DNA from: Methylocella silvestris
GTDB taxonomy: Bacteria > Pseudomonadota > Alphaproteobacteria > Rhizobiales > Beijerinckiaceae
Length of the DNA: 46,629 bases
Reading direction: 5' to 3'
NCBI RefSeq assembly: GCF_002891535.1
Contig: NZ_PDZR01000029.1
Location: 1 to 46,629, forward strand
Positions within the stretch are counted from its first letter, which is position 1, and every line of letters starts with the position of its first letter. The position numbers and the translations under genes are program-made. The notes under the pieces were generated by a model. That model did not search any database, was not told where the DNA came from, and saw only the letters and a program-made list of their open reading frames with translations. This document shows positions 1-46,629 of this stretch, piece by piece.

Positions 1-122
1 GGCGGCGGGGGTCCGGGGAGCGGCGCGGGCTGCGCCACGGCGTCGCCGGTCACTCCGACGAAGCCGGCGAGCATGACGACTCCGAACAAACGGAACGCCT
101 GCCGACGGTCAAATGTCTCCAT
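1..122 (-). CDS. N-terminus of a secreted protein (partial, runs off the left edge)
   Basis: An ATG at 122-120 is preceded by a GGAGG ribosome binding site nine bases upstream. The 40 visible residues begin METFDRRQAFRLFG and continue with a hydrophobic stretch (VVMLAGFVGV), then an Ala-Val-Ala-Gln cleavage-like site and a Pro-rich start of the mature protein. The twin Arg before the hydrophobic core is Tat-like but not a perfect Tat motif. The rest of the gene lies outside the window, so no function can be given. Confidence 0.6.
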   Translation of the reverse strand, partial: METFDRRQAFRLFGVVMLAGFVGVTGDAVAQPAPLPGPPP

Positions 123-288
123 TAAAATATTCCTCCGTTGGGCGGCGCGCCTTTGCGACGCTGTTGCTTTCGAATGACATCCGATCAAGCGAACCGAAGA
201 GCCGCCCATCCAACAGACAACAGCACTGCCGCATGAAATAGCCGCCACAAATCCGGAAGCAGGCGCCCGGGTCCCGGCGCGTCTGCAA

Positions 289-1146
289 TCAGCTGCGCAG
301 ACGTCCCAGACCCCATTCGTTTAAAGTCCGATGTGCGTGCGGCCATTCTCCGATCGGCCGCCCTTCGCCGACGATTTCGAGATCGGCGGAAAATTCGATC
401 CAGTTGCCGTCGGGATCGTGGACGAACATGAACAGGTTATGGCCGGGTCCATGGCGGCCCGGACCCCATTGGAGCGGGATATGCTCCTTTGCCATATGGT
501 CCGCCCAGTCACGAATGTCATTCCAGCTGGCGACTTCATAGGAGTGATGGTCGAATCGGCTTTCGGCGGCCCTGAAGACCGCGGCGCTGTGATGCTCGTT
601 GCTGCAACGCATAAACGTGACGCGCATGCCGCGCTGGTCGTCCACTACGACATCGGTGACGGTGAACCCCAGAATATCCACCAAGAACTGAACAATGGCG
701 GCAGGATTGGGGCTCGACGTCACCACATGCTGCATCCGGGCCTGCGGATTGGCCGTCGCGATCTTCTCATCGGCTTCGGGCATGCCAAACGCATAGCAGT
801 TGCCGTCGGGGTCGCGGACGGTGACGCTATCGGAGAACAGACGGGTTGGCCCATTGAGCGCAGCCCAGCCTGTCTTGCGGATGCGCGCCCGCAAATGTTC
901 GAGTTCGTCGCGGGCGACGGCGAAACCCGACGACACCAGCTTGCGCGCATCGCCCGGAAGCAGAATGAGGCGGCGCTCCGGACCGCGCCCGATCCAGGCG
1001 TCGCCATGTTTCGAGAAAGCATAGCCAAGCGCCCGTTCATAGAACTGAGCGCTCTTTTCGACCTCCGCGCAGCCGAGTTCGAGATAGTGGAGATTCGCGA
1101 CGAGGGCGTCCTTGTCTCTTCCCGCACGATGAAGATTCTCAGACAT
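289..1146 (-). CDS. Two-domain VOC protein, extradiol ring-cleavage dioxygenase-like
   Basis: The 285-residue protein has two vicinal-oxygen-chelate repeats, about residues 15-125 and 136-260, as in type I extradiol dioxygenases (BphC/catechol 2,3-dioxygenase fold). Candidate Fe(II) ligands all lie in the second repeat: His140 (RMQHVV), His200 or His201 (FDHHSYEV) and Glu251 (GNWIEF). The family cleaves catechols next to the two hydroxyls in the cytoplasm; the substrate here cannot be read from sequence. The ATG follows a good GGGAGG site. An IclR regulator lies upstream on the same strand and is the likely local controller. The protein is somewhat short for a BphC (about 290-300), and a non-dioxygenase VOC role is possible. 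Confidence 0.8.
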   Translation of the reverse strand: MSENLHRAGRDKDALVANLHYLELGCAEVEKSAQFYERALGYAFSKHGDAWIGRGPERRLILLPGDARKLVSSGFAVARDELEHLRARIRKTGWAALNGPTRLFSDSVTVRDPDGNCYAFGMPEADEKIATANPQARMQHVVTSSPNPAAIVQFLVDILGFTVTDVVVDDQRGMRVTFMRCSNEHHSAAVFRAAESRFDHHSYEVASWNDIRDWADHMAKEHIPLQWGPGRHGPGHNLFMFVHDPDGNWIEFSADLEIVGEGRPIGEWPHAHRTLNEWGLGRLRS

Positions 1147-1257
1147 GACTCCTCCCTGACCAACGGCAGGGTGCTCACCCCGACAGTTTATGCAAAATTC
1201 CTAATATCTCGGAATTTTGCTGTCAACTTCGTTCGCAAGCAAAATGCGCTGCTTCTT

Positions 1258-2025
1258 TCAAGGCGAACGCAGCGCGCACGTCACCGCCTGCCCGGCAGAG
1301 CCCACGAGCATCTTGAGAATCTCGACACGTGCGGGATCCTCGCGCACGGCCTCGGCTGCCAGAACCAGCCCGATACTGCCGAGGATTAGATCGTTTTCCC
1401 CGAATACGGGCGCGGAGACGCCAAGGGCCCCTGCGTCGAGTTCGCCGATGCTGATGAGCGGCGCGCTGCGGCGTAGTCGCCGCGTCTCCGCCTTGAACGC
1501 CTCCCAGTCGCGCCCCAGCCCCATTGCGGCGACAGCTTCGCGCTCCAGATCGAAGAACCTGCGCAGGGTCCGCGCCGGCAGATTGACGAGGATCGCTTTT
1601 GACGCTGAACCGCGGATCAAGGGCATGGGACGCCCGCGCTCGTAGCTCGTTTGGATCGCAGGAGGATTTATTGAATATTCGTCAACGCACATGACTTGCA
1701 GCCGGTAGAGCCTGCAGAGCAACCCGATGGTTCCCGCCCCACTCTCTTCGACAAGTTTCCGCAGGATCGCGCGTGCGTTGCGGGTCAGCGGATCGACTCG
1801 TCGCGCGATGCGATCTAGCTCGATCGCGGCAGGCCCGACGGTATAATGGCCGGTGCGTCCGGCCACCAGAAGTCCGGCGCCCACCAGGCAACCAACATAT
1901 TCGTAAGCCGTGCTGGCGGAAAGCCGAAGTTCAGCTCCGACGTCGTCCACCGTCCATTCTGGCCGCTCCGTCGTAAACAAACGGAGGATCGAGAGAACTC
2001 TGTCAGCTGTAGCGACCTTCTTCAT
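1258..2025 (-). CDS. IclR-family transcriptional regulator
   Basis: The protein is 255 residues long from the ATG at 2025, which has an AGGAAA site a few bases upstream; a longer reading from 2058 has no such site. It has an N-terminal winged helix-turn-helix (ADRVLSILRLF... ASTAYEYVGCL, residues 6-60) and a C-terminal IclR effector domain (residues 80-250, with a typical GSASKAILVNLP segment). IclR proteins commonly control aromatic catabolic genes and bind a small acid or aromatic effector. The ring-cleavage dioxygenase-like gene lies 111 bases downstream on the same strand, so it is the likely target. Confidence 0.88.
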   Translation of the reverse strand: MKKVATADRVLSILRLFTTERPEWTVDDVGAELRLSASTAYEYVGCLVGAGLLVAGRTGHYTVGPAAIELDRIARRVDPLTRNARAILRKLVEESGAGTIGLLCRLYRLQVMCVDEYSINPPAIQTSYERGRPMPLIRGSASKAILVNLPARTLRRFFDLEREAVAAMGLGRDWEAFKAETRRLRRSAPLISIGELDAGALGVSAPVFGENDLILGSIGLVLAAEAVREDPARVEILKMLVGSAGQAVTCALRSP

Positions 2026-2441
2026 TTTTCTTTCCTGCTGAGTGCTCCAAACCGCCAATGGGCGCCCGAGTTATGCTGTTCCCGTCTTTTTCCCGCGACG
2101 ATCTTCCTCTCCTTACGGACCTTCGACGCCGCCCTGACAACGCCCAAGCAAAACGCGACCATTCCAGCGCCTGACGCTTGGAGCCTGAGCGCGCCCGACG
2201 CCCCCCTCGCGCCAGGCGCGATCGAGCCACGCTGGCCATTTGTGTACCAAATATGTCAGCCCGCTATACTAGACGGTCAGCTTTGGAGCCGGTAGTCATA
2301 ATCGGGTCGCCTTCAGAAAGAAGGCCGACATGCAAGATAACGCGACAGGCGGCTAAGCCGAAACTATCGCGACATAAGAAAAACGTAAGCGCAGACGCGA
2401 AACGTACTGACGCACGCAAATAATCATAGGGGGGCGGCCGC
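2026..2441. other. Intergenic region between divergent regulators
   Basis: About 415 bases separate the iclR-type start from the start of the tandem GntR-type gene, which is transcribed the other way, so both promoters should lie here. I see no convincing ORF, repeat or RNA element. The stretch from about 2320 to 2430 is noticeably AT-richer than its neighbours and is the likely promoter region of the GntR-type gene. Confidence 0.4.
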
Positions 2442-3785
2442 GTGAGACACATGCGCATTGCCGATGGGCAGACGATTCCTTTTTCCAAGCCGAAAGCCGC
2501 GCAGACCAAAGCTTTCACTCCGACCTGTGTCAAGGCGTCTATACGACGCTTGGATCCGGATCCCGGCTTTAGATTGAACACGCTCGCCAGCATTGAAAAG
2601 TCGCGATTAGACTTGGAAATCACAGCTCAAAGCTCGCCGGCCTCCGCCGTGCAGGACCCGAGCTCAGCAAGTGAGCTTCACGACCAAGACCTTGGCCGGA
2701 CCAGAAAACTCGGCCTCGCGGTCGCCCTCACGATCGAAAGAGAATTTCTCAGCGCCGGTTGGCCTTCGGGTGTGATGTTCGGACTTCAGGCCGAGATCCA
2801 GCGCCGGTACAAGATCGGCAGGTGGGCGATGCGTGAGGCCGTACGCATCCTCGAAATGCGCGGATCGGCGGATATGCGTCGGGGACGCGGCGGTGGCCTA
2901 ATGGTCGCAGCGCCCACGTTGAATAACGTGGTAAAACCTTGCGCGCTCTACTTGCTCTCCCAGCATGTCACGCATGCCCATTTGTACCGGACCGCCCGTG
3001 TCGTAGCCGAAATCACGGCCGAGCTGCTTTTCCAACGATTCCATACAGAAGCAGCGCTCGCCGTAGAACTGTCTGCAACCTTTGCTGAAACCCGGGACCT
3101 GCTGAGCGCGCTGCTGAAGATGACCGGCAATCCGGCTCTGTCGCTTGTCGCCAGCATCCTGGAAGCTCTCGCCGGGCCGCGCCCCGAGATTGAGACCACG
3201 TTCGATCCACGGCGCCTTGCAGCGATTTCAAGGTCGGTCCTGGCGGGCGAAACGGCGACCGTCGCCGACCTTGTTTGTGGCCCCGCCCCGGAGCCGACCT
3301 GCCGCGATCTCGATCTCGTGCGCTGGATCAAGCCTACCGGGTCGCTGAACGCATGCCGTTATTCAACCCAACTCGCTTTCAAAATGCTTGGTGAGATCAT
3401 GGGGCCGCATCAATCGCAACCGACGTTTCTCGGTTCCGAATGGGATATCGCCCATCGATACGGATTCAGCCTCGAGAGTGTGCGGCAGGCGTCTCGCATT
3501 CTTGAAGACATGGGCGTGATCGAATGCAGGTTGGGCCGCAGTGGCGGCCTTTTCACCCACAAGCCCGTTCTTGCCGAGATCCTGCCCCAGACCTTCGCCT
3601 ACCTTTTCCACCAGGATGTCACCATCGCGGACGCCCTACTGGCGGCCGACAAGCTTGATCACGGCCTTTCGCGAGCCGAGCAGGTCGACGGATTGAACAA
3701 CCCGTTGGGTCGGCTTCTCGCTGCCATGTTTGATGGGTTTGCGCGCCAGGCGCATCTGGAAAAAAACCCGGCTATCGTGCATTAA
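2442..3785 (+). CDS. Tandem GntR-type regulator with two winged helices
   Basis: The protein is 447 residues long with a GTG start after a GGGGGG stretch; an in-frame ATG nine bases on is an alternative. It contains two separate FadR/GntR-like winged helix domains: residues about 90-157 (RRYKIGRWAMREAVRILEM, then RGRGGGLMV) and about 307-375 (HRYGFSLESVRQASRILEDM, then RLGRSGGLF). Each is followed by a helical segment; the first is long enough for an effector domain (160-300), while the second (376-447) is short. Ordinary GntR proteins have a single HTH and about 230-250 residues. The layout looks like an internal duplication. No target can be named; the convergent neighbour is a response regulator. 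Confidence 0.75.
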   Translation: MRHMRIADGQTIPFSKPKAAQTKAFTPTCVKASIRRLDPDPGFRLNTLASIEKSRLDLEITAQSSPASAVQDPSSASELHDQDLGRTRKLGLAVALTIEREFLSAGWPSGVMFGLQAEIQRRYKIGRWAMREAVRILEMRGSADMRRGRGGGLMVAAPTLNNVVKPCALYLLSQHVTHAHLYRTARVVAEITAELLFQRFHTEAALAVELSATFAETRDLLSALLKMTGNPALSLVASILEALAGPRPEIETTFDPRRLAAISRSVLAGETATVADLVCGPAPEPTCRDLDLVRWIKPTGSLNACRYSTQLAFKMLGEIMGPHQSQPTFLGSEWDIAHRYGFSLESVRQASRILEDMGVIECRLGRSGGLFTHKPVLAEILPQTFAYLFHQDVTIADALLAADKLDHGLSRAEQVDGLNNPLGRLLAAMFDGFARQAHLEKNPAIVH

Positions 3786-3809
3786 ACCGAAGGCCGTGAG
3801 ATCGCTGGC

Positions 3810-4538
3810 TCAATCCTGCGGATTGAACACGTAGCCGTCGCTTCTCACTGTCTGGATAATCTCCAACTGCCGTCCGCCGAGCGCAAGCTTTCGCCGCAAC
3901 CGGCTGACCAGCAGATCGATTGCGCGGTCTGATACACCTTCGCTTTTTCCACGTGTGAGTTCGATCAGTTGCGGTCGGCTGAGGACCTGATGCGCATGCT
4001 TTTGGAACGCGAGGAGGAGGTCCGCCTCCGCGGCCGTCAGCGTGATGCGGACGCCTCTGGGCGAATAAAGAACGCGCCGTTCCGCCTCAAAACGCCATCC
4101 GCCGAATCGGACGCCGGCGACGTCGGTGGAATTTTCTTTTCCGTCCTGGCCGCGACGCGAAACAGCGCGAATTCGCGCTTCGAGCTCGGGCAGGGCGAAA
4201 GGCTTGCTCACATAATCGTCGGCGCCGGCATCTAGTCCGGCCACCCGGTCTGACAAGCTCGCCAGGGCGGTCACCATGATGATGCGCGCATTGCCCGTCG
4301 CCCGGATCTGCTTGCAGAGATCCAAGCCGCTGACTTCGGGCAGCATGAGGTCGAGCAACACAATATCAATCGCCTGCGTGGCCATGACCGCGCTCATCGC
4401 CTTGCCGTCAGCGACCGCGGCGACATGATAGTCCTTGTCCCGAAGAAACTGCGCCACAAGCCTGCTGATCTCGGGATCATCCTCGACGATCAGGATGCGC
4501 GGCATGAGGAGCGGAGCGGCCTGAAATTCAGCGTTCAT
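3810..4538 (-). CDS. OmpR-family response regulator
   Basis: The 242-residue protein has a receiver domain (residues 12-125) with an acidic cluster Glu19-Asp20-Asp21, phospho-acceptor Asp63 (LLDLMLPE) and the conserved Lys in SKPFALPE. A C-terminal winged-helix DNA-binding domain of the OmpR/PhoB type follows (DRAIDLLVSRLRRKL...TVRSDGYVF). It lies 76 bases downstream of the sensor kinase gene on the same strand, so the two form a phosphorelay pair. An alternative start at Met12 (MPRILIVEDD) would remove a non-conserved leader. The divergently placed cobalt/nickel importer is a possible target, but no binding site was recognised. Confidence 0.92.
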   Translation of the reverse strand: MNAEFQAAPLLMPRILIVEDDPEISRLVAQFLRDKDYHVAAVADGKAMSAVMATQAIDIVLLDLMLPEVSGLDLCKQIRATGNARIIMVTALASLSDRVAGLDAGADDYVSKPFALPELEARIRAVSRRGQDGKENSTDVAGVRFGGWRFEAERRVLYSPRGVRITLTAAEADLLLAFQKHAHQVLSRPQLIELTRGKSEGVSDRAIDLLVSRLRRKLALGGRQLEIIQTVRSDGYVFNPQD

Positions 4539-4614
4539 GGCCGCAGCTCTCTCCCCAGATCGACATTGTTCCGGTTCGACGAAACCGGCGCCGCATCAAA
4601 TGCGAAACTTGAAT

Positions 4615-6063
4615 CTACTGGCGTTGAAAAACCTTGGCAAGATGAAGAAAAGCGCTAGCGCTTCCGGGCGCCAGCGCCGAAGGCTGGGACCTGGGATCAT
4701 GCCCCACGTCCTGCGCAACCGTGGCTTGAATGTCTCTCGAACCGCTCACCGGAAGCATGATGCGCGCCAGCAGTCCCTGGGGCTCGACGTCCGACAGGAC
4801 CAACTCGCCGCCGTGTCGGCGAACAATGTCGCAAACGATCGACAATCCGAGGCCGAGCCGCCCTTCGGCCGCTCGCGCTGGATCAAGCCGCGCAAACGGC
4901 AACAGGACGCGATTGCGCTCGCCGCTTGGGATCCCTGGCCCATTGTCCCTCACGTCGACCAAGATACAGTCAGCGTCGGCGCCCACATCGACATGGGTCT
5001 GTGTAGCGTAGCGGCAGCTGTTCTCGACCAGGTTTGCGACCGCCCGCGTGATCGCGGTGGGTTGGCAGCGACACTCCAGCCCGTAGGAGCCTGTGAAAGT
5101 CACGTCATGGCCGTCTTCGTTGAACTCGAGGACGATGCTTTCAACGAGCGATCCGAGATCGACGATCTCAAAGGGCTCGCTGTCGCATCGCTCGTCGTTG
5201 AGATAGGCGAGCGCGCTATTGACCATTTTTTGCATCAGGTCGAGATCTCGCGAGATGTCGCGACGGCTGGAGAAAAACGGCTCGAGATCAATCCGCAGCT
5301 TGAGCCGTGTCAATGGCGTGCGCAGGTCGTGTCCAACGGCCATCAGCATGTGGCGGCGCTCCTCCATCAGCTGCGCCACGCGCTCCTGCATCCGGTTGAA
5401 GGCTTGAATTAGCAGGCGGATCTCCAACGCGCCTCGCACCGGCAAGGATGTGATCGCCACGTCTTGCCCGAACTTCTCAACAGTGCTGACGAGCTCGCGC
5501 AACGGTCGATTGATCCGCGACAAGGTCCAGACGGAGAGCGAAATTACGAGCAGGAATAGAAAGGAAACCCCCACCAAAACCGGAAACGTCGCGATCATGA
5601 ATTGGGACAGCCCTTCGTGCTGATAACTGTCGATCGTGACAGGCTCGCCATCCAAGGTGGTTTCGATACGAAACATTTCGCTGGCGCCATCGTCCCGCAT
5701 GCAATTCTTGACCAACAACGAACCAACGTGATCGAGACGAACCTCATTGATGAGCAGCCGCAGACTGTCTGCCCAATAATTCGTCTCGGCGGCGGCGCAA
5801 GGCTCGGCGGGTCCAAGACTCACCCGTAGATTCTCGGACGACACGGCCCGGGCGATTTCGCGCCGCGCCGCCGGCGGCGCGCCGGACATGGCCTTCATTA
5901 TTGTCGTGATCTGCAGCGCTTGCGGCCAAGGACCGGGAGGCAGGGGCGGTTTTGCCGGCCGCGACAGCGCAGAGAGCAGCAACAAAACGGCGAAGGTCGC
6001 CAGGAGCGCGCCAAAAGCGATCGCAATGATCTGCCCCCGCGCCGTATCGAGAAAGCGCCACAT
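4615..6063 (-). CDS. EnvZ-like membrane sensor histidine kinase
   Basis: The 482-residue inner-membrane kinase has TM1 at about 10-32, a periplasmic sensor loop of about 125 residues, TM2 at 157-181 and a HAMP segment at 183-235. The dimerisation box carries phospho-acceptor His245 (GHDLRTPLTRLKLR). The HATPase domain has the N box (LVENSCRYA, Asn348), G1 box (DNGPGIP) and G2 box (GLGLSIV). The sensor loop contains two Cys residues (Cys89 and Cys121) but no metal-binding His cluster. The gene is transcribed ahead of its response regulator and away from cbiM. The stimulus is unknown. Confidence 0.92.
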   Translation of the reverse strand: MWRFLDTARGQIIAIAFGALLATFAVLLLLSALSRPAKPPLPPGPWPQALQITTIMKAMSGAPPAARREIARAVSSENLRVSLGPAEPCAAAETNYWADSLRLLINEVRLDHVGSLLVKNCMRDDGASEMFRIETTLDGEPVTIDSYQHEGLSQFMIATFPVLVGVSFLFLLVISLSVWTLSRINRPLRELVSTVEKFGQDVAITSLPVRGALEIRLLIQAFNRMQERVAQLMEERRHMLMAVGHDLRTPLTRLKLRIDLEPFFSSRRDISRDLDLMQKMVNSALAYLNDERCDSEPFEIVDLGSLVESIVLEFNEDGHDVTFTGSYGLECRCQPTAITRAVANLVENSCRYATQTHVDVGADADCILVDVRDNGPGIPSGERNRVLLPFARLDPARAAEGRLGLGLSIVCDIVRRHGGELVLSDVEPQGLLARIMLPVSGSRDIQATVAQDVGHDPRSQPSALAPGSASAFLHLAKVFQRQ

Positions 6064-6694
6064 CCGCTAACCCCCATTTCTTCCAACATTTTAGCAGTTC
6101 CGACGCCGGCGAGCCATAGCCGAAAGCGGCAGCCGCCCCAAGCCGCGCGCAGCTCAACGCGTGGGCGGAGCGAGCCCGATCGCTGCGGCGGAGAGGAATC
6201 ACGAGCGCGAGGCCTTGATCGAGCATGACGTTGCGAGCGAGCCGCTCCGCGGCTTCATGGGGTTGCAGCGCCAGAAGGGCCCAAACCTGACGGGGGAGCG
6301 AGAGCGGCGCCTCCGCGCGCATTTCTCTGGCGCAGCGACACTCGCGCCGCGAAGATGAGCGCAGCCAGAGCGGCGTTCAGCGCCAGCTGAATAGAACAAA
6401 AAGCGCGACAAACTGCGCCCATCGTGCAGCGACGAGCATGAAAAACAACCACGTGATGCGCTTCCTCCAGATCTTAATTCTTTACAAGATCAACAGCAGG
6501 GGACGCGAACAAAAAAGCAGTGCCAATGCCGCGCCTGCGCAATAAGGAGGCTATTTTCCGCCGCCGTCAGAGGTCACCGTTGTCGAGTAGATCGACCGGC
6601 CAGCAGTGAAGCGCCGATCTGGCGGCGCTGGACGGCATCCCACCGGTTGTGGTGCGGGACGCGGCTTGCGACTTGCCATGAAGGGAGACAAGAA
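6064..6694. other. Long intergenic region between the sensor kinase and cbiM
   Basis: About 630 bases hold the divergent promoters of the two-component operon and the cobalt/nickel importer. Open frames on both strands here have no recognisable domain and look like by-products of high GC. I looked for a cobalamin riboswitch ahead of cbiM and did not recognise its core, and I saw no NikR-type palindrome. The AT-richer stretch at about 6465-6560 is the likeliest promoter for cbiM. Confidence 0.4.
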
Positions 6695-7363
6695 ATGCAC
6701 ATTATGGAGGGTTTTCTTCCCGTCAGCCATGCGGTCGGCTGGTTCGTCGCTTCGGCGCCCTTTGTGGTCGCCGGCGGGCTATCCCTGCGCAAGATCATAC
6801 GCGAGCGGCCCGAAGCGCGGCTCAACCTCGCGGCCTGTGGCGCTTTCGCCTTTGTTCTCTCCGCGCTGAAAATGCCAAGCGTGACCGGCTCCTGCTCGCA
6901 CCCGACGGGCGTCGGCTTGGGCGCGGTGATTTTCGGTCCCGCGGTGATGGCGGTGCTCGGCACGATCGTCCTGCTGTTCCAGGCCTTGCTGCTAGCACAT
7001 GGCGGCCTGACGACGCTCGGCGCCAATGTGTTTTCCATGGCGGTCGTCGGCCCCTGGGTCAGCTACGGCATCTGGAAGGGGCTCCGCTCCTCCGGCGCGT
7101 CGATCGCCGTCGCCGTCTTCGCCGCCGCCGCTGTTGGCGATCTCGCCACATATGTCACCACGGCGGTGCAGCTGTCTCTGGCCTATCCGGACGCCGAGAG
7201 CGGAATTGTCGGCTCCTTCATCAAATTCGCCGGCATCTATGCGGTGACGCAGGTTCCGCTCGCCATAGCCGAGGGTCTTCTGACCGTGGTGGTGATGAAC
7301 GCCCTGTCCGGACGCGCCGGACAGCCTGACGAAATCGCAGTTCTCGCTGGGGAGGCCCGCTAA
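6695..7363 (+). CDS. cbiM: Cobalt/nickel ECF transporter substrate-binding membrane subunit CbiM
   Basis: The 222-residue polytopic membrane protein begins MHIMEGFLP, the family hallmark in which the N-terminal Met-His region coordinates the metal ion; this fixes the start at 6695, with AGGGAG just upstream. A second hallmark, Ser-Cys-Ser-His-Pro-Thr-Gly, lies near residue 68. CbiM/NikM captures Co2+ or Ni2+ and hands it through the membrane with CbiN, CbiQ and the ATPase CbiO. Its stop codon overlaps the cbiN start (TAATG), showing translational coupling. Co versus Ni specificity cannot be decided from sequence alone, although the presence of a CbiN-type subunit favours cobalt. Confidence 0.95.
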
Positions 7364-7704
7364 TGAAAAACTCTCGCACCACCTGGCTTTTGCTCGCGAC
7401 CTTGGCCCTCGTCGTCGCGCCGCTGGTCATTCCCGGCCTTGGCGGCAGCTTCAAGGGCTCCGACGATCAGGGAACGGACGCCATCAACGAATTGCGCCCC
7501 GACTACAAGCCCTGGTTCGAGCCGCTATGGAAGCCGCCGTCCGACGAGATCGAGAGCCTGCTATTCTCATTGCAGGCGGGGCTCGGCGCCGGCTTCATCG
7601 GCTTTATGATCGGCCGGCGCTCCGCCGCCGCCAAGGGATCGGCCAAGCAGGTCTCCGGAGCCGTCGCCAACGGCGCCGTCGGCGATGTCAATGTCGCCCA
7701 TTGA
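7363..7704 (+). CDS. cbiN: Cobalt transport accessory subunit CbiN
   Basis: The 113-residue protein has an N-terminal membrane helix (residues 7-27), a periplasmic segment starting GSDDQGTDAI and containing the conserved PDYKPWFEPLWKPPSDEIES, and a second membrane helix (LLFSLQAGLGAGFIGFMIG). This matches CbiN, the small subunit that loads metal into CbiM. It overlaps cbiM by one base and cbiQ by about 20 bases. The C-terminal 25 residues are a non-conserved Ala/Gly-rich tail. Confidence 0.93.
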   Translation: MKNSRTTWLLLATLALVVAPLVIPGLGGSFKGSDDQGTDAINELRPDYKPWFEPLWKPPSDEIESLLFSLQAGLGAGFIGFMIGRRSAAAKGSAKQVSGAVANGAVGDVNVAH

Positions 7705-8416
7705 CCGCGAGGCCCATCTGAACCGCTGGCGGTCGAAACCGCTGGCGGAAAAGGCTTTGCTCGCGCTCGGCATGCTGGTTATCGCACTTGCGCTCAAGCC
7801 TGCCGTCGCTGTGCTCGTCGCGTCTGCGATGACGGCGGTGACGCTCGTCGGTGCCCGCGTCTCCCCGCGACTCTGGCTCGGCTGCATGACGGCGCCGCTC
7901 GGCTTTCTCGCCGTCGGCGTGGTGACTCTTGCCCTGCGCATTGATGCGCAGGGCATCGGCCTCGCGCCCGGCGGCTTCGTTGAGGCTGGCGCGCTGGTCG
8001 CCCGGTCGATCGCGGGCTTGACCTGCATGCTGTTTCTGGCGCTGACCACGCCGGCGAGCGACCTGGTTGGAGGTCTCGGCAGGCTGGGCCTTCCAAGCGA
8101 AATCGTGGACCTTGCGCTGCTGATGTACCGATTTCTGTTCATCCTCGGGGACTCGGCCGCGGCAATGAATGCCGCGCAGGCAGCGCGGCTCGGCCACGCC
8201 ACCGCGCGCCAGCGCGTGACTTCGGCCGGCCTGATCGCCGCCAATCTGTTGCCGCGCGCCATCGACCGCGCTCGCCGTATGGAAATTGCGCTCGCTTCGC
8301 GCGGCTGGCGTGGCGAGATGCGCGTGCTTGCCGACCGATCTGCGGCCACGGCCTCGGGATTGGCCGTCATCAGCGCAGCGATCGCCTCGATCGCCCTGAC
8401 GGGATTCTTTGTATGA
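7685..8416 (+). CDS. cbiQ: Energy-coupling factor transmembrane protein CbiQ
   Basis: The 243-residue membrane protein carries the CbiQ/EcfT signatures: an Ala-Arg motif in AAQAARLGH at about residue 165 and RRMEIALASRGWRG near residue 200. These cytoplasmic coupling helices contact the ATPase. Several hydrophobic segments precede them. The start overlaps the end of cbiN; an ATG two codons on is equally possible. The stop overlaps the cbiO start (ATGA), consistent with one polycistronic unit. Confidence 0.93.
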   Translation: MSMSPIDREAHLNRWRSKPLAEKALLALGMLVIALALKPAVAVLVASAMTAVTLVGARVSPRLWLGCMTAPLGFLAVGVVTLALRIDAQGIGLAPGGFVEAGALVARSIAGLTCMLFLALTTPASDLVGGLGRLGLPSEIVDLALLMYRFLFILGDSAAAMNAAQAARLGHATARQRVTSAGLIAANLLPRAIDRARRMEIALASRGWRGEMRVLADRSAATASGLAVISAAIASIALTGFFV

Positions 8417-9267
8417 CGCCGCTAATGGAGGTTTCCGGCCTCACCTATTCCTATCCGGGCGGCGTCGCGGCGCTCGACGGACTCGACCTGCGCATTGAGC
8501 GCGGTCGCAAACTCGCCGTTCTCGGACCAAACGGCGCCGGCAAGACCACGCTGCTCCTGCATCTCAATGGTTCCTTGCGTCCCGCATCGGGCCAGATCCG
8601 CCTCGACGGCGAAATGATGAAATATGACCGGCAGGCGCTCAACGACTGGCGCCGGCGCGTCGGTCTCGTTCTGCAGGACGCCGACGATCAGCTGTTCGCA
8701 GCGTCGGTGGCCGAGGATGTGTCGTTCGGCCCGCTCAATCTCGGCCTTAGCGAGGACGAGGCACGCCAGCGCGTCAAAGAGGCGCTCGCTGCGCTCAACA
8801 TATCGCACCTCGCCGGCCGCTCGACGCACATGCTGTCCTTTGGCCAAAAGAAGCGCGCGGCCATCGCGGGCGCTATCGCCATGCGCCCGGAGATCCTGAT
8901 GCTCGACGAGCCGACCGCCGGCCTCGATCAACATGGCTCAGCATTGCTTACGGAGGAGTTACAACGTCTCTGCGACGCCGGAACCACGCTCATCTTCACG
9001 ACCCACGAAGTCGATTTCGCCTGGTCCTTCGCCGATGAGGCCGCCCTGTTCTGCAATGGCCGCGTCATCGCTCAAGGGCAGGCGACCGAACTGCTCGCCG
9101 ATACGCGCGCCCTAGCGGAGGCGCGGCTCGCCCCGCCCGTACTCGCGCGCCTGACCGGCGTCCTGAAAACCCGCGGCCTGCTCGCACAAAACGCTGCGCC
9201 GCCCCGCACTGTTGACGACATGCTGGCTTTGATTGTCGAGTGGAGCCCCGCCTATGTTAGATCTTGA
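8413..9267 (+). CDS. cbiO: Cobalt/nickel ECF transporter ATP-binding protein CbiO
   Basis: The 284-residue ABC ATPase has Walker A (GPNGAGKTTLLLHL), a Q-loop (LQDADDQLF), signature LSFGQKKRAAIAGA, Walker B (ILMLDEPTAGLD) and an H-loop (FTTHEVDF). The QDADDQLF and GQKKR features are typical of CbiO/EcfA proteins. It powers metal uptake through CbiMNQ from the cytoplasmic face. The signature has Phe where many CbiO proteins have Gly (LSGGQKKR), an unimportant variation. The next gene starts inside the end of this one. Confidence 0.95.
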   Translation: MTPLMEVSGLTYSYPGGVAALDGLDLRIERGRKLAVLGPNGAGKTTLLLHLNGSLRPASGQIRLDGEMMKYDRQALNDWRRRVGLVLQDADDQLFAASVAEDVSFGPLNLGLSEDEARQRVKEALAALNISHLAGRSTHMLSFGQKKRAAIAGAIAMRPEILMLDEPTAGLDQHGSALLTEELQRLCDAGTTLIFTTHEVDFAWSFADEAALFCNGRVIAQGQATELLADTRALAEARLAPPVLARLTGVLKTRGLLAQNAAPPRTVDDMLALIVEWSPAYVRS

Positions 9268-11257
9268 TCCAAAACCTCTGACCGGCGCGCCGTCGCAGGG
9301 CGATCGCCACGCCAAAGATCATCGCCACGACGATCATGAAGATCACGATCATGACCACAACCACGCCTTTTCGCTCAAAGAATGTTTGCGGATCGGCCTG
9401 GTCGCGCTCTGCGCCCTCGCCATTCAGTTGGGCCTGCCCGACAATACCGTGCTGAGCATCGACAACGAGCTGTTTCTGCCCTTCAGCTGGTATGGCTATA
9501 TCGGGCTGTTCATCGGCGGCAAGCCCTTGTTCAGCGCCGCCTTTGAAAGCCTGAAGCAGCGGCGCATGACTATGGAGCTGTCGATGGCGATCGCCGTGGC
9601 GGCGGCTGCCTACACCAGCTATTTCTTCGTCGCTCTGTTCATCACCTTCTTCGTTTTGATTGCGGAAATGCTGGAGGGCATGACCTTTGAACGCGGCCGC
9701 CGCGCACTGCACGAATTGATGGATTTGCTGCCGAACGAGGTGACTGTTCGCCGCAACGGCGCGACCTTCCTCATGCCAATTTCAGCTCTGCACATAGGCG
9801 ACATCGTGGTAGTGGCGCCGGGCGCGCGTATTCCCGTGGACGGCCCTGTCACCGCCGGCAATTCGTTTGTCGATGAATCTCGCATCACCGGCGAGTCCAT
9901 GCCGGTCGAAAAGGTAGCCGGCGCACATGCCTATGCCGGCACGGTCAACCAGTCGGGCGCACTCGATATCCAAACCGAACGCTTCGGCCGCGAGACTAGT
10001 TTCGGCAAGATCATCGAGGCCGTGGAGCATGCGGAAAAAACCCGCGCGCCAATCCAGCGCGTCGCCGACCGGCTGGCGAGCTATATTGTGTGGTACGCGC
10101 TCGCCTTCACGGCCCTCGCTTTCTATATGACGAACGGCGATATCAACACGACGATCTCGACCATCGTGGTGGCCGGCGCCTGTGGCGTCGCGGCCGGGAC
10201 GCCTTTGGCGATTCTTGGCGGCATGGGCCGCTGCGCCAAGCTCGGCGCCGTTGTGAAAGGCGGCGTCCATCTTGAGACGCTCGGCAAGATCGACACGGTG
10301 CTGCTCGACAAGACGGGCACGCTGACATATGGCGTTCCCGATATCGTCGGCGTCCACGCCATGTCTGGCGTCAGCGAAAAAAGCCTGCTGCAAGCGGCGG
10401 CGACGGCGGAACTCCGCTCGGAACATCCGCTCGGGCGCATGATCGTTTCCCATGCGCGCTCGCTCGGCGTGCAGCCGGAAGAACCTCCGCATTACGCCTA
10501 TCTCCCGGGCAAGGGCATCAAGGCCCAAGACAGCGGCGGCCTGCTGCTCGTCGGCAGCCGCGCCTTTCTCGAAGAGGCCGGGCTTTCGTTTCTTGGCGTC
10601 CCCGACGCCATCGCCAACGCCTCGGTCATTGTCGCGCGTGAGACCGCAGTCCTCGGCGGGATCGTCGTCGAGGACCGGGTGCGCCCCGAGGCGCGGGAAG
10701 CCGTCGCCGCCCTCAAGGCGCTGAAGTTGAGAACCGTGCTGCTCACCGGCGATGTGCGCGCTGTCGCGGAACGGCTCGGGCGTCAGCTGGGCGTTGACGA
10801 GATCGAGGCCGAGCTGTTGCCCGAGCAAAAGCTCGCGCGCGTCAAAGCGCTGCGCGAGCAGAAGAAGACGGTCGCAATGGTCGGCGACGGCGTCAACGAT
10901 GCGCCCGCGCTCGTCGCCGCCTCCGTCGGAGTCGCGATGGGCTCCGGCTCAGAGATCGCGCGCGAAAAAGCTGATGTGATGCTGGTGAGCGACAATCTCA
11001 ACCAGTTCGTCGAGATCGTGCGCGTGGCGCGGCGTACCCGCAACATCATCTGGTTCAATTTTGCCGGTACAATTCTCGTCGATATCATCGGCTTGCTGCT
11101 GGCGCTCTTTGGCCTGATCGATCCAATATGGGCTGCGATCATCCACACCTCGTCTGAACTGACATTCATTCTGAATTCGGCGCGGCTGCTGCCAAGCCCG
11201 ATGTTCTGGAAAAAGCAGGAAGCCTTCCTGCCGACGCCCGTCGCCGCGCGGGCCTGA
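9254..11257 (+). CDS. P1B-type metal ATPase with His-rich N-terminus and non-CPx motif
   Basis: The 667-residue membrane ATPase starts at the ATG at 9254, inside the end of cbiO, with GGAG eight bases upstream; a TTG seven codons earlier is less likely. The N-terminus carries a dense His/Asp run (about residues 18-37) instead of a CxxC domain. The P-type motifs are complete: TGES (212-215), phosphorylated Asp352 in DKTGTLT, HP locus SEHPLG, and GDGVNDAP. The metal-binding helix reads AGACGVAAGTP (307-317) where copper and zinc ATPases have a Cys-Pro-Cys. It probably moves a divalent metal across the inner membrane. Coupling to cbiMNQO points to Co/Ni, and direction is presumed export; both are inference. 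Confidence 0.85.
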   Translation: MLDLDPKPLTGAPSQGDRHAKDHRHDDHEDHDHDHNHAFSLKECLRIGLVALCALAIQLGLPDNTVLSIDNELFLPFSWYGYIGLFIGGKPLFSAAFESLKQRRMTMELSMAIAVAAAAYTSYFFVALFITFFVLIAEMLEGMTFERGRRALHELMDLLPNEVTVRRNGATFLMPISALHIGDIVVVAPGARIPVDGPVTAGNSFVDESRITGESMPVEKVAGAHAYAGTVNQSGALDIQTERFGRETSFGKIIEAVEHAEKTRAPIQRVADRLASYIVWYALAFTALAFYMTNGDINTTISTIVVAGACGVAAGTPLAILGGMGRCAKLGAVVKGGVHLETLGKIDTVLLDKTGTLTYGVPDIVGVHAMSGVSEKSLLQAAATAELRSEHPLGRMIVSHARSLGVQPEEPPHYAYLPGKGIKAQDSGGLLLVGSRAFLEEAGLSFLGVPDAIANASVIVARETAVLGGIVVEDRVRPEAREAVAALKALKLRTVLLTGDVRAVAERLGRQLGVDEIEAELLPEQKLARVKALREQKKTVAMVGDGVNDAPALVAASVGVAMGSGSEIAREKADVMLVSDNLNQFVEIVRVARRTRNIIWFNFAGTILVDIIGLLLALFGLIDPIWAAIIHTSSELTFILNSARLLPSPMFWKKQEAFLPTPVAARA

Positions 11258-11270
11258 GGTTTCAGTCATT

Positions 11271-11301
11271 GGAGGCGGGCGTCGCAGCGATGCCCGCCTC
11301 C
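11271..11301. terminator. Strong inverted repeat between convergent genes
   Basis: A near-perfect hairpin has about 14 base pairs (one G-T pair) with a three-base loop. It sits 14 bases after the P-type ATPase stop and 13 bases past the end of the convergent hupE-like gene. No T-tract follows on either strand, so it may act as a rho-independent terminator of the non-canonical kind or as an mRNA 3' end stabiliser. Confidence 0.65.
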
Positions 11302-11313
11302 TCGCCATATGCG

Positions 11314-11673
11314 CTAGGCGGAAAGCCCGATAATTGCGTCTACGACACGCGGGTCGGCGTGGATGCCCCCCAATACGCCGAGGAGCAGGGTGATGCTGTG
11401 GCCCAGGCTGAACAGGGTCACGTCGAGCGTGACATCGCTCAAGCGATAGATGAAGAAGATCATCGCGAGGATGAATAGCAGATGGTCGCCGCCCGTGACC
11501 ATGTGCTTGGCGCCGAGATAGAGGAAAGCTGCGGCCTGCGGCCCAGCGTTCGATGCGACGAAAGCAGCGTCCTTGCCGCCGATGCCATGCGCCTGAGCGC
11601 CTGGCCCACAAGGCAGCAGCAGTATCACAAGGTCGACCAAGGCGAGCGCGCAGCTCCGGCAATTCCGGCGCAT
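11314..11673 (-). CDS. Short HupE/UreJ-like membrane protein (probably truncated)
   Basis: The 119-residue protein has a signal-like N-terminus ending near AQAHGIGG and then the HupE/UreJ hallmark LGAKHMVTGGDHLLFILAMIFF, followed by LFSLGHSITLLLGVLGGI. The conserved His residues in KHxxTGxDHLLF are associated with nickel or cobalt movement. Family members are usually about 190 residues or longer; this one stops right after the third hydrophobic segment (VDAIIGLSA). No continuation in another frame was recognised downstream. It is convergent with the P-type ATPase, consistent with a metal-homeostasis cluster, but it may not be functional. Confidence 0.7.
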   Translation of the reverse strand: MRRNCRSCALALVDLVILLLPCGPGAQAHGIGGKDAAFVASNAGPQAAAFLYLGAKHMVTGGDHLLFILAMIFFIYRLSDVTLDVTLFSLGHSITLLLGVLGGIHADPRVVDAIIGLSA

Positions 11674-11731
11674 TTCTTCCCGCCTTCTTGTCGTTTGATC
11701 GTCCCCGACTCTTGCCGGGGACTACAGCCGA

Positions 11732-13911
<2,180 letters not shown>

Positions 13912-13989
13912 AGTAGAAAAAATCGTCCATTCCGTCTTTCTCCCGGCGCTCTTAACTTCTCTCGCAAGAGCAGAATAGAGGAGGAGACC

Positions 13990-14245
13990 TTGTTTTCATT
14001 CGATCCCTATTCTCCGGCTGTTGATGTCGATGCATTTCGCTTCTACGGGCGGCTGCACGACGAATTTCCCTGTACTGGAGCGAGGAAGCAAACATGTGGG
14101 TGCTGTCGGGCGGCGGCTCCATGTCAATGCTGACGCTAAAGCCTGCCGTCGCAACGCTATTGCGCGCCTCGCGCTGAAAATCGCCATGGAGGAATTCCAC
14201 GCTATCTTTCCGGATTACGTGCGTCTGCAGGATCACTTTCCCTGA
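13990..14245 (+). pseudogene. Cytochrome P450 remnant with a large internal deletion
   Basis: A TTG start at 13990 follows GAGGAGA. The first frame reads FSFDPYSPAVDVDAFRFYGR, a typical P450 N-terminus. At about 14072 one base is lost and the frame shifts to YWSEEANMWVLSG, the next conserved P450 segment. A third frame then reads CRRNAIARLALKIAMEEF and ends with FPDY plus a tail, which is the L-helix following the haem Cys (normally CLGNAIARL). About 300 residues between them are missing, including the oxygen-binding helix and the ExxR motif, so no active enzyme can be made. Intact ferredoxin and ferredoxin reductase genes follow in the same direction, as in class I P450 operons. Confidence 0.8.
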
Positions 14246-14334
14246 ATGCCCTCCTCGACTTTCCGCAGCCCGTTGCACCTCGAACTGGCCCGCGTCTCAA
14301 CTGCCGTCAAACATCCCGTGAGAGACATATTCAA

Positions 14335-14658
14335 ATGACTAAAATCACCTTCATCGAACCCCAAGGCGCCAAGGTGGAGATCGACGTGATCAACGGCTGG
14401 ACGCTAATGCAGGCGGCGACCTCGCACGGCGTAGAGGGCATCGAGGCCGAATGCGGCGGCTCCTGCGCCTGCGCCACGTGCCATTGCTATGTCGAAGGCG
14501 AACAGGCGACGCGGCTACCCGCGCCGAGCAACGACGAACTGGAAATGCTCGATAACGTCGCTGCGGAACGGCTGCCCAATAGTCGCCTCGGTTGCCAGAT
14601 CAGGGTGACCCCGTATCTCGAGGGACTTGTGGTACGGATGCCTGAGGCGCAGAGCTGA
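14335..14658 (+). CDS. [2Fe-2S] ferredoxin, putidaredoxin/adrenodoxin type
   Basis: The 107-residue protein has the cluster ligands in ECGGSCACATCHCYV (Cys-x5-Cys-x2-Cys) and a fourth Cys in RLGCQI, with an adrenodoxin-like spacing of about 36 residues. Such ferredoxins carry single electrons from an NADH-dependent reductase to a P450 or a ring-hydroxylating oxygenase. The gene follows the broken P450 and overlaps its reductase (TGATG), so it probably served that P450. It might now serve another oxygenase elsewhere in the genome. Confidence 0.93.
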   Translation: MTKITFIEPQGAKVEIDVINGWTLMQAATSHGVEGIEAECGGSCACATCHCYVEGEQATRLPAPSNDELEMLDNVAAERLPNSRLGCQIRVTPYLEGLVVRMPEAQS

Positions 14659-15890
14659 TGGGCGACGCCGTCATCATCGTAGGCGCCGGCCAGGCCGGTC
14701 TGACCGTCGCCGAAGCCTTGCGCGCCGATGGCTGGCAGGATGAGATCGTCATCTATGGCGCCGAAAAACACGCGCCCTACCATCGCCCGCCGCTCTCTAA
14801 AGGCTATCTGCTTGGCGACACGCCCGCCGCGCAGCTCACAATCCGAGGACCGGACCTTTTCGACAAGAAGCGGATCGAGTTTTGCGCCGGGCGACCCGTC
14901 CGCGCGATCGACCCGACCAGTCTCCGCATCGAACTCGACGACGGCAGCCGGCGCGCCTATTGCAGCCTCGTGCTCGCGACGGGATCGCGTCCGCGCGAAC
15001 TGGCCGTTGAAGGCGCGCGTCTCGATCGCGTCGTTTCGCTGCGCACACTAGAGGATTCGGCGACGATCGGCACCCAACTGCAAAAAGCCGAGAATGTTGT
15101 CGTCATCGGCGGCGGATTCATTGGCCTCGAAGTCGCCGCGGCCGCCCGCAAGAAGGGCTGTTCGGTGATTGTGCTCGAAGCCATGGACCGTCTGCTGGCG
15201 CGGGTCGCATCCCCGGCAATTTCGGACTTCTTTGCCAGGCTCCACTCCGACCATGGCGCGAGGATCATTTTCAATGCGAAAGTCTCGCGGCTCGTCGGTG
15301 AGGCGGGCGTCGTTCGCACTGTCGAGACCGCCGACGGCCAGTCCTTCCCCGCCGATCTGGTGGTGGTCGGAGTCGGCGCGGTCGCTAACGACGAACTCGC
15401 ACGCCACGCCGGCCTCGCTTGCGATCGCGGCGTGGTCGTCGATGATTGCTCGCGCAGCAGCGATCCCTCAATTTTTGCCGCAGGCGACTGCACGGCGCGA
15501 CGGCTGGCCGACGGCGCCTTATCGCGGCTGGAATCCGTTCAGAACGCCGTGGAGCAAGCAAAATCGGCGGCGGCCGCGCTCACCGGAAGGGAGCGGCCCT
15601 TTCGCGCGGCGCCCTGGTTCTGGTCCGATCAACATGGCGTCAAGCTACAGATGGCGGGATCGTCGGCCAACGCAGATCAAGCTGCGCTGCGCGGCTCGCT
15701 GGCGGACAAGAACTTCTCGCTGTTTTATCTCAGGAGTGGCAAGCTGATCGGCGTCGACACGATCAACCGCCCTGGCGACCACATGCTCGCGCGCAAGCTG
15801 CTAGACCACGGACTTTCGCCGACCATCGAGGAGGTTTCCGACGAACATTTCGACTTAAAGAGTCTGCTCGCCACCGGGGTACCTGCCTGA
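14658..15890 (+). CDS. FAD-dependent ferredoxin reductase
   Basis: The 410-residue flavoprotein has an N-terminal FAD motif (IIVGAGQAGLTVAEALR), an NADH-binding motif in the middle (VVVIGGGFIGLEVAAAARKKG) and the conserved FAADGD-like segment, here IFAAGDC. This is the putidaredoxin-reductase/rhodocoxin-reductase family, passing electrons from NADH to the adjacent [2Fe-2S] ferredoxin. It has a full C-terminal domain and no visible lesion. It is translationally coupled to the ferredoxin gene and is the last intact gene of the former P450 operon. Confidence 0.93.
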   Translation: MGDAVIIVGAGQAGLTVAEALRADGWQDEIVIYGAEKHAPYHRPPLSKGYLLGDTPAAQLTIRGPDLFDKKRIEFCAGRPVRAIDPTSLRIELDDGSRRAYCSLVLATGSRPRELAVEGARLDRVVSLRTLEDSATIGTQLQKAENVVVIGGGFIGLEVAAAARKKGCSVIVLEAMDRLLARVASPAISDFFARLHSDHGARIIFNAKVSRLVGEAGVVRTVETADGQSFPADLVVVGVGAVANDELARHAGLACDRGVVVDDCSRSSDPSIFAAGDCTARRLADGALSRLESVQNAVEQAKSAAAALTGRERPFRAAPWFWSDQHGVKLQMAGSSANADQAALRGSLADKNFSLFYLRSGKLIGVDTINRPGDHMLARKLLDHGLSPTIEEVSDEHFDLKSLLATGVPA

Positions 15891-15985
15891 TGTTCGATGC
15901 GCCCGCCACCTCCAGATGGCGCTGTCAGCTTAATCCGCCGCCTTCGCCGCCACTGCCATCGTCGCGCCCCGGAGAGCCGCGTCGC

Positions 15986-16246
15986 GCCATCGATCTCGAC
16001 GACCATTTCGCGCGGCGCGGAATAAAGCGGCGCATTGTTCTGATGGCGCCAGGCTTTTCCGCGTTGCCAGGCTTATAGGCAGCACGGACATTCTGACGAC
16101 GGCGCCCGGTCCCCTGCGCCTCGCGGCCACAGCTGACCTCGCCAGCGCACCGGCTCTCGCGCGGCGCCCTCGCCTGCCGATCTACGTGATCTGGAGCCGG
16201 CGGCGCCAGGACGATCCGGCGCATGTCTACCGCGCAGCGCCGCAAC
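15986..16246 (+). pseudogene. C-terminal remnant of a LysR-type regulator (frameshifted)
   Basis: One frame reads AIDLDDHFARRGIKRRIVLM and then APGFSALPGL before a stop. After a one-base shift at about 16075 the next frame continues STDILTTAPGPLRLA and later LPIYVIWSRRRQDDPAHVYR. These are the order and wording of the effector domain of NahR/NodD-like LysR proteins, where DPAHxWLR lies near the end. The HTH half is absent, and the real C-terminus is replaced where the sequence meets the aldo/keto reductase gene. The remnant follows the reductase gene and may once have controlled the P450 operon. Confidence 0.7.
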
Positions 16247-17257
16247 TTAAGCCGGCGCCAAAGTTTCAGTATCCACTTCCGTTTCGCCCTGCGCATTGTA
16301 GCGCGCGCCTGTAACCGTCTGTTCGTTGATCAGCGCGTCCGCAGTGGCGGCGATGTCAGGCGGCAACGCCAAATCGGCGGCGGCGAGGTTCTCGCGCAAA
16401 TGCTCGACGCTTGTCGTGCCGGCGATCGGCAGGATGCCGTCATCCTTGGCGAGCAGCCAGGCGAGCGCCAGTTGCGCAGGCGTACAGCCCGCCTGTTGCG
16501 CCAGGGCCCTGAACGGTATGAGCAGTTTCAAATTGGCGGCGTAGGCGTCGGGCGCGAAACGCGGCATGGCGCGGCGGATGTCGGCGGCGTGCAGCGTCGA
16601 CACATCGGTGAGCGCGCCGGTGAGAAAGGCGCGCGCCAGCGGACTGAAGGCGACGAAAGACGCTCCGATTTCCCGCGCAGCGGCAAGCACGGCGATCTCG
16701 GCGTTGCGGGTCCACAAAGAATATTCCGTCTGCACCGCGCTGATCGGGAATTCTCGATGGGCGCGGAGCAGGATCGGCGCCGAGACTTCCGAAACGCCGA
16801 TGGAGCGGACGAGGCCCTTGCGCACGAGGTCGCCAAGCGCGCCGACGCTGTCTTCGATCGGCACGTTGCGGTCATAGCGATGAAGATAGTAGAGGTCGAT
16901 CGCGTCCGTTCCCAGACGGCGCAGGCTTTGCTCACATTGCCGCGCCAGCGTAGAAGGGCGCGCGTCGATGATCTTGCGATAAACACCTTGTGCGTCGGGC
17001 CGCCCCTCCATGCCGCATTTGCTGGCGAGCGTGATCTTCGCTTGATACGGTTTGAGCAGGCGCCCGACCAATTCCTCGTTGGCGCCGAAACCGTAGAGCG
17101 TCGCCGTATCGAAATGATCGACCCCGGCTTCGATCGCCGCCCCGATCACTCGCGCCGCCTGATCCGCGCTGACCGGCGGCCCATAGGCGTGGCTCAGATT
17201 CATGCAACCGAGACCGATGGCGCCAACGGTGAAGGGACCGAGCTTGCGAATCTGCAT
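16247..17257 (-). CDS. Aldo/keto reductase
   Basis: The 336-residue protein starts at the ATG at 17257 (MQIRKLGPF), preceded by GAGGGT; the longer reading has no ribosome binding site. It has the TIM-barrel AKR motifs with the catalytic tetrad visible: Asp in DHFDTATLYG, Tyr in the same segment, Lys in TLASKCG and His in YYLHRYD. It reduces aldehydes or ketones with NADPH in the cytoplasm. It is the last gene of the minus-strand lig operon, 69 bases after ligC, but no step of the 4,5-cleavage pathway needs it. It may handle an upstream aromatic aldehyde or be unrelated. Confidence 0.9.
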   Translation of the reverse strand: MQIRKLGPFTVGAIGLGCMNLSHAYGPPVSADQAARVIGAAIEAGVDHFDTATLYGFGANEELVGRLLKPYQAKITLASKCGMEGRPDAQGVYRKIIDARPSTLARQCEQSLRRLGTDAIDLYYLHRYDRNVPIEDSVGALGDLVRKGLVRSIGVSEVSAPILLRAHREFPISAVQTEYSLWTRNAEIAVLAAAREIGASFVAFSPLARAFLTGALTDVSTLHAADIRRAMPRFAPDAYAANLKLLIPFRALAQQAGCTPAQLALAWLLAKDDGILPIAGTTSVEHLRENLAAADLALPPDIAATADALINEQTVTGARYNAQGETEVDTETLAPA

Positions 17258-17326
17258 TCTACCCTCTTCAAGCAATCGGCGCGGGCTGAGCCGTGCTGAA
17301 TGAATCGCCCGCCGCGAAGAAAAGCG

Positions 17327-18277
17327 TCATTTCAGCTGCTGCTCGAGGTCGTGAAGCACCTCATAGCAGGGCAGCACCCCGGCGACGCTGGCGTTGGGCT
17401 CGCGCCCTTCGCGGATCGCGGCAATGAATTCACGATCCTGCAATTCGATGCCGTTCATGGAGACATCGACCTTGCTCACGTCGATCTTTTCGTCCTTGCC
17501 CGTAACGAGGTCGTCATAGCGCGCAATATAGGTGGCGCTGTCGCCGATATAGCGGAAGAAGGCGCCGAGCGGCCCGTCATTGTTGAAGGAGAGCGACAGC
17601 GTGCAGATAGCGCCGTTTTCCGCCTTGAGCTGAATCGACATGTCCATGGCGATGCCAAGCTTTGGGTGGATCGGACCTTGAATGGCGTTGGCCTTCACGA
17701 TCGGGCTGCCAGTCTGGTAGGCGAAGAGATCGACGGTGTGGGCGGCATGGTGCCAGAGCAGATGATCGGTCCAGCTGCGCGGCTCGCCGAGCGCGTTCAA
17801 ATTGCTGCGACGAAAGAAGAAAGTCTGTACATCCATCTGCTGAATGTTGAACTCGCCGCCAACGATTCTGTGGCGCACGAATTGGTGTGACGGATTGAAG
17901 CGGCGCGTATGGCCGCACATGGCGACGAGGCCTGTCTGCATTTGCAGCGCGACCACCTCTTCAGCGTCCTTGAGGCTGTCGGCGAGGGGGATCTCCACCA
18001 TCACGTGCTTGCCGGCCTTGAGCGCCTGAATCGATTGCGCGGCATGGATCGGCGTCGGCGTGGTGAGAATGACCGCATCGACTTCCTTGAGCGCCAGCGC
18101 GTCGGCAAGATCGGCGCCGGCATAGGCGATGCCGAACTTTTGCGCCAGACCTTTGACCTTTTCGGCCTCGGGGCTCACCAGCGCGACCACCTCCGCGTCG
18201 GCGATCGCCTGGAGCGCTTCAAGATGCTTGACGCCGAAAGCGCCGGCGCCTGCGAGCGCTATTTTTACCTTGCTCAT
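17327..18277 (-). CDS. ligC: 4-carboxy-2-hydroxymuconate-6-semialdehyde dehydrogenase
   Basis: The 316-residue Gfo/Idh/MocA-type oxidoreductase has an N-terminal Rossmann domain (KIALAGAGAFGVKHLEAL) and the catalytic segment GKHVMVEIPLADSLKDAEE, followed by the conserved CGHTRRFNPSH. It oxidises the hemiacetal form of the LigAB product to 2-pyrone-4,6-dicarboxylate with NAD(P)+. The start at 18277 (MSKVKIAL) has GAGG upstream and lies eight bases after ligB ends; the longer frame would overlap ligB by about 100 bases. Identity rests on sequence resemblance to LigC/PmdC and on its place directly after ligAB. Confidence 0.93.
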   Translation of the reverse strand: MSKVKIALAGAGAFGVKHLEALQAIADAEVVALVSPEAEKVKGLAQKFGIAYAGADLADALALKEVDAVILTTPTPIHAAQSIQALKAGKHVMVEIPLADSLKDAEEVVALQMQTGLVAMCGHTRRFNPSHQFVRHRIVGGEFNIQQMDVQTFFFRRSNLNALGEPRSWTDHLLWHHAAHTVDLFAYQTGSPIVKANAIQGPIHPKLGIAMDMSIQLKAENGAICTLSLSFNNDGPLGAFFRYIGDSATYIARYDDLVTGKDEKIDVSKVDVSMNGIELQDREFIAAIREGREPNASVAGVLPCYEVLHDLEQQLK

Positions 18278-18284
18278 GTCAGCC

Positions 18285-19142
<858 letters not shown>

Positions 19143-19601
19143 TCAGGCGTCTCCCTTTTTCGCCCGCGCGCTGCGGCCGGCTTCGCCCTGCGGCTGGTTG
19201 TGCGGCTGAGCGTCGCCATCCTCGCCGAGAAAGCGGTTGCCATCCGGCGAGCGCCCGCCCGAAACCATCATGGTCCGGTATTCCGCTTCGCTCATGCCGG
19301 TCATGCTGCCGGCCATCTGCTGAAAACTCTTGCCCTCTGCCCCGCCGATGCGGGCGAGAAAATAGATGTTGCCGCCGAGCGCGATGCAGCGATTGAGGTC
19401 GCGCGCCATCACCGCCAGCTTCTGCTCTTCGCTCATCGACCATTCATCGAGATAAGCGTGCTCGTCGGCGAGAAAGCGCGCGCGGTTCTCCGCCTTCATC
19501 AGCGAGGTGCAGAACTGGTTGAGCCAGTAGCCCTTGCGTGATTGTTCCGCGTCAAAGATCGTTGTGCCAGGCACGTCCAGATAGGGTTTGTCGAGAGCCA
19601 T
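19143..19601 (-). CDS. ligA: Protocatechuate 4,5-dioxygenase alpha subunit
   Basis: The 152-residue protein starts at ATG 19601 (MALDKPYLDVPGTTIFD) with GGAGG five bases upstream. It has the helical LigA segments with FDAEQSRKGYWLNQFCTSL and LGGNIYFLARIG. The alpha subunit covers the active site of LigB and is needed for activity. The last 20 residues are a charged, low-complexity tail. It starts one base after the ligI stop and is contiguous with ligB. Confidence 0.95.
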   Translation of the reverse strand: MALDKPYLDVPGTTIFDAEQSRKGYWLNQFCTSLMKAENRARFLADEHAYLDEWSMSEEQKLAVMARDLNRCIALGGNIYFLARIGGAEGKSFQQMAGSMTGMSEAEYRTMMVSGGRSPDGNRFLGEDGDAQPHNQPQGEAGRSARAKKGDA

Positions 19602-19602
19602 T

Positions 19603-20553
19603 CTAACCTCCAATTTCTTCCGGCCAGTAGAGCCGCATGGGATTGTCCACCAGCAGCTTTTTCTGCAATTGCGCGGTCGGCGCGATGTCCGGAATGAAAT
19701 CGACCAGCAGGCCGTCGTCTGGCATGTGATCCCTCAAGTTGGGATGCGGCCAGTCTGTGCCCCACAGCACGCGATCGGGAAATTCATCGACCACGCGGCG
19801 GGCGAAGGGAACCACGTCGCGGTAGGCCGCCTGTTCGCCGTCGAGCGCGCGCGGGCCAGTCAACGAGAGGCGCTCGGGGCAGCTCACCTTGCTCCAGACA
19901 TTTTCATGCTCGCGCATGAACTTCAGGAACAGGCCAAATTCCGGGCCGTCGATCGCCTTCGCCAGATCCGGACGACCCATGTGATCGACCACGACCGTGG
20001 TCGGCAGCGCGGTGAAAAACTCCCACAGCTCCGGCAGATCGACCGCCTCGAAATAGATGACGACATGCCATCCGAGTCCGGCGATGCGTCCGGCGATCTC
20101 CAGCAATTCGTCCTTGGGTGTAAAATCCACCAGACGCTTGACAAAATTGAAGCGAACGCCGCGCACTCCAGCCGCGTTGAGGCGCTTCAGCTCCTCATCG
20201 CTCACCGAGCGACGCACGGTGGCGACGCCGCGCGCCTTGCCTTGCGAAGCCAGGCAGGCGTCCGCCATCGCTTCATTGTCCCCGCCATGGCAGGTCGCCT
20301 GAACGATGACATTGCGCGAGAAGCCGAGATGGTCGCGCAGCGCGAACAGTTGCGCCTTGCTGGCGTCGCAGGGCGTATATTTACGCTCCGGCGCATAGGG
20401 GAATTTTTTACCCGGCCCGAACACATGGCAATGGGCGTCCACCGCGCCAGGCGGCAGCACGAAGTGCGGTTCGCTTGGCCCCTCATACCAATCGAGCCAG
20501 CCCTTTGTCTTTTCAAAGGGTCCGCTGGTCGGCTTGGACAACTTCTCTCCCAT
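19603..20553 (-). CDS. ligI: 2-pyrone-4,6-dicarboxylate hydrolase (lactonase)
   Basis: The 316-residue amidohydrolase-superfamily protein has the HxH motif in DAHCHVFGP, NVIVQATCHG, VVVDHMGRPD and the late metal or catalytic Asp in LWGTDWPHPN, all as in LigI. It hydrolyses the pyrone ring to 4-oxalomesaconate. I prefer the ATG at 20553 because it overlaps the ligK stop (TGATG), giving translational coupling; an ATG four codons earlier is possible and neither has a clear ribosome binding site. Confidence 0.95.
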   Translation of the reverse strand: MGEKLSKPTSGPFEKTKGWLDWYEGPSEPHFVLPPGAVDAHCHVFGPGKKFPYAPERKYTPCDASKAQLFALRDHLGFSRNVIVQATCHGGDNEAMADACLASQGKARGVATVRRSVSDEELKRLNAAGVRGVRFNFVKRLVDFTPKDELLEIAGRIAGLGWHVVIYFEAVDLPELWEFFTALPTTVVVDHMGRPDLAKAIDGPEFGLFLKFMREHENVWSKVSCPERLSLTGPRALDGEQAAYRDVVPFARRVVDEFPDRVLWGTDWPHPNLRDHMPDDGLLVDFIPDIAPTAQLQKKLLVDNPMRLYWPEEIGG

Positions 20554-21236
20554 CAATCGATCCATTTGAGACCGGCTTTTTCCAGCGGCTCGCGCATCTT
20601 GTACATGTCGAGGCCGAGCACGCCGGATCCGAGCTTCTCCCGCTTCTCGCCCTCAAAACTCTCGCGCTTCTGCGCGGCCTCGGCGATGCGCGGCGCCCAT
20701 GCAGCGGGAACGACGCAGACGCCGTCGGCATCGGCGACGATCGCGTCGCCCGGATTGACGAGAGCGCCGGCGCAGACGACGGGAATGTTGACCGAGCCGA
20801 GCGTCGCCTTGATCGTACCCTTGGCGCTGACGCATTTGCTCCAGACCGGAAAGCCCATTTCCTGAAGCACGCGCACATCGCGCACGCCGGCGTCGATGAT
20901 CAGCGCCCGAGCGCCACGCGCCATGAACGACGTGGCGAGCAGGTCGCCGAAATAACCGTCCGTGCATTCGGCGGTGACCGCGGCGACGACGATGTCTCCG
21001 GGCTGGATCTGTTCGGCGACAACATGCATCATCCAGTTGTCGCCAGGCTGCAGCAGCACGGTCACTGCCGTTCCCGACACCGCGCAGCCCGGATAGATCG
21101 GCCGCATATAGGGTTGCATCAGTCCGACCCGCCCTTGCGCCTCATGGACTGTTGCGGCGCCGAATTGCGCCATATTGTCAACGGCCGCGCGGTCGGCTCG
21201 GATAATGTTGCGCTTGACGATTCCGAGTTCAGTCAT
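20553..21236 (-). CDS. ligK: 4-carboxy-4-hydroxy-2-oxoadipate aldolase
   Basis: The 227-residue RraA-fold, metal-dependent (class II) aldolase has the signature [18 protein letters not shown], the substrate-binding segment [20 protein letters not shown] and the DAGVRDV motif, which carries the conserved Arg and Asp. It splits the C10-type hydroxy-oxo acid into pyruvate and oxaloacetate, the last step of the pathway. The gene order ligJ-ligK-ligI-ligA-ligB-ligC supports the call. Similar proteins in gallate operons are named GalC. Confidence 0.95.
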
Positions 21237-21349
21237 GGAGGCACTCTTTCCTGCCGCGTTTTGGGTGAACGCCCTGTCACCGAACGCGCTTTAGTTACTG
21301 TTTAACCCGTTTCTCCAGGCGGACCGGATCCACTTCGCTCGAAAACGCT

Positions 21350-22378
21350 TTAGCGGCCCTGAGCCTTCAGGGCGGCGTCGAGGCGCGGATAGACGCGGCG
21401 GGCATTGCCTTCATAGATCTTGAAGCGTTCGTTTTCGTCGAGGTTTAGCGTCGCCTCGATATAGCGCTTGGTGTCGTCGTAATAGTGGCCTGTTTCCGGA
21501 TCGATCCCGCGCACCGCGCCGATCATTTCCGAAGCGAACAGGATATTGTCCACGGGGATCACTTTCGTCAGCAGGTCGACGCCCGGCTGGTGATAGACGC
21601 AGGTATCGAAAAAGACGTTCTTCAGCAAATGTTCGACCAGCAGCGGCTTTTTCAGCTCTTGCACGAGACCGCGATAGCGGCCCCAGTGATAGGGCGCGGC
21701 GCCGCCGCCGTGCGGCACCACGAAGCGCAGGGTCGGGAAGTCCTTGAACAGGTCGCCCTGAATCAACTGCATGATCGCGGTGGTGTCGGCGTTGATGTAA
21801 TGCGCGCCGGTTGTGTGGAAACAGGCGTTGCAGCTGGTCGAGACATGAACCATTGCGGGAATGTCGTATTCGACCATTTTCTCGTAGATCGGGTACCAGT
21901 GGCGGTCGGTTAACGGCGGGCTGGTCCAATGGGCGCCGGACGGATCGGGATTGAGATTGATGCCGACGAAACCATACTCCTTGACGCATTTCTCCAGCTC
22001 GGGAATGCAGGTCTTGGGATCGACGCCGGGACTTTGCGGCAACATGGCGGCGCCGATGAAATTATCGGGAAAGAGCTGCCCGACGCGGAAGCACAATTCG
22101 TTGCAGATCGCCGCCCACGTCGACGACACCTGAAAATCACCGATATGGTGCGCCATGAAGCTGGCCCGGGGTGAAAAAATGGTGAGGTCGCTGCCACGCT
22201 CCTTCATCAGGCGCAGCTGGTTCTTTTCAATCGTCTCGCGCAATTCATCGTCGGAAATCTTCAGCTCGGAAGGTTTCGGCGCCTGCGGCGCGTCCTTGAT
22301 GGCGGCGATCTGCCGGTTGCGCCAGTCTTCGAGCGCCTTGGGCGCCGTGGTGTAATGGCCGTGGCAATCGATGATCAT
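21350..22378 (-). CDS. ligJ: 4-oxalomesaconate hydratase
   Basis: The 342-residue amidohydrolase-type protein begins MIIDCHGHYTTAP with the metal-binding HxH, and contains MVHVSTSCN, VVPHGGGAAPYHWGR and a late LFASEMIGAVRGIDP. It matches LigJ, which hydrates the enol form of 4-oxalomesaconate to 4-carboxy-4-hydroxy-2-oxoadipate. AAGGA lies five bases ahead of the ATG. A 114-base gap to ligK follows; the gap ahead of it holds the remnant of a transporter gene. Confidence 0.94.
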   Translation of the reverse strand: MIIDCHGHYTTAPKALEDWRNRQIAAIKDAPQAPKPSELKISDDELRETIEKNQLRLMKERGSDLTIFSPRASFMAHHIGDFQVSSTWAAICNELCFRVGQLFPDNFIGAAMLPQSPGVDPKTCIPELEKCVKEYGFVGINLNPDPSGAHWTSPPLTDRHWYPIYEKMVEYDIPAMVHVSTSCNACFHTTGAHYINADTTAIMQLIQGDLFKDFPTLRFVVPHGGGAAPYHWGRYRGLVQELKKPLLVEHLLKNVFFDTCVYHQPGVDLLTKVIPVDNILFASEMIGAVRGIDPETGHYYDDTKRYIEATLNLDENERFKIYEGNARRVYPRLDAALKAQGR

Positions 22379-22393
22379 GGACGTCCTTGCTGT

Positions 22394-22588
22394 TTATTCG
22401 TTAGTGAGGGGTTGCCGGGGCAGCGCTTTGAGGGCCCGCGGCGCGATGAAGCCGATCGCGGCCGGGTCAATCCCGTCCAGCGCCGCGATGCAAATGCGCA
22501 GAGCCAAGGGAATTCGCTGAAAGTGGGAAAAGCCGCTTTCATCGATCAGATCAATTACGTTGATCGCTTGCCCGCGCCGGTCCGTCAT
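22394..22588 (-). pseudogene. Remnant of an aromatic-acid MFS transporter
   Basis: A 64-residue frame starts at ATG 22588. Its residues 9-52 read as the N-terminus of an aromatic acid:H+ symporter (PcaK/MhpT-like): VIDLIDESGFSHFQRIPLAL, then a first membrane helix and LDGIDPAAIGFIAP. Immediately after this point the sequence changes to a short Pro/Arg-rich tail and stops. A complete transporter needs about 430 residues, so almost all of it has been deleted. It sits between galD and ligJ in the same orientation, where an uptake gene for the pathway substrate would be expected. Confidence 0.75.
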
Positions 22589-22617
22589 GGCGATCCCCTG
22601 CCCTTGCCGACTCTTGC

Positions 22618-23736
22618 TCAGTCTTGCGGCCACAGGCTGCGCGAGACCATGACCTCGCCTCGCATGATCAGCCGCGCGGTGCGTAGCAGAGCCGCCTTGG
22701 TCACCCTGGTCGGATCGTGCGGATCGGTTTCCAGCGAGACCGAGAATTCGCCGGTTGGATGCTCGACTGAAACAGTAGGCGCCCCGCCGTCCAACATGAC
22801 CGCGACGCCTTCGCAAACCGAACCTGGCAATACGCAGGCGGTTGCGACCGTCACCGCCGCGAGAACGCCGATGGCGTCGTGGCAGACATGAGGGATGAAG
22901 CTGCGCGTCGTCAGCGCGCCGCCCGCGCGCGGCGGCGCGATCAAAGTCATTTTCGGGTAGTTCTTCGCGCTGACGTCGCCGAGGCCCATCTGCCTCGAAA
23001 CGACCAGTCGAAGGGCTTCGATCCGAGTCTTCAGCGCGGCGTCGGCGTTGAGGTCCGCGACGCTCTCATAGCCGGTGCGGCCCAGGGCGTCGGCGCGGAA
23101 GATCACCAAGGGCATGCCATTGTCGATACAGGTGACATCGATTGCGAAAGGCTCGAAGCCTTCGCCGGCAACCTCGATGCGGTCGCGCACATGGCCGGTC
23201 GGCAGCAGACCGGAACACACCGACCCCGCCGTATCCAGAAAATTAATAGTGATGGGCGCGGACATCCCCGGCGCGCCATCGATGCGCGCTGTCCCTTCAT
23301 AGTCCACCACGCCGCCAGAGGTCTCGACGGTGATATCGCACTGCATGTCGGTGTTGCGGGTGAGCACGCGGAAAGTGCTGGTCTTGCCCTGCGGCGCAAC
23401 CATGCCTGTTTCCAGCGCAAAAGGCACGACGGCGGCCAGCATGTTGCCGCAATTTGGGGTCGTATCCACCGTATCCTTCTCGGGCTGCAATTGCGCGAAC
23501 AGGAAGTCGAGATCGACACCCGGCGTTGCGCTCTTGCTGACGATGCCGACCTTGCTGGTGAGCGGGTGGGCGCCGCCGAGCCCGTCGATCTGGCGCCGAT
23601 CTGGCGACCCCATGGCGGCGAGCAGAACCGCGTCGCGGGTCGGAATGTCGGAGGGCAGATCGCTCCTGTTGAAGAACGGCCCCTTGGAGGTGCCGCCGCG
23701 CATCAGCAGGCAGGGGATGGCGCGCTGTGAAGACAT
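22618..23736 (-). CDS. galD: 4-oxalomesaconate tautomerase
   Basis: The 372-residue protein has the PrpF fold with paired diaminopimelate-epimerase-like halves. Recognisable motifs are PCLLMRGGTSKGPFF near the start, DTTPNCGNMLAAVVPFA (active-site Cys) and MTLIAPPR later. GalD (LigU in sphingomonads) interconverts the keto and enol forms of 4-oxalomesaconate, producing the substrate for LigJ. Its presence beside ligJ, ligK and ligI is consistent with a complete pathway. Confidence 0.92.
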   Translation of the reverse strand: MSSQRAIPCLLMRGGTSKGPFFNRSDLPSDIPTRDAVLLAAMGSPDRRQIDGLGGAHPLTSKVGIVSKSATPGVDLDFLFAQLQPEKDTVDTTPNCGNMLAAVVPFALETGMVAPQGKTSTFRVLTRNTDMQCDITVETSGGVVDYEGTARIDGAPGMSAPITINFLDTAGSVCSGLLPTGHVRDRIEVAGEGFEPFAIDVTCIDNGMPLVIFRADALGRTGYESVADLNADAALKTRIEALRLVVSRQMGLGDVSAKNYPKMTLIAPPRAGGALTTRSFIPHVCHDAIGVLAAVTVATACVLPGSVCEGVAVMLDGGAPTVSVEHPTGEFSVSLETDPHDPTRVTKAALLRTARLIMRGEVMVSRSLWPQD

Positions 23737-23744
23737 GGCTGGCC

Positions 23745-24626
23745 CTATTTCTGTTTCGCGCGGAAGGCGTGGCGCTCGGCGATGGCGAGCGCAAGGGAGG
23801 GGTCGCGCCCCATATCCGTCAGCATAGCGGCGGCTTCGCGCATTTCGGCAGCGCGGCGCATGCCGTGCCTGGCGACGCGCGCGTCCATTTTCCCGGCAAG
23901 ATCGGCCCAGTCGGCGCCCTGGAAACTTTTGTTAAGCGAGGCGAATACATCCTCGGCCACGCCCCACTGCGCACAGGCGCTGGCGCTGTCGATGATCAGC
24001 GCCTCGATGCCCTTGATCATGATCGAGCGGCAGAGTTTGGTCGCTGAGGCGCGTCCGATCGTCTCCGCCACCGCGCGCAGGTTCATGCCGAGCGCGTTGA
24101 GCTTTTCCGAGAGTTCCGCCGCGCGCGGGCCGCCGGTCAGGATCTCGACCTTGATCCCCGCCCCGACCACGGGCGCCATCACCGCGCCTTCGACATAATC
24201 GAGGCCTTTTTCGGCAAGCGCCTGCGCAGCGCGGATCTTGGTCGAGGGCGAGGCGGAATTGACGTCGAACAAGATTTGGCCGGGCTTCAGATAAGCGATG
24301 GATTCCCGCGCCACCTGTTCCGCGGCGTCGGCGGTGACGGACGAAAAGATGATATCGGCGCCGGCGGCGGCTTCGGCTGCGTTCGCCACGAGCACAACGC
24401 CGCTCGCCTGAGCGGCCGCAAAGAGCGGAGCGGCGACCAATGGCGCCCCGCTCCCGCTCCTGAGAGCATCGACCTTGATGTCATAGGCTCGGATGGTCAG
24501 GCCATGTTTCTCGCGCAATTGGCGGGAGAACAGCTGGCCAACTTCGCCATAGCCGATAAAGGCAATTTGATCGGGCAAGGACAAGATCGTTTTCCGGGCT
24601 GAAGGCCCGCTAACTTGCCGCGTCAT
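23745..24626 (-). CDS. 6-phosphogluconate-dehydrogenase-like NAD(P)-dependent oxidoreductase
   Basis: The protein is 293 residues long from the ATG at 24626; a reading from 24719 adds non-conserved residues over the promoter region, and a TTG start nearer IAFIGYGEVGQ is also possible. It has a Rossmann motif (IAFIGYGEVGQLF), a substrate segment (FDVNSASPSTK) typical of beta-hydroxyacid dehydrogenase relatives, and the central EGAVMAPVVGAG. The C-terminus is helical (DUF1932-like). Homologous genes are familiar companions of lig/gal operons, but I know of no assigned step. As the first gene of the operon it is expressed with the ring-cleavage genes. Confidence 0.82.
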   Translation of the reverse strand: MTRQVSGPSARKTILSLPDQIAFIGYGEVGQLFSRQLREKHGLTIRAYDIKVDALRSGSGAPLVAAPLFAAAQASGVVLVANAAEAAAGADIIFSSVTADAAEQVARESIAYLKPGQILFDVNSASPSTKIRAAQALAEKGLDYVEGAVMAPVVGAGIKVEILTGGPRAAELSEKLNALGMNLRAVAETIGRASATKLCRSIMIKGIEALIIDSASACAQWGVAEDVFASLNKSFQGADWADLAGKMDARVARHGMRRAAEMREAAAMLTDMGRDPSLALAIAERHAFRAKQK

Positions 24627-24655
24627 CCGAGTGCAGACAAATGATGAGATTTGGC

Positions 24656-24675
24656 TGATTAGTGAACTAAAATCA
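24656..24675. promoter_or_regulatory. Candidate operator: TGATT-N10-AATCA inverted repeat
   Basis: A perfect 5-base inverted repeat with a ten-base spacer lies in an AT-rich patch 30 bases ahead of the first lig operon gene and beside the decayed LysR gene. The size and symmetry suit a LysR-type binding site (T-N11-A class). It is a single site read by eye, so it is only a candidate. Confidence 0.4.
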
Positions 24676-25080
24676 TCAATTTTGCTTCGGCTTGCGGAAT
24701 TGCGCCCCAGTGCGAGCATCGTCCTGGCGGCGCCCGAAATCGGCGCGTTTGCGCCGGGACGCCATGCCGAGCGTGCAGGCTATCGAGGGATTGCGGAACG
24801 GCAGCGCCGCTATGCCTTGGTCAGGGCGACATGATCGGCGACGAGCCCAACAGCCGCCGCGATGCGCCGAACCCTCTAACGGCGGCTCATTTTCAAAGTC
24901 GCTCCAGCCGAACCCTCCTGCGCCAGGGATGATCTTGCGGGCGGAGCATAACGCACTCTCCTTGCAAGTGGTTGTATCTCCGGGCGCCATCGCCCGGCGG
25001 ACAAGACAGTGATTCCGAACTCCGCCTCACCCCGCTTCTACGAGCTCGACGATCTCCAGAGCGGAATTGTCCCGGACGCT
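24676..25080 (-). pseudogene. LysR-type regulator remnant, paralogue of the gene at 29878
   Basis: Read across three frames, this minus-strand stretch parallels residues 125-275 of the intact LysR at 29878-30780. Matching pieces in order include DNSALEIVELVEAG, EFGITVLSAG, WSDFENEP, IAAAVGLVADHVALT and ALPFRNPSIACTLG. There are several frameshifts, an in-frame stop, and a loss of about 40 residues after FENEP. No HTH part was found. It lies directly upstream of the lig operon in the same orientation. The intact copy is 4.8 kb away on the other strand. Confidence 0.82.
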
Positions 25081-25195
25081 TTCATTAAAGTGACCACCAG
25101 TTTCCGCGCAAGAATCCTGCGAGAATAGGAAAGCCTGAGCGCAATCGTGTCAGTTCGCCGACGAATTCGCGCATAGCGACGGTGTCTTATGTCGT

Positions 25196-25321
25196 TGGGG
25201 TGGCGTGATGTTCGGCATGATCTCGACGACGGCGCTCGGCGTGCTGTTCATCCCGCTTCTCTTTGTCGCCGCGCGGCGATTGTTCACTCAAGGCGGCAAG
25301 TCCGCGGAGACTCATGCATGA
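25196..25321 (+). pseudogene. 3' remnant of an RND efflux permease gene
   Basis: The frame ending in TGA at 25319-25321 reads GVMFGMISTTALGVLFIPLL followed by FVAARRLF, the last membrane helix and tail of AcrB/MexB-type permeases. Upstream of about 25196 the resemblance stops and there is no long ORF. The stop overlaps the ATG of the outer membrane channel gene (ATGA), which preserves the old operon join. About 1000 residues of permease are missing. Confidence 0.75.
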
Positions 25322-26820
25322 AGCGCTCGGCGCTCCTGTCCATATGCGTTCTTTCGCTCGGGGGCTGCGCCGTCGGTCCAATCGCCACGCCGCTCAACGC
25401 GCCGATCCCGGCCAAATGGAGCGAGGCGCCGGACGACAAGGCCAGCCCCGCGCATCTCGGCGACTGGTGGCGGTCTTTCAACGATCCCGTGCTGGATGGG
25501 CTCATCAAGGAGGCCATCGCCGGCAACCAGAGCGTGGCCAGCGCGAAGGCCAAGGTGCGTGAGGCGCGCGCCAGCCGCCGCGTCAGCGCCGCCGCGCTTC
25601 TTCCGGCATTGAGCGGCACGGCCTCGTCGACGGAGCAGCAACTGTCGGCGTCGCAGACCGGCGCAGCTGAGGGCGGCGCCAGCAATTACAACCAATTCGT
25701 CGGCGGACTCGACGCAAGTTGGGAGATCGACATTTTTGGGGGTAACAGGCGCTCGCTTGAGGCGTATGATTTCGCCGCGCATGCGGCGGAGGACGATCTC
25801 GACGCAGCGCTCCTGACCCTGGTCGGCGATGTCGCAACCTATTACATCGAGTTGCGCGGCTATCAGGCCCGCATCGCTCTCGCGCGCAGCACAGCGGAAT
25901 CTCAACGCAAGACGGCGGCTCTCACGCGCATCAAGTTTCAGGTGGGTTCCGCCTCTGCGGTCGACACCTTCAACGCCGAGGCGCTCGCCGCCAATACAGA
26001 AGCGACCATTCCGCCCTTTCGCGCCTCCTTTGCCCAGGCCATGCATCGTCTCGGGATTCTCATCGGGCAGGCGCCAGGCGCGCTTGCGGCGCGTCTGGCG
26101 GTGGCAAGACCTGTTCCTTCCACACCCAAGAGCCTGCCGCTTGGCCTGCCCGCCGACCTTCTGAGCAACCGCCCGGATGTGCGGGCCGCCGAGAAGCGGG
26201 TGGCTCAATATACCGCGCAGATCGGCTACGCCGAAGCGCAGCTCTACCCCAAACTGACTTTGACGGGCTCGCTATACAGCAATGCGTTTCGGATTGAAGA
26301 TTTCGCCAAAGCTTCGACCATCGCATGGTCCTTGGGCCCGAGCCTGTCCATCCCCTTCTTCCAGGGCGGCCAGCTGACAGCGCAGGTGGATTACGCGAAG
26401 GCGACACGCGACGAATATCTCGTTTCGTGGCGCGCGACGGTGCTGACGGCGCTTGAGGACGTCGAGAACGCCATAGTGGCGCTGGCTCAGGAAAAACTGC
26501 ATGCGAAGAAGCTGGCGGAATCGGCGGCCGGCTACGCCAAAGCCGCTGCGCTGTCGCGGTCGCTCTACACTTTGGGAAGCTCCAGCTTTCTCGAGGTGCT
26601 CGACGCCGAGCGATCACTCTATTCGGAACAGGATTCGCTGCTCGTCAGCAGGGTTGCCATCGCGACCGACCATGTGGCGCTGGCCAAGGCGCTGGGCGGC
26701 GGCTGGACGCGGCCCGTCGATTCAGCTTCGCCGGAGGTCATCGACGTTAACGAGGGGCCGCGGGTCGCCACCGCTCAGGAAATGATGGGGCCGGAGCCTA
26801 TAGCCGCAATCCAGCCCTGA
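25318..26820 (+). CDS. NodT-family outer membrane efflux lipoprotein
   Basis: The 500-residue protein is a TolC-like trimeric channel of the OprM/NodT type. The N-terminus is a lipoprotein signal with lipobox LSLGGC, giving Cys at about residue 17. It has the typical WWRSFNDPVLDGLIKEAIAGN opening, two outer membrane factor repeats, and LLSNRPDVRAAEKRVAQYTA in the middle. The start at 25318 overlaps the stop of the RND permease remnant. The gene looks intact but has lost its permease, and no adaptor protein gene is nearby, so it may be orphaned or shared with another pump. Confidence 0.92.
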   Translation: MKRSALLSICVLSLGGCAVGPIATPLNAPIPAKWSEAPDDKASPAHLGDWWRSFNDPVLDGLIKEAIAGNQSVASAKAKVREARASRRVSAAALLPALSGTASSTEQQLSASQTGAAEGGASNYNQFVGGLDASWEIDIFGGNRRSLEAYDFAAHAAEDDLDAALLTLVGDVATYYIELRGYQARIALARSTAESQRKTAALTRIKFQVGSASAVDTFNAEALAANTEATIPPFRASFAQAMHRLGILIGQAPGALAARLAVARPVPSTPKSLPLGLPADLLSNRPDVRAAEKRVAQYTAQIGYAEAQLYPKLTLTGSLYSNAFRIEDFAKASTIAWSLGPSLSIPFFQGGQLTAQVDYAKATRDEYLVSWRATVLTALEDVENAIVALAQEKLHAKKLAESAAGYAKAAALSRSLYTLGSSSFLEVLDAERSLYSEQDSLLVSRVAIATDHVALAKALGGGWTRPVDSASPEVIDVNEGPRVATAQEMMGPEPIAAIQP

Positions 26821-27026
26821 AGCATGTCCCGATCGGAAAGCGTCCTACCGCACATTCCCGAAAGTGTGCGCGGCATTCGCTTACGGGGACCTTCGGTTCG
26901 GAGAAGAATATGCTCAGTTCACCGACCCTGATCAGGACCTGCCAGCAGTAAGCGGCGCTCTGCGGCGTAGAAAAAGGCGCCGGCTCGGGACGGCGCCAAA
27001 TCTCATTTCCTTTTATTCTGTGTCGA

Positions 27027-27692
27027 TCATGGCTTCGCCGGAAGCGGTCCCGGAGGCGGTCCTGGAGGCATTCCGCCCGGAGGTGGTCCCGGAGGCATGC
27101 CGCCCGGAGGCGGTCCGCCCGGGGGCATGCGGCCTGGCGGGGGCATTCCTCCCGGAGGCATTCCGCCAGGCGGTATCATGGCTGCCTGCGGCTTCCCTCC
27201 CGGAGGTCCGCCCGGGGGAGGACCGAAGCTCGGCATTGAATCCCAATGTTCAGCCAATTGCCCGTTTTCGATGCGGAACATGTTCCACACGAGGTTCGAC
27301 TTCGTCGCATGGGTGACAGGATCGGGCATTTCACGGGAGGTGACCTGGATCACCTTGTCGCCTTCGCCCATGATGGCGATCAGCTTGGCGGGCGGCAGCG
27401 GTGGACCCGGCGGAATTTGGCTCATGAGCTTGACGAAGCCATCACGTCCGCTCGGGGCGCCTTCCATGTGCTGGATATAATTCGGTGCAATGAATTTCGC
27501 CGCAATGGGTGACGCCTCTTCCCGAATTTTCCCGGAGGCGGTCGCCTGGTCAAGCTCGGCGTAGAAATCCTGAACCAACTTGACGTTGGCGCTTTCTTGC
27601 GCTTCGTCACGTGCGAAGCTCGGCGCCGCGACGCCAAGTGTCGCGGCGGCTATTCCGGCCGCCAAGGCTTGTCTGATCATACGTTTGTTCAT
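27027..27692 (-). CDS. Secreted SnoaL-like protein with Pro/Gly/Met repeat tail
   Basis: The 221-residue protein has a clear signal peptide (residues 1-27, cleavage near SFARDE) and a domain of about 125 residues with the SnoaL/NTF2-like pattern: VKLVQDFYAELDQ, FIAPNYIQHMEG, GRDGFVKLMS and FRIENGQLAEHWDSM. Similar domains act as small-molecule cyclases, isomerases or ligand binders, so no reaction can be named. The last 65 residues are runs of PPGGMPP-type repeats, unusual for this fold and probably unstructured. GGGAG lies ahead of the ATG. The neighbour on the same strand is another secreted protein with a Pro/Gly/Ala tail. Confidence 0.8.
   Translation of the reverse strand: MNKRMIRQALAAGIAAATLGVAAPSFARDEAQESANVKLVQDFYAELDQATASGKIREEASPIAAKFIAPNYIQHMEGAPSGRDGFVKLMSQIPPGPPLPPAKLIAIMGEGDKVIQVTSREMPDPVTHATKSNLVWNMFRIENGQLAEHWDSMPSFGPPPGGPPGGKPQAAMIPPGGMPPGGMPPPGRMPPGGPPPGGMPPGPPPGGMPPGPPPGPLPAKP
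27030..27224 (-). repeat. Short tandem coding repeats (Pro-Pro-Gly-Gly-Met type)
   Basis: The 3' end of the SnoaL-like gene is built from degenerate 15-24 base units encoding PPGGM, PPPGG and PPGP. Such tracts change length easily by slippage. The repeats are in frame and the stop codon follows them. Confidence 0.8.
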
Positions 27693-27956
27693 CTTTGCTC
27701 CCTGTTTCGAAACCGCATGGGCGCACGACCCATGTCGTTAAACGAAGGTAGTCGCCAATCTGCTGGCGCGCAGGCGCACAGCGACACCGCTTGAGTTGGC
27801 CCCCCTCTGCCCGGCGAGGCGACAACCGAGGGCGAAAAGCACGGCGGGGCGCGCCCCGGGGAAACGCCATGGCCTGCTGGGCCGGCGCCGCCGCTTAAAC
27901 TGGAAACCCAGAGCCGAGCTTCGCGTTCAGCTTCAACACGCGGGCTCCTCGTCAGA

Positions 27957-28460
27957 TCACTTCGCTGCAGGGCCGTCAGCCGCCCCCCCGGCAGGCGGCG
28001 GCGCGCCACCGGTAGGCTGGCTGTCCGCGACTGGTGGAGGCCCGGCTTCGGGCGCCTTGAAAACGCGGCCATCGGGAAAGGTGAGGCTCGCCAGCGAGCC
28101 GCCTTCGGCGCCCGTCCGGTTGGGATGATAGCTGAAGCTCACCTCGTCGCCGGTATGAAAGGCTTTCGGCGAAAAGCCCTGCATGGCAAAAATTTGCGGC
28201 GCGACGCTGACGAGCAGCAGATCCTTGGACGAGCCGTCGGCTTGTTGAACCGTGATGATGATGGCGCAATGCGGCGCGCCCCAATGGAACTCCTTGATCG
28301 CGCCCCTACCGGAAACCTCTTGGGCCATGTCGTAGGCCGCGAAAGAGTGATGCGCGAATGCGGGCAAGGTGGGTCCCGTTATTGCCAGCATGGCGATGGT
28401 CACGCCCTGAAATGCCGCCCTCGACTTCCAGCTCCAGATGGTTCTCAATTTCGTTCTCAT
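27957..28460 (-). CDS. Secreted DUF6152-like protein
   Basis: The 167-residue protein starts at ATG 28460. It has an N-terminal membrane or signal segment (FQGVTIAMLAITGPTLPAFA) and the DUF6152-type core beginning HHSFAAYDM, with the pattern of a small periplasmic beta-barrel domain: AIKEFHWGAPHCAIIITV, then FHTGDEVSFSYHP and LASLTFPDGRVF. The twin His after the signal is a hallmark of this family. The last 30 residues are Pro/Gly/Ala-rich. The function of the family is not known to me. The start has only a weak upstream purine run. Confidence 0.7.
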   Translation of the reverse strand: MRTKLRTIWSWKSRAAFQGVTIAMLAITGPTLPAFAHHSFAAYDMAQEVSGRGAIKEFHWGAPHCAIIITVQQADGSSKDLLLVSVAPQIFAMQGFSPKAFHTGDEVSFSYHPNRTGAEGGSLASLTFPDGRVFKAPEAGPPPVADSQPTGGAPPPAGGAADGPAAK

Positions 28461-28871
28461 GAGCTGTGGCCACCCCCCTTTGCCAAGGTTTTCGCCCCGC
28501 AGAGTTCGGCCCGTTGTCGTTGTAGGATTTCGCGAGCTTCGATCGGCATCGAAAGTTTTTTCGACGCAGCAAAACAGCTGTCTCATTACGCGCCGGCCGC
28601 TGGTTGGAGCGTTTTGAGCTGGAACTCGCTCGCGGATGCTTGTCCGCGCCCCTTCAAACTCGATTGCGCGCGCACGCGCCTTCTCTCGCGCTGCGCGATG
28701 ACGATGGGAGGAGGAAATGAGTAAGCTAGTTTCTCCGATCCATCCCCGGCATGCTTTCTGGTGGTGGCCGCAAGCGAGCGGCGGCGCGGTTCTATGCGCG
28801 AGTTGGCGAACCGATCGTGAGCTCGAAAGCAACGAAGAACCGGCCCAATTGAAATAGAACAGGAGCACGGA
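28461..28871. other. Intergenic region with divergent promoters
   Basis: About 410 bases separate the DUF6152-like gene (minus) from the acetoacetate-decarboxylase-like gene (plus). A long frame covers the region on the minus strand but has no recognisable domain ahead of the signal peptide and is probably not translated. The promoter of the plus-strand gene should lie at about 28720-28860. I see no repeat or RNA element. Confidence 0.4.
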
Positions 28872-29762
28872 ATGCCTGCGAAACTGTTGCCTGGCGTGCG
28901 TTACAGGATGCCCGTCGTATTCGGCCCGACCCCCGGACCGCGGCAGCATCCCGAGGGCCGGCCCTGGACGCCGGAAGAGGCCGGCCGGATGCATTCAGAC
29001 TGGATGAAGATCAGTTATCGGACCGATCCGCAGAAACTGGAGCGGCTGCTTCCGCCAGGGTTTTCGCTTCGGGGCGAGCCAATCGTCTCGGTCTCCTGCG
29101 CCTGGTTCAAGAACCTGTTCTGGCTGGCGGGGCGCGGTTATGGCATTCTCTCGATCGACTTCCCGGTGACCTACCAAGGCAAGACCGAGCGGCTCGATGG
29201 CTCCTTCTGTCCAATCATCTGGGAGGGCAGCCCCGACGCCATCATGACCGGGCGCGAAGAACTTGGTTTCCCCAAAATGTTCGCCAACTTCACGGAGATC
29301 GATCGGAACGAAGATGCGGGCTCGGCGCGTTGCTCGGCATCCTGGTTCGACCACACTTTTTTCGACATCGAACTGCGTGAACTTGTGGAATTGAAGGAGT
29401 TCGAAAGGGGCCTGCCGGGATCGGACGGCGCGCAGCTTTATTACAAATACTTTCCCCGCACGAGCCCGTGGGGCAAAGACCAACCGGACGTGGCCTATGC
29501 CACCACAGCTGCGCCGCCTGCGGCAAAGGGTGGCGAGGCCGCCAACATCAATTTCGACGCCTTCGAATTCCGGAAGTGGGTCGGCCAAGGCGGGCTGAAT
29601 TGGCGCCGCGCAACGTTCGAGCAGTTGCCTTTGTCGTTCCATATCGTGAACAGCATGGCAGATCTCGATTTTCTTGAATTCGTCGACGCTGAGCTCGTGT
29701 CCTTCTCCGGCCCGGCGATTGGAGTCACCCTCAACTCCATGCGTGCGATCGAACCAGCCTGA
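28872..29762 (+). CDS. Acetoacetate decarboxylase-family protein
   Basis: The 296-residue protein has the ADC fold features: LERLLPPGFSLRGEPIVSVS near the start and GREELGFPKMFANF in the middle, where true acetoacetate decarboxylase has GREELGFPKK. The catalytic Lys pair of ADC uses two adjacent Lys; here the segment reads Lys-Met, so classical decarboxylation is doubtful. Family members with changed residues catalyse aldol, dehydratase or unknown reactions. AGGAG lies six bases before the ATG. A LysR gene follows 115 bases downstream on the same strand. Confidence 0.8.
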   Translation: MPAKLLPGVRYRMPVVFGPTPGPRQHPEGRPWTPEEAGRMHSDWMKISYRTDPQKLERLLPPGFSLRGEPIVSVSCAWFKNLFWLAGRGYGILSIDFPVTYQGKTERLDGSFCPIIWEGSPDAIMTGREELGFPKMFANFTEIDRNEDAGSARCSASWFDHTFFDIELRELVELKEFERGLPGSDGAQLYYKYFPRTSPWGKDQPDVAYATTAAPPAAKGGEAANINFDAFEFRKWVGQGGLNWRRATFEQLPLSFHIVNSMADLDFLEFVDAELVSFSGPAIGVTLNSMRAIEPA

Positions 29763-29877
29763 GCGCCTGCCGCCGCCAGGGTCCAAATCTCGCGACGGCG
29801 GCCTGCAATTTATTGTTGCTTCGTCGAAGGCGGCGCCCTGAACTGCGGTTCAATTCACGTGACCAGCGGGCCATTTC

Positions 29878-30780
29878 ATGCGCATCAACTTCCTCGGCAT
29901 TGAAGCTTTCCTGAGCATCGCAGACCGGGGCAGTTTCAAGGGCGCAGCGACTCATCTGAATCTCTCGCAGACCGCGCTGAGTCACCGGCTGCGCAAGCTC
30001 GAAGCAGAGCTCGGCCTTAGATTGTTTGCCCGCACCACGCGCAAAGTGCTGCTCACCCCGGCGGGGGCGGAACTGCTGCCGCGCGCGGGCGCCATGCTCG
30101 AGGAATTGGGCGCCGCCTGCGAAAACCTCAAGGCGCAGGGGCGGCAAAAGCGCGAGACCTTGTCGATCGGCTGCCTGCCCACAATCGCCACCTCGCACCT
30201 GCCGAAGCTGCTTGACGCCTTTTCGCAGCGCTTGCCCGATGTCGCAGTCCGAGTCTACGACAATTCCGCAGCCGAAATCGCCGATCTGGTCGAACGCGGC
30301 GAAGCGGAATTCGGGATCACCGTGCTTTCCGCCGGACGATGGGATCTGGAGATGCAGCCGCTCGCCAAGGAGCGCTATGTTCTGCTCTGTCCGCAAGATC
30401 ATCCGCTGGCGCGACGAAGCACGGTGGTCTGGAGCGATTTCGAGAACGAGCCCCTGGTGCGTGTCAGCGCGCAGACCGCCAACCGCGCGATCATCGATTC
30501 TGCATTGGGCGCGCGTGGCGAAAGACTGAAATGGCGCTACGAGGTTCAACACATCGCCACCGCCGCTGGCCTCGTCGCGGATCATGTCGCGCTGACCATC
30601 GCGCCGCAGCTGTCGCTCAACGCCGCCTTTTCCCCCGGCTTGGTTGCGCTGCCGATCCGCAATCCCTCGATCACGCGCACTTTGGGCATCGTGTCCCGGT
30701 GCAACGTGCCGATGTCTGACGCCGCCGCAATACTGCTTGCGCTGGTGAAGCGCCGGTTCCGTGAGTCGAGGGAGGATTGA
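29878..30780 (+). CDS. LysR-type transcriptional regulator
   Basis: The 300-residue protein has the N-terminal winged HTH (FLSIADRGSFKGAATHLNLS, QTALSHRLRKLEAELGLRLF) and a full effector domain. It is complete and is the clear paralogue of the decayed LysR at 24676-25080 beside the lig operon. Its wording (VWSDFENEP, LVADHVALTIAPQ) is of the GbpR/CbbR-like kind used for aromatic acids. It may control the preceding ADC-like gene, the lig operon in trans, or both. Confidence 0.93.
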   Translation: MRINFLGIEAFLSIADRGSFKGAATHLNLSQTALSHRLRKLEAELGLRLFARTTRKVLLTPAGAELLPRAGAMLEELGAACENLKAQGRQKRETLSIGCLPTIATSHLPKLLDAFSQRLPDVAVRVYDNSAAEIADLVERGEAEFGITVLSAGRWDLEMQPLAKERYVLLCPQDHPLARRSTVVWSDFENEPLVRVSAQTANRAIIDSALGARGERLKWRYEVQHIATAAGLVADHVALTIAPQLSLNAAFSPGLVALPIRNPSITRTLGIVSRCNVPMSDAAAILLALVKRRFRESRED

Positions 30781-31242
30781 CGATTGAAGTCCATGCCAAA
30801 TGCGGCCGTGTCGTCGGACAGACGTCCTCGGATTTGTCGCTAGACTGGTCACGCCCGGGAAGTCACGGTCGGGTCGTTTGGTTATCAGCCCCGGCAGGTT
30901 GAGCGTTAAACGCGCCGATCACGCTTTGGCGTTAAATAGCAATCTGACATGGTTGTGTGTCCCCGCAACCAACCGTTCTTGCGAAAGCGAGGCGCCCCCG
31001 GTCTCCGAAAGGACATCGGGGCTTTTCCCTGTTCCCCGCGAACCCGCAGGATCGCTAACGGGAAGGCTTTGCTTCAGAGCTTCTGGCTCCTTGACGCCGA
31101 TGACGCAGCAGCGCGCGGCGGTTGGGCGGCCACGCAATTCGGCCTTCAGGATCGCCGGCGGATTGCAACCACTGGCGCGACGTCAATTCCGGGATGAGCG
31201 CGCGCCCGCCTCGTGAAATTCCTTTCGATCGGCGCCTCGCGC
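30781..31242. other. Intergenic region between the ends of LysR and PucR-type genes
   Basis: About 460 bases lie between two genes that converge. The open frames here carry no recognisable domain. I see no terminator with a T-tract, no repeat and no RNA gene. Confidence 0.4.
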
Positions 31243-33480
31243 TTATTTCGCTTCAAGCGTCAGGCTCAGGCGAATCCCTATATCGGCGAGCAGCCGATCC
31301 TGATGACGGCCGAGATTGAGGCCTGTCAGGCGTGACACTTTACCGAGCCGATAGGCGATGGTCTTTTGATGCATTCCGAGCTTGGCGGCGGTCGCAATCT
31401 GCGAGCAGTCGCACTCGAAAAATGTCTGCATCGTCTCCAGGAGGATTTTACGCGACGGCTCGGGCTCCGACGTAAGCTCGCCAAGGATCTCCTCGCTGAC
31501 GCGCCTGATGTCCGTTTTGCCGCGCAAATTGATCAACAGGCCGAGCACGCCGATGTCGCTATAACAGGCGACCGGTTGGCCGCGGCGGTATTGCGCGACT
31601 TCGAGGGCTACGGTTCCTTCACGGAAACAGGCCGGCAGCTTTCGCAGATCGCCGCATGGTCCGCTGATGCCCGCCTTCAGCGAAAGGCCTGGAGTTTCAC
31701 GCCTGATGTCGCTGATCATGCGGGCCGCCGTGGCGCAAAGCGACTCCGCGTCAGCGGCCTTGCAGATCATGCGCAGCTGATCGCCGCGCAGGCCTACCAT
31801 ATGGGCGCTTTGTCCAAGCTCGGAGAGGCGGGCGCGGTCAAGCACGCGGTCATGGGTGGTTCCATCCGGCAGGCCGGCGCGGCCGTCCCGGCCACATCCA
31901 AAACCCTCCAGAGTGGCGACAAGCACGCAGACTTTTCCCCTGAAGGACACGTTCATTTCCCGCGCGCGATCGAGCGCCGCGGCGCTCACCATTTCATCGC
32001 CCTCGAGCAGATCCCAGAGCACCGCCTGCACCGTCTCTGCGCGCGCGCGGGCGGCGCTCCGACGTTCGAGCAACAGCATCGCGACCGCGAGCGAAACATG
32101 GCTTAGCGCTAATCTCGTCGTCTCGGATGGATCAGCTTCGCCGTGCCAGACAATCCAGCCAAGCAGTTCAGCGCCCGCGAGAACAGGCTGCGCCAGCACA
32201 TGGTCAGCGCCCGCGCCTTTGATGATCGCCTGATCGGGAATGCGATTAACTTTCTTGATGATGGACCGCGCCACATCAAGGATCGGACCCGCGCTTTCTA
32301 CGGGATCGGGCTGCGCGGTCTCGACGGCGAGATCGCGATCCAGCACCAGGACAGTGCCCGCCACATGCTCCGCAGTCGTCGCCGCCAGGACGGCAAGAGA
32401 GCGGCCGCTCAGCATCAGTTGAACGATTTTTTCCTGAAACTTGGCTGAATTCTCGATCGTGCTGCAACGTTGCGCGAGAGCGGCATTGGCGACCGCCAGC
32501 TCCGCGGCGGCGGAGGCGCGCGATTGCAAGAGCTCCGCATTGACGATCGCAAGTGAAGCAAGGCCGGCCAGCGCGAGAAGCAGGTTGGTATCCTGCTCGG
32601 TATAGGTTGAAGGCCGCCGCCGCCATACTTCGAGGACGCCAATGACCGCATCGCGCGAGAGAATGGGCGCGGCCGCCGCCGACCGCACCTTTTCAATCCG
32701 CGCGAGGGGAATGAAGTCAGGACTGATCGCATCGCTATCGACGTAATTGGCGACGACGCAAGGCTCGCTGGTGGCCAGCACGCGTCCGGCGACGCCCTTT
32801 CCGGGCTTCATGCGCAGCTTAGCCATCTCAACTGAAAAATGGCCGACGCAATTTCGCATCACCACCTCGTCGCCGTCGCGCATCAGCGCGCCGCAAATGT
32901 CCGAAGCAAGCAGCCGCTTGGTTTCATGACTGACGAGAAGCAGGATCTCCTCAATGTCGGAACTCTGGAGGATACGCACAGCAACGTTCTGAAGCGCCTG
33001 CATCTCCGTCGCGTTGCGGCTCGAACTGTCCTGGCGCTCGCCTGTCGCGATCGCAAGATCGATGCAATTTGCTGCGACGCCCAGCGCTTTCAGGCGGACT
33101 TCGCCGATAGCAGCGTGGTCAATCAGCGCCACGATGCTTCCGGGGCGGATAGGCGCCACAATGCGATTATCCGCGAGAAAAGGAGAGCCCGCAGAAATCT
33201 CCGGCTCGGGCGCGGGGTCGATGCGCGACGGGGCGTCCGGCATGTTGAGCTGACGCCACGGGCGCCAGCTTCCGGCGGCGTTGACGAGGATCCGCACGGC
33301 GCGCGCATCGGCAAACTCCAAAAGCGATCGTTCGGCCTCCGCAAACACCGAATGCGAACCGCCTTCAACCGCCGCCACGACGCGCCGCGTCAGCGCATCC
33401 AGAGCAAGAAACGGGTCGTCGCCGACTTCGGGCGTCGAACGACGCGCGGGCGCGCAGAGATCCAGTTTGGATGCAACCAC
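31243..33480 (-). CDS. GAF-domain PucR/CdaR-type transcriptional regulator
   Basis: The 745-residue protein starts at a GTG (33480) with GAGGAG seven bases upstream. It has a variable N-terminal part (1-165), a GAF-type ligand-binding domain at about 170-325 (SDIEEILLLVSHETKRLL, then GKGVAGRVLATSEP), a second sensor-like region (350-480), a CdaR-type central domain (about 490-640) and a C-terminal PucR helix-turn-helix (CSQIATAAKLGMHQKTIAYR, then LGKVSRLTGL). GAF-PucR activators such as those for phenol or polyol genes sense small molecules. It lies 82 bases downstream of the PPDK-like gene on the same strand and is the probable controller of the right-hand cluster. Confidence 0.88.
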   Translation of the reverse strand: MVASKLDLCAPARRSTPEVGDDPFLALDALTRRVVAAVEGGSHSVFAEAERSLLEFADARAVRILVNAAGSWRPWRQLNMPDAPSRIDPAPEPEISAGSPFLADNRIVAPIRPGSIVALIDHAAIGEVRLKALGVAANCIDLAIATGERQDSSSRNATEMQALQNVAVRILQSSDIEEILLLVSHETKRLLASDICGALMRDGDEVVMRNCVGHFSVEMAKLRMKPGKGVAGRVLATSEPCVVANYVDSDAISPDFIPLARIEKVRSAAAAPILSRDAVIGVLEVWRRRPSTYTEQDTNLLLALAGLASLAIVNAELLQSRASAAAELAVANAALAQRCSTIENSAKFQEKIVQLMLSGRSLAVLAATTAEHVAGTVLVLDRDLAVETAQPDPVESAGPILDVARSIIKKVNRIPDQAIIKGAGADHVLAQPVLAGAELLGWIVWHGEADPSETTRLALSHVSLAVAMLLLERRSAARARAETVQAVLWDLLEGDEMVSAAALDRAREMNVSFRGKVCVLVATLEGFGCGRDGRAGLPDGTTHDRVLDRARLSELGQSAHMVGLRGDQLRMICKAADAESLCATAARMISDIRRETPGLSLKAGISGPCGDLRKLPACFREGTVALEVAQYRRGQPVACYSDIGVLGLLINLRGKTDIRRVSEEILGELTSEPEPSRKILLETMQTFFECDCSQIATAAKLGMHQKTIAYRLGKVSRLTGLNLGRHQDRLLADIGIRLSLTLEAK

Positions 33481-33562
33481 GTCGTCTCCTCATGAATGCC
33501 GCGGTCCCTGAACCGGGCGCAGGCGGCGCCGGGCTTCTTTTCGAGCCCTATCTGGCGCAGGA

Positions 33563-36058
33563 TCATAAATTAAATACAGCCTCCTGTCCTAGCACAAGGC
33601 AAACAACCTCGCGGTTGCCGGGAGAAACGCCAAAAGTGCGGAAGCCTTCCCCATAGAGAGCACGAAGCAGGCCGAGATCGCAGCCGGCGCCGCAATCAAC
33701 GCCGACGCGTTCGGCAGCGCCCGACGCATTCGCCAGTTTGTTCAGGAGAGAGGCGAGAAACGGCTTCAGGGAGCCACGCGGATGCGCGCTCATGAGGCCT
33801 TGCTGGACATAGTCATCAAGCGCGGTCGCGACCAGATAATGCTCGGGCGTCAATCCATGCGCGGACAAAAGGATCTCGTCCATGTCGAGCCACAAGGTCG
33901 CGCCTTCTGCGAGCATTGCAGGCGCTGCGTCGAGGCACGCCACATTCTGAACGGTGACGCCGGCGGCGAGATTTGGAAACGCTTCGGCTTCATCGTGGAA
34001 ACGACGCCATTCGCCGACGTCTGTGACGCCGCCAAGGAAGACTGTGACAGGCGCGTCCCGATCCAAGGACGCCTGCGAAAGCCCATGAAGCAAGGGCCGG
34101 TAAAATGCCGGGCTGCCAAGCGGCAGAAACAGGCGCGGGTCGAGATCGGACCAATCGGGAATGAGTGAGCGGGCGCGTTCGGACGCCAGCCTCGGAAGGC
34201 GAATATGGTTTATCTGCGCCTCGGCGCATTCGAGAATCCTTGTGGCGAGCGTTCGCGCGATCTCCGCCAGGCCGCTTTCCGTCGTCGCGGCGTTTGCGCG
34301 TCCAATCCGGCTGACGCAATCGATAAGAGCTGCGATCGAGCCGGTCGCGAGGGCGAAATCGGTCATTCCGATCATTGCGCGCGCGGCCCCGGCCCCCTCG
34401 ATCTGCGCGGCCTCGCCGCCGTTATGAGTCACGGTAAAGATCGTCGCTCGCGACAGCGCGTCGGCTTTTTCGAGCAACCGAGATAAGCGTCGAGCGCCTT
34501 GAACCGGCGCGATGAGATCAATCGCGCCTTCGTAAACAAGACCGCTTGCGCCATCGATGGCGATCCAGTCGCCCTCGCAATAGCGTTTGCCGCCTGCGAC
34601 GAAAACCTTCTCGTTCGGATTGATCTCGATCGTCTCGCATCCAACGATGCAAGGCTTGTCGAGCGCCCGGGAGACGACGGCGGCATGGCTCAGCGCGCCT
34701 CCCCGCGCCGTCAATATGCCGCCGGCCGCGATCATGCCGCGAATGTCGAGCGGGCTCGTCGTCGGCCGCACGAGGATGACGGCCTCGCCCGCCGCCACGC
34801 GCTCGGCCGCGCGGTCCGAATCGAAAATCGCGACGCCGCTCGCCTGCCCGGGCGAAGAGCCGATGCCTTTTGCGATGCTTCGCGCGCCGGCGAGTTTGGC
34901 GGGATCGAACACAGGACGCAGCAGCCGTTTCACTTGCTCGGCGGAGACCCGCTTGAGGCCGGCCGCCGGGTCGACCAGGCCCTCTTCGACAAGATCCGCG
35001 GCGATGCGGACGGCAGCCTCGGCCGTGCGCTTGGCGGGGCGCACCTGAAGCAGATAGAGCCTGCCCGATTCGACGGTGAATTCGATGTCGACGGCATCGC
35101 CGTAGAGGCGCTCCAGCGTGCGCGCATGCTCGTCGAGCTTTGCGCGCAGATCGGCGTAGGCCCCCTCGCAGCGGGAGAGGTCGATCGGCGTCTTCGCCCC
35201 GGAGACGATATCCTCGCCCTGACGGCCAGCGAGATATTCCCCATAGAGTGCCGGATCGCCGTCATTCGGATTGCGTGAGAAGGCGACGCCGGAGCCGGAA
35301 TTATCGTCGGCGTTGCCAAAGACCATGGCCTGCACCGTGACCGCCGTTCCGAGTTCCTCGGCTATGCCGTGATGGAGGCGATAGGCTTTTGCCCGCGGGC
35401 TGTCCCAGGATGCGAAGACCGCCGAGATGGTTTGATCGAGCTGGGCGCGCGGATCCGTCGATGCGTCCTCCCCCTGTGCGGCGACGTAGGCGACGATCGC
35501 CGCTTCCAGCGCCTCGAGATCAATTCGTCCGGCGATTGCGGCCGCGCGCTGTGGCGCAATTTCCTCGGCGAGAACCTCACCGTCGAGGCCGAGCACGATC
35601 TCGGCGTACATCTTCCAGAATCGTAGCCAGCTATCGATGACGAATTCGCGCGCGCCGGCGCCAGCGATCATTTTGGCGGCCAGCTTCGCGTCGAGGCCCA
35701 AATTCAGAACGGTGTCCATCATTCCCGGCATGCTGACCTGCGCGCCCGAGCGGACCGACACGAGGAGAGGCAGCTCGCCATCCCCGGCGACGCCGAACCT
35801 CCGCCCCGCCTGCGCGCCGAGCGCCGCCATAGCCTCGTCGACCTGGCGGCGCAGAGCGCCCGGAAGACGCCGGCCGTTCGCGTGGAAGGCATGGAAGGCG
35901 TCAGTGCCGATGGCGAAAGCCGGCGGCGCGGGGATGCCCGCCGCGACCATCCGGGCTAGCCCGGTCGCCTTGCCGCCAAATCTCCTGCCATCGCTCGGAT
36001 CGAGCTCGCGGATGTCCCAGACGAAGCAGGCCGCCGTCGTTTCAAGCACCTCAGACAT
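33563..36058 (-). CDS. Pyruvate-phosphate-dikinase-like phosphotransferase with diverged C-terminus
   Basis: The 831-residue protein has three parts. Residues 20-345 are a canonical PPDK ATP-grasp domain (SVRSGAQVSMPGMMDTVLNL, VQAMVFGNADDNSGSGVAFS, ending LLQVRPAKRT). Residues 395-520 are a swivelling phosphohistidine domain with the phosphoryl carrier His458 in LTARGGALSHAAVVSR. Residues 530-831 occupy the place of the PEP/pyruvate barrel but lack its GLCRTEHMF, GTNDLTQ and SCSP motifs; the corresponding places read AARAMIGMTDFAL, LWLDMDEILL and FGVSPGN. Usual PPDK has about 880 residues. It should form phospho-His from ATP, but the acceptor is probably not pyruvate (inference). The ATG overlaps the upstream gene by eight bases. 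Confidence 0.85.
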   Translation of the reverse strand: MSEVLETTAACFVWDIRELDPSDGRRFGGKATGLARMVAAGIPAPPAFAIGTDAFHAFHANGRRLPGALRRQVDEAMAALGAQAGRRFGVAGDGELPLLVSVRSGAQVSMPGMMDTVLNLGLDAKLAAKMIAGAGAREFVIDSWLRFWKMYAEIVLGLDGEVLAEEIAPQRAAAIAGRIDLEALEAAIVAYVAAQGEDASTDPRAQLDQTISAVFASWDSPRAKAYRLHHGIAEELGTAVTVQAMVFGNADDNSGSGVAFSRNPNDGDPALYGEYLAGRQGEDIVSGAKTPIDLSRCEGAYADLRAKLDEHARTLERLYGDAVDIEFTVESGRLYLLQVRPAKRTAEAAVRIAADLVEEGLVDPAAGLKRVSAEQVKRLLRPVFDPAKLAGARSIAKGIGSSPGQASGVAIFDSDRAAERVAAGEAVILVRPTTSPLDIRGMIAAGGILTARGGALSHAAVVSRALDKPCIVGCETIEINPNEKVFVAGGKRYCEGDWIAIDGASGLVYEGAIDLIAPVQGARRLSRLLEKADALSRATIFTVTHNGGEAAQIEGAGAARAMIGMTDFALATGSIAALIDCVSRIGRANAATTESGLAEIARTLATRILECAEAQINHIRLPRLASERARSLIPDWSDLDPRLFLPLGSPAFYRPLLHGLSQASLDRDAPVTVFLGGVTDVGEWRRFHDEAEAFPNLAAGVTVQNVACLDAAPAMLAEGATLWLDMDEILLSAHGLTPEHYLVATALDDYVQQGLMSAHPRGSLKPFLASLLNKLANASGAAERVGVDCGAGCDLGLLRALYGEGFRTFGVSPGNREVVCLVLGQEAVFNL

Positions 36059-36671
36059 CGCGCGGGCGTCCTATCAGAGCAAGAATATCCTCGTGAAATT
36101 CGAACCAGATGTTGTGCATGGAATCCACCGTCGGCTTGCAGACGAAATCGTCGTCGCCGCGGTCGGCGCGCGCCATCGCCCGTTCGAAGCGCTTGGCGTA
36201 TTTTTCATAACGGGACACGTCGGTGGCGAGCTGGCGCAAGGTCCGGATCATCCGCTCGACGAGTTTCGTCATCTTTTCGCGGGCGCGATCGTCTCCGGCA
36301 GACGTCTGCCAGTCGGAAACCGCCTTGATGAACTGCTGGTTGAGGCTTGTTTCGAATTTGTCGTACCAGGCGATGACGCCGGCCTGCGCGCGCAATGGCG
36401 CATAGACCTCGCGGTAGAAGGCGAGCACTTTTGCGGTCCCTTTTTCGTCAAGGACGAAAGAGCCGCCAAGATCGATCACAGCCTCCTCGCCCTGCTGCCG
36501 CTTCAGGATGCCCTCAACCTCGGGCTCTGCGAGTTCGGCGACCTCGACGACATGCTGTGGCGTCGCCATCTTGTGCAGATAGATGGCGTTCAAGACGTCA
36601 AATGTGTCGTCGTCGATCAAGGGCGCGACCGGCGGCGATTCCATCGATGCGCGATTGCCGGAAACCATCAT
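36051..36671 (-). CDS. Unrecognised 206-residue protein of the PPDK-like operon
   Basis: I do not recognise this protein. The N-terminal 90 residues could be a small winged-helix-like or regulatory fold (DDDTFDVLNAIYLHKMATPQ, VEGILKRQQGEEAVIDLGGS). The rest is strongly helical and charged (KMTKLVERMIRTLRQLATDV, SRYEKYAKRFERAMARADRG). No signal peptide or membrane helix is present, so it is cytoplasmic. GGAG lies seven bases before the ATG. It starts three bases after the 469-residue gene ends and overlaps the PPDK-like start by eight bases, so all three are made together, as expected for subunits of one complex. Confidence 0.8.
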   Translation of the reverse strand: MMVSGNRASMESPPVAPLIDDDTFDVLNAIYLHKMATPQHVVEVAELAEPEVEGILKRQQGEEAVIDLGGSFVLDEKGTAKVLAFYREVYAPLRAQAGVIAWYDKFETSLNQQFIKAVSDWQTSAGDDRAREKMTKLVERMIRTLRQLATDVSRYEKYAKRFERAMARADRGDDDFVCKPTVDSMHNIWFEFHEDILALIGRPRDV

Positions 36672-36674
36672 GAC

Positions 36675-38084
36675 TCAACTCCAGAAATATTTCGAGCGGC
36701 GCAGATCCGTTCCATCCGGGAACGGAAGATAGCCCTCCCCCGAAAATATCTTCTGCGGCACGACCGCCTGCGCGAAGCCCCGCTTGGTGATGTCGTAATA
36801 ATAGTTGGCGACGCGTTGATCGATCTCCCAGAAATCATAATCGACGCAGGCCTTCTCATAGGTGCCGGCAAGGCGCAGATGCGGCAGGATCATGTCGATG
36901 TAATAGGTGTACATGCCGTTGGTGATAAGCTGGCGCCGGGACATGCGGGCGAGCTTGCTATAGAGCCCCATTGTCGCCTGCTGGATGCCTTCGACCCGCT
37001 TCTCAAGCTTGTCAATCGCGATCGGATAGATTTCCGACATCGGCGTGTTCCACTTTTCGCGCACGAAAATCGCGCCGCCGACGATGTGCTCGATGTAGTT
37101 CTTTGGCCTTGTGAATGTGGTCGAGATATCGTTGACTCTGATCTCCTCGAGGCTCATCGCCTCCGCATCGATCACCAGCAACAGGCTGTAGCAATGAGGA
37201 ACGCCGGCGTTGTCGCAGGCGTCGCTCCAGTGATAAACCTCCTCATTCGTGAAAAGATCGCGGATGATGAGAATCTTGCCGTCCGGGAGCTCATAGGGGC
37301 CCGTGTCGCCGAGGCCGAGGCGGTTGTCGAAATGGTCCAGGAACGCGAGCAATTCAGCCGATGCGTTGAACCTCGTGAACTTCTGGTGCTTGTCGCTGCC
37401 CGGCTCGAAATATTCGATATGGGAGGCCAGCGTCTCGATGACGTCCTTGTCGTGGATCGCGCAGCGATAGCGATCCTGAGAATTCAGGATATAGCCATCC
37501 TGCCGCTTGCCCCACAGGACGCGTTGCATGAATTTCAGGATTTCGTTGCTTTCCTCGACATAGTCGTTCGGCTTGATCGCCTCAAGAGCAAGCAATCCGC
37601 AGCGGCCCATGCCGAAGCCGACGGCGCCGATGCACCAGTCATGCACGGCGTTGACCTTGATGCCGATCTCGCGCCGCGCCGTCGCGCCGATATTGATCAC
37701 GCCTTCCGCGCCGATCTCGTCGGTGGTCATGCGCAAAATCTCGGGCCAACGGTAGAATTCGTTCATGAACGCGAGGATTTCATATTCCTGGCGGGGGATC
37801 ATGCCGGAAACGCCCTCCGTTGCGCGCATAACGAGGACGTCCCAGATATTCCAGGCGAGATAATTGTTGAGGTCGTTCAGCTCATTGAGCGTGAACTGAC
37901 CTTTAAGGACGTCCTCGCGGCTGACTTTTTCAAGCACCTTCGACTTGGCGCGGGAGCGCATGATACGATCGCCGACGATGCCGTCGCGCACAGGTTCCTG
38001 GCCCTTGAAATTGCCGACATAGGCGAGATCCTGAAACCGGAGCCCGTCATCGCCTTCGGAATAACGCTTTTTATAGCTGCTCAT
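36675..38084 (-). CDS. Unrecognised 469-residue protein of the PPDK-like operon
   Basis: I do not recognise this protein. It is soluble, without signal peptide or membrane segments, and rich in Tyr, Trp and acidic residues. Conserved-looking blocks include NIGATARREIGIKVNAVHDW (118 onwards), GFGMGRCGLLALEAIKPND and the Tyr-rich C-terminus (YTYYIDMILPHLRL, VANYYYDITKRGFAQ). GAGG lies seven bases before the ATG. It is placed between a free-standing phosphohistidine domain and the 206-residue protein, both a few tens of bases or less away. The context suggests a substrate-binding or catalytic subunit of a phosphotransferase, which is inference only. Confidence 0.82.
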   Translation of the reverse strand: MSSYKKRYSEGDDGLRFQDLAYVGNFKGQEPVRDGIVGDRIMRSRAKSKVLEKVSREDVLKGQFTLNELNDLNNYLAWNIWDVLVMRATEGVSGMIPRQEYEILAFMNEFYRWPEILRMTTDEIGAEGVINIGATARREIGIKVNAVHDWCIGAVGFGMGRCGLLALEAIKPNDYVEESNEILKFMQRVLWGKRQDGYILNSQDRYRCAIHDKDVIETLASHIEYFEPGSDKHQKFTRFNASAELLAFLDHFDNRLGLGDTGPYELPDGKILIIRDLFTNEEVYHWSDACDNAGVPHCYSLLLVIDAEAMSLEEIRVNDISTTFTRPKNYIEHIVGGAIFVREKWNTPMSEIYPIAIDKLEKRVEGIQQATMGLYSKLARMSRRQLITNGMYTYYIDMILPHLRLAGTYEKACVDYDFWEIDQRVANYYYDITKRGFAQAVVPQKIFSGEGYLPFPDGTDLRRSKYFWS

Positions 38085-38132
38085 TGTTTTTCCTCGCCCT
38101 GTGCTGTTGCTTTTGCTTGTTATATTGTTGCT

Positions 38133-38549
38133 TCAATCAAGCTCGACGATCTTGCCATGATCGACGTCGCTGCAATCAAGTCGCACGCGCTTGCCTTGGA
38201 GACGGCTGATCATCGCGCCAAAATGCTCCTCATTATCGCCGCCGGTGACATAGCGTGTGTCGCTGTCGACGAGATGAGCCGTCATGACGCAGGGCATTTG
38301 AAATTCGCGCGACAGAATTCCAAGGTGCGATTCCGGCGCGCCCGACAGCGTGATGACGCCAATCGCGCCCATGGTCAGCGCAGGCGAAAGAAAAGTCGTC
38401 GTGCCCCCCTGAACGAGCAATATGTGCTCCTTCAGCTTTCCGCTCTGGATCAGTTTGATCACGGATTGCGGATTTGGCAGATAGACAACCTCCCCTTCGG
38501 ACGATTTTTTTGTTTCGAAGCTGTTGTATCCTTGCGCTATGACTTTCAT
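38133..38549 (-). CDS. Free-standing PEP-utiliser mobile (phosphohistidine swivelling) domain
   Basis: The 138-residue protein is essentially one swivelling domain: an N-terminal beta-rich part, a Gly-rich segment VQGGTTTFLSPALTMGAIGV and the phosphohistidine motif with His75 in LSGAPESHLGILSREFQMPC, matching GGxTSHAAILAREFGIP of PPDK and PEP synthase. It has no ATP-binding or PEP-binding domain of its own. AGGAGAGG lies just before the ATG. It is 48 bases upstream of the 469-residue gene in the same operon. A likely role is a mobile phosphoryl carrier charged by the PPDK-like partner (inference). Confidence 0.85.
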   Translation of the reverse strand: MKVIAQGYNSFETKKSSEGEVVYLPNPQSVIKLIQSGKLKEHILLVQGGTTTFLSPALTMGAIGVITLSGAPESHLGILSREFQMPCVMTAHLVDSDTRYVTGGDNEEHFGAMISRLQGKRVRLDCSDVDHGKIVELD

Positions 38550-38599
38550 TGTTTCCTCTCCTTTTTGTTGGTGTCGCTGGACCGCATTTGCTTGCGGCT

Positions 38600-39406
38600 C
38601 TATTCAGCGCGAAGTCCTTTCAGGCGCCTGACGGCGGATTTTTCAAGGACCGGTTCAAGGTCCGTCTGCGGCGGCGGCTCTACGTCGCCGGCGCGTTCCT
38701 CGACCGTGTCCGACTGCGGCGGCGGCAGCGCCCAGGAGATGATCTCCTGCGGCCAGACCGCGACTTTCTCCGCTCCCGCTTCCATAAGCTCGCTTGCCTT
38801 GTGCATTCCCCATGAGACGCCAAGCGTTCGAACGCCGCATTCGCGCGCATGCCTAACGTCGCACACCGTGTCTGTCACAACTGCGACCTCATCGGGTTCG
38901 AAGGGTTTCGGCGTACGCTCCTGATAGGCGGGTGAGCCGATGCGCAGCGTGGCGTATGACGGGTCGGCGAGGAATTGGCGGATGCTTTTGCGTTTGTCAG
39001 GCTCGATATCGCCTGCGAAGACATGGGCTATGCATTGGGCGATACGGGCGTCGTCGGCGATCCGCCGGATCGCCTCGAGTGCGTTGCTTGAAACGATGCC
39101 GAGAACGCAACGCGCCGCGAGAGTCCTGACGACATCCGCGATGCCCGGCACCAGCGGCGGATTATATTCCTTGCGCAGAAGCTCGAGGAAATGATCGATC
39201 GCCGCGACGCCGCGTTCCTGGTCGCCGCAGGCCTGCGGGACGGCCACGAACAGATTGTCCCGAAAGAGCTTGAAGAATTGCTCGCGGTCATCGATGCCGA
39301 GCGCGAATTTCTTGTTGGTCCGTTCGAACAGCGCCCAGGACGCGTCCCGGGTCTGCACGAGCGTTCCATCGAGATCGAACAGAATCGCACGGATTTGTCT
39401 CGCCAT
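38600..39406 (-). CDS. HAD-superfamily phosphatase-like hydrolase
   Basis: The 268-residue protein starts at ATG 39406, five bases after the preceding gene stops; a longer reading overlaps that gene. HAD motif I is FDLDGTLVQT with the nucleophile Asp and general acid Asp, motif II lies in LGIVSSNALEAI, and motif IV in VVTDTVCDVRHA. The cap region is the phosphoglycolate-phosphatase type. The last 40 residues form a non-conserved, Pro-rich tail. It may dephosphorylate an intermediate made by the neighbouring phosphotransferase, or provide housekeeping repair of a dead-end phosphoester. Confidence 0.85.
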   Translation of the reverse strand: MARQIRAILFDLDGTLVQTRDASWALFERTNKKFALGIDDREQFFKLFRDNLFVAVPQACGDQERGVAAIDHFLELLRKEYNPPLVPGIADVVRTLAARCVLGIVSSNALEAIRRIADDARIAQCIAHVFAGDIEPDKRKSIRQFLADPSYATLRIGSPAYQERTPKPFEPDEVAVVTDTVCDVRHARECGVRTLGVSWGMHKASELMEAGAEKVAVWPQEIISWALPPPQSDTVEERAGDVEPPPQTDLEPVLEKSAVRRLKGLRAE

Positions 39407-39411
39407 CGACT

Positions 39412-40404
39412 TCAAGCCGCCGCGGCGATGCGCGTCGCCGGGATCGAGTTCAACCGGGTCAGTTGCGGTAGTTCGAAGAAGTCCTGAATCTCGCCATATC
39501 CGACAAGACCATTCGTCTCCCACCGTCCGAGCACGTTAAATGAAACCATATTGGCCCAGCATTGCCACGGAAAGCTCGTCAGCCCCTTGGCGGAAAGCCT
39601 CCACTCCCGATCGGCGCGATCGACGAGCAAAAGCTCGACGCTCTCGGCGTAACGGTCGCGCCGGCGCACCGCCTGGCCGGAGCCCGCCTTGAGACCGAAG
39701 ATTTCGCCGCGCTCCACCACATAACCGTGTGTCAAGGAGAGCCTCAGCCCGTTCTGCTCAGGATCAAAACTGAAGATGGCGTGAACCGCGAGATCTTTCG
39801 AGAAATGCGCATGCAGCCAGCTCATGTTGGGGGCGCCGCGCTCCGGCCGCGGACCCCAGCTGTGGTCCATGGTGGAAATGCAGTCGATCGGAATCGTCCG
39901 GCCGCGCAGGGTCACGCTGCCCTGGTAGTGACCCGTCTGGTCAAAATGGCCATTGTAGGCGGTTCCCCAGGCGAAGTCGCCGTCATGGCGGCCAACCATC
40001 GGATCCATGTCCGGATCGTGAATATCGAATGCAGGCATGATGGATCGGTAGACGACGTCGATCAAAGTGCCTTCGCCGTCGTCGAATTTGATCTCCCAGA
40101 CCATGTTCGGCTCAACGCAGCGGATGTGCAGCCCATTGGCGAGGCGGTAGTCGAGCAGACTGCAGTCAGGCGCCATAGGAATGACGGACTGATAGTCGAC
40201 GTAATCGGCCTCCCACGGCGTGATCGCAAAGCCGGAATTCATGCAGATGGTTGAGTTGACGGTGCGCAGATTGGTGCGAAACAAAGCGTATACGCCAATA
40301 TTCAATCTCTCCTCGGCATTGTAAAAGCCAAAGAAATTGGTTTCCGCCCAATTCAGTTTGTCGGGATCAGCTGGATGGAATTCGGCGTCCGCGGCCCCAA
40401 TCAT
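39412..40404 (-). CDS. AttH/CrtC-like lipocalin-fold protein
   Basis: The 330-residue protein starts at ATG 40404 with GGGGAG upstream; a TTG seven codons earlier is less likely. Beta-rich sequence includes FFGFYNAEERLNIGVYALFR near the N-terminus and the characteristic CISTMDHSWGPRPERG motif in the middle, as in AttH/CrtC (hydroxyneurosporene synthase-like) and DUF7064/7065-type proteins. CrtC hydrates a terminal isoprene double bond, so a role on a hydrophobic or isoprenoid-like substrate is possible. No catalytic assignment can be made from sequence alone. It precedes the HAD gene. Confidence 0.7.
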   Translation of the reverse strand: MIGAADAEFHPADPDKLNWAETNFFGFYNAEERLNIGVYALFRTNLRTVNSTICMNSGFAITPWEADYVDYQSVIPMAPDCSLLDYRLANGLHIRCVEPNMVWEIKFDDGEGTLIDVVYRSIMPAFDIHDPDMDPMVGRHDGDFAWGTAYNGHFDQTGHYQGSVTLRGRTIPIDCISTMDHSWGPRPERGAPNMSWLHAHFSKDLAVHAIFSFDPEQNGLRLSLTHGYVVERGEIFGLKAGSGQAVRRRDRYAESVELLLVDRADREWRLSAKGLTSFPWQCWANMVSFNVLGRWETNGLVGYGEIQDFFELPQLTRLNSIPATRIAAAA

Positions 40405-40687
40405 GCATTTCTCCCCTGTTTCCAAAATCTTGCTTTTTGAGATCGTGACGGTGAAACTAGCGGCGATCCATGGTCCCGCGCCATATCTTTAGCAGATAAT
40501 AACGGCGCTCAACTTTATCCGACGAGGAGGCCGATCGTTCGTTTATTCCGCCGCCGTCAGAATGCGCCGCTGCTTCAGGTGGAGGCGTCGACCATCCCTC
40601 CCGCCAGATGGAGCGCCCGCGTCAGGATGGCGCGAAGGCGGCCGCGTTTCGACAGCGACGGTTGGATCACGGCGATTTCGGCGCCGC
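40405..40687. other. Gap between the ALDH and AttH-like genes
   Basis: About 280 bases on the minus strand separate the two halves of the right-hand cluster, enough for an internal promoter of the second half; the AT-richer part at 40440-40540 fits this. A frame running on from the aldehyde dehydrogenase end shows no start codon and no domain that I recognise. Confidence 0.35.
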
Positions 40688-42112
40688 TCAGGCCCCATTG
40701 ATGACGAGCGTCTTCGCGCTGGTGTACTCGGCAAGCCCCTCAAGCGCGTTTTCGACGCCAAGACCAGACTGTTTATGTCCCCCGAAGGCAACATGCGGCG
40801 AGAAGGTATGCGCCTCGTTCACCCACACGGTTCCGGCGTCGATCCGCTCCGCGACCCGCCGCGCCGCCTTGACGTCCTTGCCCCAGACGGAGGCCGCAAG
40901 GCCGTATTCGGTATCGTTGGCGCGCGCGATCACGCCGTCAATGTCATCGAATTTGAGGAGGGGGAGGACCGGGCCGAACGCCTCTTCAACGACGACGCGG
41001 CTGTTCTCCGGCGGGTTGTCGATAATCGTCACGGGCACAAAGAAGCCTTTCTGGTCGGTGATCTCTCCGCCAAGCAGAAAGCGCAGACCGCTGGCCCTAG
41101 CGTCGGCGAGCAGGTTCTTCAGTTTTTCAAACTGCATCCTGTTCTGTATTGGACCAAGGTCGGTGCCTTGCAGGGAGCCGTCGCCGACTTTCACCGTTTT
41201 CGCATAGGCGACCAGTTCGGCGGCGAGGTCGTCGTAAATATCGGCGTGGATGTAAAGGCGCTTTGCGGCGACGCAAAACTGCGCGCTGTTCTGGAATGCC
41301 GCCCAGAACAGCTTTTCTGCGGTTTCCTTTACGTCGACGTCGGGAAGGACGATCGCAGGATCATTGCCGCCGAGTTCGAGGGTCACGCGCTTGATATTAC
41401 CCGACGCCGCGGCCATGATCTTGCGGCCGGTTTCGGTCGAGCCTGTAAAGCTGATCTTGCGAATGTCCCGATGGGTCGTCAGCCAGACGCCAAGATCATT
41501 ACCGCCGGATACCACATTCAGAACGCCGGGAGGCAGAACCCCGCGCAGAATTTCACCAAGCTTAAGCGTGCAAAGGGGCGTATAGGGCGAGGGCTTCAGG
41601 ACCATCGTGTTGCCGGCGACGAGCGCCGGCGCAATCTTCCAGATTGCGAGCAGTACAGGAAAATTCCACGGCGTAATTCCGGCAATGACGCCAAGCGGCT
41701 CGCGACGGGTTTCCACCAGACGCGTCTCGCTCTCCTCGCAGACATGAACGGGCAACTCCTGTTTGGCGATTTCCCGGCACCAGATCACCGATCCGTAAAT
41801 CTCCCATTCGGCGCCCTTGCGCGGCTTACCCTGCTCGCACGTGAGCAACCGCATAAAGTCCTCGGCATGCGCTTCGATCAGGTCGCCGATTTGTGCAACC
41901 AGCGCCTGGCGCTCCGTGATCGGCCGCGCGCTCCAGGCCGGAAAGGCGCGCTTGGCCGCGGCGACGGCGGCCTCGAGCTGCTCCCGGCCGGCGTCAGGGA
42001 CCGTCGCTATGACTTCCTCGGTCGCCGGGTTGAAAGCCTCGAATGTCGCCGCCGATGTCGCAGCGGCGCCGTCGATCGACATCGTATAATCGGAAAAAAA
42101 GTCGATGCTCAT
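40688..42112 (-). CDS. NAD(P)+-dependent aldehyde dehydrogenase
   Basis: The 474-residue protein has the family motifs: ITPWNFPVLLAIWKIAPALV, SFTGSTETGRKI, the general base Glu in VTLELGGNDP and the catalytic Cys in NSAQFCVAAKRLY. It oxidises an aldehyde to its acid in the cytoplasm. It is nearest in wording to the succinate-semialdehyde or benzaldehyde dehydrogenase branch, but the substrate cannot be fixed. It lies 12 bases downstream of the acyl-CoA synthetase gene and with the alcohol dehydrogenase forms an alcohol to aldehyde to acid to acyl-CoA chain. Confidence 0.93.
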   Translation of the reverse strand: MSIDFFSDYTMSIDGAAATSAATFEAFNPATEEVIATVPDAGREQLEAAVAAAKRAFPAWSARPITERQALVAQIGDLIEAHAEDFMRLLTCEQGKPRKGAEWEIYGSVIWCREIAKQELPVHVCEESETRLVETRREPLGVIAGITPWNFPVLLAIWKIAPALVAGNTMVLKPSPYTPLCTLKLGEILRGVLPPGVLNVVSGGNDLGVWLTTHRDIRKISFTGSTETGRKIMAAASGNIKRVTLELGGNDPAIVLPDVDVKETAEKLFWAAFQNSAQFCVAAKRLYIHADIYDDLAAELVAYAKTVKVGDGSLQGTDLGPIQNRMQFEKLKNLLADARASGLRFLLGGEITDQKGFFVPVTIIDNPPENSRVVVEEAFGPVLPLLKFDDIDGVIARANDTEYGLAASVWGKDVKAARRVAERIDAGTVWVNEAHTFSPHVAFGGHKQSGLGVENALEGLAEYTSAKTLVINGA

Positions 42113-42124
42113 GGAAACGCTCTT

Positions 42125-43648
42125 TCAAACTTGTGAGGCAAGGCGGCCGGGAGCCAGATCACGCAGCTTCCGGCGCATGATCTTACCGGTGCTGGTCTTC
42201 GGCAGATCTTCCACAAAGCGAACGCGCCGGGGCACTTTGTAGGACGCCAGATGCTTGCGGCAATGGATCAGCAGTTCGATTTCATCAAGCAAGGCGCCGG
42301 GCCGGCGCACGACGAAGGCCTCGGCCAATTCGCCTTTCTCGGCGTCCGCAACCGCCGCCACTGCAACCATCATGACCGCAGGATGCATGGCGATGACCTG
42401 CTCAAGCTCGGCTGGATAAATATTGTAGCCGGCGGTGATGATGAGATCCTTTTTACGATCGACAATGAAAAGGTAGCCGTCTGCGTCCGCCCGCGCGACG
42501 TCGCCTGTGGATAGCCAGCCATCGCCATCGATCGCACAGGCTGTCGCCTCGGCGTTGTTCCAATAGCCGCGCGTCACCATCGGCCCGCGCACCATCAGCT
42601 CGCCGAATTCGCCTGTAGCCTGACTGCGCGTCGGATCGCCAAGATCAACGATGCGGGCTTCGACTCCGGGCGCAGGCAGGCCGATCGAACCATAACGCGG
42701 CGGCCAGTAGGGCGAATGGGTGATCGCCGGCCCGGCGACTTCGGTCATTCCCCACAGTTCGAGCAAAGGACAGCCGAACCGATTCGTGACCGCCTCAATC
42801 TGCGAAAGCGGCATGGTCTGACCGCCAACCGTACAGCGGACCAAGCTGCGCAGATCGGCGGAGACGATATCTGGATGTGCGAGCATCTGATAATACATCG
42901 TCGGCACGCCTTCAAAGAGCGTGACGCGCTCGTCTTCTATGAGCTTTAGCGCTGCTCCCGCCTCAAAGCGCGGCGTTGAAATCAGCCGCATGCCTGTCAG
43001 AAACACGGCGTTCATGACGATATTGCCGTAGACATGCGCGAAGGGCAGCGAGGACAGCACAATGTCCGCTGCATGGCGGACATGCATCGTCGCGGTCGCC
43101 GCCATGCTCGCGAAGACGCATCCGTGCGTCAACATCGCTCCCTTTGGCTTGCCGGTGGTGCCGGAGGTGTAGCCGATGGTAAAAAGATCGTCTGGCGCGC
43201 GCTTGACCGGATCAATGCAGGCGCCTGCGAGTAATGTCTCAAATTCGACCGCGCCTGCGGATGACCCGAGCGCAACGACGGCAACATTCGCGTTCACTTC
43301 GACCGCGCTTTTGCGCTCCGCCGGCAAGATCAGCGCGATCGCCCCGCAATCACGTGCGGCGAACGCCACCTCCGCAGCGCTGAGCAGAAAATTGGCGGGA
43401 ACGACGACAGCGCCCATACGCGCGATGGCGTGATAGGCGACGATCCATTCCCAGCCATTCGGCAGATGCAGCAGCACCCGATCGCCGGGGCGCACGCCAA
43501 GGCCGCGAATGCCGCCGGCAAAGCGTCCGGCGAGATCGTCAAGCTCCTGAAAAGTGAAGCAGCCCGCCCCCGGCAGCTTCAATGCGACGGCATCCTTGTA
43601 GCGCTGCGCCGCGCGCTGCGTAAGATTCGACATCACGGCCTGCGGCAT
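42125..43648 (-). CDS. AMP-forming acyl-CoA synthetase
   Basis: The 507-residue protein has the adenylate-forming motifs YTSGTTGKPKGAMLTHG (P-loop like), LELWGMTEVAG, YWNNAEAT and the C-terminal STGKIMRRKLRDLA with the catalytic Lys. It activates a carboxylic acid to acyl-AMP and then acyl-CoA. I choose the ATG at 43648, which has GAGG five bases upstream, over the GTG immediately before it. Its size and C-terminus suit a medium-chain fatty acid or aromatic acid:CoA ligase; which one is not decided. Confidence 0.92.
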   Translation of the reverse strand: MPQAVMSNLTQRAAQRYKDAVALKLPGAGCFTFQELDDLAGRFAGGIRGLGVRPGDRVLLHLPNGWEWIVAYHAIARMGAVVVPANFLLSAAEVAFAARDCGAIALILPAERKSAVEVNANVAVVALGSSAGAVEFETLLAGACIDPVKRAPDDLFTIGYTSGTTGKPKGAMLTHGCVFASMAATATMHVRHAADIVLSSLPFAHVYGNIVMNAVFLTGMRLISTPRFEAGAALKLIEDERVTLFEGVPTMYYQMLAHPDIVSADLRSLVRCTVGGQTMPLSQIEAVTNRFGCPLLELWGMTEVAGPAITHSPYWPPRYGSIGLPAPGVEARIVDLGDPTRSQATGEFGELMVRGPMVTRGYWNNAEATACAIDGDGWLSTGDVARADADGYLFIVDRKKDLIITAGYNIYPAELEQVIAMHPAVMMVAVAAVADAEKGELAEAFVVRRPGALLDEIELLIHCRKHLASYKVPRRVRFVEDLPKTSTGKIMRRKLRDLAPGRLASQV

Positions 43649-43657
43649 CACGGCCTC

Positions 43658-44782
43658 TTAGCTCCCGACCGTGACGGCGTCCGGGATCAAGACGGCTTTC
43701 AGCACTTCCCCCGATTCCGAGGCGCGGGCAGCAGCTTCGATTTCCGTCAGAGGATATTTCCGGATCAGCCGGTCGAAGGGAAACCGCCCCTGCCGCCACA
43801 GCTCGATCAATTGCGGGATGAAAATATCGGGAATGCTGTCGCCCTCGATAATTCCACGCACCGCGCGGCCGAAGAGAATCCCATTCATGTCGAGCATCAT
43901 TTCCGTGCCGAGCGGCGCGACGCCGATGATTCCGCAAATACCAGTCAACCTCAGGCAGTCGACCGCCTGGCGCGCCACTTTCGGCAGGCCCGTGCATTCA
44001 AGCGAAAACTGCGCACCCTCACCGCTCGTCAGCGCTCTGACAGCGTGAACCGCGTCATCCCGACCGGCGTTGACGACGTGCGTCGCTCCGAGCTCCATCG
44101 CCAGATTCAGCCGGCGATCGTTCAAATCGACGACGATGATCTGGGCGCATCCGACCACTTGCGCCGCCATCGCCGCGGCAAGTCCAACCGACCCCGCGCC
44201 GAAGATCGCAATGCTGGTCCCTGCCCCGGGCCTTAGCGCGTTGATGACCGCTCCGGCGCCAGTCTGAACGCCACAGCCCAGCGGCCCCATAATCTCAAGG
44301 GGTACATCGTTTGGAATTTTGACGACGTTCCGTTCGGTCGCCAGCGCATATTCGCCGAATGAAGATTGCGAGAAGAAATAGCCGCTGACCCGGCTGCCAT
44401 GGGCGTCGCAGCAGGGGCTAGATCCGTCAGCCCTGGCGCCGCTGAAATTATGCGCATAGAGGTCGGGGCAATAGCCGTATCGTCCGCTCTGGCAATTGAC
44501 GCATTTACCGCAGCTTGCAAAGGTCAACACCACATGGTCGCCGACGGCGACCTTATTCACCTGAGAGCCAATCTTCTCAACGACTCCGGCGCCTTCATGA
44601 CCAAGAACGGCCGGCAAGGGCGTCGGAAAATATTGATCGCGGACCACAAGGTCCGTGTGGCACATGCCGACGCCGGCGATCCTGACGAGGACCTCGTCGC
44701 CCCGCGGATCATCAAGATCAATCATCTCGACGAGGAATGGTCCGCCTTTCTCGCGGACCACAGCAGCTTTCATCCGTAGCAT
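43658..44782 (-). CDS. Zinc-dependent alcohol dehydrogenase, aryl/allylic-alcohol type
   Basis: The 374-residue medium-chain dehydrogenase starts at ATG 44782 with GGAG upstream. The catalytic zinc ligands lie in VGMCHTDLVV and GHEGAGVVEKIG, with a third Cys in the middle of the chain (GPLGCGVQTG). Structural zinc Cys residues are in CGKCVNCQSGRYGYC, and the NAD motif is AIFGAGSVGLAAAMA. This resembles XylB-type benzyl alcohol and geraniol dehydrogenases. It is the first gene of the downstream set and probably oxidises the alcohol formed or released by the system. Confidence 0.92.
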   Translation of the reverse strand: MLRMKAAVVREKGGPFLVEMIDLDDPRGDEVLVRIAGVGMCHTDLVVRDQYFPTPLPAVLGHEGAGVVEKIGSQVNKVAVGDHVVLTFASCGKCVNCQSGRYGYCPDLYAHNFSGARADGSSPCCDAHGSRVSGYFFSQSSFGEYALATERNVVKIPNDVPLEIMGPLGCGVQTGAGAVINALRPGAGTSIAIFGAGSVGLAAAMAAQVVGCAQIIVVDLNDRRLNLAMELGATHVVNAGRDDAVHAVRALTSGEGAQFSLECTGLPKVARQAVDCLRLTGICGIIGVAPLGTEMMLDMNGILFGRAVRGIIEGDSIPDIFIPQLIELWRQGRFPFDRLIRKYPLTEIEAAARASESGEVLKAVLIPDAVTVGS

Positions 44783-45130
44783 TTTCACGCGCTCCACTTG
44801 ATTATTTTTGTGTATGCGTGCGGGATTTGCCGCGCAGCTTTCCTGCGAACAAATTTCCTCCCCGTTTCGAAACGCAGAATGAAGCGCGGCAGGCGAACCG
44901 CCTATTGCCTGCAGGGATAAAAAGGGGGCGTCGCTTTATCAGTCAAAGACAGATGAACTTTCTTTTCCGCGGTCTTGAGCTTGCGAGCGGCGCCAGAGAC
45001 GCTCCAGGGCGCCTCCGCCGGCGCGCGGAGGGCCGCAGCCAAAAAAACGCCGCGCCCCATCTCTGGAAGCGCGGCGAATAAGCGGACTGCTGGGGAGGCG
45101 CAGCGCCGCGATGAGCAGAAAGTCGGGCGC
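44783..45130. other. Intergenic region upstream of the alcohol dehydrogenase
   Basis: About 350 bases hold the promoter of the alcohol-dehydrogenase operon (AT-rich patch near 44795-44815) and the terminator of the MetA-type channel gene at 45041-45076. I looked for a -24/-12 sigma-54 pair and saw none convincing. Confidence 0.4.
45041..45076 (-). terminator. Rho-independent terminator of the channel gene
   Basis: On the minus strand an 8-base-pair GC stem (CGCCGCGC with GCGCGGCG) and a 13-base loop is followed directly by seven T. It begins 55 bases after the stop of the MetA-type channel gene at 45131, so that gene ends in its own transcript, separate from the alcohol dehydrogenase operon. 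Confidence 0.85.
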
Positions 45131-46069
45131 TCAGAACGCCTTCATCAGCCGGAGATTGACGCGATTGGCTTCTCTCAGGCCGTTATCAACCGAAATATCC
45201 CGCCCGTAGAGCGCCATAATATTCCAGCTCGGGGCGAAATTCCACGCGAAGCCCACCTTGAAATTGACTGTGCTCAGGCTGTCGCTGCTGACGGTAGAGT
45301 TAACCTTTGTCTGGCCCCCGGCGTAATAGGTCGCGCCTAACCTTATGTCGAAATCAGGGGTTACGGCATATTTGAACCAGCTCTGAAGCGAGACGAGCGG
45401 CAGCTGCTGTAGCGTCTGCCCCCTCGCCCCGTAAGAGGTGTTGTTGCCATAGAATGTTACGTCCCCTACCAGCTGAAGGACGAGCTCCTTGACGAAGACA
45501 GGTATCACCCAGCCGGCCTGCAACGCGCCTTTCCAACGATTCTCTCCAAGATTCAACCCATTGCTCGAGTTGTATGTTCCAATTGGAACATAGAGCACTG
45601 GCGTAATCCCGAAAAACAAATTCGACTCAGGCTTGTTGTAGAGCCAGATGGTTGACGCCAGGATCAGGTCGCCGACGCCGGTCGTCTGGCCAAGCGCGCC
45701 AAGATCGCCACTACCCTGCAAATGCCCGAAGGGGAGCAGGAACTGCGGGTCCGCGATAAAGGGCCCTATTTCGACGAAATGTGCATAGCGGAGAATTCCC
45801 ACCTCGGAATCGAGCGTTCCATTCCCGACCCTCTGGCCGGCGGAGTAGTTGGCGTCACGATTGACGAATTGCCCATAGAGGAGCCCGAGATTTGTGCCCG
45901 CTGGAAGCGCCCCCGCGCTGTAGTCGTCGGCATCGACGTCGAGTGCTCTGGCGCTCGGCGCATATAGCCCAGAAATCGCGAGCAAAGCCGCGAAGACGCC
46001 CAACCGGAATATACTTAGAGTGCCCGCTCTTTCTTGGTTTATGGCAAATTTCTCGAGACTCGTCCTCAT
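45131..46069 (-). CDS. Outer membrane MetA-pathway phenol-degradation-like channel
   Basis: The 312-residue protein has a signal peptide (cleavage near SARALDVDADDYSAG) and a beta-barrel pattern typical of the Phenol_MetA_deg family (SphY-like): DDYSAGALPAGTNLGLLYGQ, GVGDLILASTIWLYNKPESN, LFFGITPVLYVPIGTY and an aromatic C-terminal Phe. Members sit beside aromatic or terpene degradation genes and are thought to admit hydrophobic substrates. GGGAG lies ahead of the ATG and a terminator follows. It is the likely uptake channel for the substrate of the right-hand cluster. Confidence 0.88.
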   Translation of the reverse strand: MRTSLEKFAINQERAGTLSIFRLGVFAALLAISGLYAPSARALDVDADDYSAGALPAGTNLGLLYGQFVNRDANYSAGQRVGNGTLDSEVGILRYAHFVEIGPFIADPQFLLPFGHLQGSGDLGALGQTTGVGDLILASTIWLYNKPESNLFFGITPVLYVPIGTYNSSNGLNLGENRWKGALQAGWVIPVFVKELVLQLVGDVTFYGNNTSYGARGQTLQQLPLVSLQSWFKYAVTPDFDIRLGATYYAGGQTKVNSTVSSDSLSTVNFKVGFAWNFAPSWNIMALYGRDISVDNGLREANRVNLRLMKAF

Positions 46070-46501
46070 CGCGTTCTCCCTCAGATCAAGTGTATTATTG
46101 TTGACCAGACATGAGCTTCGAGATGGACAGGTAAGATCTTCCCGCCATGGCGAAGTCAGCTATTTTTATTATTGCTGACACTGTTGCCTCGGTGGGCCTA
46201 TAGCAGCAAAGGATAAAACGAGACGCCATCTTTCATCCGTTGACCCACGGGCAAGACTGACGCGCGCTCGCGGACAAGCCGCTTTTTCTGCCGATGCGCT
46301 TGCTTCGTCTATCTGGCCGTTATCTCGACGCTTGGTCGCGTTACGTGCCAGTCGCCATCAGTCACACGGTCGACGGGGCGCACTCCAATCACTCGTGGCG
46401 CGGCCTCCGAACATGTTGACCCTGATCGCAATGCGGACCGACGGCGCCCCCGATCTACAACCTCGTCGCAACGACGTCGCCAAATGGGGCGCCGACATCT
46501 C
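46070..46501. other. Intergenic region beside the insertion element
   Basis: About 430 bases hold the promoter of the channel gene and run up to the end of a transposase gene. Short frames on both strands show no recognisable domain. The stretch may contain debris from earlier insertions, but I could not identify any. Confidence 0.35.
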
Positions 46502-46629
46502 CTAGGTCCTGTTGACAAATACCCTCATCCATAGTCGGACGGCGGCGATGAGGACGAAGCCGCGGTAGCTTTCGGCGGTCTTGTCGTAGCGGGTCGCCAA
46601 GCGGCGCCAGTTTTTCAGTTTGTTGAAGC
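46502..46629 (-). mobile_element. C-terminal end of an IS5-family transposase (partial)
   Basis: The minus strand reads FNKLKNWRRLATRYDKTAES, then YRGFVLIAAVRLWMR and VFVNRT before a stop at 46504-46502. This is the conserved C-terminus of IS5/IS427-group transposases, in which the end of the gene reaches into the terminal inverted repeat. The expected repeat sequence, reading GGTCCTGTTGACAAA on the plus strand, is visible at 46505-46519. The rest of the element lies beyond the right edge. Confidence 0.85.

Follow-up and report, generated by a model that had tools for sequence, protein, structure and literature searches.

A candidate split kinase cassette for tertiary alcohols in bacteria

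A run of minus-strand genes in Methylocella silvestris raises the question of why a bacterium should maintain a pyruvate, phosphate dikinase (PPDK)-like protein, a free phosphohistidine swivel domain and two proteins of unknown family side by side. The genes lie in contig NZ_PDZR01000029.1 (assembly GCF_002891535.1), whose positions 1 to 46,629 of the forward strand constitute the stretch analysed here, referred to as the window. The original prediction, made from the sequence alone, proposed that they encode a split phosphotransferase system, analogous to but different from phenylphosphate synthase, which uses ATP to phosphorylate an alcohol, enol or ketone before oxidation by the nearby alcohol dehydrogenase (ADH), aldehyde dehydrogenase (ALDH) and CoA ligase. 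The observation on which it rested is confirmed: the genes are real and form a very tight cassette.

The cassette and its conservation

The features of the locus, all on the minus strand, are as follows.

31243-33480 (-): GAF/GGDEF-like/PucR-HTH regulator; a relative lies in the retrieved stretch in 32 of 79 loci.
33563-36058 (-): PPDK-like protein of 831 aa, the proposed energy-coupling subunit, with ATP-grasp, a swivel (His458, window 34685-34687) and a PEP barrel that has lost its active-site motifs; Pfam PPDK_N and PEP-utilizers.
36051-36671 (-): p206, a 206-aa subunit of unknown family, overlapping the PPDK-like gene by 8 bases.
36675-38084 (-): p469, a 469-aa protein separated from p206 by a 3-base gap; proposed substrate-binding/phosphoryl-acceptor subunit with an apparently new predicted fold.
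38133-38549 (-): free phosphohistidine swivel domain of 138 aa (Pfam PEP-utilizers), His75 at window 38325-38327, 48-base gap to p469.
38600-39406 (-): HAD phosphatase (HAD_2); the frame opens at 39523, but a start at 39406 is more likely and removes an artificial overlap.
39412-40404 (-): AttH-like DUF7064/DUF7065 protein (frame to 40425, start more likely at 40404) with the predicted fold of 25-phosphosteroid lyase; proposed tertiary-phosphoester lyase/isomerase.
40688-42112 (-): aldehyde dehydrogenase (PF00171); a 50%-or-more identical copy recurs with several cassettes.
42125-43651 (-): AMP-forming acyl-CoA ligase.
43658-44797 (-): zinc alcohol dehydrogenase.
45131-46069 (-): Phenol_MetA_deg family protein, by inference a possible outer-membrane uptake channel.

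An open reading frame of 1095 aa on the plus strand (35637-38924) lies antisense to the cassette and is taken for a shadow ORF. The Phenol_MetA_deg family also occurs near the cassette in loci L018, L081, L092, L098 and L105 (L numbers designate individual cassette loci, G numbers genomes).

A pattern-based genome scan recovered 79 loci, which is to be read as a minimum. The swivel is adjacent to p469 in 79 of these, p206 is present in 72 and the PPDK-like gene in 65, and the exact order swivel-p469-p206-PPDK is found in 59. Among 385 genomes drawn from the class, including that of M. silvestris itself, p469 was detected in nine and p206 in nine, eight of which were shared (hypergeometric 7e-15), so the arrangement is far beyond chance. 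Two loci, L111 and L112, from the discordant genomes G132 (a weak 82-residue match) and G438, were not analysed. The HAD and AttH-like genes, whose membership the original prediction had missed, are each present in 60 of 79 loci. A DNA search for the cassette in plasmids yielded one partial match, and a search for repeats in two gaps yielded none. Cultured carriers of the cassette include Xanthobacter oligotrophicus 29k, Pseudomonas sp. NFACC02 and Methylibium petroleiphilum PM1.

As shadow ORFs in GC-rich DNA spoil the clustering of neighbours, genes around the cassettes were called with a codon-position GC gene finder, whose frames are sometimes over-long. Of 64 PPDK-like frames exceeding 780 aa, two (L062 and L085) do not align to the end, which leaves 62 full-length frames. 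Microcompartment shell genes lie in the retrieved stretch in 57 of 79 loci, one of which (L091) shows only a BMC-P match, accompanied by EutJ in 45, a CoA-acylating-type ALDH in 51 and its ADH in 24. By contrast, the BMC domain PF00936 has no match in the genome of M. silvestris, where the EutN family (PF03319) was not searched. In 41 of 41 shell loci the HAD protein bears a tail of 118–201 aa, compared with 48–85 aa in 12 of 13 others. Such a tail resembles an encapsulation signal, but the terminal amphipathic helix was judged only by eye and by hydrophobic moment (mean 0.68 versus 0.53 in the others and 0.53 in shuffled sequences), which leaves it undecided whether these proteins possess the disordered linker and helix of microcompartment cargo.

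What the individual proteins reveal

The original prediction had itself named outcomes that would speak against it: genes that do not travel together, normal pyruvate dikinase activity of the PPDK-like protein, and assignment of the two unknown proteins to an unrelated known family. So far as these could be examined, it survived: the four genes travel together as described above, the PPDK-like protein has lost the pyruvate/PEP site, and neither p469 nor p206 matches a Pfam or NCBIfam family. The PPDK-like protein retains ATP-grasp and the phosphohistidine swivel, its His being present in 75 of 75 loci with that stretch aligned. However, none of the 62 full-length frames keeps any of the five PEP/pyruvate-site motifs (Arg, Glu, Asn/Asp and Cys motifs of the barrel), whereas the true PPDK encoded elsewhere in the genome keeps all five. 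A pyruvate dikinase function was rejected on these grounds. The ATP-grasp part is PPDK-type, scoring 524 bits with TIGR01828 against 83.5 bits with TIGR01418 and 108 bits with PRK06464, the PEP-synthase models. The free swivel retains His75 in 89 of 89 loci with a match, and the first Asp of the DxD motif of the HAD protein is present in 62 of 65.

The AlphaFold model of p469 is confident (pLDDT 91.6), yet a Foldseek comparison with the PDB returned no match at E<=0.001, the best E being 0.82, and a viral fold library gave none at E<=0.001 either. Searches of PDB sequences with p469 were likewise without a match. Invariant charged residues, including H251, D253, R255, D260, R275 and D276, are found in 42 of 42 aligned rows. 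The fold of p206 was not tested. Hits of p206 to nucleoporin coiled coils (E 5e-5) are taken as chance, and its label as a MarR regulator in Methylibium PM1 was discarded because p206 lies in one frame behind p469 in the Gordonia and R. opacus type.

The AttH-like protein folds most like 25-phosphosteroid lyase (9g4c; E 6.3e-15, TM 0.67/0.63), an enzyme that acts on a tertiary phosphoester, followed by kievitone hydratase, which acts on prenyl groups. The resemblance is structural only: identity in the fold alignments is 15–16%, and a profile search of PDB sequences found no 25-phosphosteroid lyase chain at E<=10. Elimination of phosphate by the AttH-like protein was not assayed.

A tertiary alcohol as the proposed substrate

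The interpretation offered by the original prediction, an ATP-driven alcohol-phosphorylating machine different from phenylphosphate synthase, is supported and was largely right, although it overlooked the likeness of the AttH-like protein to a tertiary-phosphoester lyase and the proximity of most relatives found to microcompartment genes. Gene arrangement, residue conservation, enzyme families and fold similarity were shown by the analysis, whereas the reactions are inferred from this anatomy, no enzyme activity or substrate having been demonstrated here or in the papers that could be searched. In the favoured model, the cassette is a multi-subunit kinase plus lyase for a small tertiary alcohol. 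The PPDK-like subunit would load a phosphate from ATP onto a swivel histidine, and the free swivel would carry phosphohistidine to p469, which, with p206, would transfer it to the tertiary hydroxyl. A dikinase chemistry would supply the extra driving force needed, because a tertiary phosphoester can be as energy-rich as ATP. The lyase-like protein would then ionise the C-O(phosphate) bond: with an allylic tertiary alcohol such as 2-methyl-3-buten-2-ol (MBO) the charge would move to C1, giving prenyl phosphate or prenol, and the HAD phosphatase would release prenol. ADH, ALDH and ligase, or in relatives a microcompartment with a CoA-acylating-type aldehyde dehydrogenase, would finally give 3-methylcrotonyl-CoA, which enters the leucine route. 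A small tertiary-alcohol phosphorylating system is considered likely and the conversion of MBO to prenol is put forward more tentatively; the explanation as a whole is regarded as somewhat more probable than not.

This view is supported by the co-travel of the genes, by the loss of the PEP site with retention of both phosphohistidines, by the fold of the AttH-like protein and by the genomic context. In Methylibium PM1 (locus L017) the AttH-like gene, p469, swivel, p206, regulator, mutase-type genes, a Rieske oxygenase protein with an oxidoreductase and a PPDK without the PEP site all lie within 480093-509313 of the plasmid, a stretch of about 30 kb lacking only an intact HAD gene. Mpe_B0555 is listed as tert-butyl alcohol hydroxylase (PMC4517660), and conversion of MBO to prenol is proposed in PM1, A. 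tertiaricarbonis and a further organism. Acyl-CoA-carboxylase-type subunits lie inside or beside the cassette in G009 (L105), G362 (L098), Endobacter (L019) and Pseudomonas NFACC02 (L081), the last with an HMG-CoA lyase over its cut-off. In anaerobic cholesterol degradation a tertiary C25 phosphoester is made by a kinase, with Keq 0.34, and then split by a lyase (PMC8449060).

Other observations fit less well. Carboxylase genes lie near only 2 of 79 scan loci, besides L098, L105 and a second p469 copy in L102. NCBIfam names those carboxyltransferases only as mmdA-like, far below cut-off, and the CitE- and MaoC-type neighbours as itaconate-pathway RipC and RipB, also below cut-off, while the carboxylase of the distant locus L103 is pyruvate-carboxylase-like instead. 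The one shell-type aldehyde dehydrogenase tested (L014) scores best with acetaldehyde dehydrogenases, suggesting a C2-C3 aldehyde. Five scan loci (L054, L056, L059, L071 and L078) and L014 hold both the cytosolic-type ALDH and shell genes, which one simple pathway does not explain. In addition, 25-phosphosteroid lyase makes an alkene, not an allylic alcohol; HAD is a 98-aa fragment in L017, L090 and L091; no HAD was found beside the fused type L085-L088; and the PM1 stretch shows no match to the ADH, ALDH or ligase of the window.

Two alternatives share the general mechanism and differ in substrate, and both are deemed unlikely. A larger terpenoid alcohol such as linalool, converted to geraniol and then geranyl-CoA, would require the same chemistry, and the hydratase in L081 matches PRK05674, 'gamma-carboxygeranoyl-CoA hydratase', over its cut-off. 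However, microcompartments usually hold small volatile aldehydes, the HMG-CoA lyase in L081 suits the C5 leucine route, and the PM1 setting concerns C4-C5 tertiary alcohols. Phosphorylation and elimination of saturated C4-C5 tertiary alcohols, or of 2-methylpropane-1,2-diol from fuel-ether-like compounds, is suggested by methylmalonyl/HIBA-CoA-mutase-type genes near 3 of 79 loci (L032, L090 and L091) and in L017 and L103, and by the Rieske protein in PM1; PM1 and strain L108 release isobutene and isoamylene (Schaefer 2011). Yet elimination of a saturated tertiary phosphate gives a volatile alkene, with no use for HAD, ADH and ligase, and 76 of 79 scan loci show no such mutase gene in the retrieved stretch.

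Less likely still is a variant of the two-component phenolic dikinases (phenylphosphate synthase, CreHI and HpeHI) acting on a phenol or aryl ketone. ATP-grasp and swivel parts are shared in kind, a Phenol_MetA_deg protein lies nearby, and HpeHI works as a split dikinase (PMC12167813). Nevertheless, the phenolic enzymes resemble PEP synthase whereas the subunit described here is PPDK-type, p469 shows no fold match to rifampin phosphotransferase or anything else in the PDB at E<=0.001, although a missing match is weaker than a contrary one and the PpsA/HpeH sequences themselves were not compared, and the acyl-CoA-carboxylase and HMG-CoA-lyase neighbours and the tertiary-phosphoester-lyase fold do not fit phenols. 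A phenol carboxylation route, already excluded by the original prediction for want of a UbiD-like carboxylase, was rejected: no such carboxylase was found among the 20 window proteins scanned with Pfam, the rest of the window not being scanned, and the acceptor shows no rifampin-domain fold. Phosphorylation of acetone or an enol was considered because PEP is an enol phosphate, but was dropped on the inference that a phosphatase would simply undo it and that the lyase-like fold points to a tertiary phosphoester. Least likely is a protein-regulating phosphorelay descended from PPDK, like mycobacterial VadK, a PPDK derivative that autophosphorylates and regulates metabolism (PMC13400623). A PPDK-like protein without barrel also exists in this genome, but the constant company of catabolic enzymes, phosphatase, lyase-like protein and shell genes argues against it, as does the dense set of invariant charged residues in p469, which resembles an active site.

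Tertiary alcohols cannot be oxidised directly, and the enzymes by which bacteria turn MBO, a plant volatile and also a metabolite of fuel oxygenates, into a primary alcohol were described in 2016 as not characterised (PMC4791888). Literature searches, which did not cover most subscription papers, brought up no paper recognised as describing this cassette or assigning the MBO step; the supplements of the microcompartment catalogue were not covered, so the shell type may already have a label there. The cassette is a concrete, clonable candidate with a testable mechanism, gives a functional handle on a microcompartment type and exposes a predicted protein fold for which no solved relative was found. 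A bolder reading, possible but doubtful, is that of a new class of small-molecule kinase: an ATP-fed two-histidine phosphorelay, with a PPDK-derived donor and a free swivel, would deliver phosphate to a tertiary alcohol bound in an acceptor of previously unseen fold and be coupled to a lyase-fold protein that shifts the phosphate along the allyl system. In most bacteria found to have it, it would feed a microcompartment whose signature cargo is a phosphatase, and it would be the missing enzyme system that turns MBO into prenol.

Comparison with known systems

The donor subunit is a paralogue of pyruvate, phosphate dikinase, 40% identical to the true PPDK of the genome over 533 aligned columns and sharing ATP-grasp and swivel, but deprived of the PEP/pyruvate-site motifs. 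The two-component phenolic dikinases (PpsAB, CreHI and HpeHI) likewise split ATP-grasp and swivel domains over chains, which are fused in rifampin phosphotransferase, and act on a small-molecule hydroxyl, as is inferred here. The present system differs in its PPDK-type donor with its own swivel plus a second, free swivel, in an acceptor subunit without a fold match and thus apparently unrelated, and in the extra p206, HAD and lyase-like proteins. Linalool isomerase and linalool dehydratase-isomerase perform the same net 1,3-hydroxyl shift of a tertiary allylic alcohol (PMC4791888). No model by such a name is among the matches listed for the ten window proteins searched, and those enzymes are described without ATP or phosphate.

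Catabolic microcompartments, or metabolosomes, share with most relatives of the cassette the shell genes, EutJ and the CoA-acylating-type ALDH, whereas the candidate cargo here is a HAD phosphatase fed by a kinase. The 25-hydroxysteroid kinase and 25-phosphosteroid lyase of Sterolibacterium denitrificans follow the same logic of activating a tertiary alcohol by phosphate and then breaking the C-O bond, and the lyase fold matches the AttH-like protein. No APH/EcKL match was detected in the ten window proteins, although EcKL kinases flank the fused-type loci L016 and L085. The steroid kinase is a 43-kDa monomer of a phosphotransferase family with a ternary-complex mechanism that hardly accepts tert-butanol and converts small tertiary alcohols at under 0.1% (PMC8449060), whereas the cassette comprises four subunits with two phosphohistidine domains.

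Composition and distribution of the cassette

The run of genes on the minus strand of the window comprises, in transcription order, the following members:

alcohol dehydrogenase (ADH), 43658-44797, minus strand
AMP ligase, minus strand
aldehyde dehydrogenase (ALDH), minus strand
AttH-like protein, minus strand
HAD phosphatase, 38600-39406, minus strand
free swivel, minus strand
p469, minus strand
p206, minus strand
PPDK-like protein, minus strand
GAF/PucR regulator, minus strand

Searches of Pfam and NCBIfam returned no family for either p469 or p206, a point that had been singled out beforehand as one on which the reading could fail. No PDB sequence was matched by p469, whether it was used singly or as a profile, whereas p206 hits nucleoporin coils at E 5e-5, a match that is taken as chance. 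A 1095-aa open frame on the plus strand at 35637-38924 is antisense to the cassette and is taken for a shadow ORF. Elsewhere in the window, a separate catabolic-looking cluster at 19603-24719 on the minus strand encodes two Amidohydro_2 proteins, PrpF and a DUF1932/NAD-binding protein.

The original prediction, which described a PPDK-like protein, a free swivelling domain and two unassigned proteins as one candidate phosphotransferase system, was to be abandoned if genome surveys showed that the four genes do not travel together. p469 is a rare accessory gene, present in 2 of 99 relatives including the genome itself, in 9 of 385 class genomes including it, and in 1 of 398 phylum genomes, that one being the window's own. 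In the same 385 class genomes p206 is found in 9, and 8 are shared. A scan of about 85,000 species genomes gave 84 relatives and at least 79 loci (designated L018-L096), labelled in their records as Alpha-, Beta- and Gammaproteobacteria, Actinobacteria and MAGs of other groups; as the scan is pattern-based, it provides a lower bound. One contig, L066, filed as a Klebsiella pneumoniae MAG, carries the cassette and is perhaps mis-binned. In the stretches retrieved for these 79 loci, a swivel gene or domain is adjacent to p469 in 79, p206 is present in 72, the PPDK-like gene in 65, the HAD gene in 60, the AttH-like gene in 60 and the regulator in 32, and the exact order is kept in 59. Of the 20 loci that are not in exact order, several are cut by contig ends. 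For six of the 14 loci without a PPDK gene (L026, L055, L070, L090, L091 and L094) the whole genome was searched: all six have a PPDK-like gene that kept the swivel motif without the PEP motifs, full length in four, while in two (genomes G832 and G833) only a frame of about 610 aa was found.

In Gordonia and R. opacus, swivel, p469 and p206 lie in one frame of about 790 aa, a natural fusion showing that they belong together. Fused frames of this type at loci L016, L085, L087 and L088 are flanked by ecdysteroid-kinase-like (EcKL/APH) kinases, which were checked with Pfam in L016 and L085, and, in L016 and L088, by a P450; a neighbour in L085 has a weak DUF7065 match below cut-off. Second p469 copies, with no swivel or p206 match beside them, occur at loci L101 and L102 (genomes G302 and G194), the copy in L102 lying next to an old-yellow-enzyme-like FadH protein, a UbiA prenyltransferase and carboxylase/hydratase genes.

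Proposed donor and acceptor subunits and the lyase-like protein

The PPDK-like protein, the proposed donor subunit, aligns with a solved PPDK over residues 27-558 and is 40% identical to the genome's true PPDK over 533 columns. Ordinary pyruvate dikinase activity would have told against the original prediction and, although no activity was measured, the sequence could be examined for the residues concerned. The true PPDK keeps the five PEP/pyruvate motifs. By contrast, of the 62 cassette frames that align to the end (55 from the scan, plus the window and loci L014, L015, L098, L099, L100 and L105), 0 keep any of the five and 62 keep the swivel histidine motif. Short versions without the barrel exist at loci L016, L087, L103 and L104, and short PPDK-like frames (538-619 aa) without the PEP barrel, VadK-like in make-up, are found in this and other genomes (L097, on contig G000:C65, L117, L118 and L121). 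The second, free swivel keeps its histidine in 89 of 89 loci with a match. The presence of two phosphohistidines in separate chains suggests a relay.

The predicted structure of p469, the proposed acceptor subunit, is confident (mean pLDDT 91.6, from a 42-sequence alignment) and displays mixed helix and sheet. A Foldseek comparison with the PDB found nothing at E<=0.001, the best match having E 0.82 and TM 0.09. This outcome speaks against the rifampin-binding-domain fold of the HpeH type, although the absence of a match is weaker than a contrary match, and PpsA and HpeH sequences were not compared directly. Residues R87, E90, R98, E102, K143, H251, D253, R255, D260, R275, D276, E281 and R404 are invariant in 42 of 42 sequences and look like a phosphate- and metal-binding site.

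The predicted structure of the AttH-like protein (pLDDT 91.0) is closest to 25-phosphosteroid lyase, which was matched through five chains of three entries (best E 6e-15, TM 0.67), followed by kievitone hydratase, AttH and proteins such as Phm7 and CghA. Sequence comparison does not connect the AttH-like protein to 25-phosphosteroid lyase.

Candidate substrate and association with microcompartment genes

Three lines of evidence converge on a small tertiary alcohol that ends as 3-methylcrotonyl-CoA. The first is provided by neighbouring genes. In genome G009 (locus L105), whose p469 is 98.5-99% identical, the same-strand run contains a carboxyltransferase, a biotin carboxylase and a CitE-type lyase between the ALDH and the AttH-like gene. 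Endobacter (L019) has them in the same place and genome G362 (L098) beside the cassette on the other strand, whereas Pseudomonas NFACC02 (L081) has a carboxyltransferase, a hydratase (PRK05674, 526 bits), a biotin carboxylase and an HMG-CoA lyase (PRK05692, 470 bits) after it, with no acyl-CoA dehydrogenase among the gene models between. NCBIfam names these carboxylases only generically (mmdA-like, accC-like, below cut-off) and the CitE and MaoC proteins as itaconate-pathway RipC and RipB, also below cut-off, so that the designation methylcrotonyl-CoA carboxylase is inferred from company. The window's genome has a similar three-gene run on contig C4.

A further line stems from the plasmid of Methylibium PM1, on which the AttH-like gene, p469, a 153-aa gene, swivel, p206 and regulator are followed by the mutase operon, a tyrosine-phosphatase-family gene, an oxidoreductase and a Rieske protein, and a PPDK without the PEP site. 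Mpe_B0555 is listed as tert-butyl alcohol hydroxylase, and Mpe_B0538, B0539 and B0541 as HIBA-CoA mutase parts and ligase (PMC4517660); that these are the Rieske and mutase-operon genes of the plasmid stretch is inferred from order and annotation. Methylmalonyl/HIBA-CoA-mutase-type genes lie near the cassette in both Actinobacteria and Proteobacteria (L032, L090, L091, L017, the latter from PM1, and L103). The phosphatase gene of PM1 (L125, 22446-23297) belongs to a Y_phosphatase3 (PF13350) group whose relatives recur with the cassette in 20 of 79 loci; it sits next to the oxidoreductase/Rieske pair, is 34.5% identical to the L038 copy and raises the question of an alternative phosphatase. The remaining line is the statement that 2-methyl-3-buten-2-ol (MBO) may be isomerized to prenol in PM1, A. 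tertiaricarbonis and P. putida MB-1, by enzymes that were not characterized (PMC4791888). An allylic tertiary alcohol is, by inference, the kind that can give a primary alcohol for ADH, ALDH and ligase.

In 57 of 79 loci, as well as in L014, microcompartment shell genes (BMC-H, BMC-T, EutN) lie near the cassette in the retrieved stretch, L091 being counted by a BMC-P match alone; genes for EutJ, a CoA-acylating-type ALDH, an ADH and a malate-dehydrogenase-like protein also lie near the cassette. The reference proteins match BMC, EutN_CcmL, EutJ, a CoA-acylating acetaldehyde-dehydrogenase-like ALDH, an ADH and a malate-dehydrogenase-like protein. The HAD of shell loci carries 118-201 residues after motif IV (41 of 41), against 48-85 in 12 of 13 others; the exception, L062 (172 residues), sits at a contig end, so its upstream side is unknown. 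Four of 58 HAD frames (L017, L055, L090 and L091) had no motif IV and were left out. The extension looks like a long C-terminal linker with a basic patch and a terminal amphipathic stretch, the latter judged only by eye and by hydrophobic moment. The C-termini of p469 and of the AttH-like protein do not differ in this way, the ends of p206, swivel and PPDK not having been compared. The extension is read here as an encapsulation tail, which would make the phosphatase a lumen enzyme. The HAD of the window has an 85-aa tail although its genome has no BMC-domain match, perhaps a vestige. The words dikinase and EutJ do not occur in the main text, supplements excluded, of the microcompartment catalogue (PMC8217296).

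Weight of the evidence and relation to known systems

A number of results run counter to this picture. Carboxylases lie near only 2 of 79 scan loci, and the shell-type ALDH that was tested looks like acetaldehyde dehydrogenase. Five scan loci and L014 carry both the cytosolic-type ALDH and shell genes. HAD is a fragment in L017, L090 and L091, and 16 of 79 loci, several of them short contigs, show neither a good HAD match nor the other phosphatase in the retrieved stretch. In addition, the PM1 stretch has no relative of the window's ADH, ALDH or ligase. Gene order, co-occurrence, motif content and predicted folds are what the analysis shows; the relay, the binding site on p469, the identity of the carboxylase, the encapsulation of the phosphatase and the substrate are deduced from them, and nothing has been assayed. 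On balance, the general mechanism is considered probable, whereas MBO as the substrate is put forward tentatively.

The compact set of genes is confirmed as real. The accompanying inference, that a machine analogous to but different from phenylphosphate synthase uses ATP to phosphorylate an alcohol, enol or ketone, stands in its main lines. Whereas the assembly, the acceptor fold and the tie to a microcompartment are not described in the papers that could be found, the individual parts vary on known themes, the donor being a PPDK relative devoid of the PEP/pyruvate motifs and the AttH-like protein having a predicted fold closest to 25-phosphosteroid lyase. In anaerobic cholesterol degradation a kinase phosphorylates the tertiary C25 alcohol and a lyase eliminates the phosphate; the tertiary phosphoester is about as energy-rich as ATP (Keq 0.34) and that kinase hardly touches tert-butanol (PMC8449060). 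On energetic grounds advanced here, a PPDK-type donor, able to make PEP, would have the driving force for such esters.
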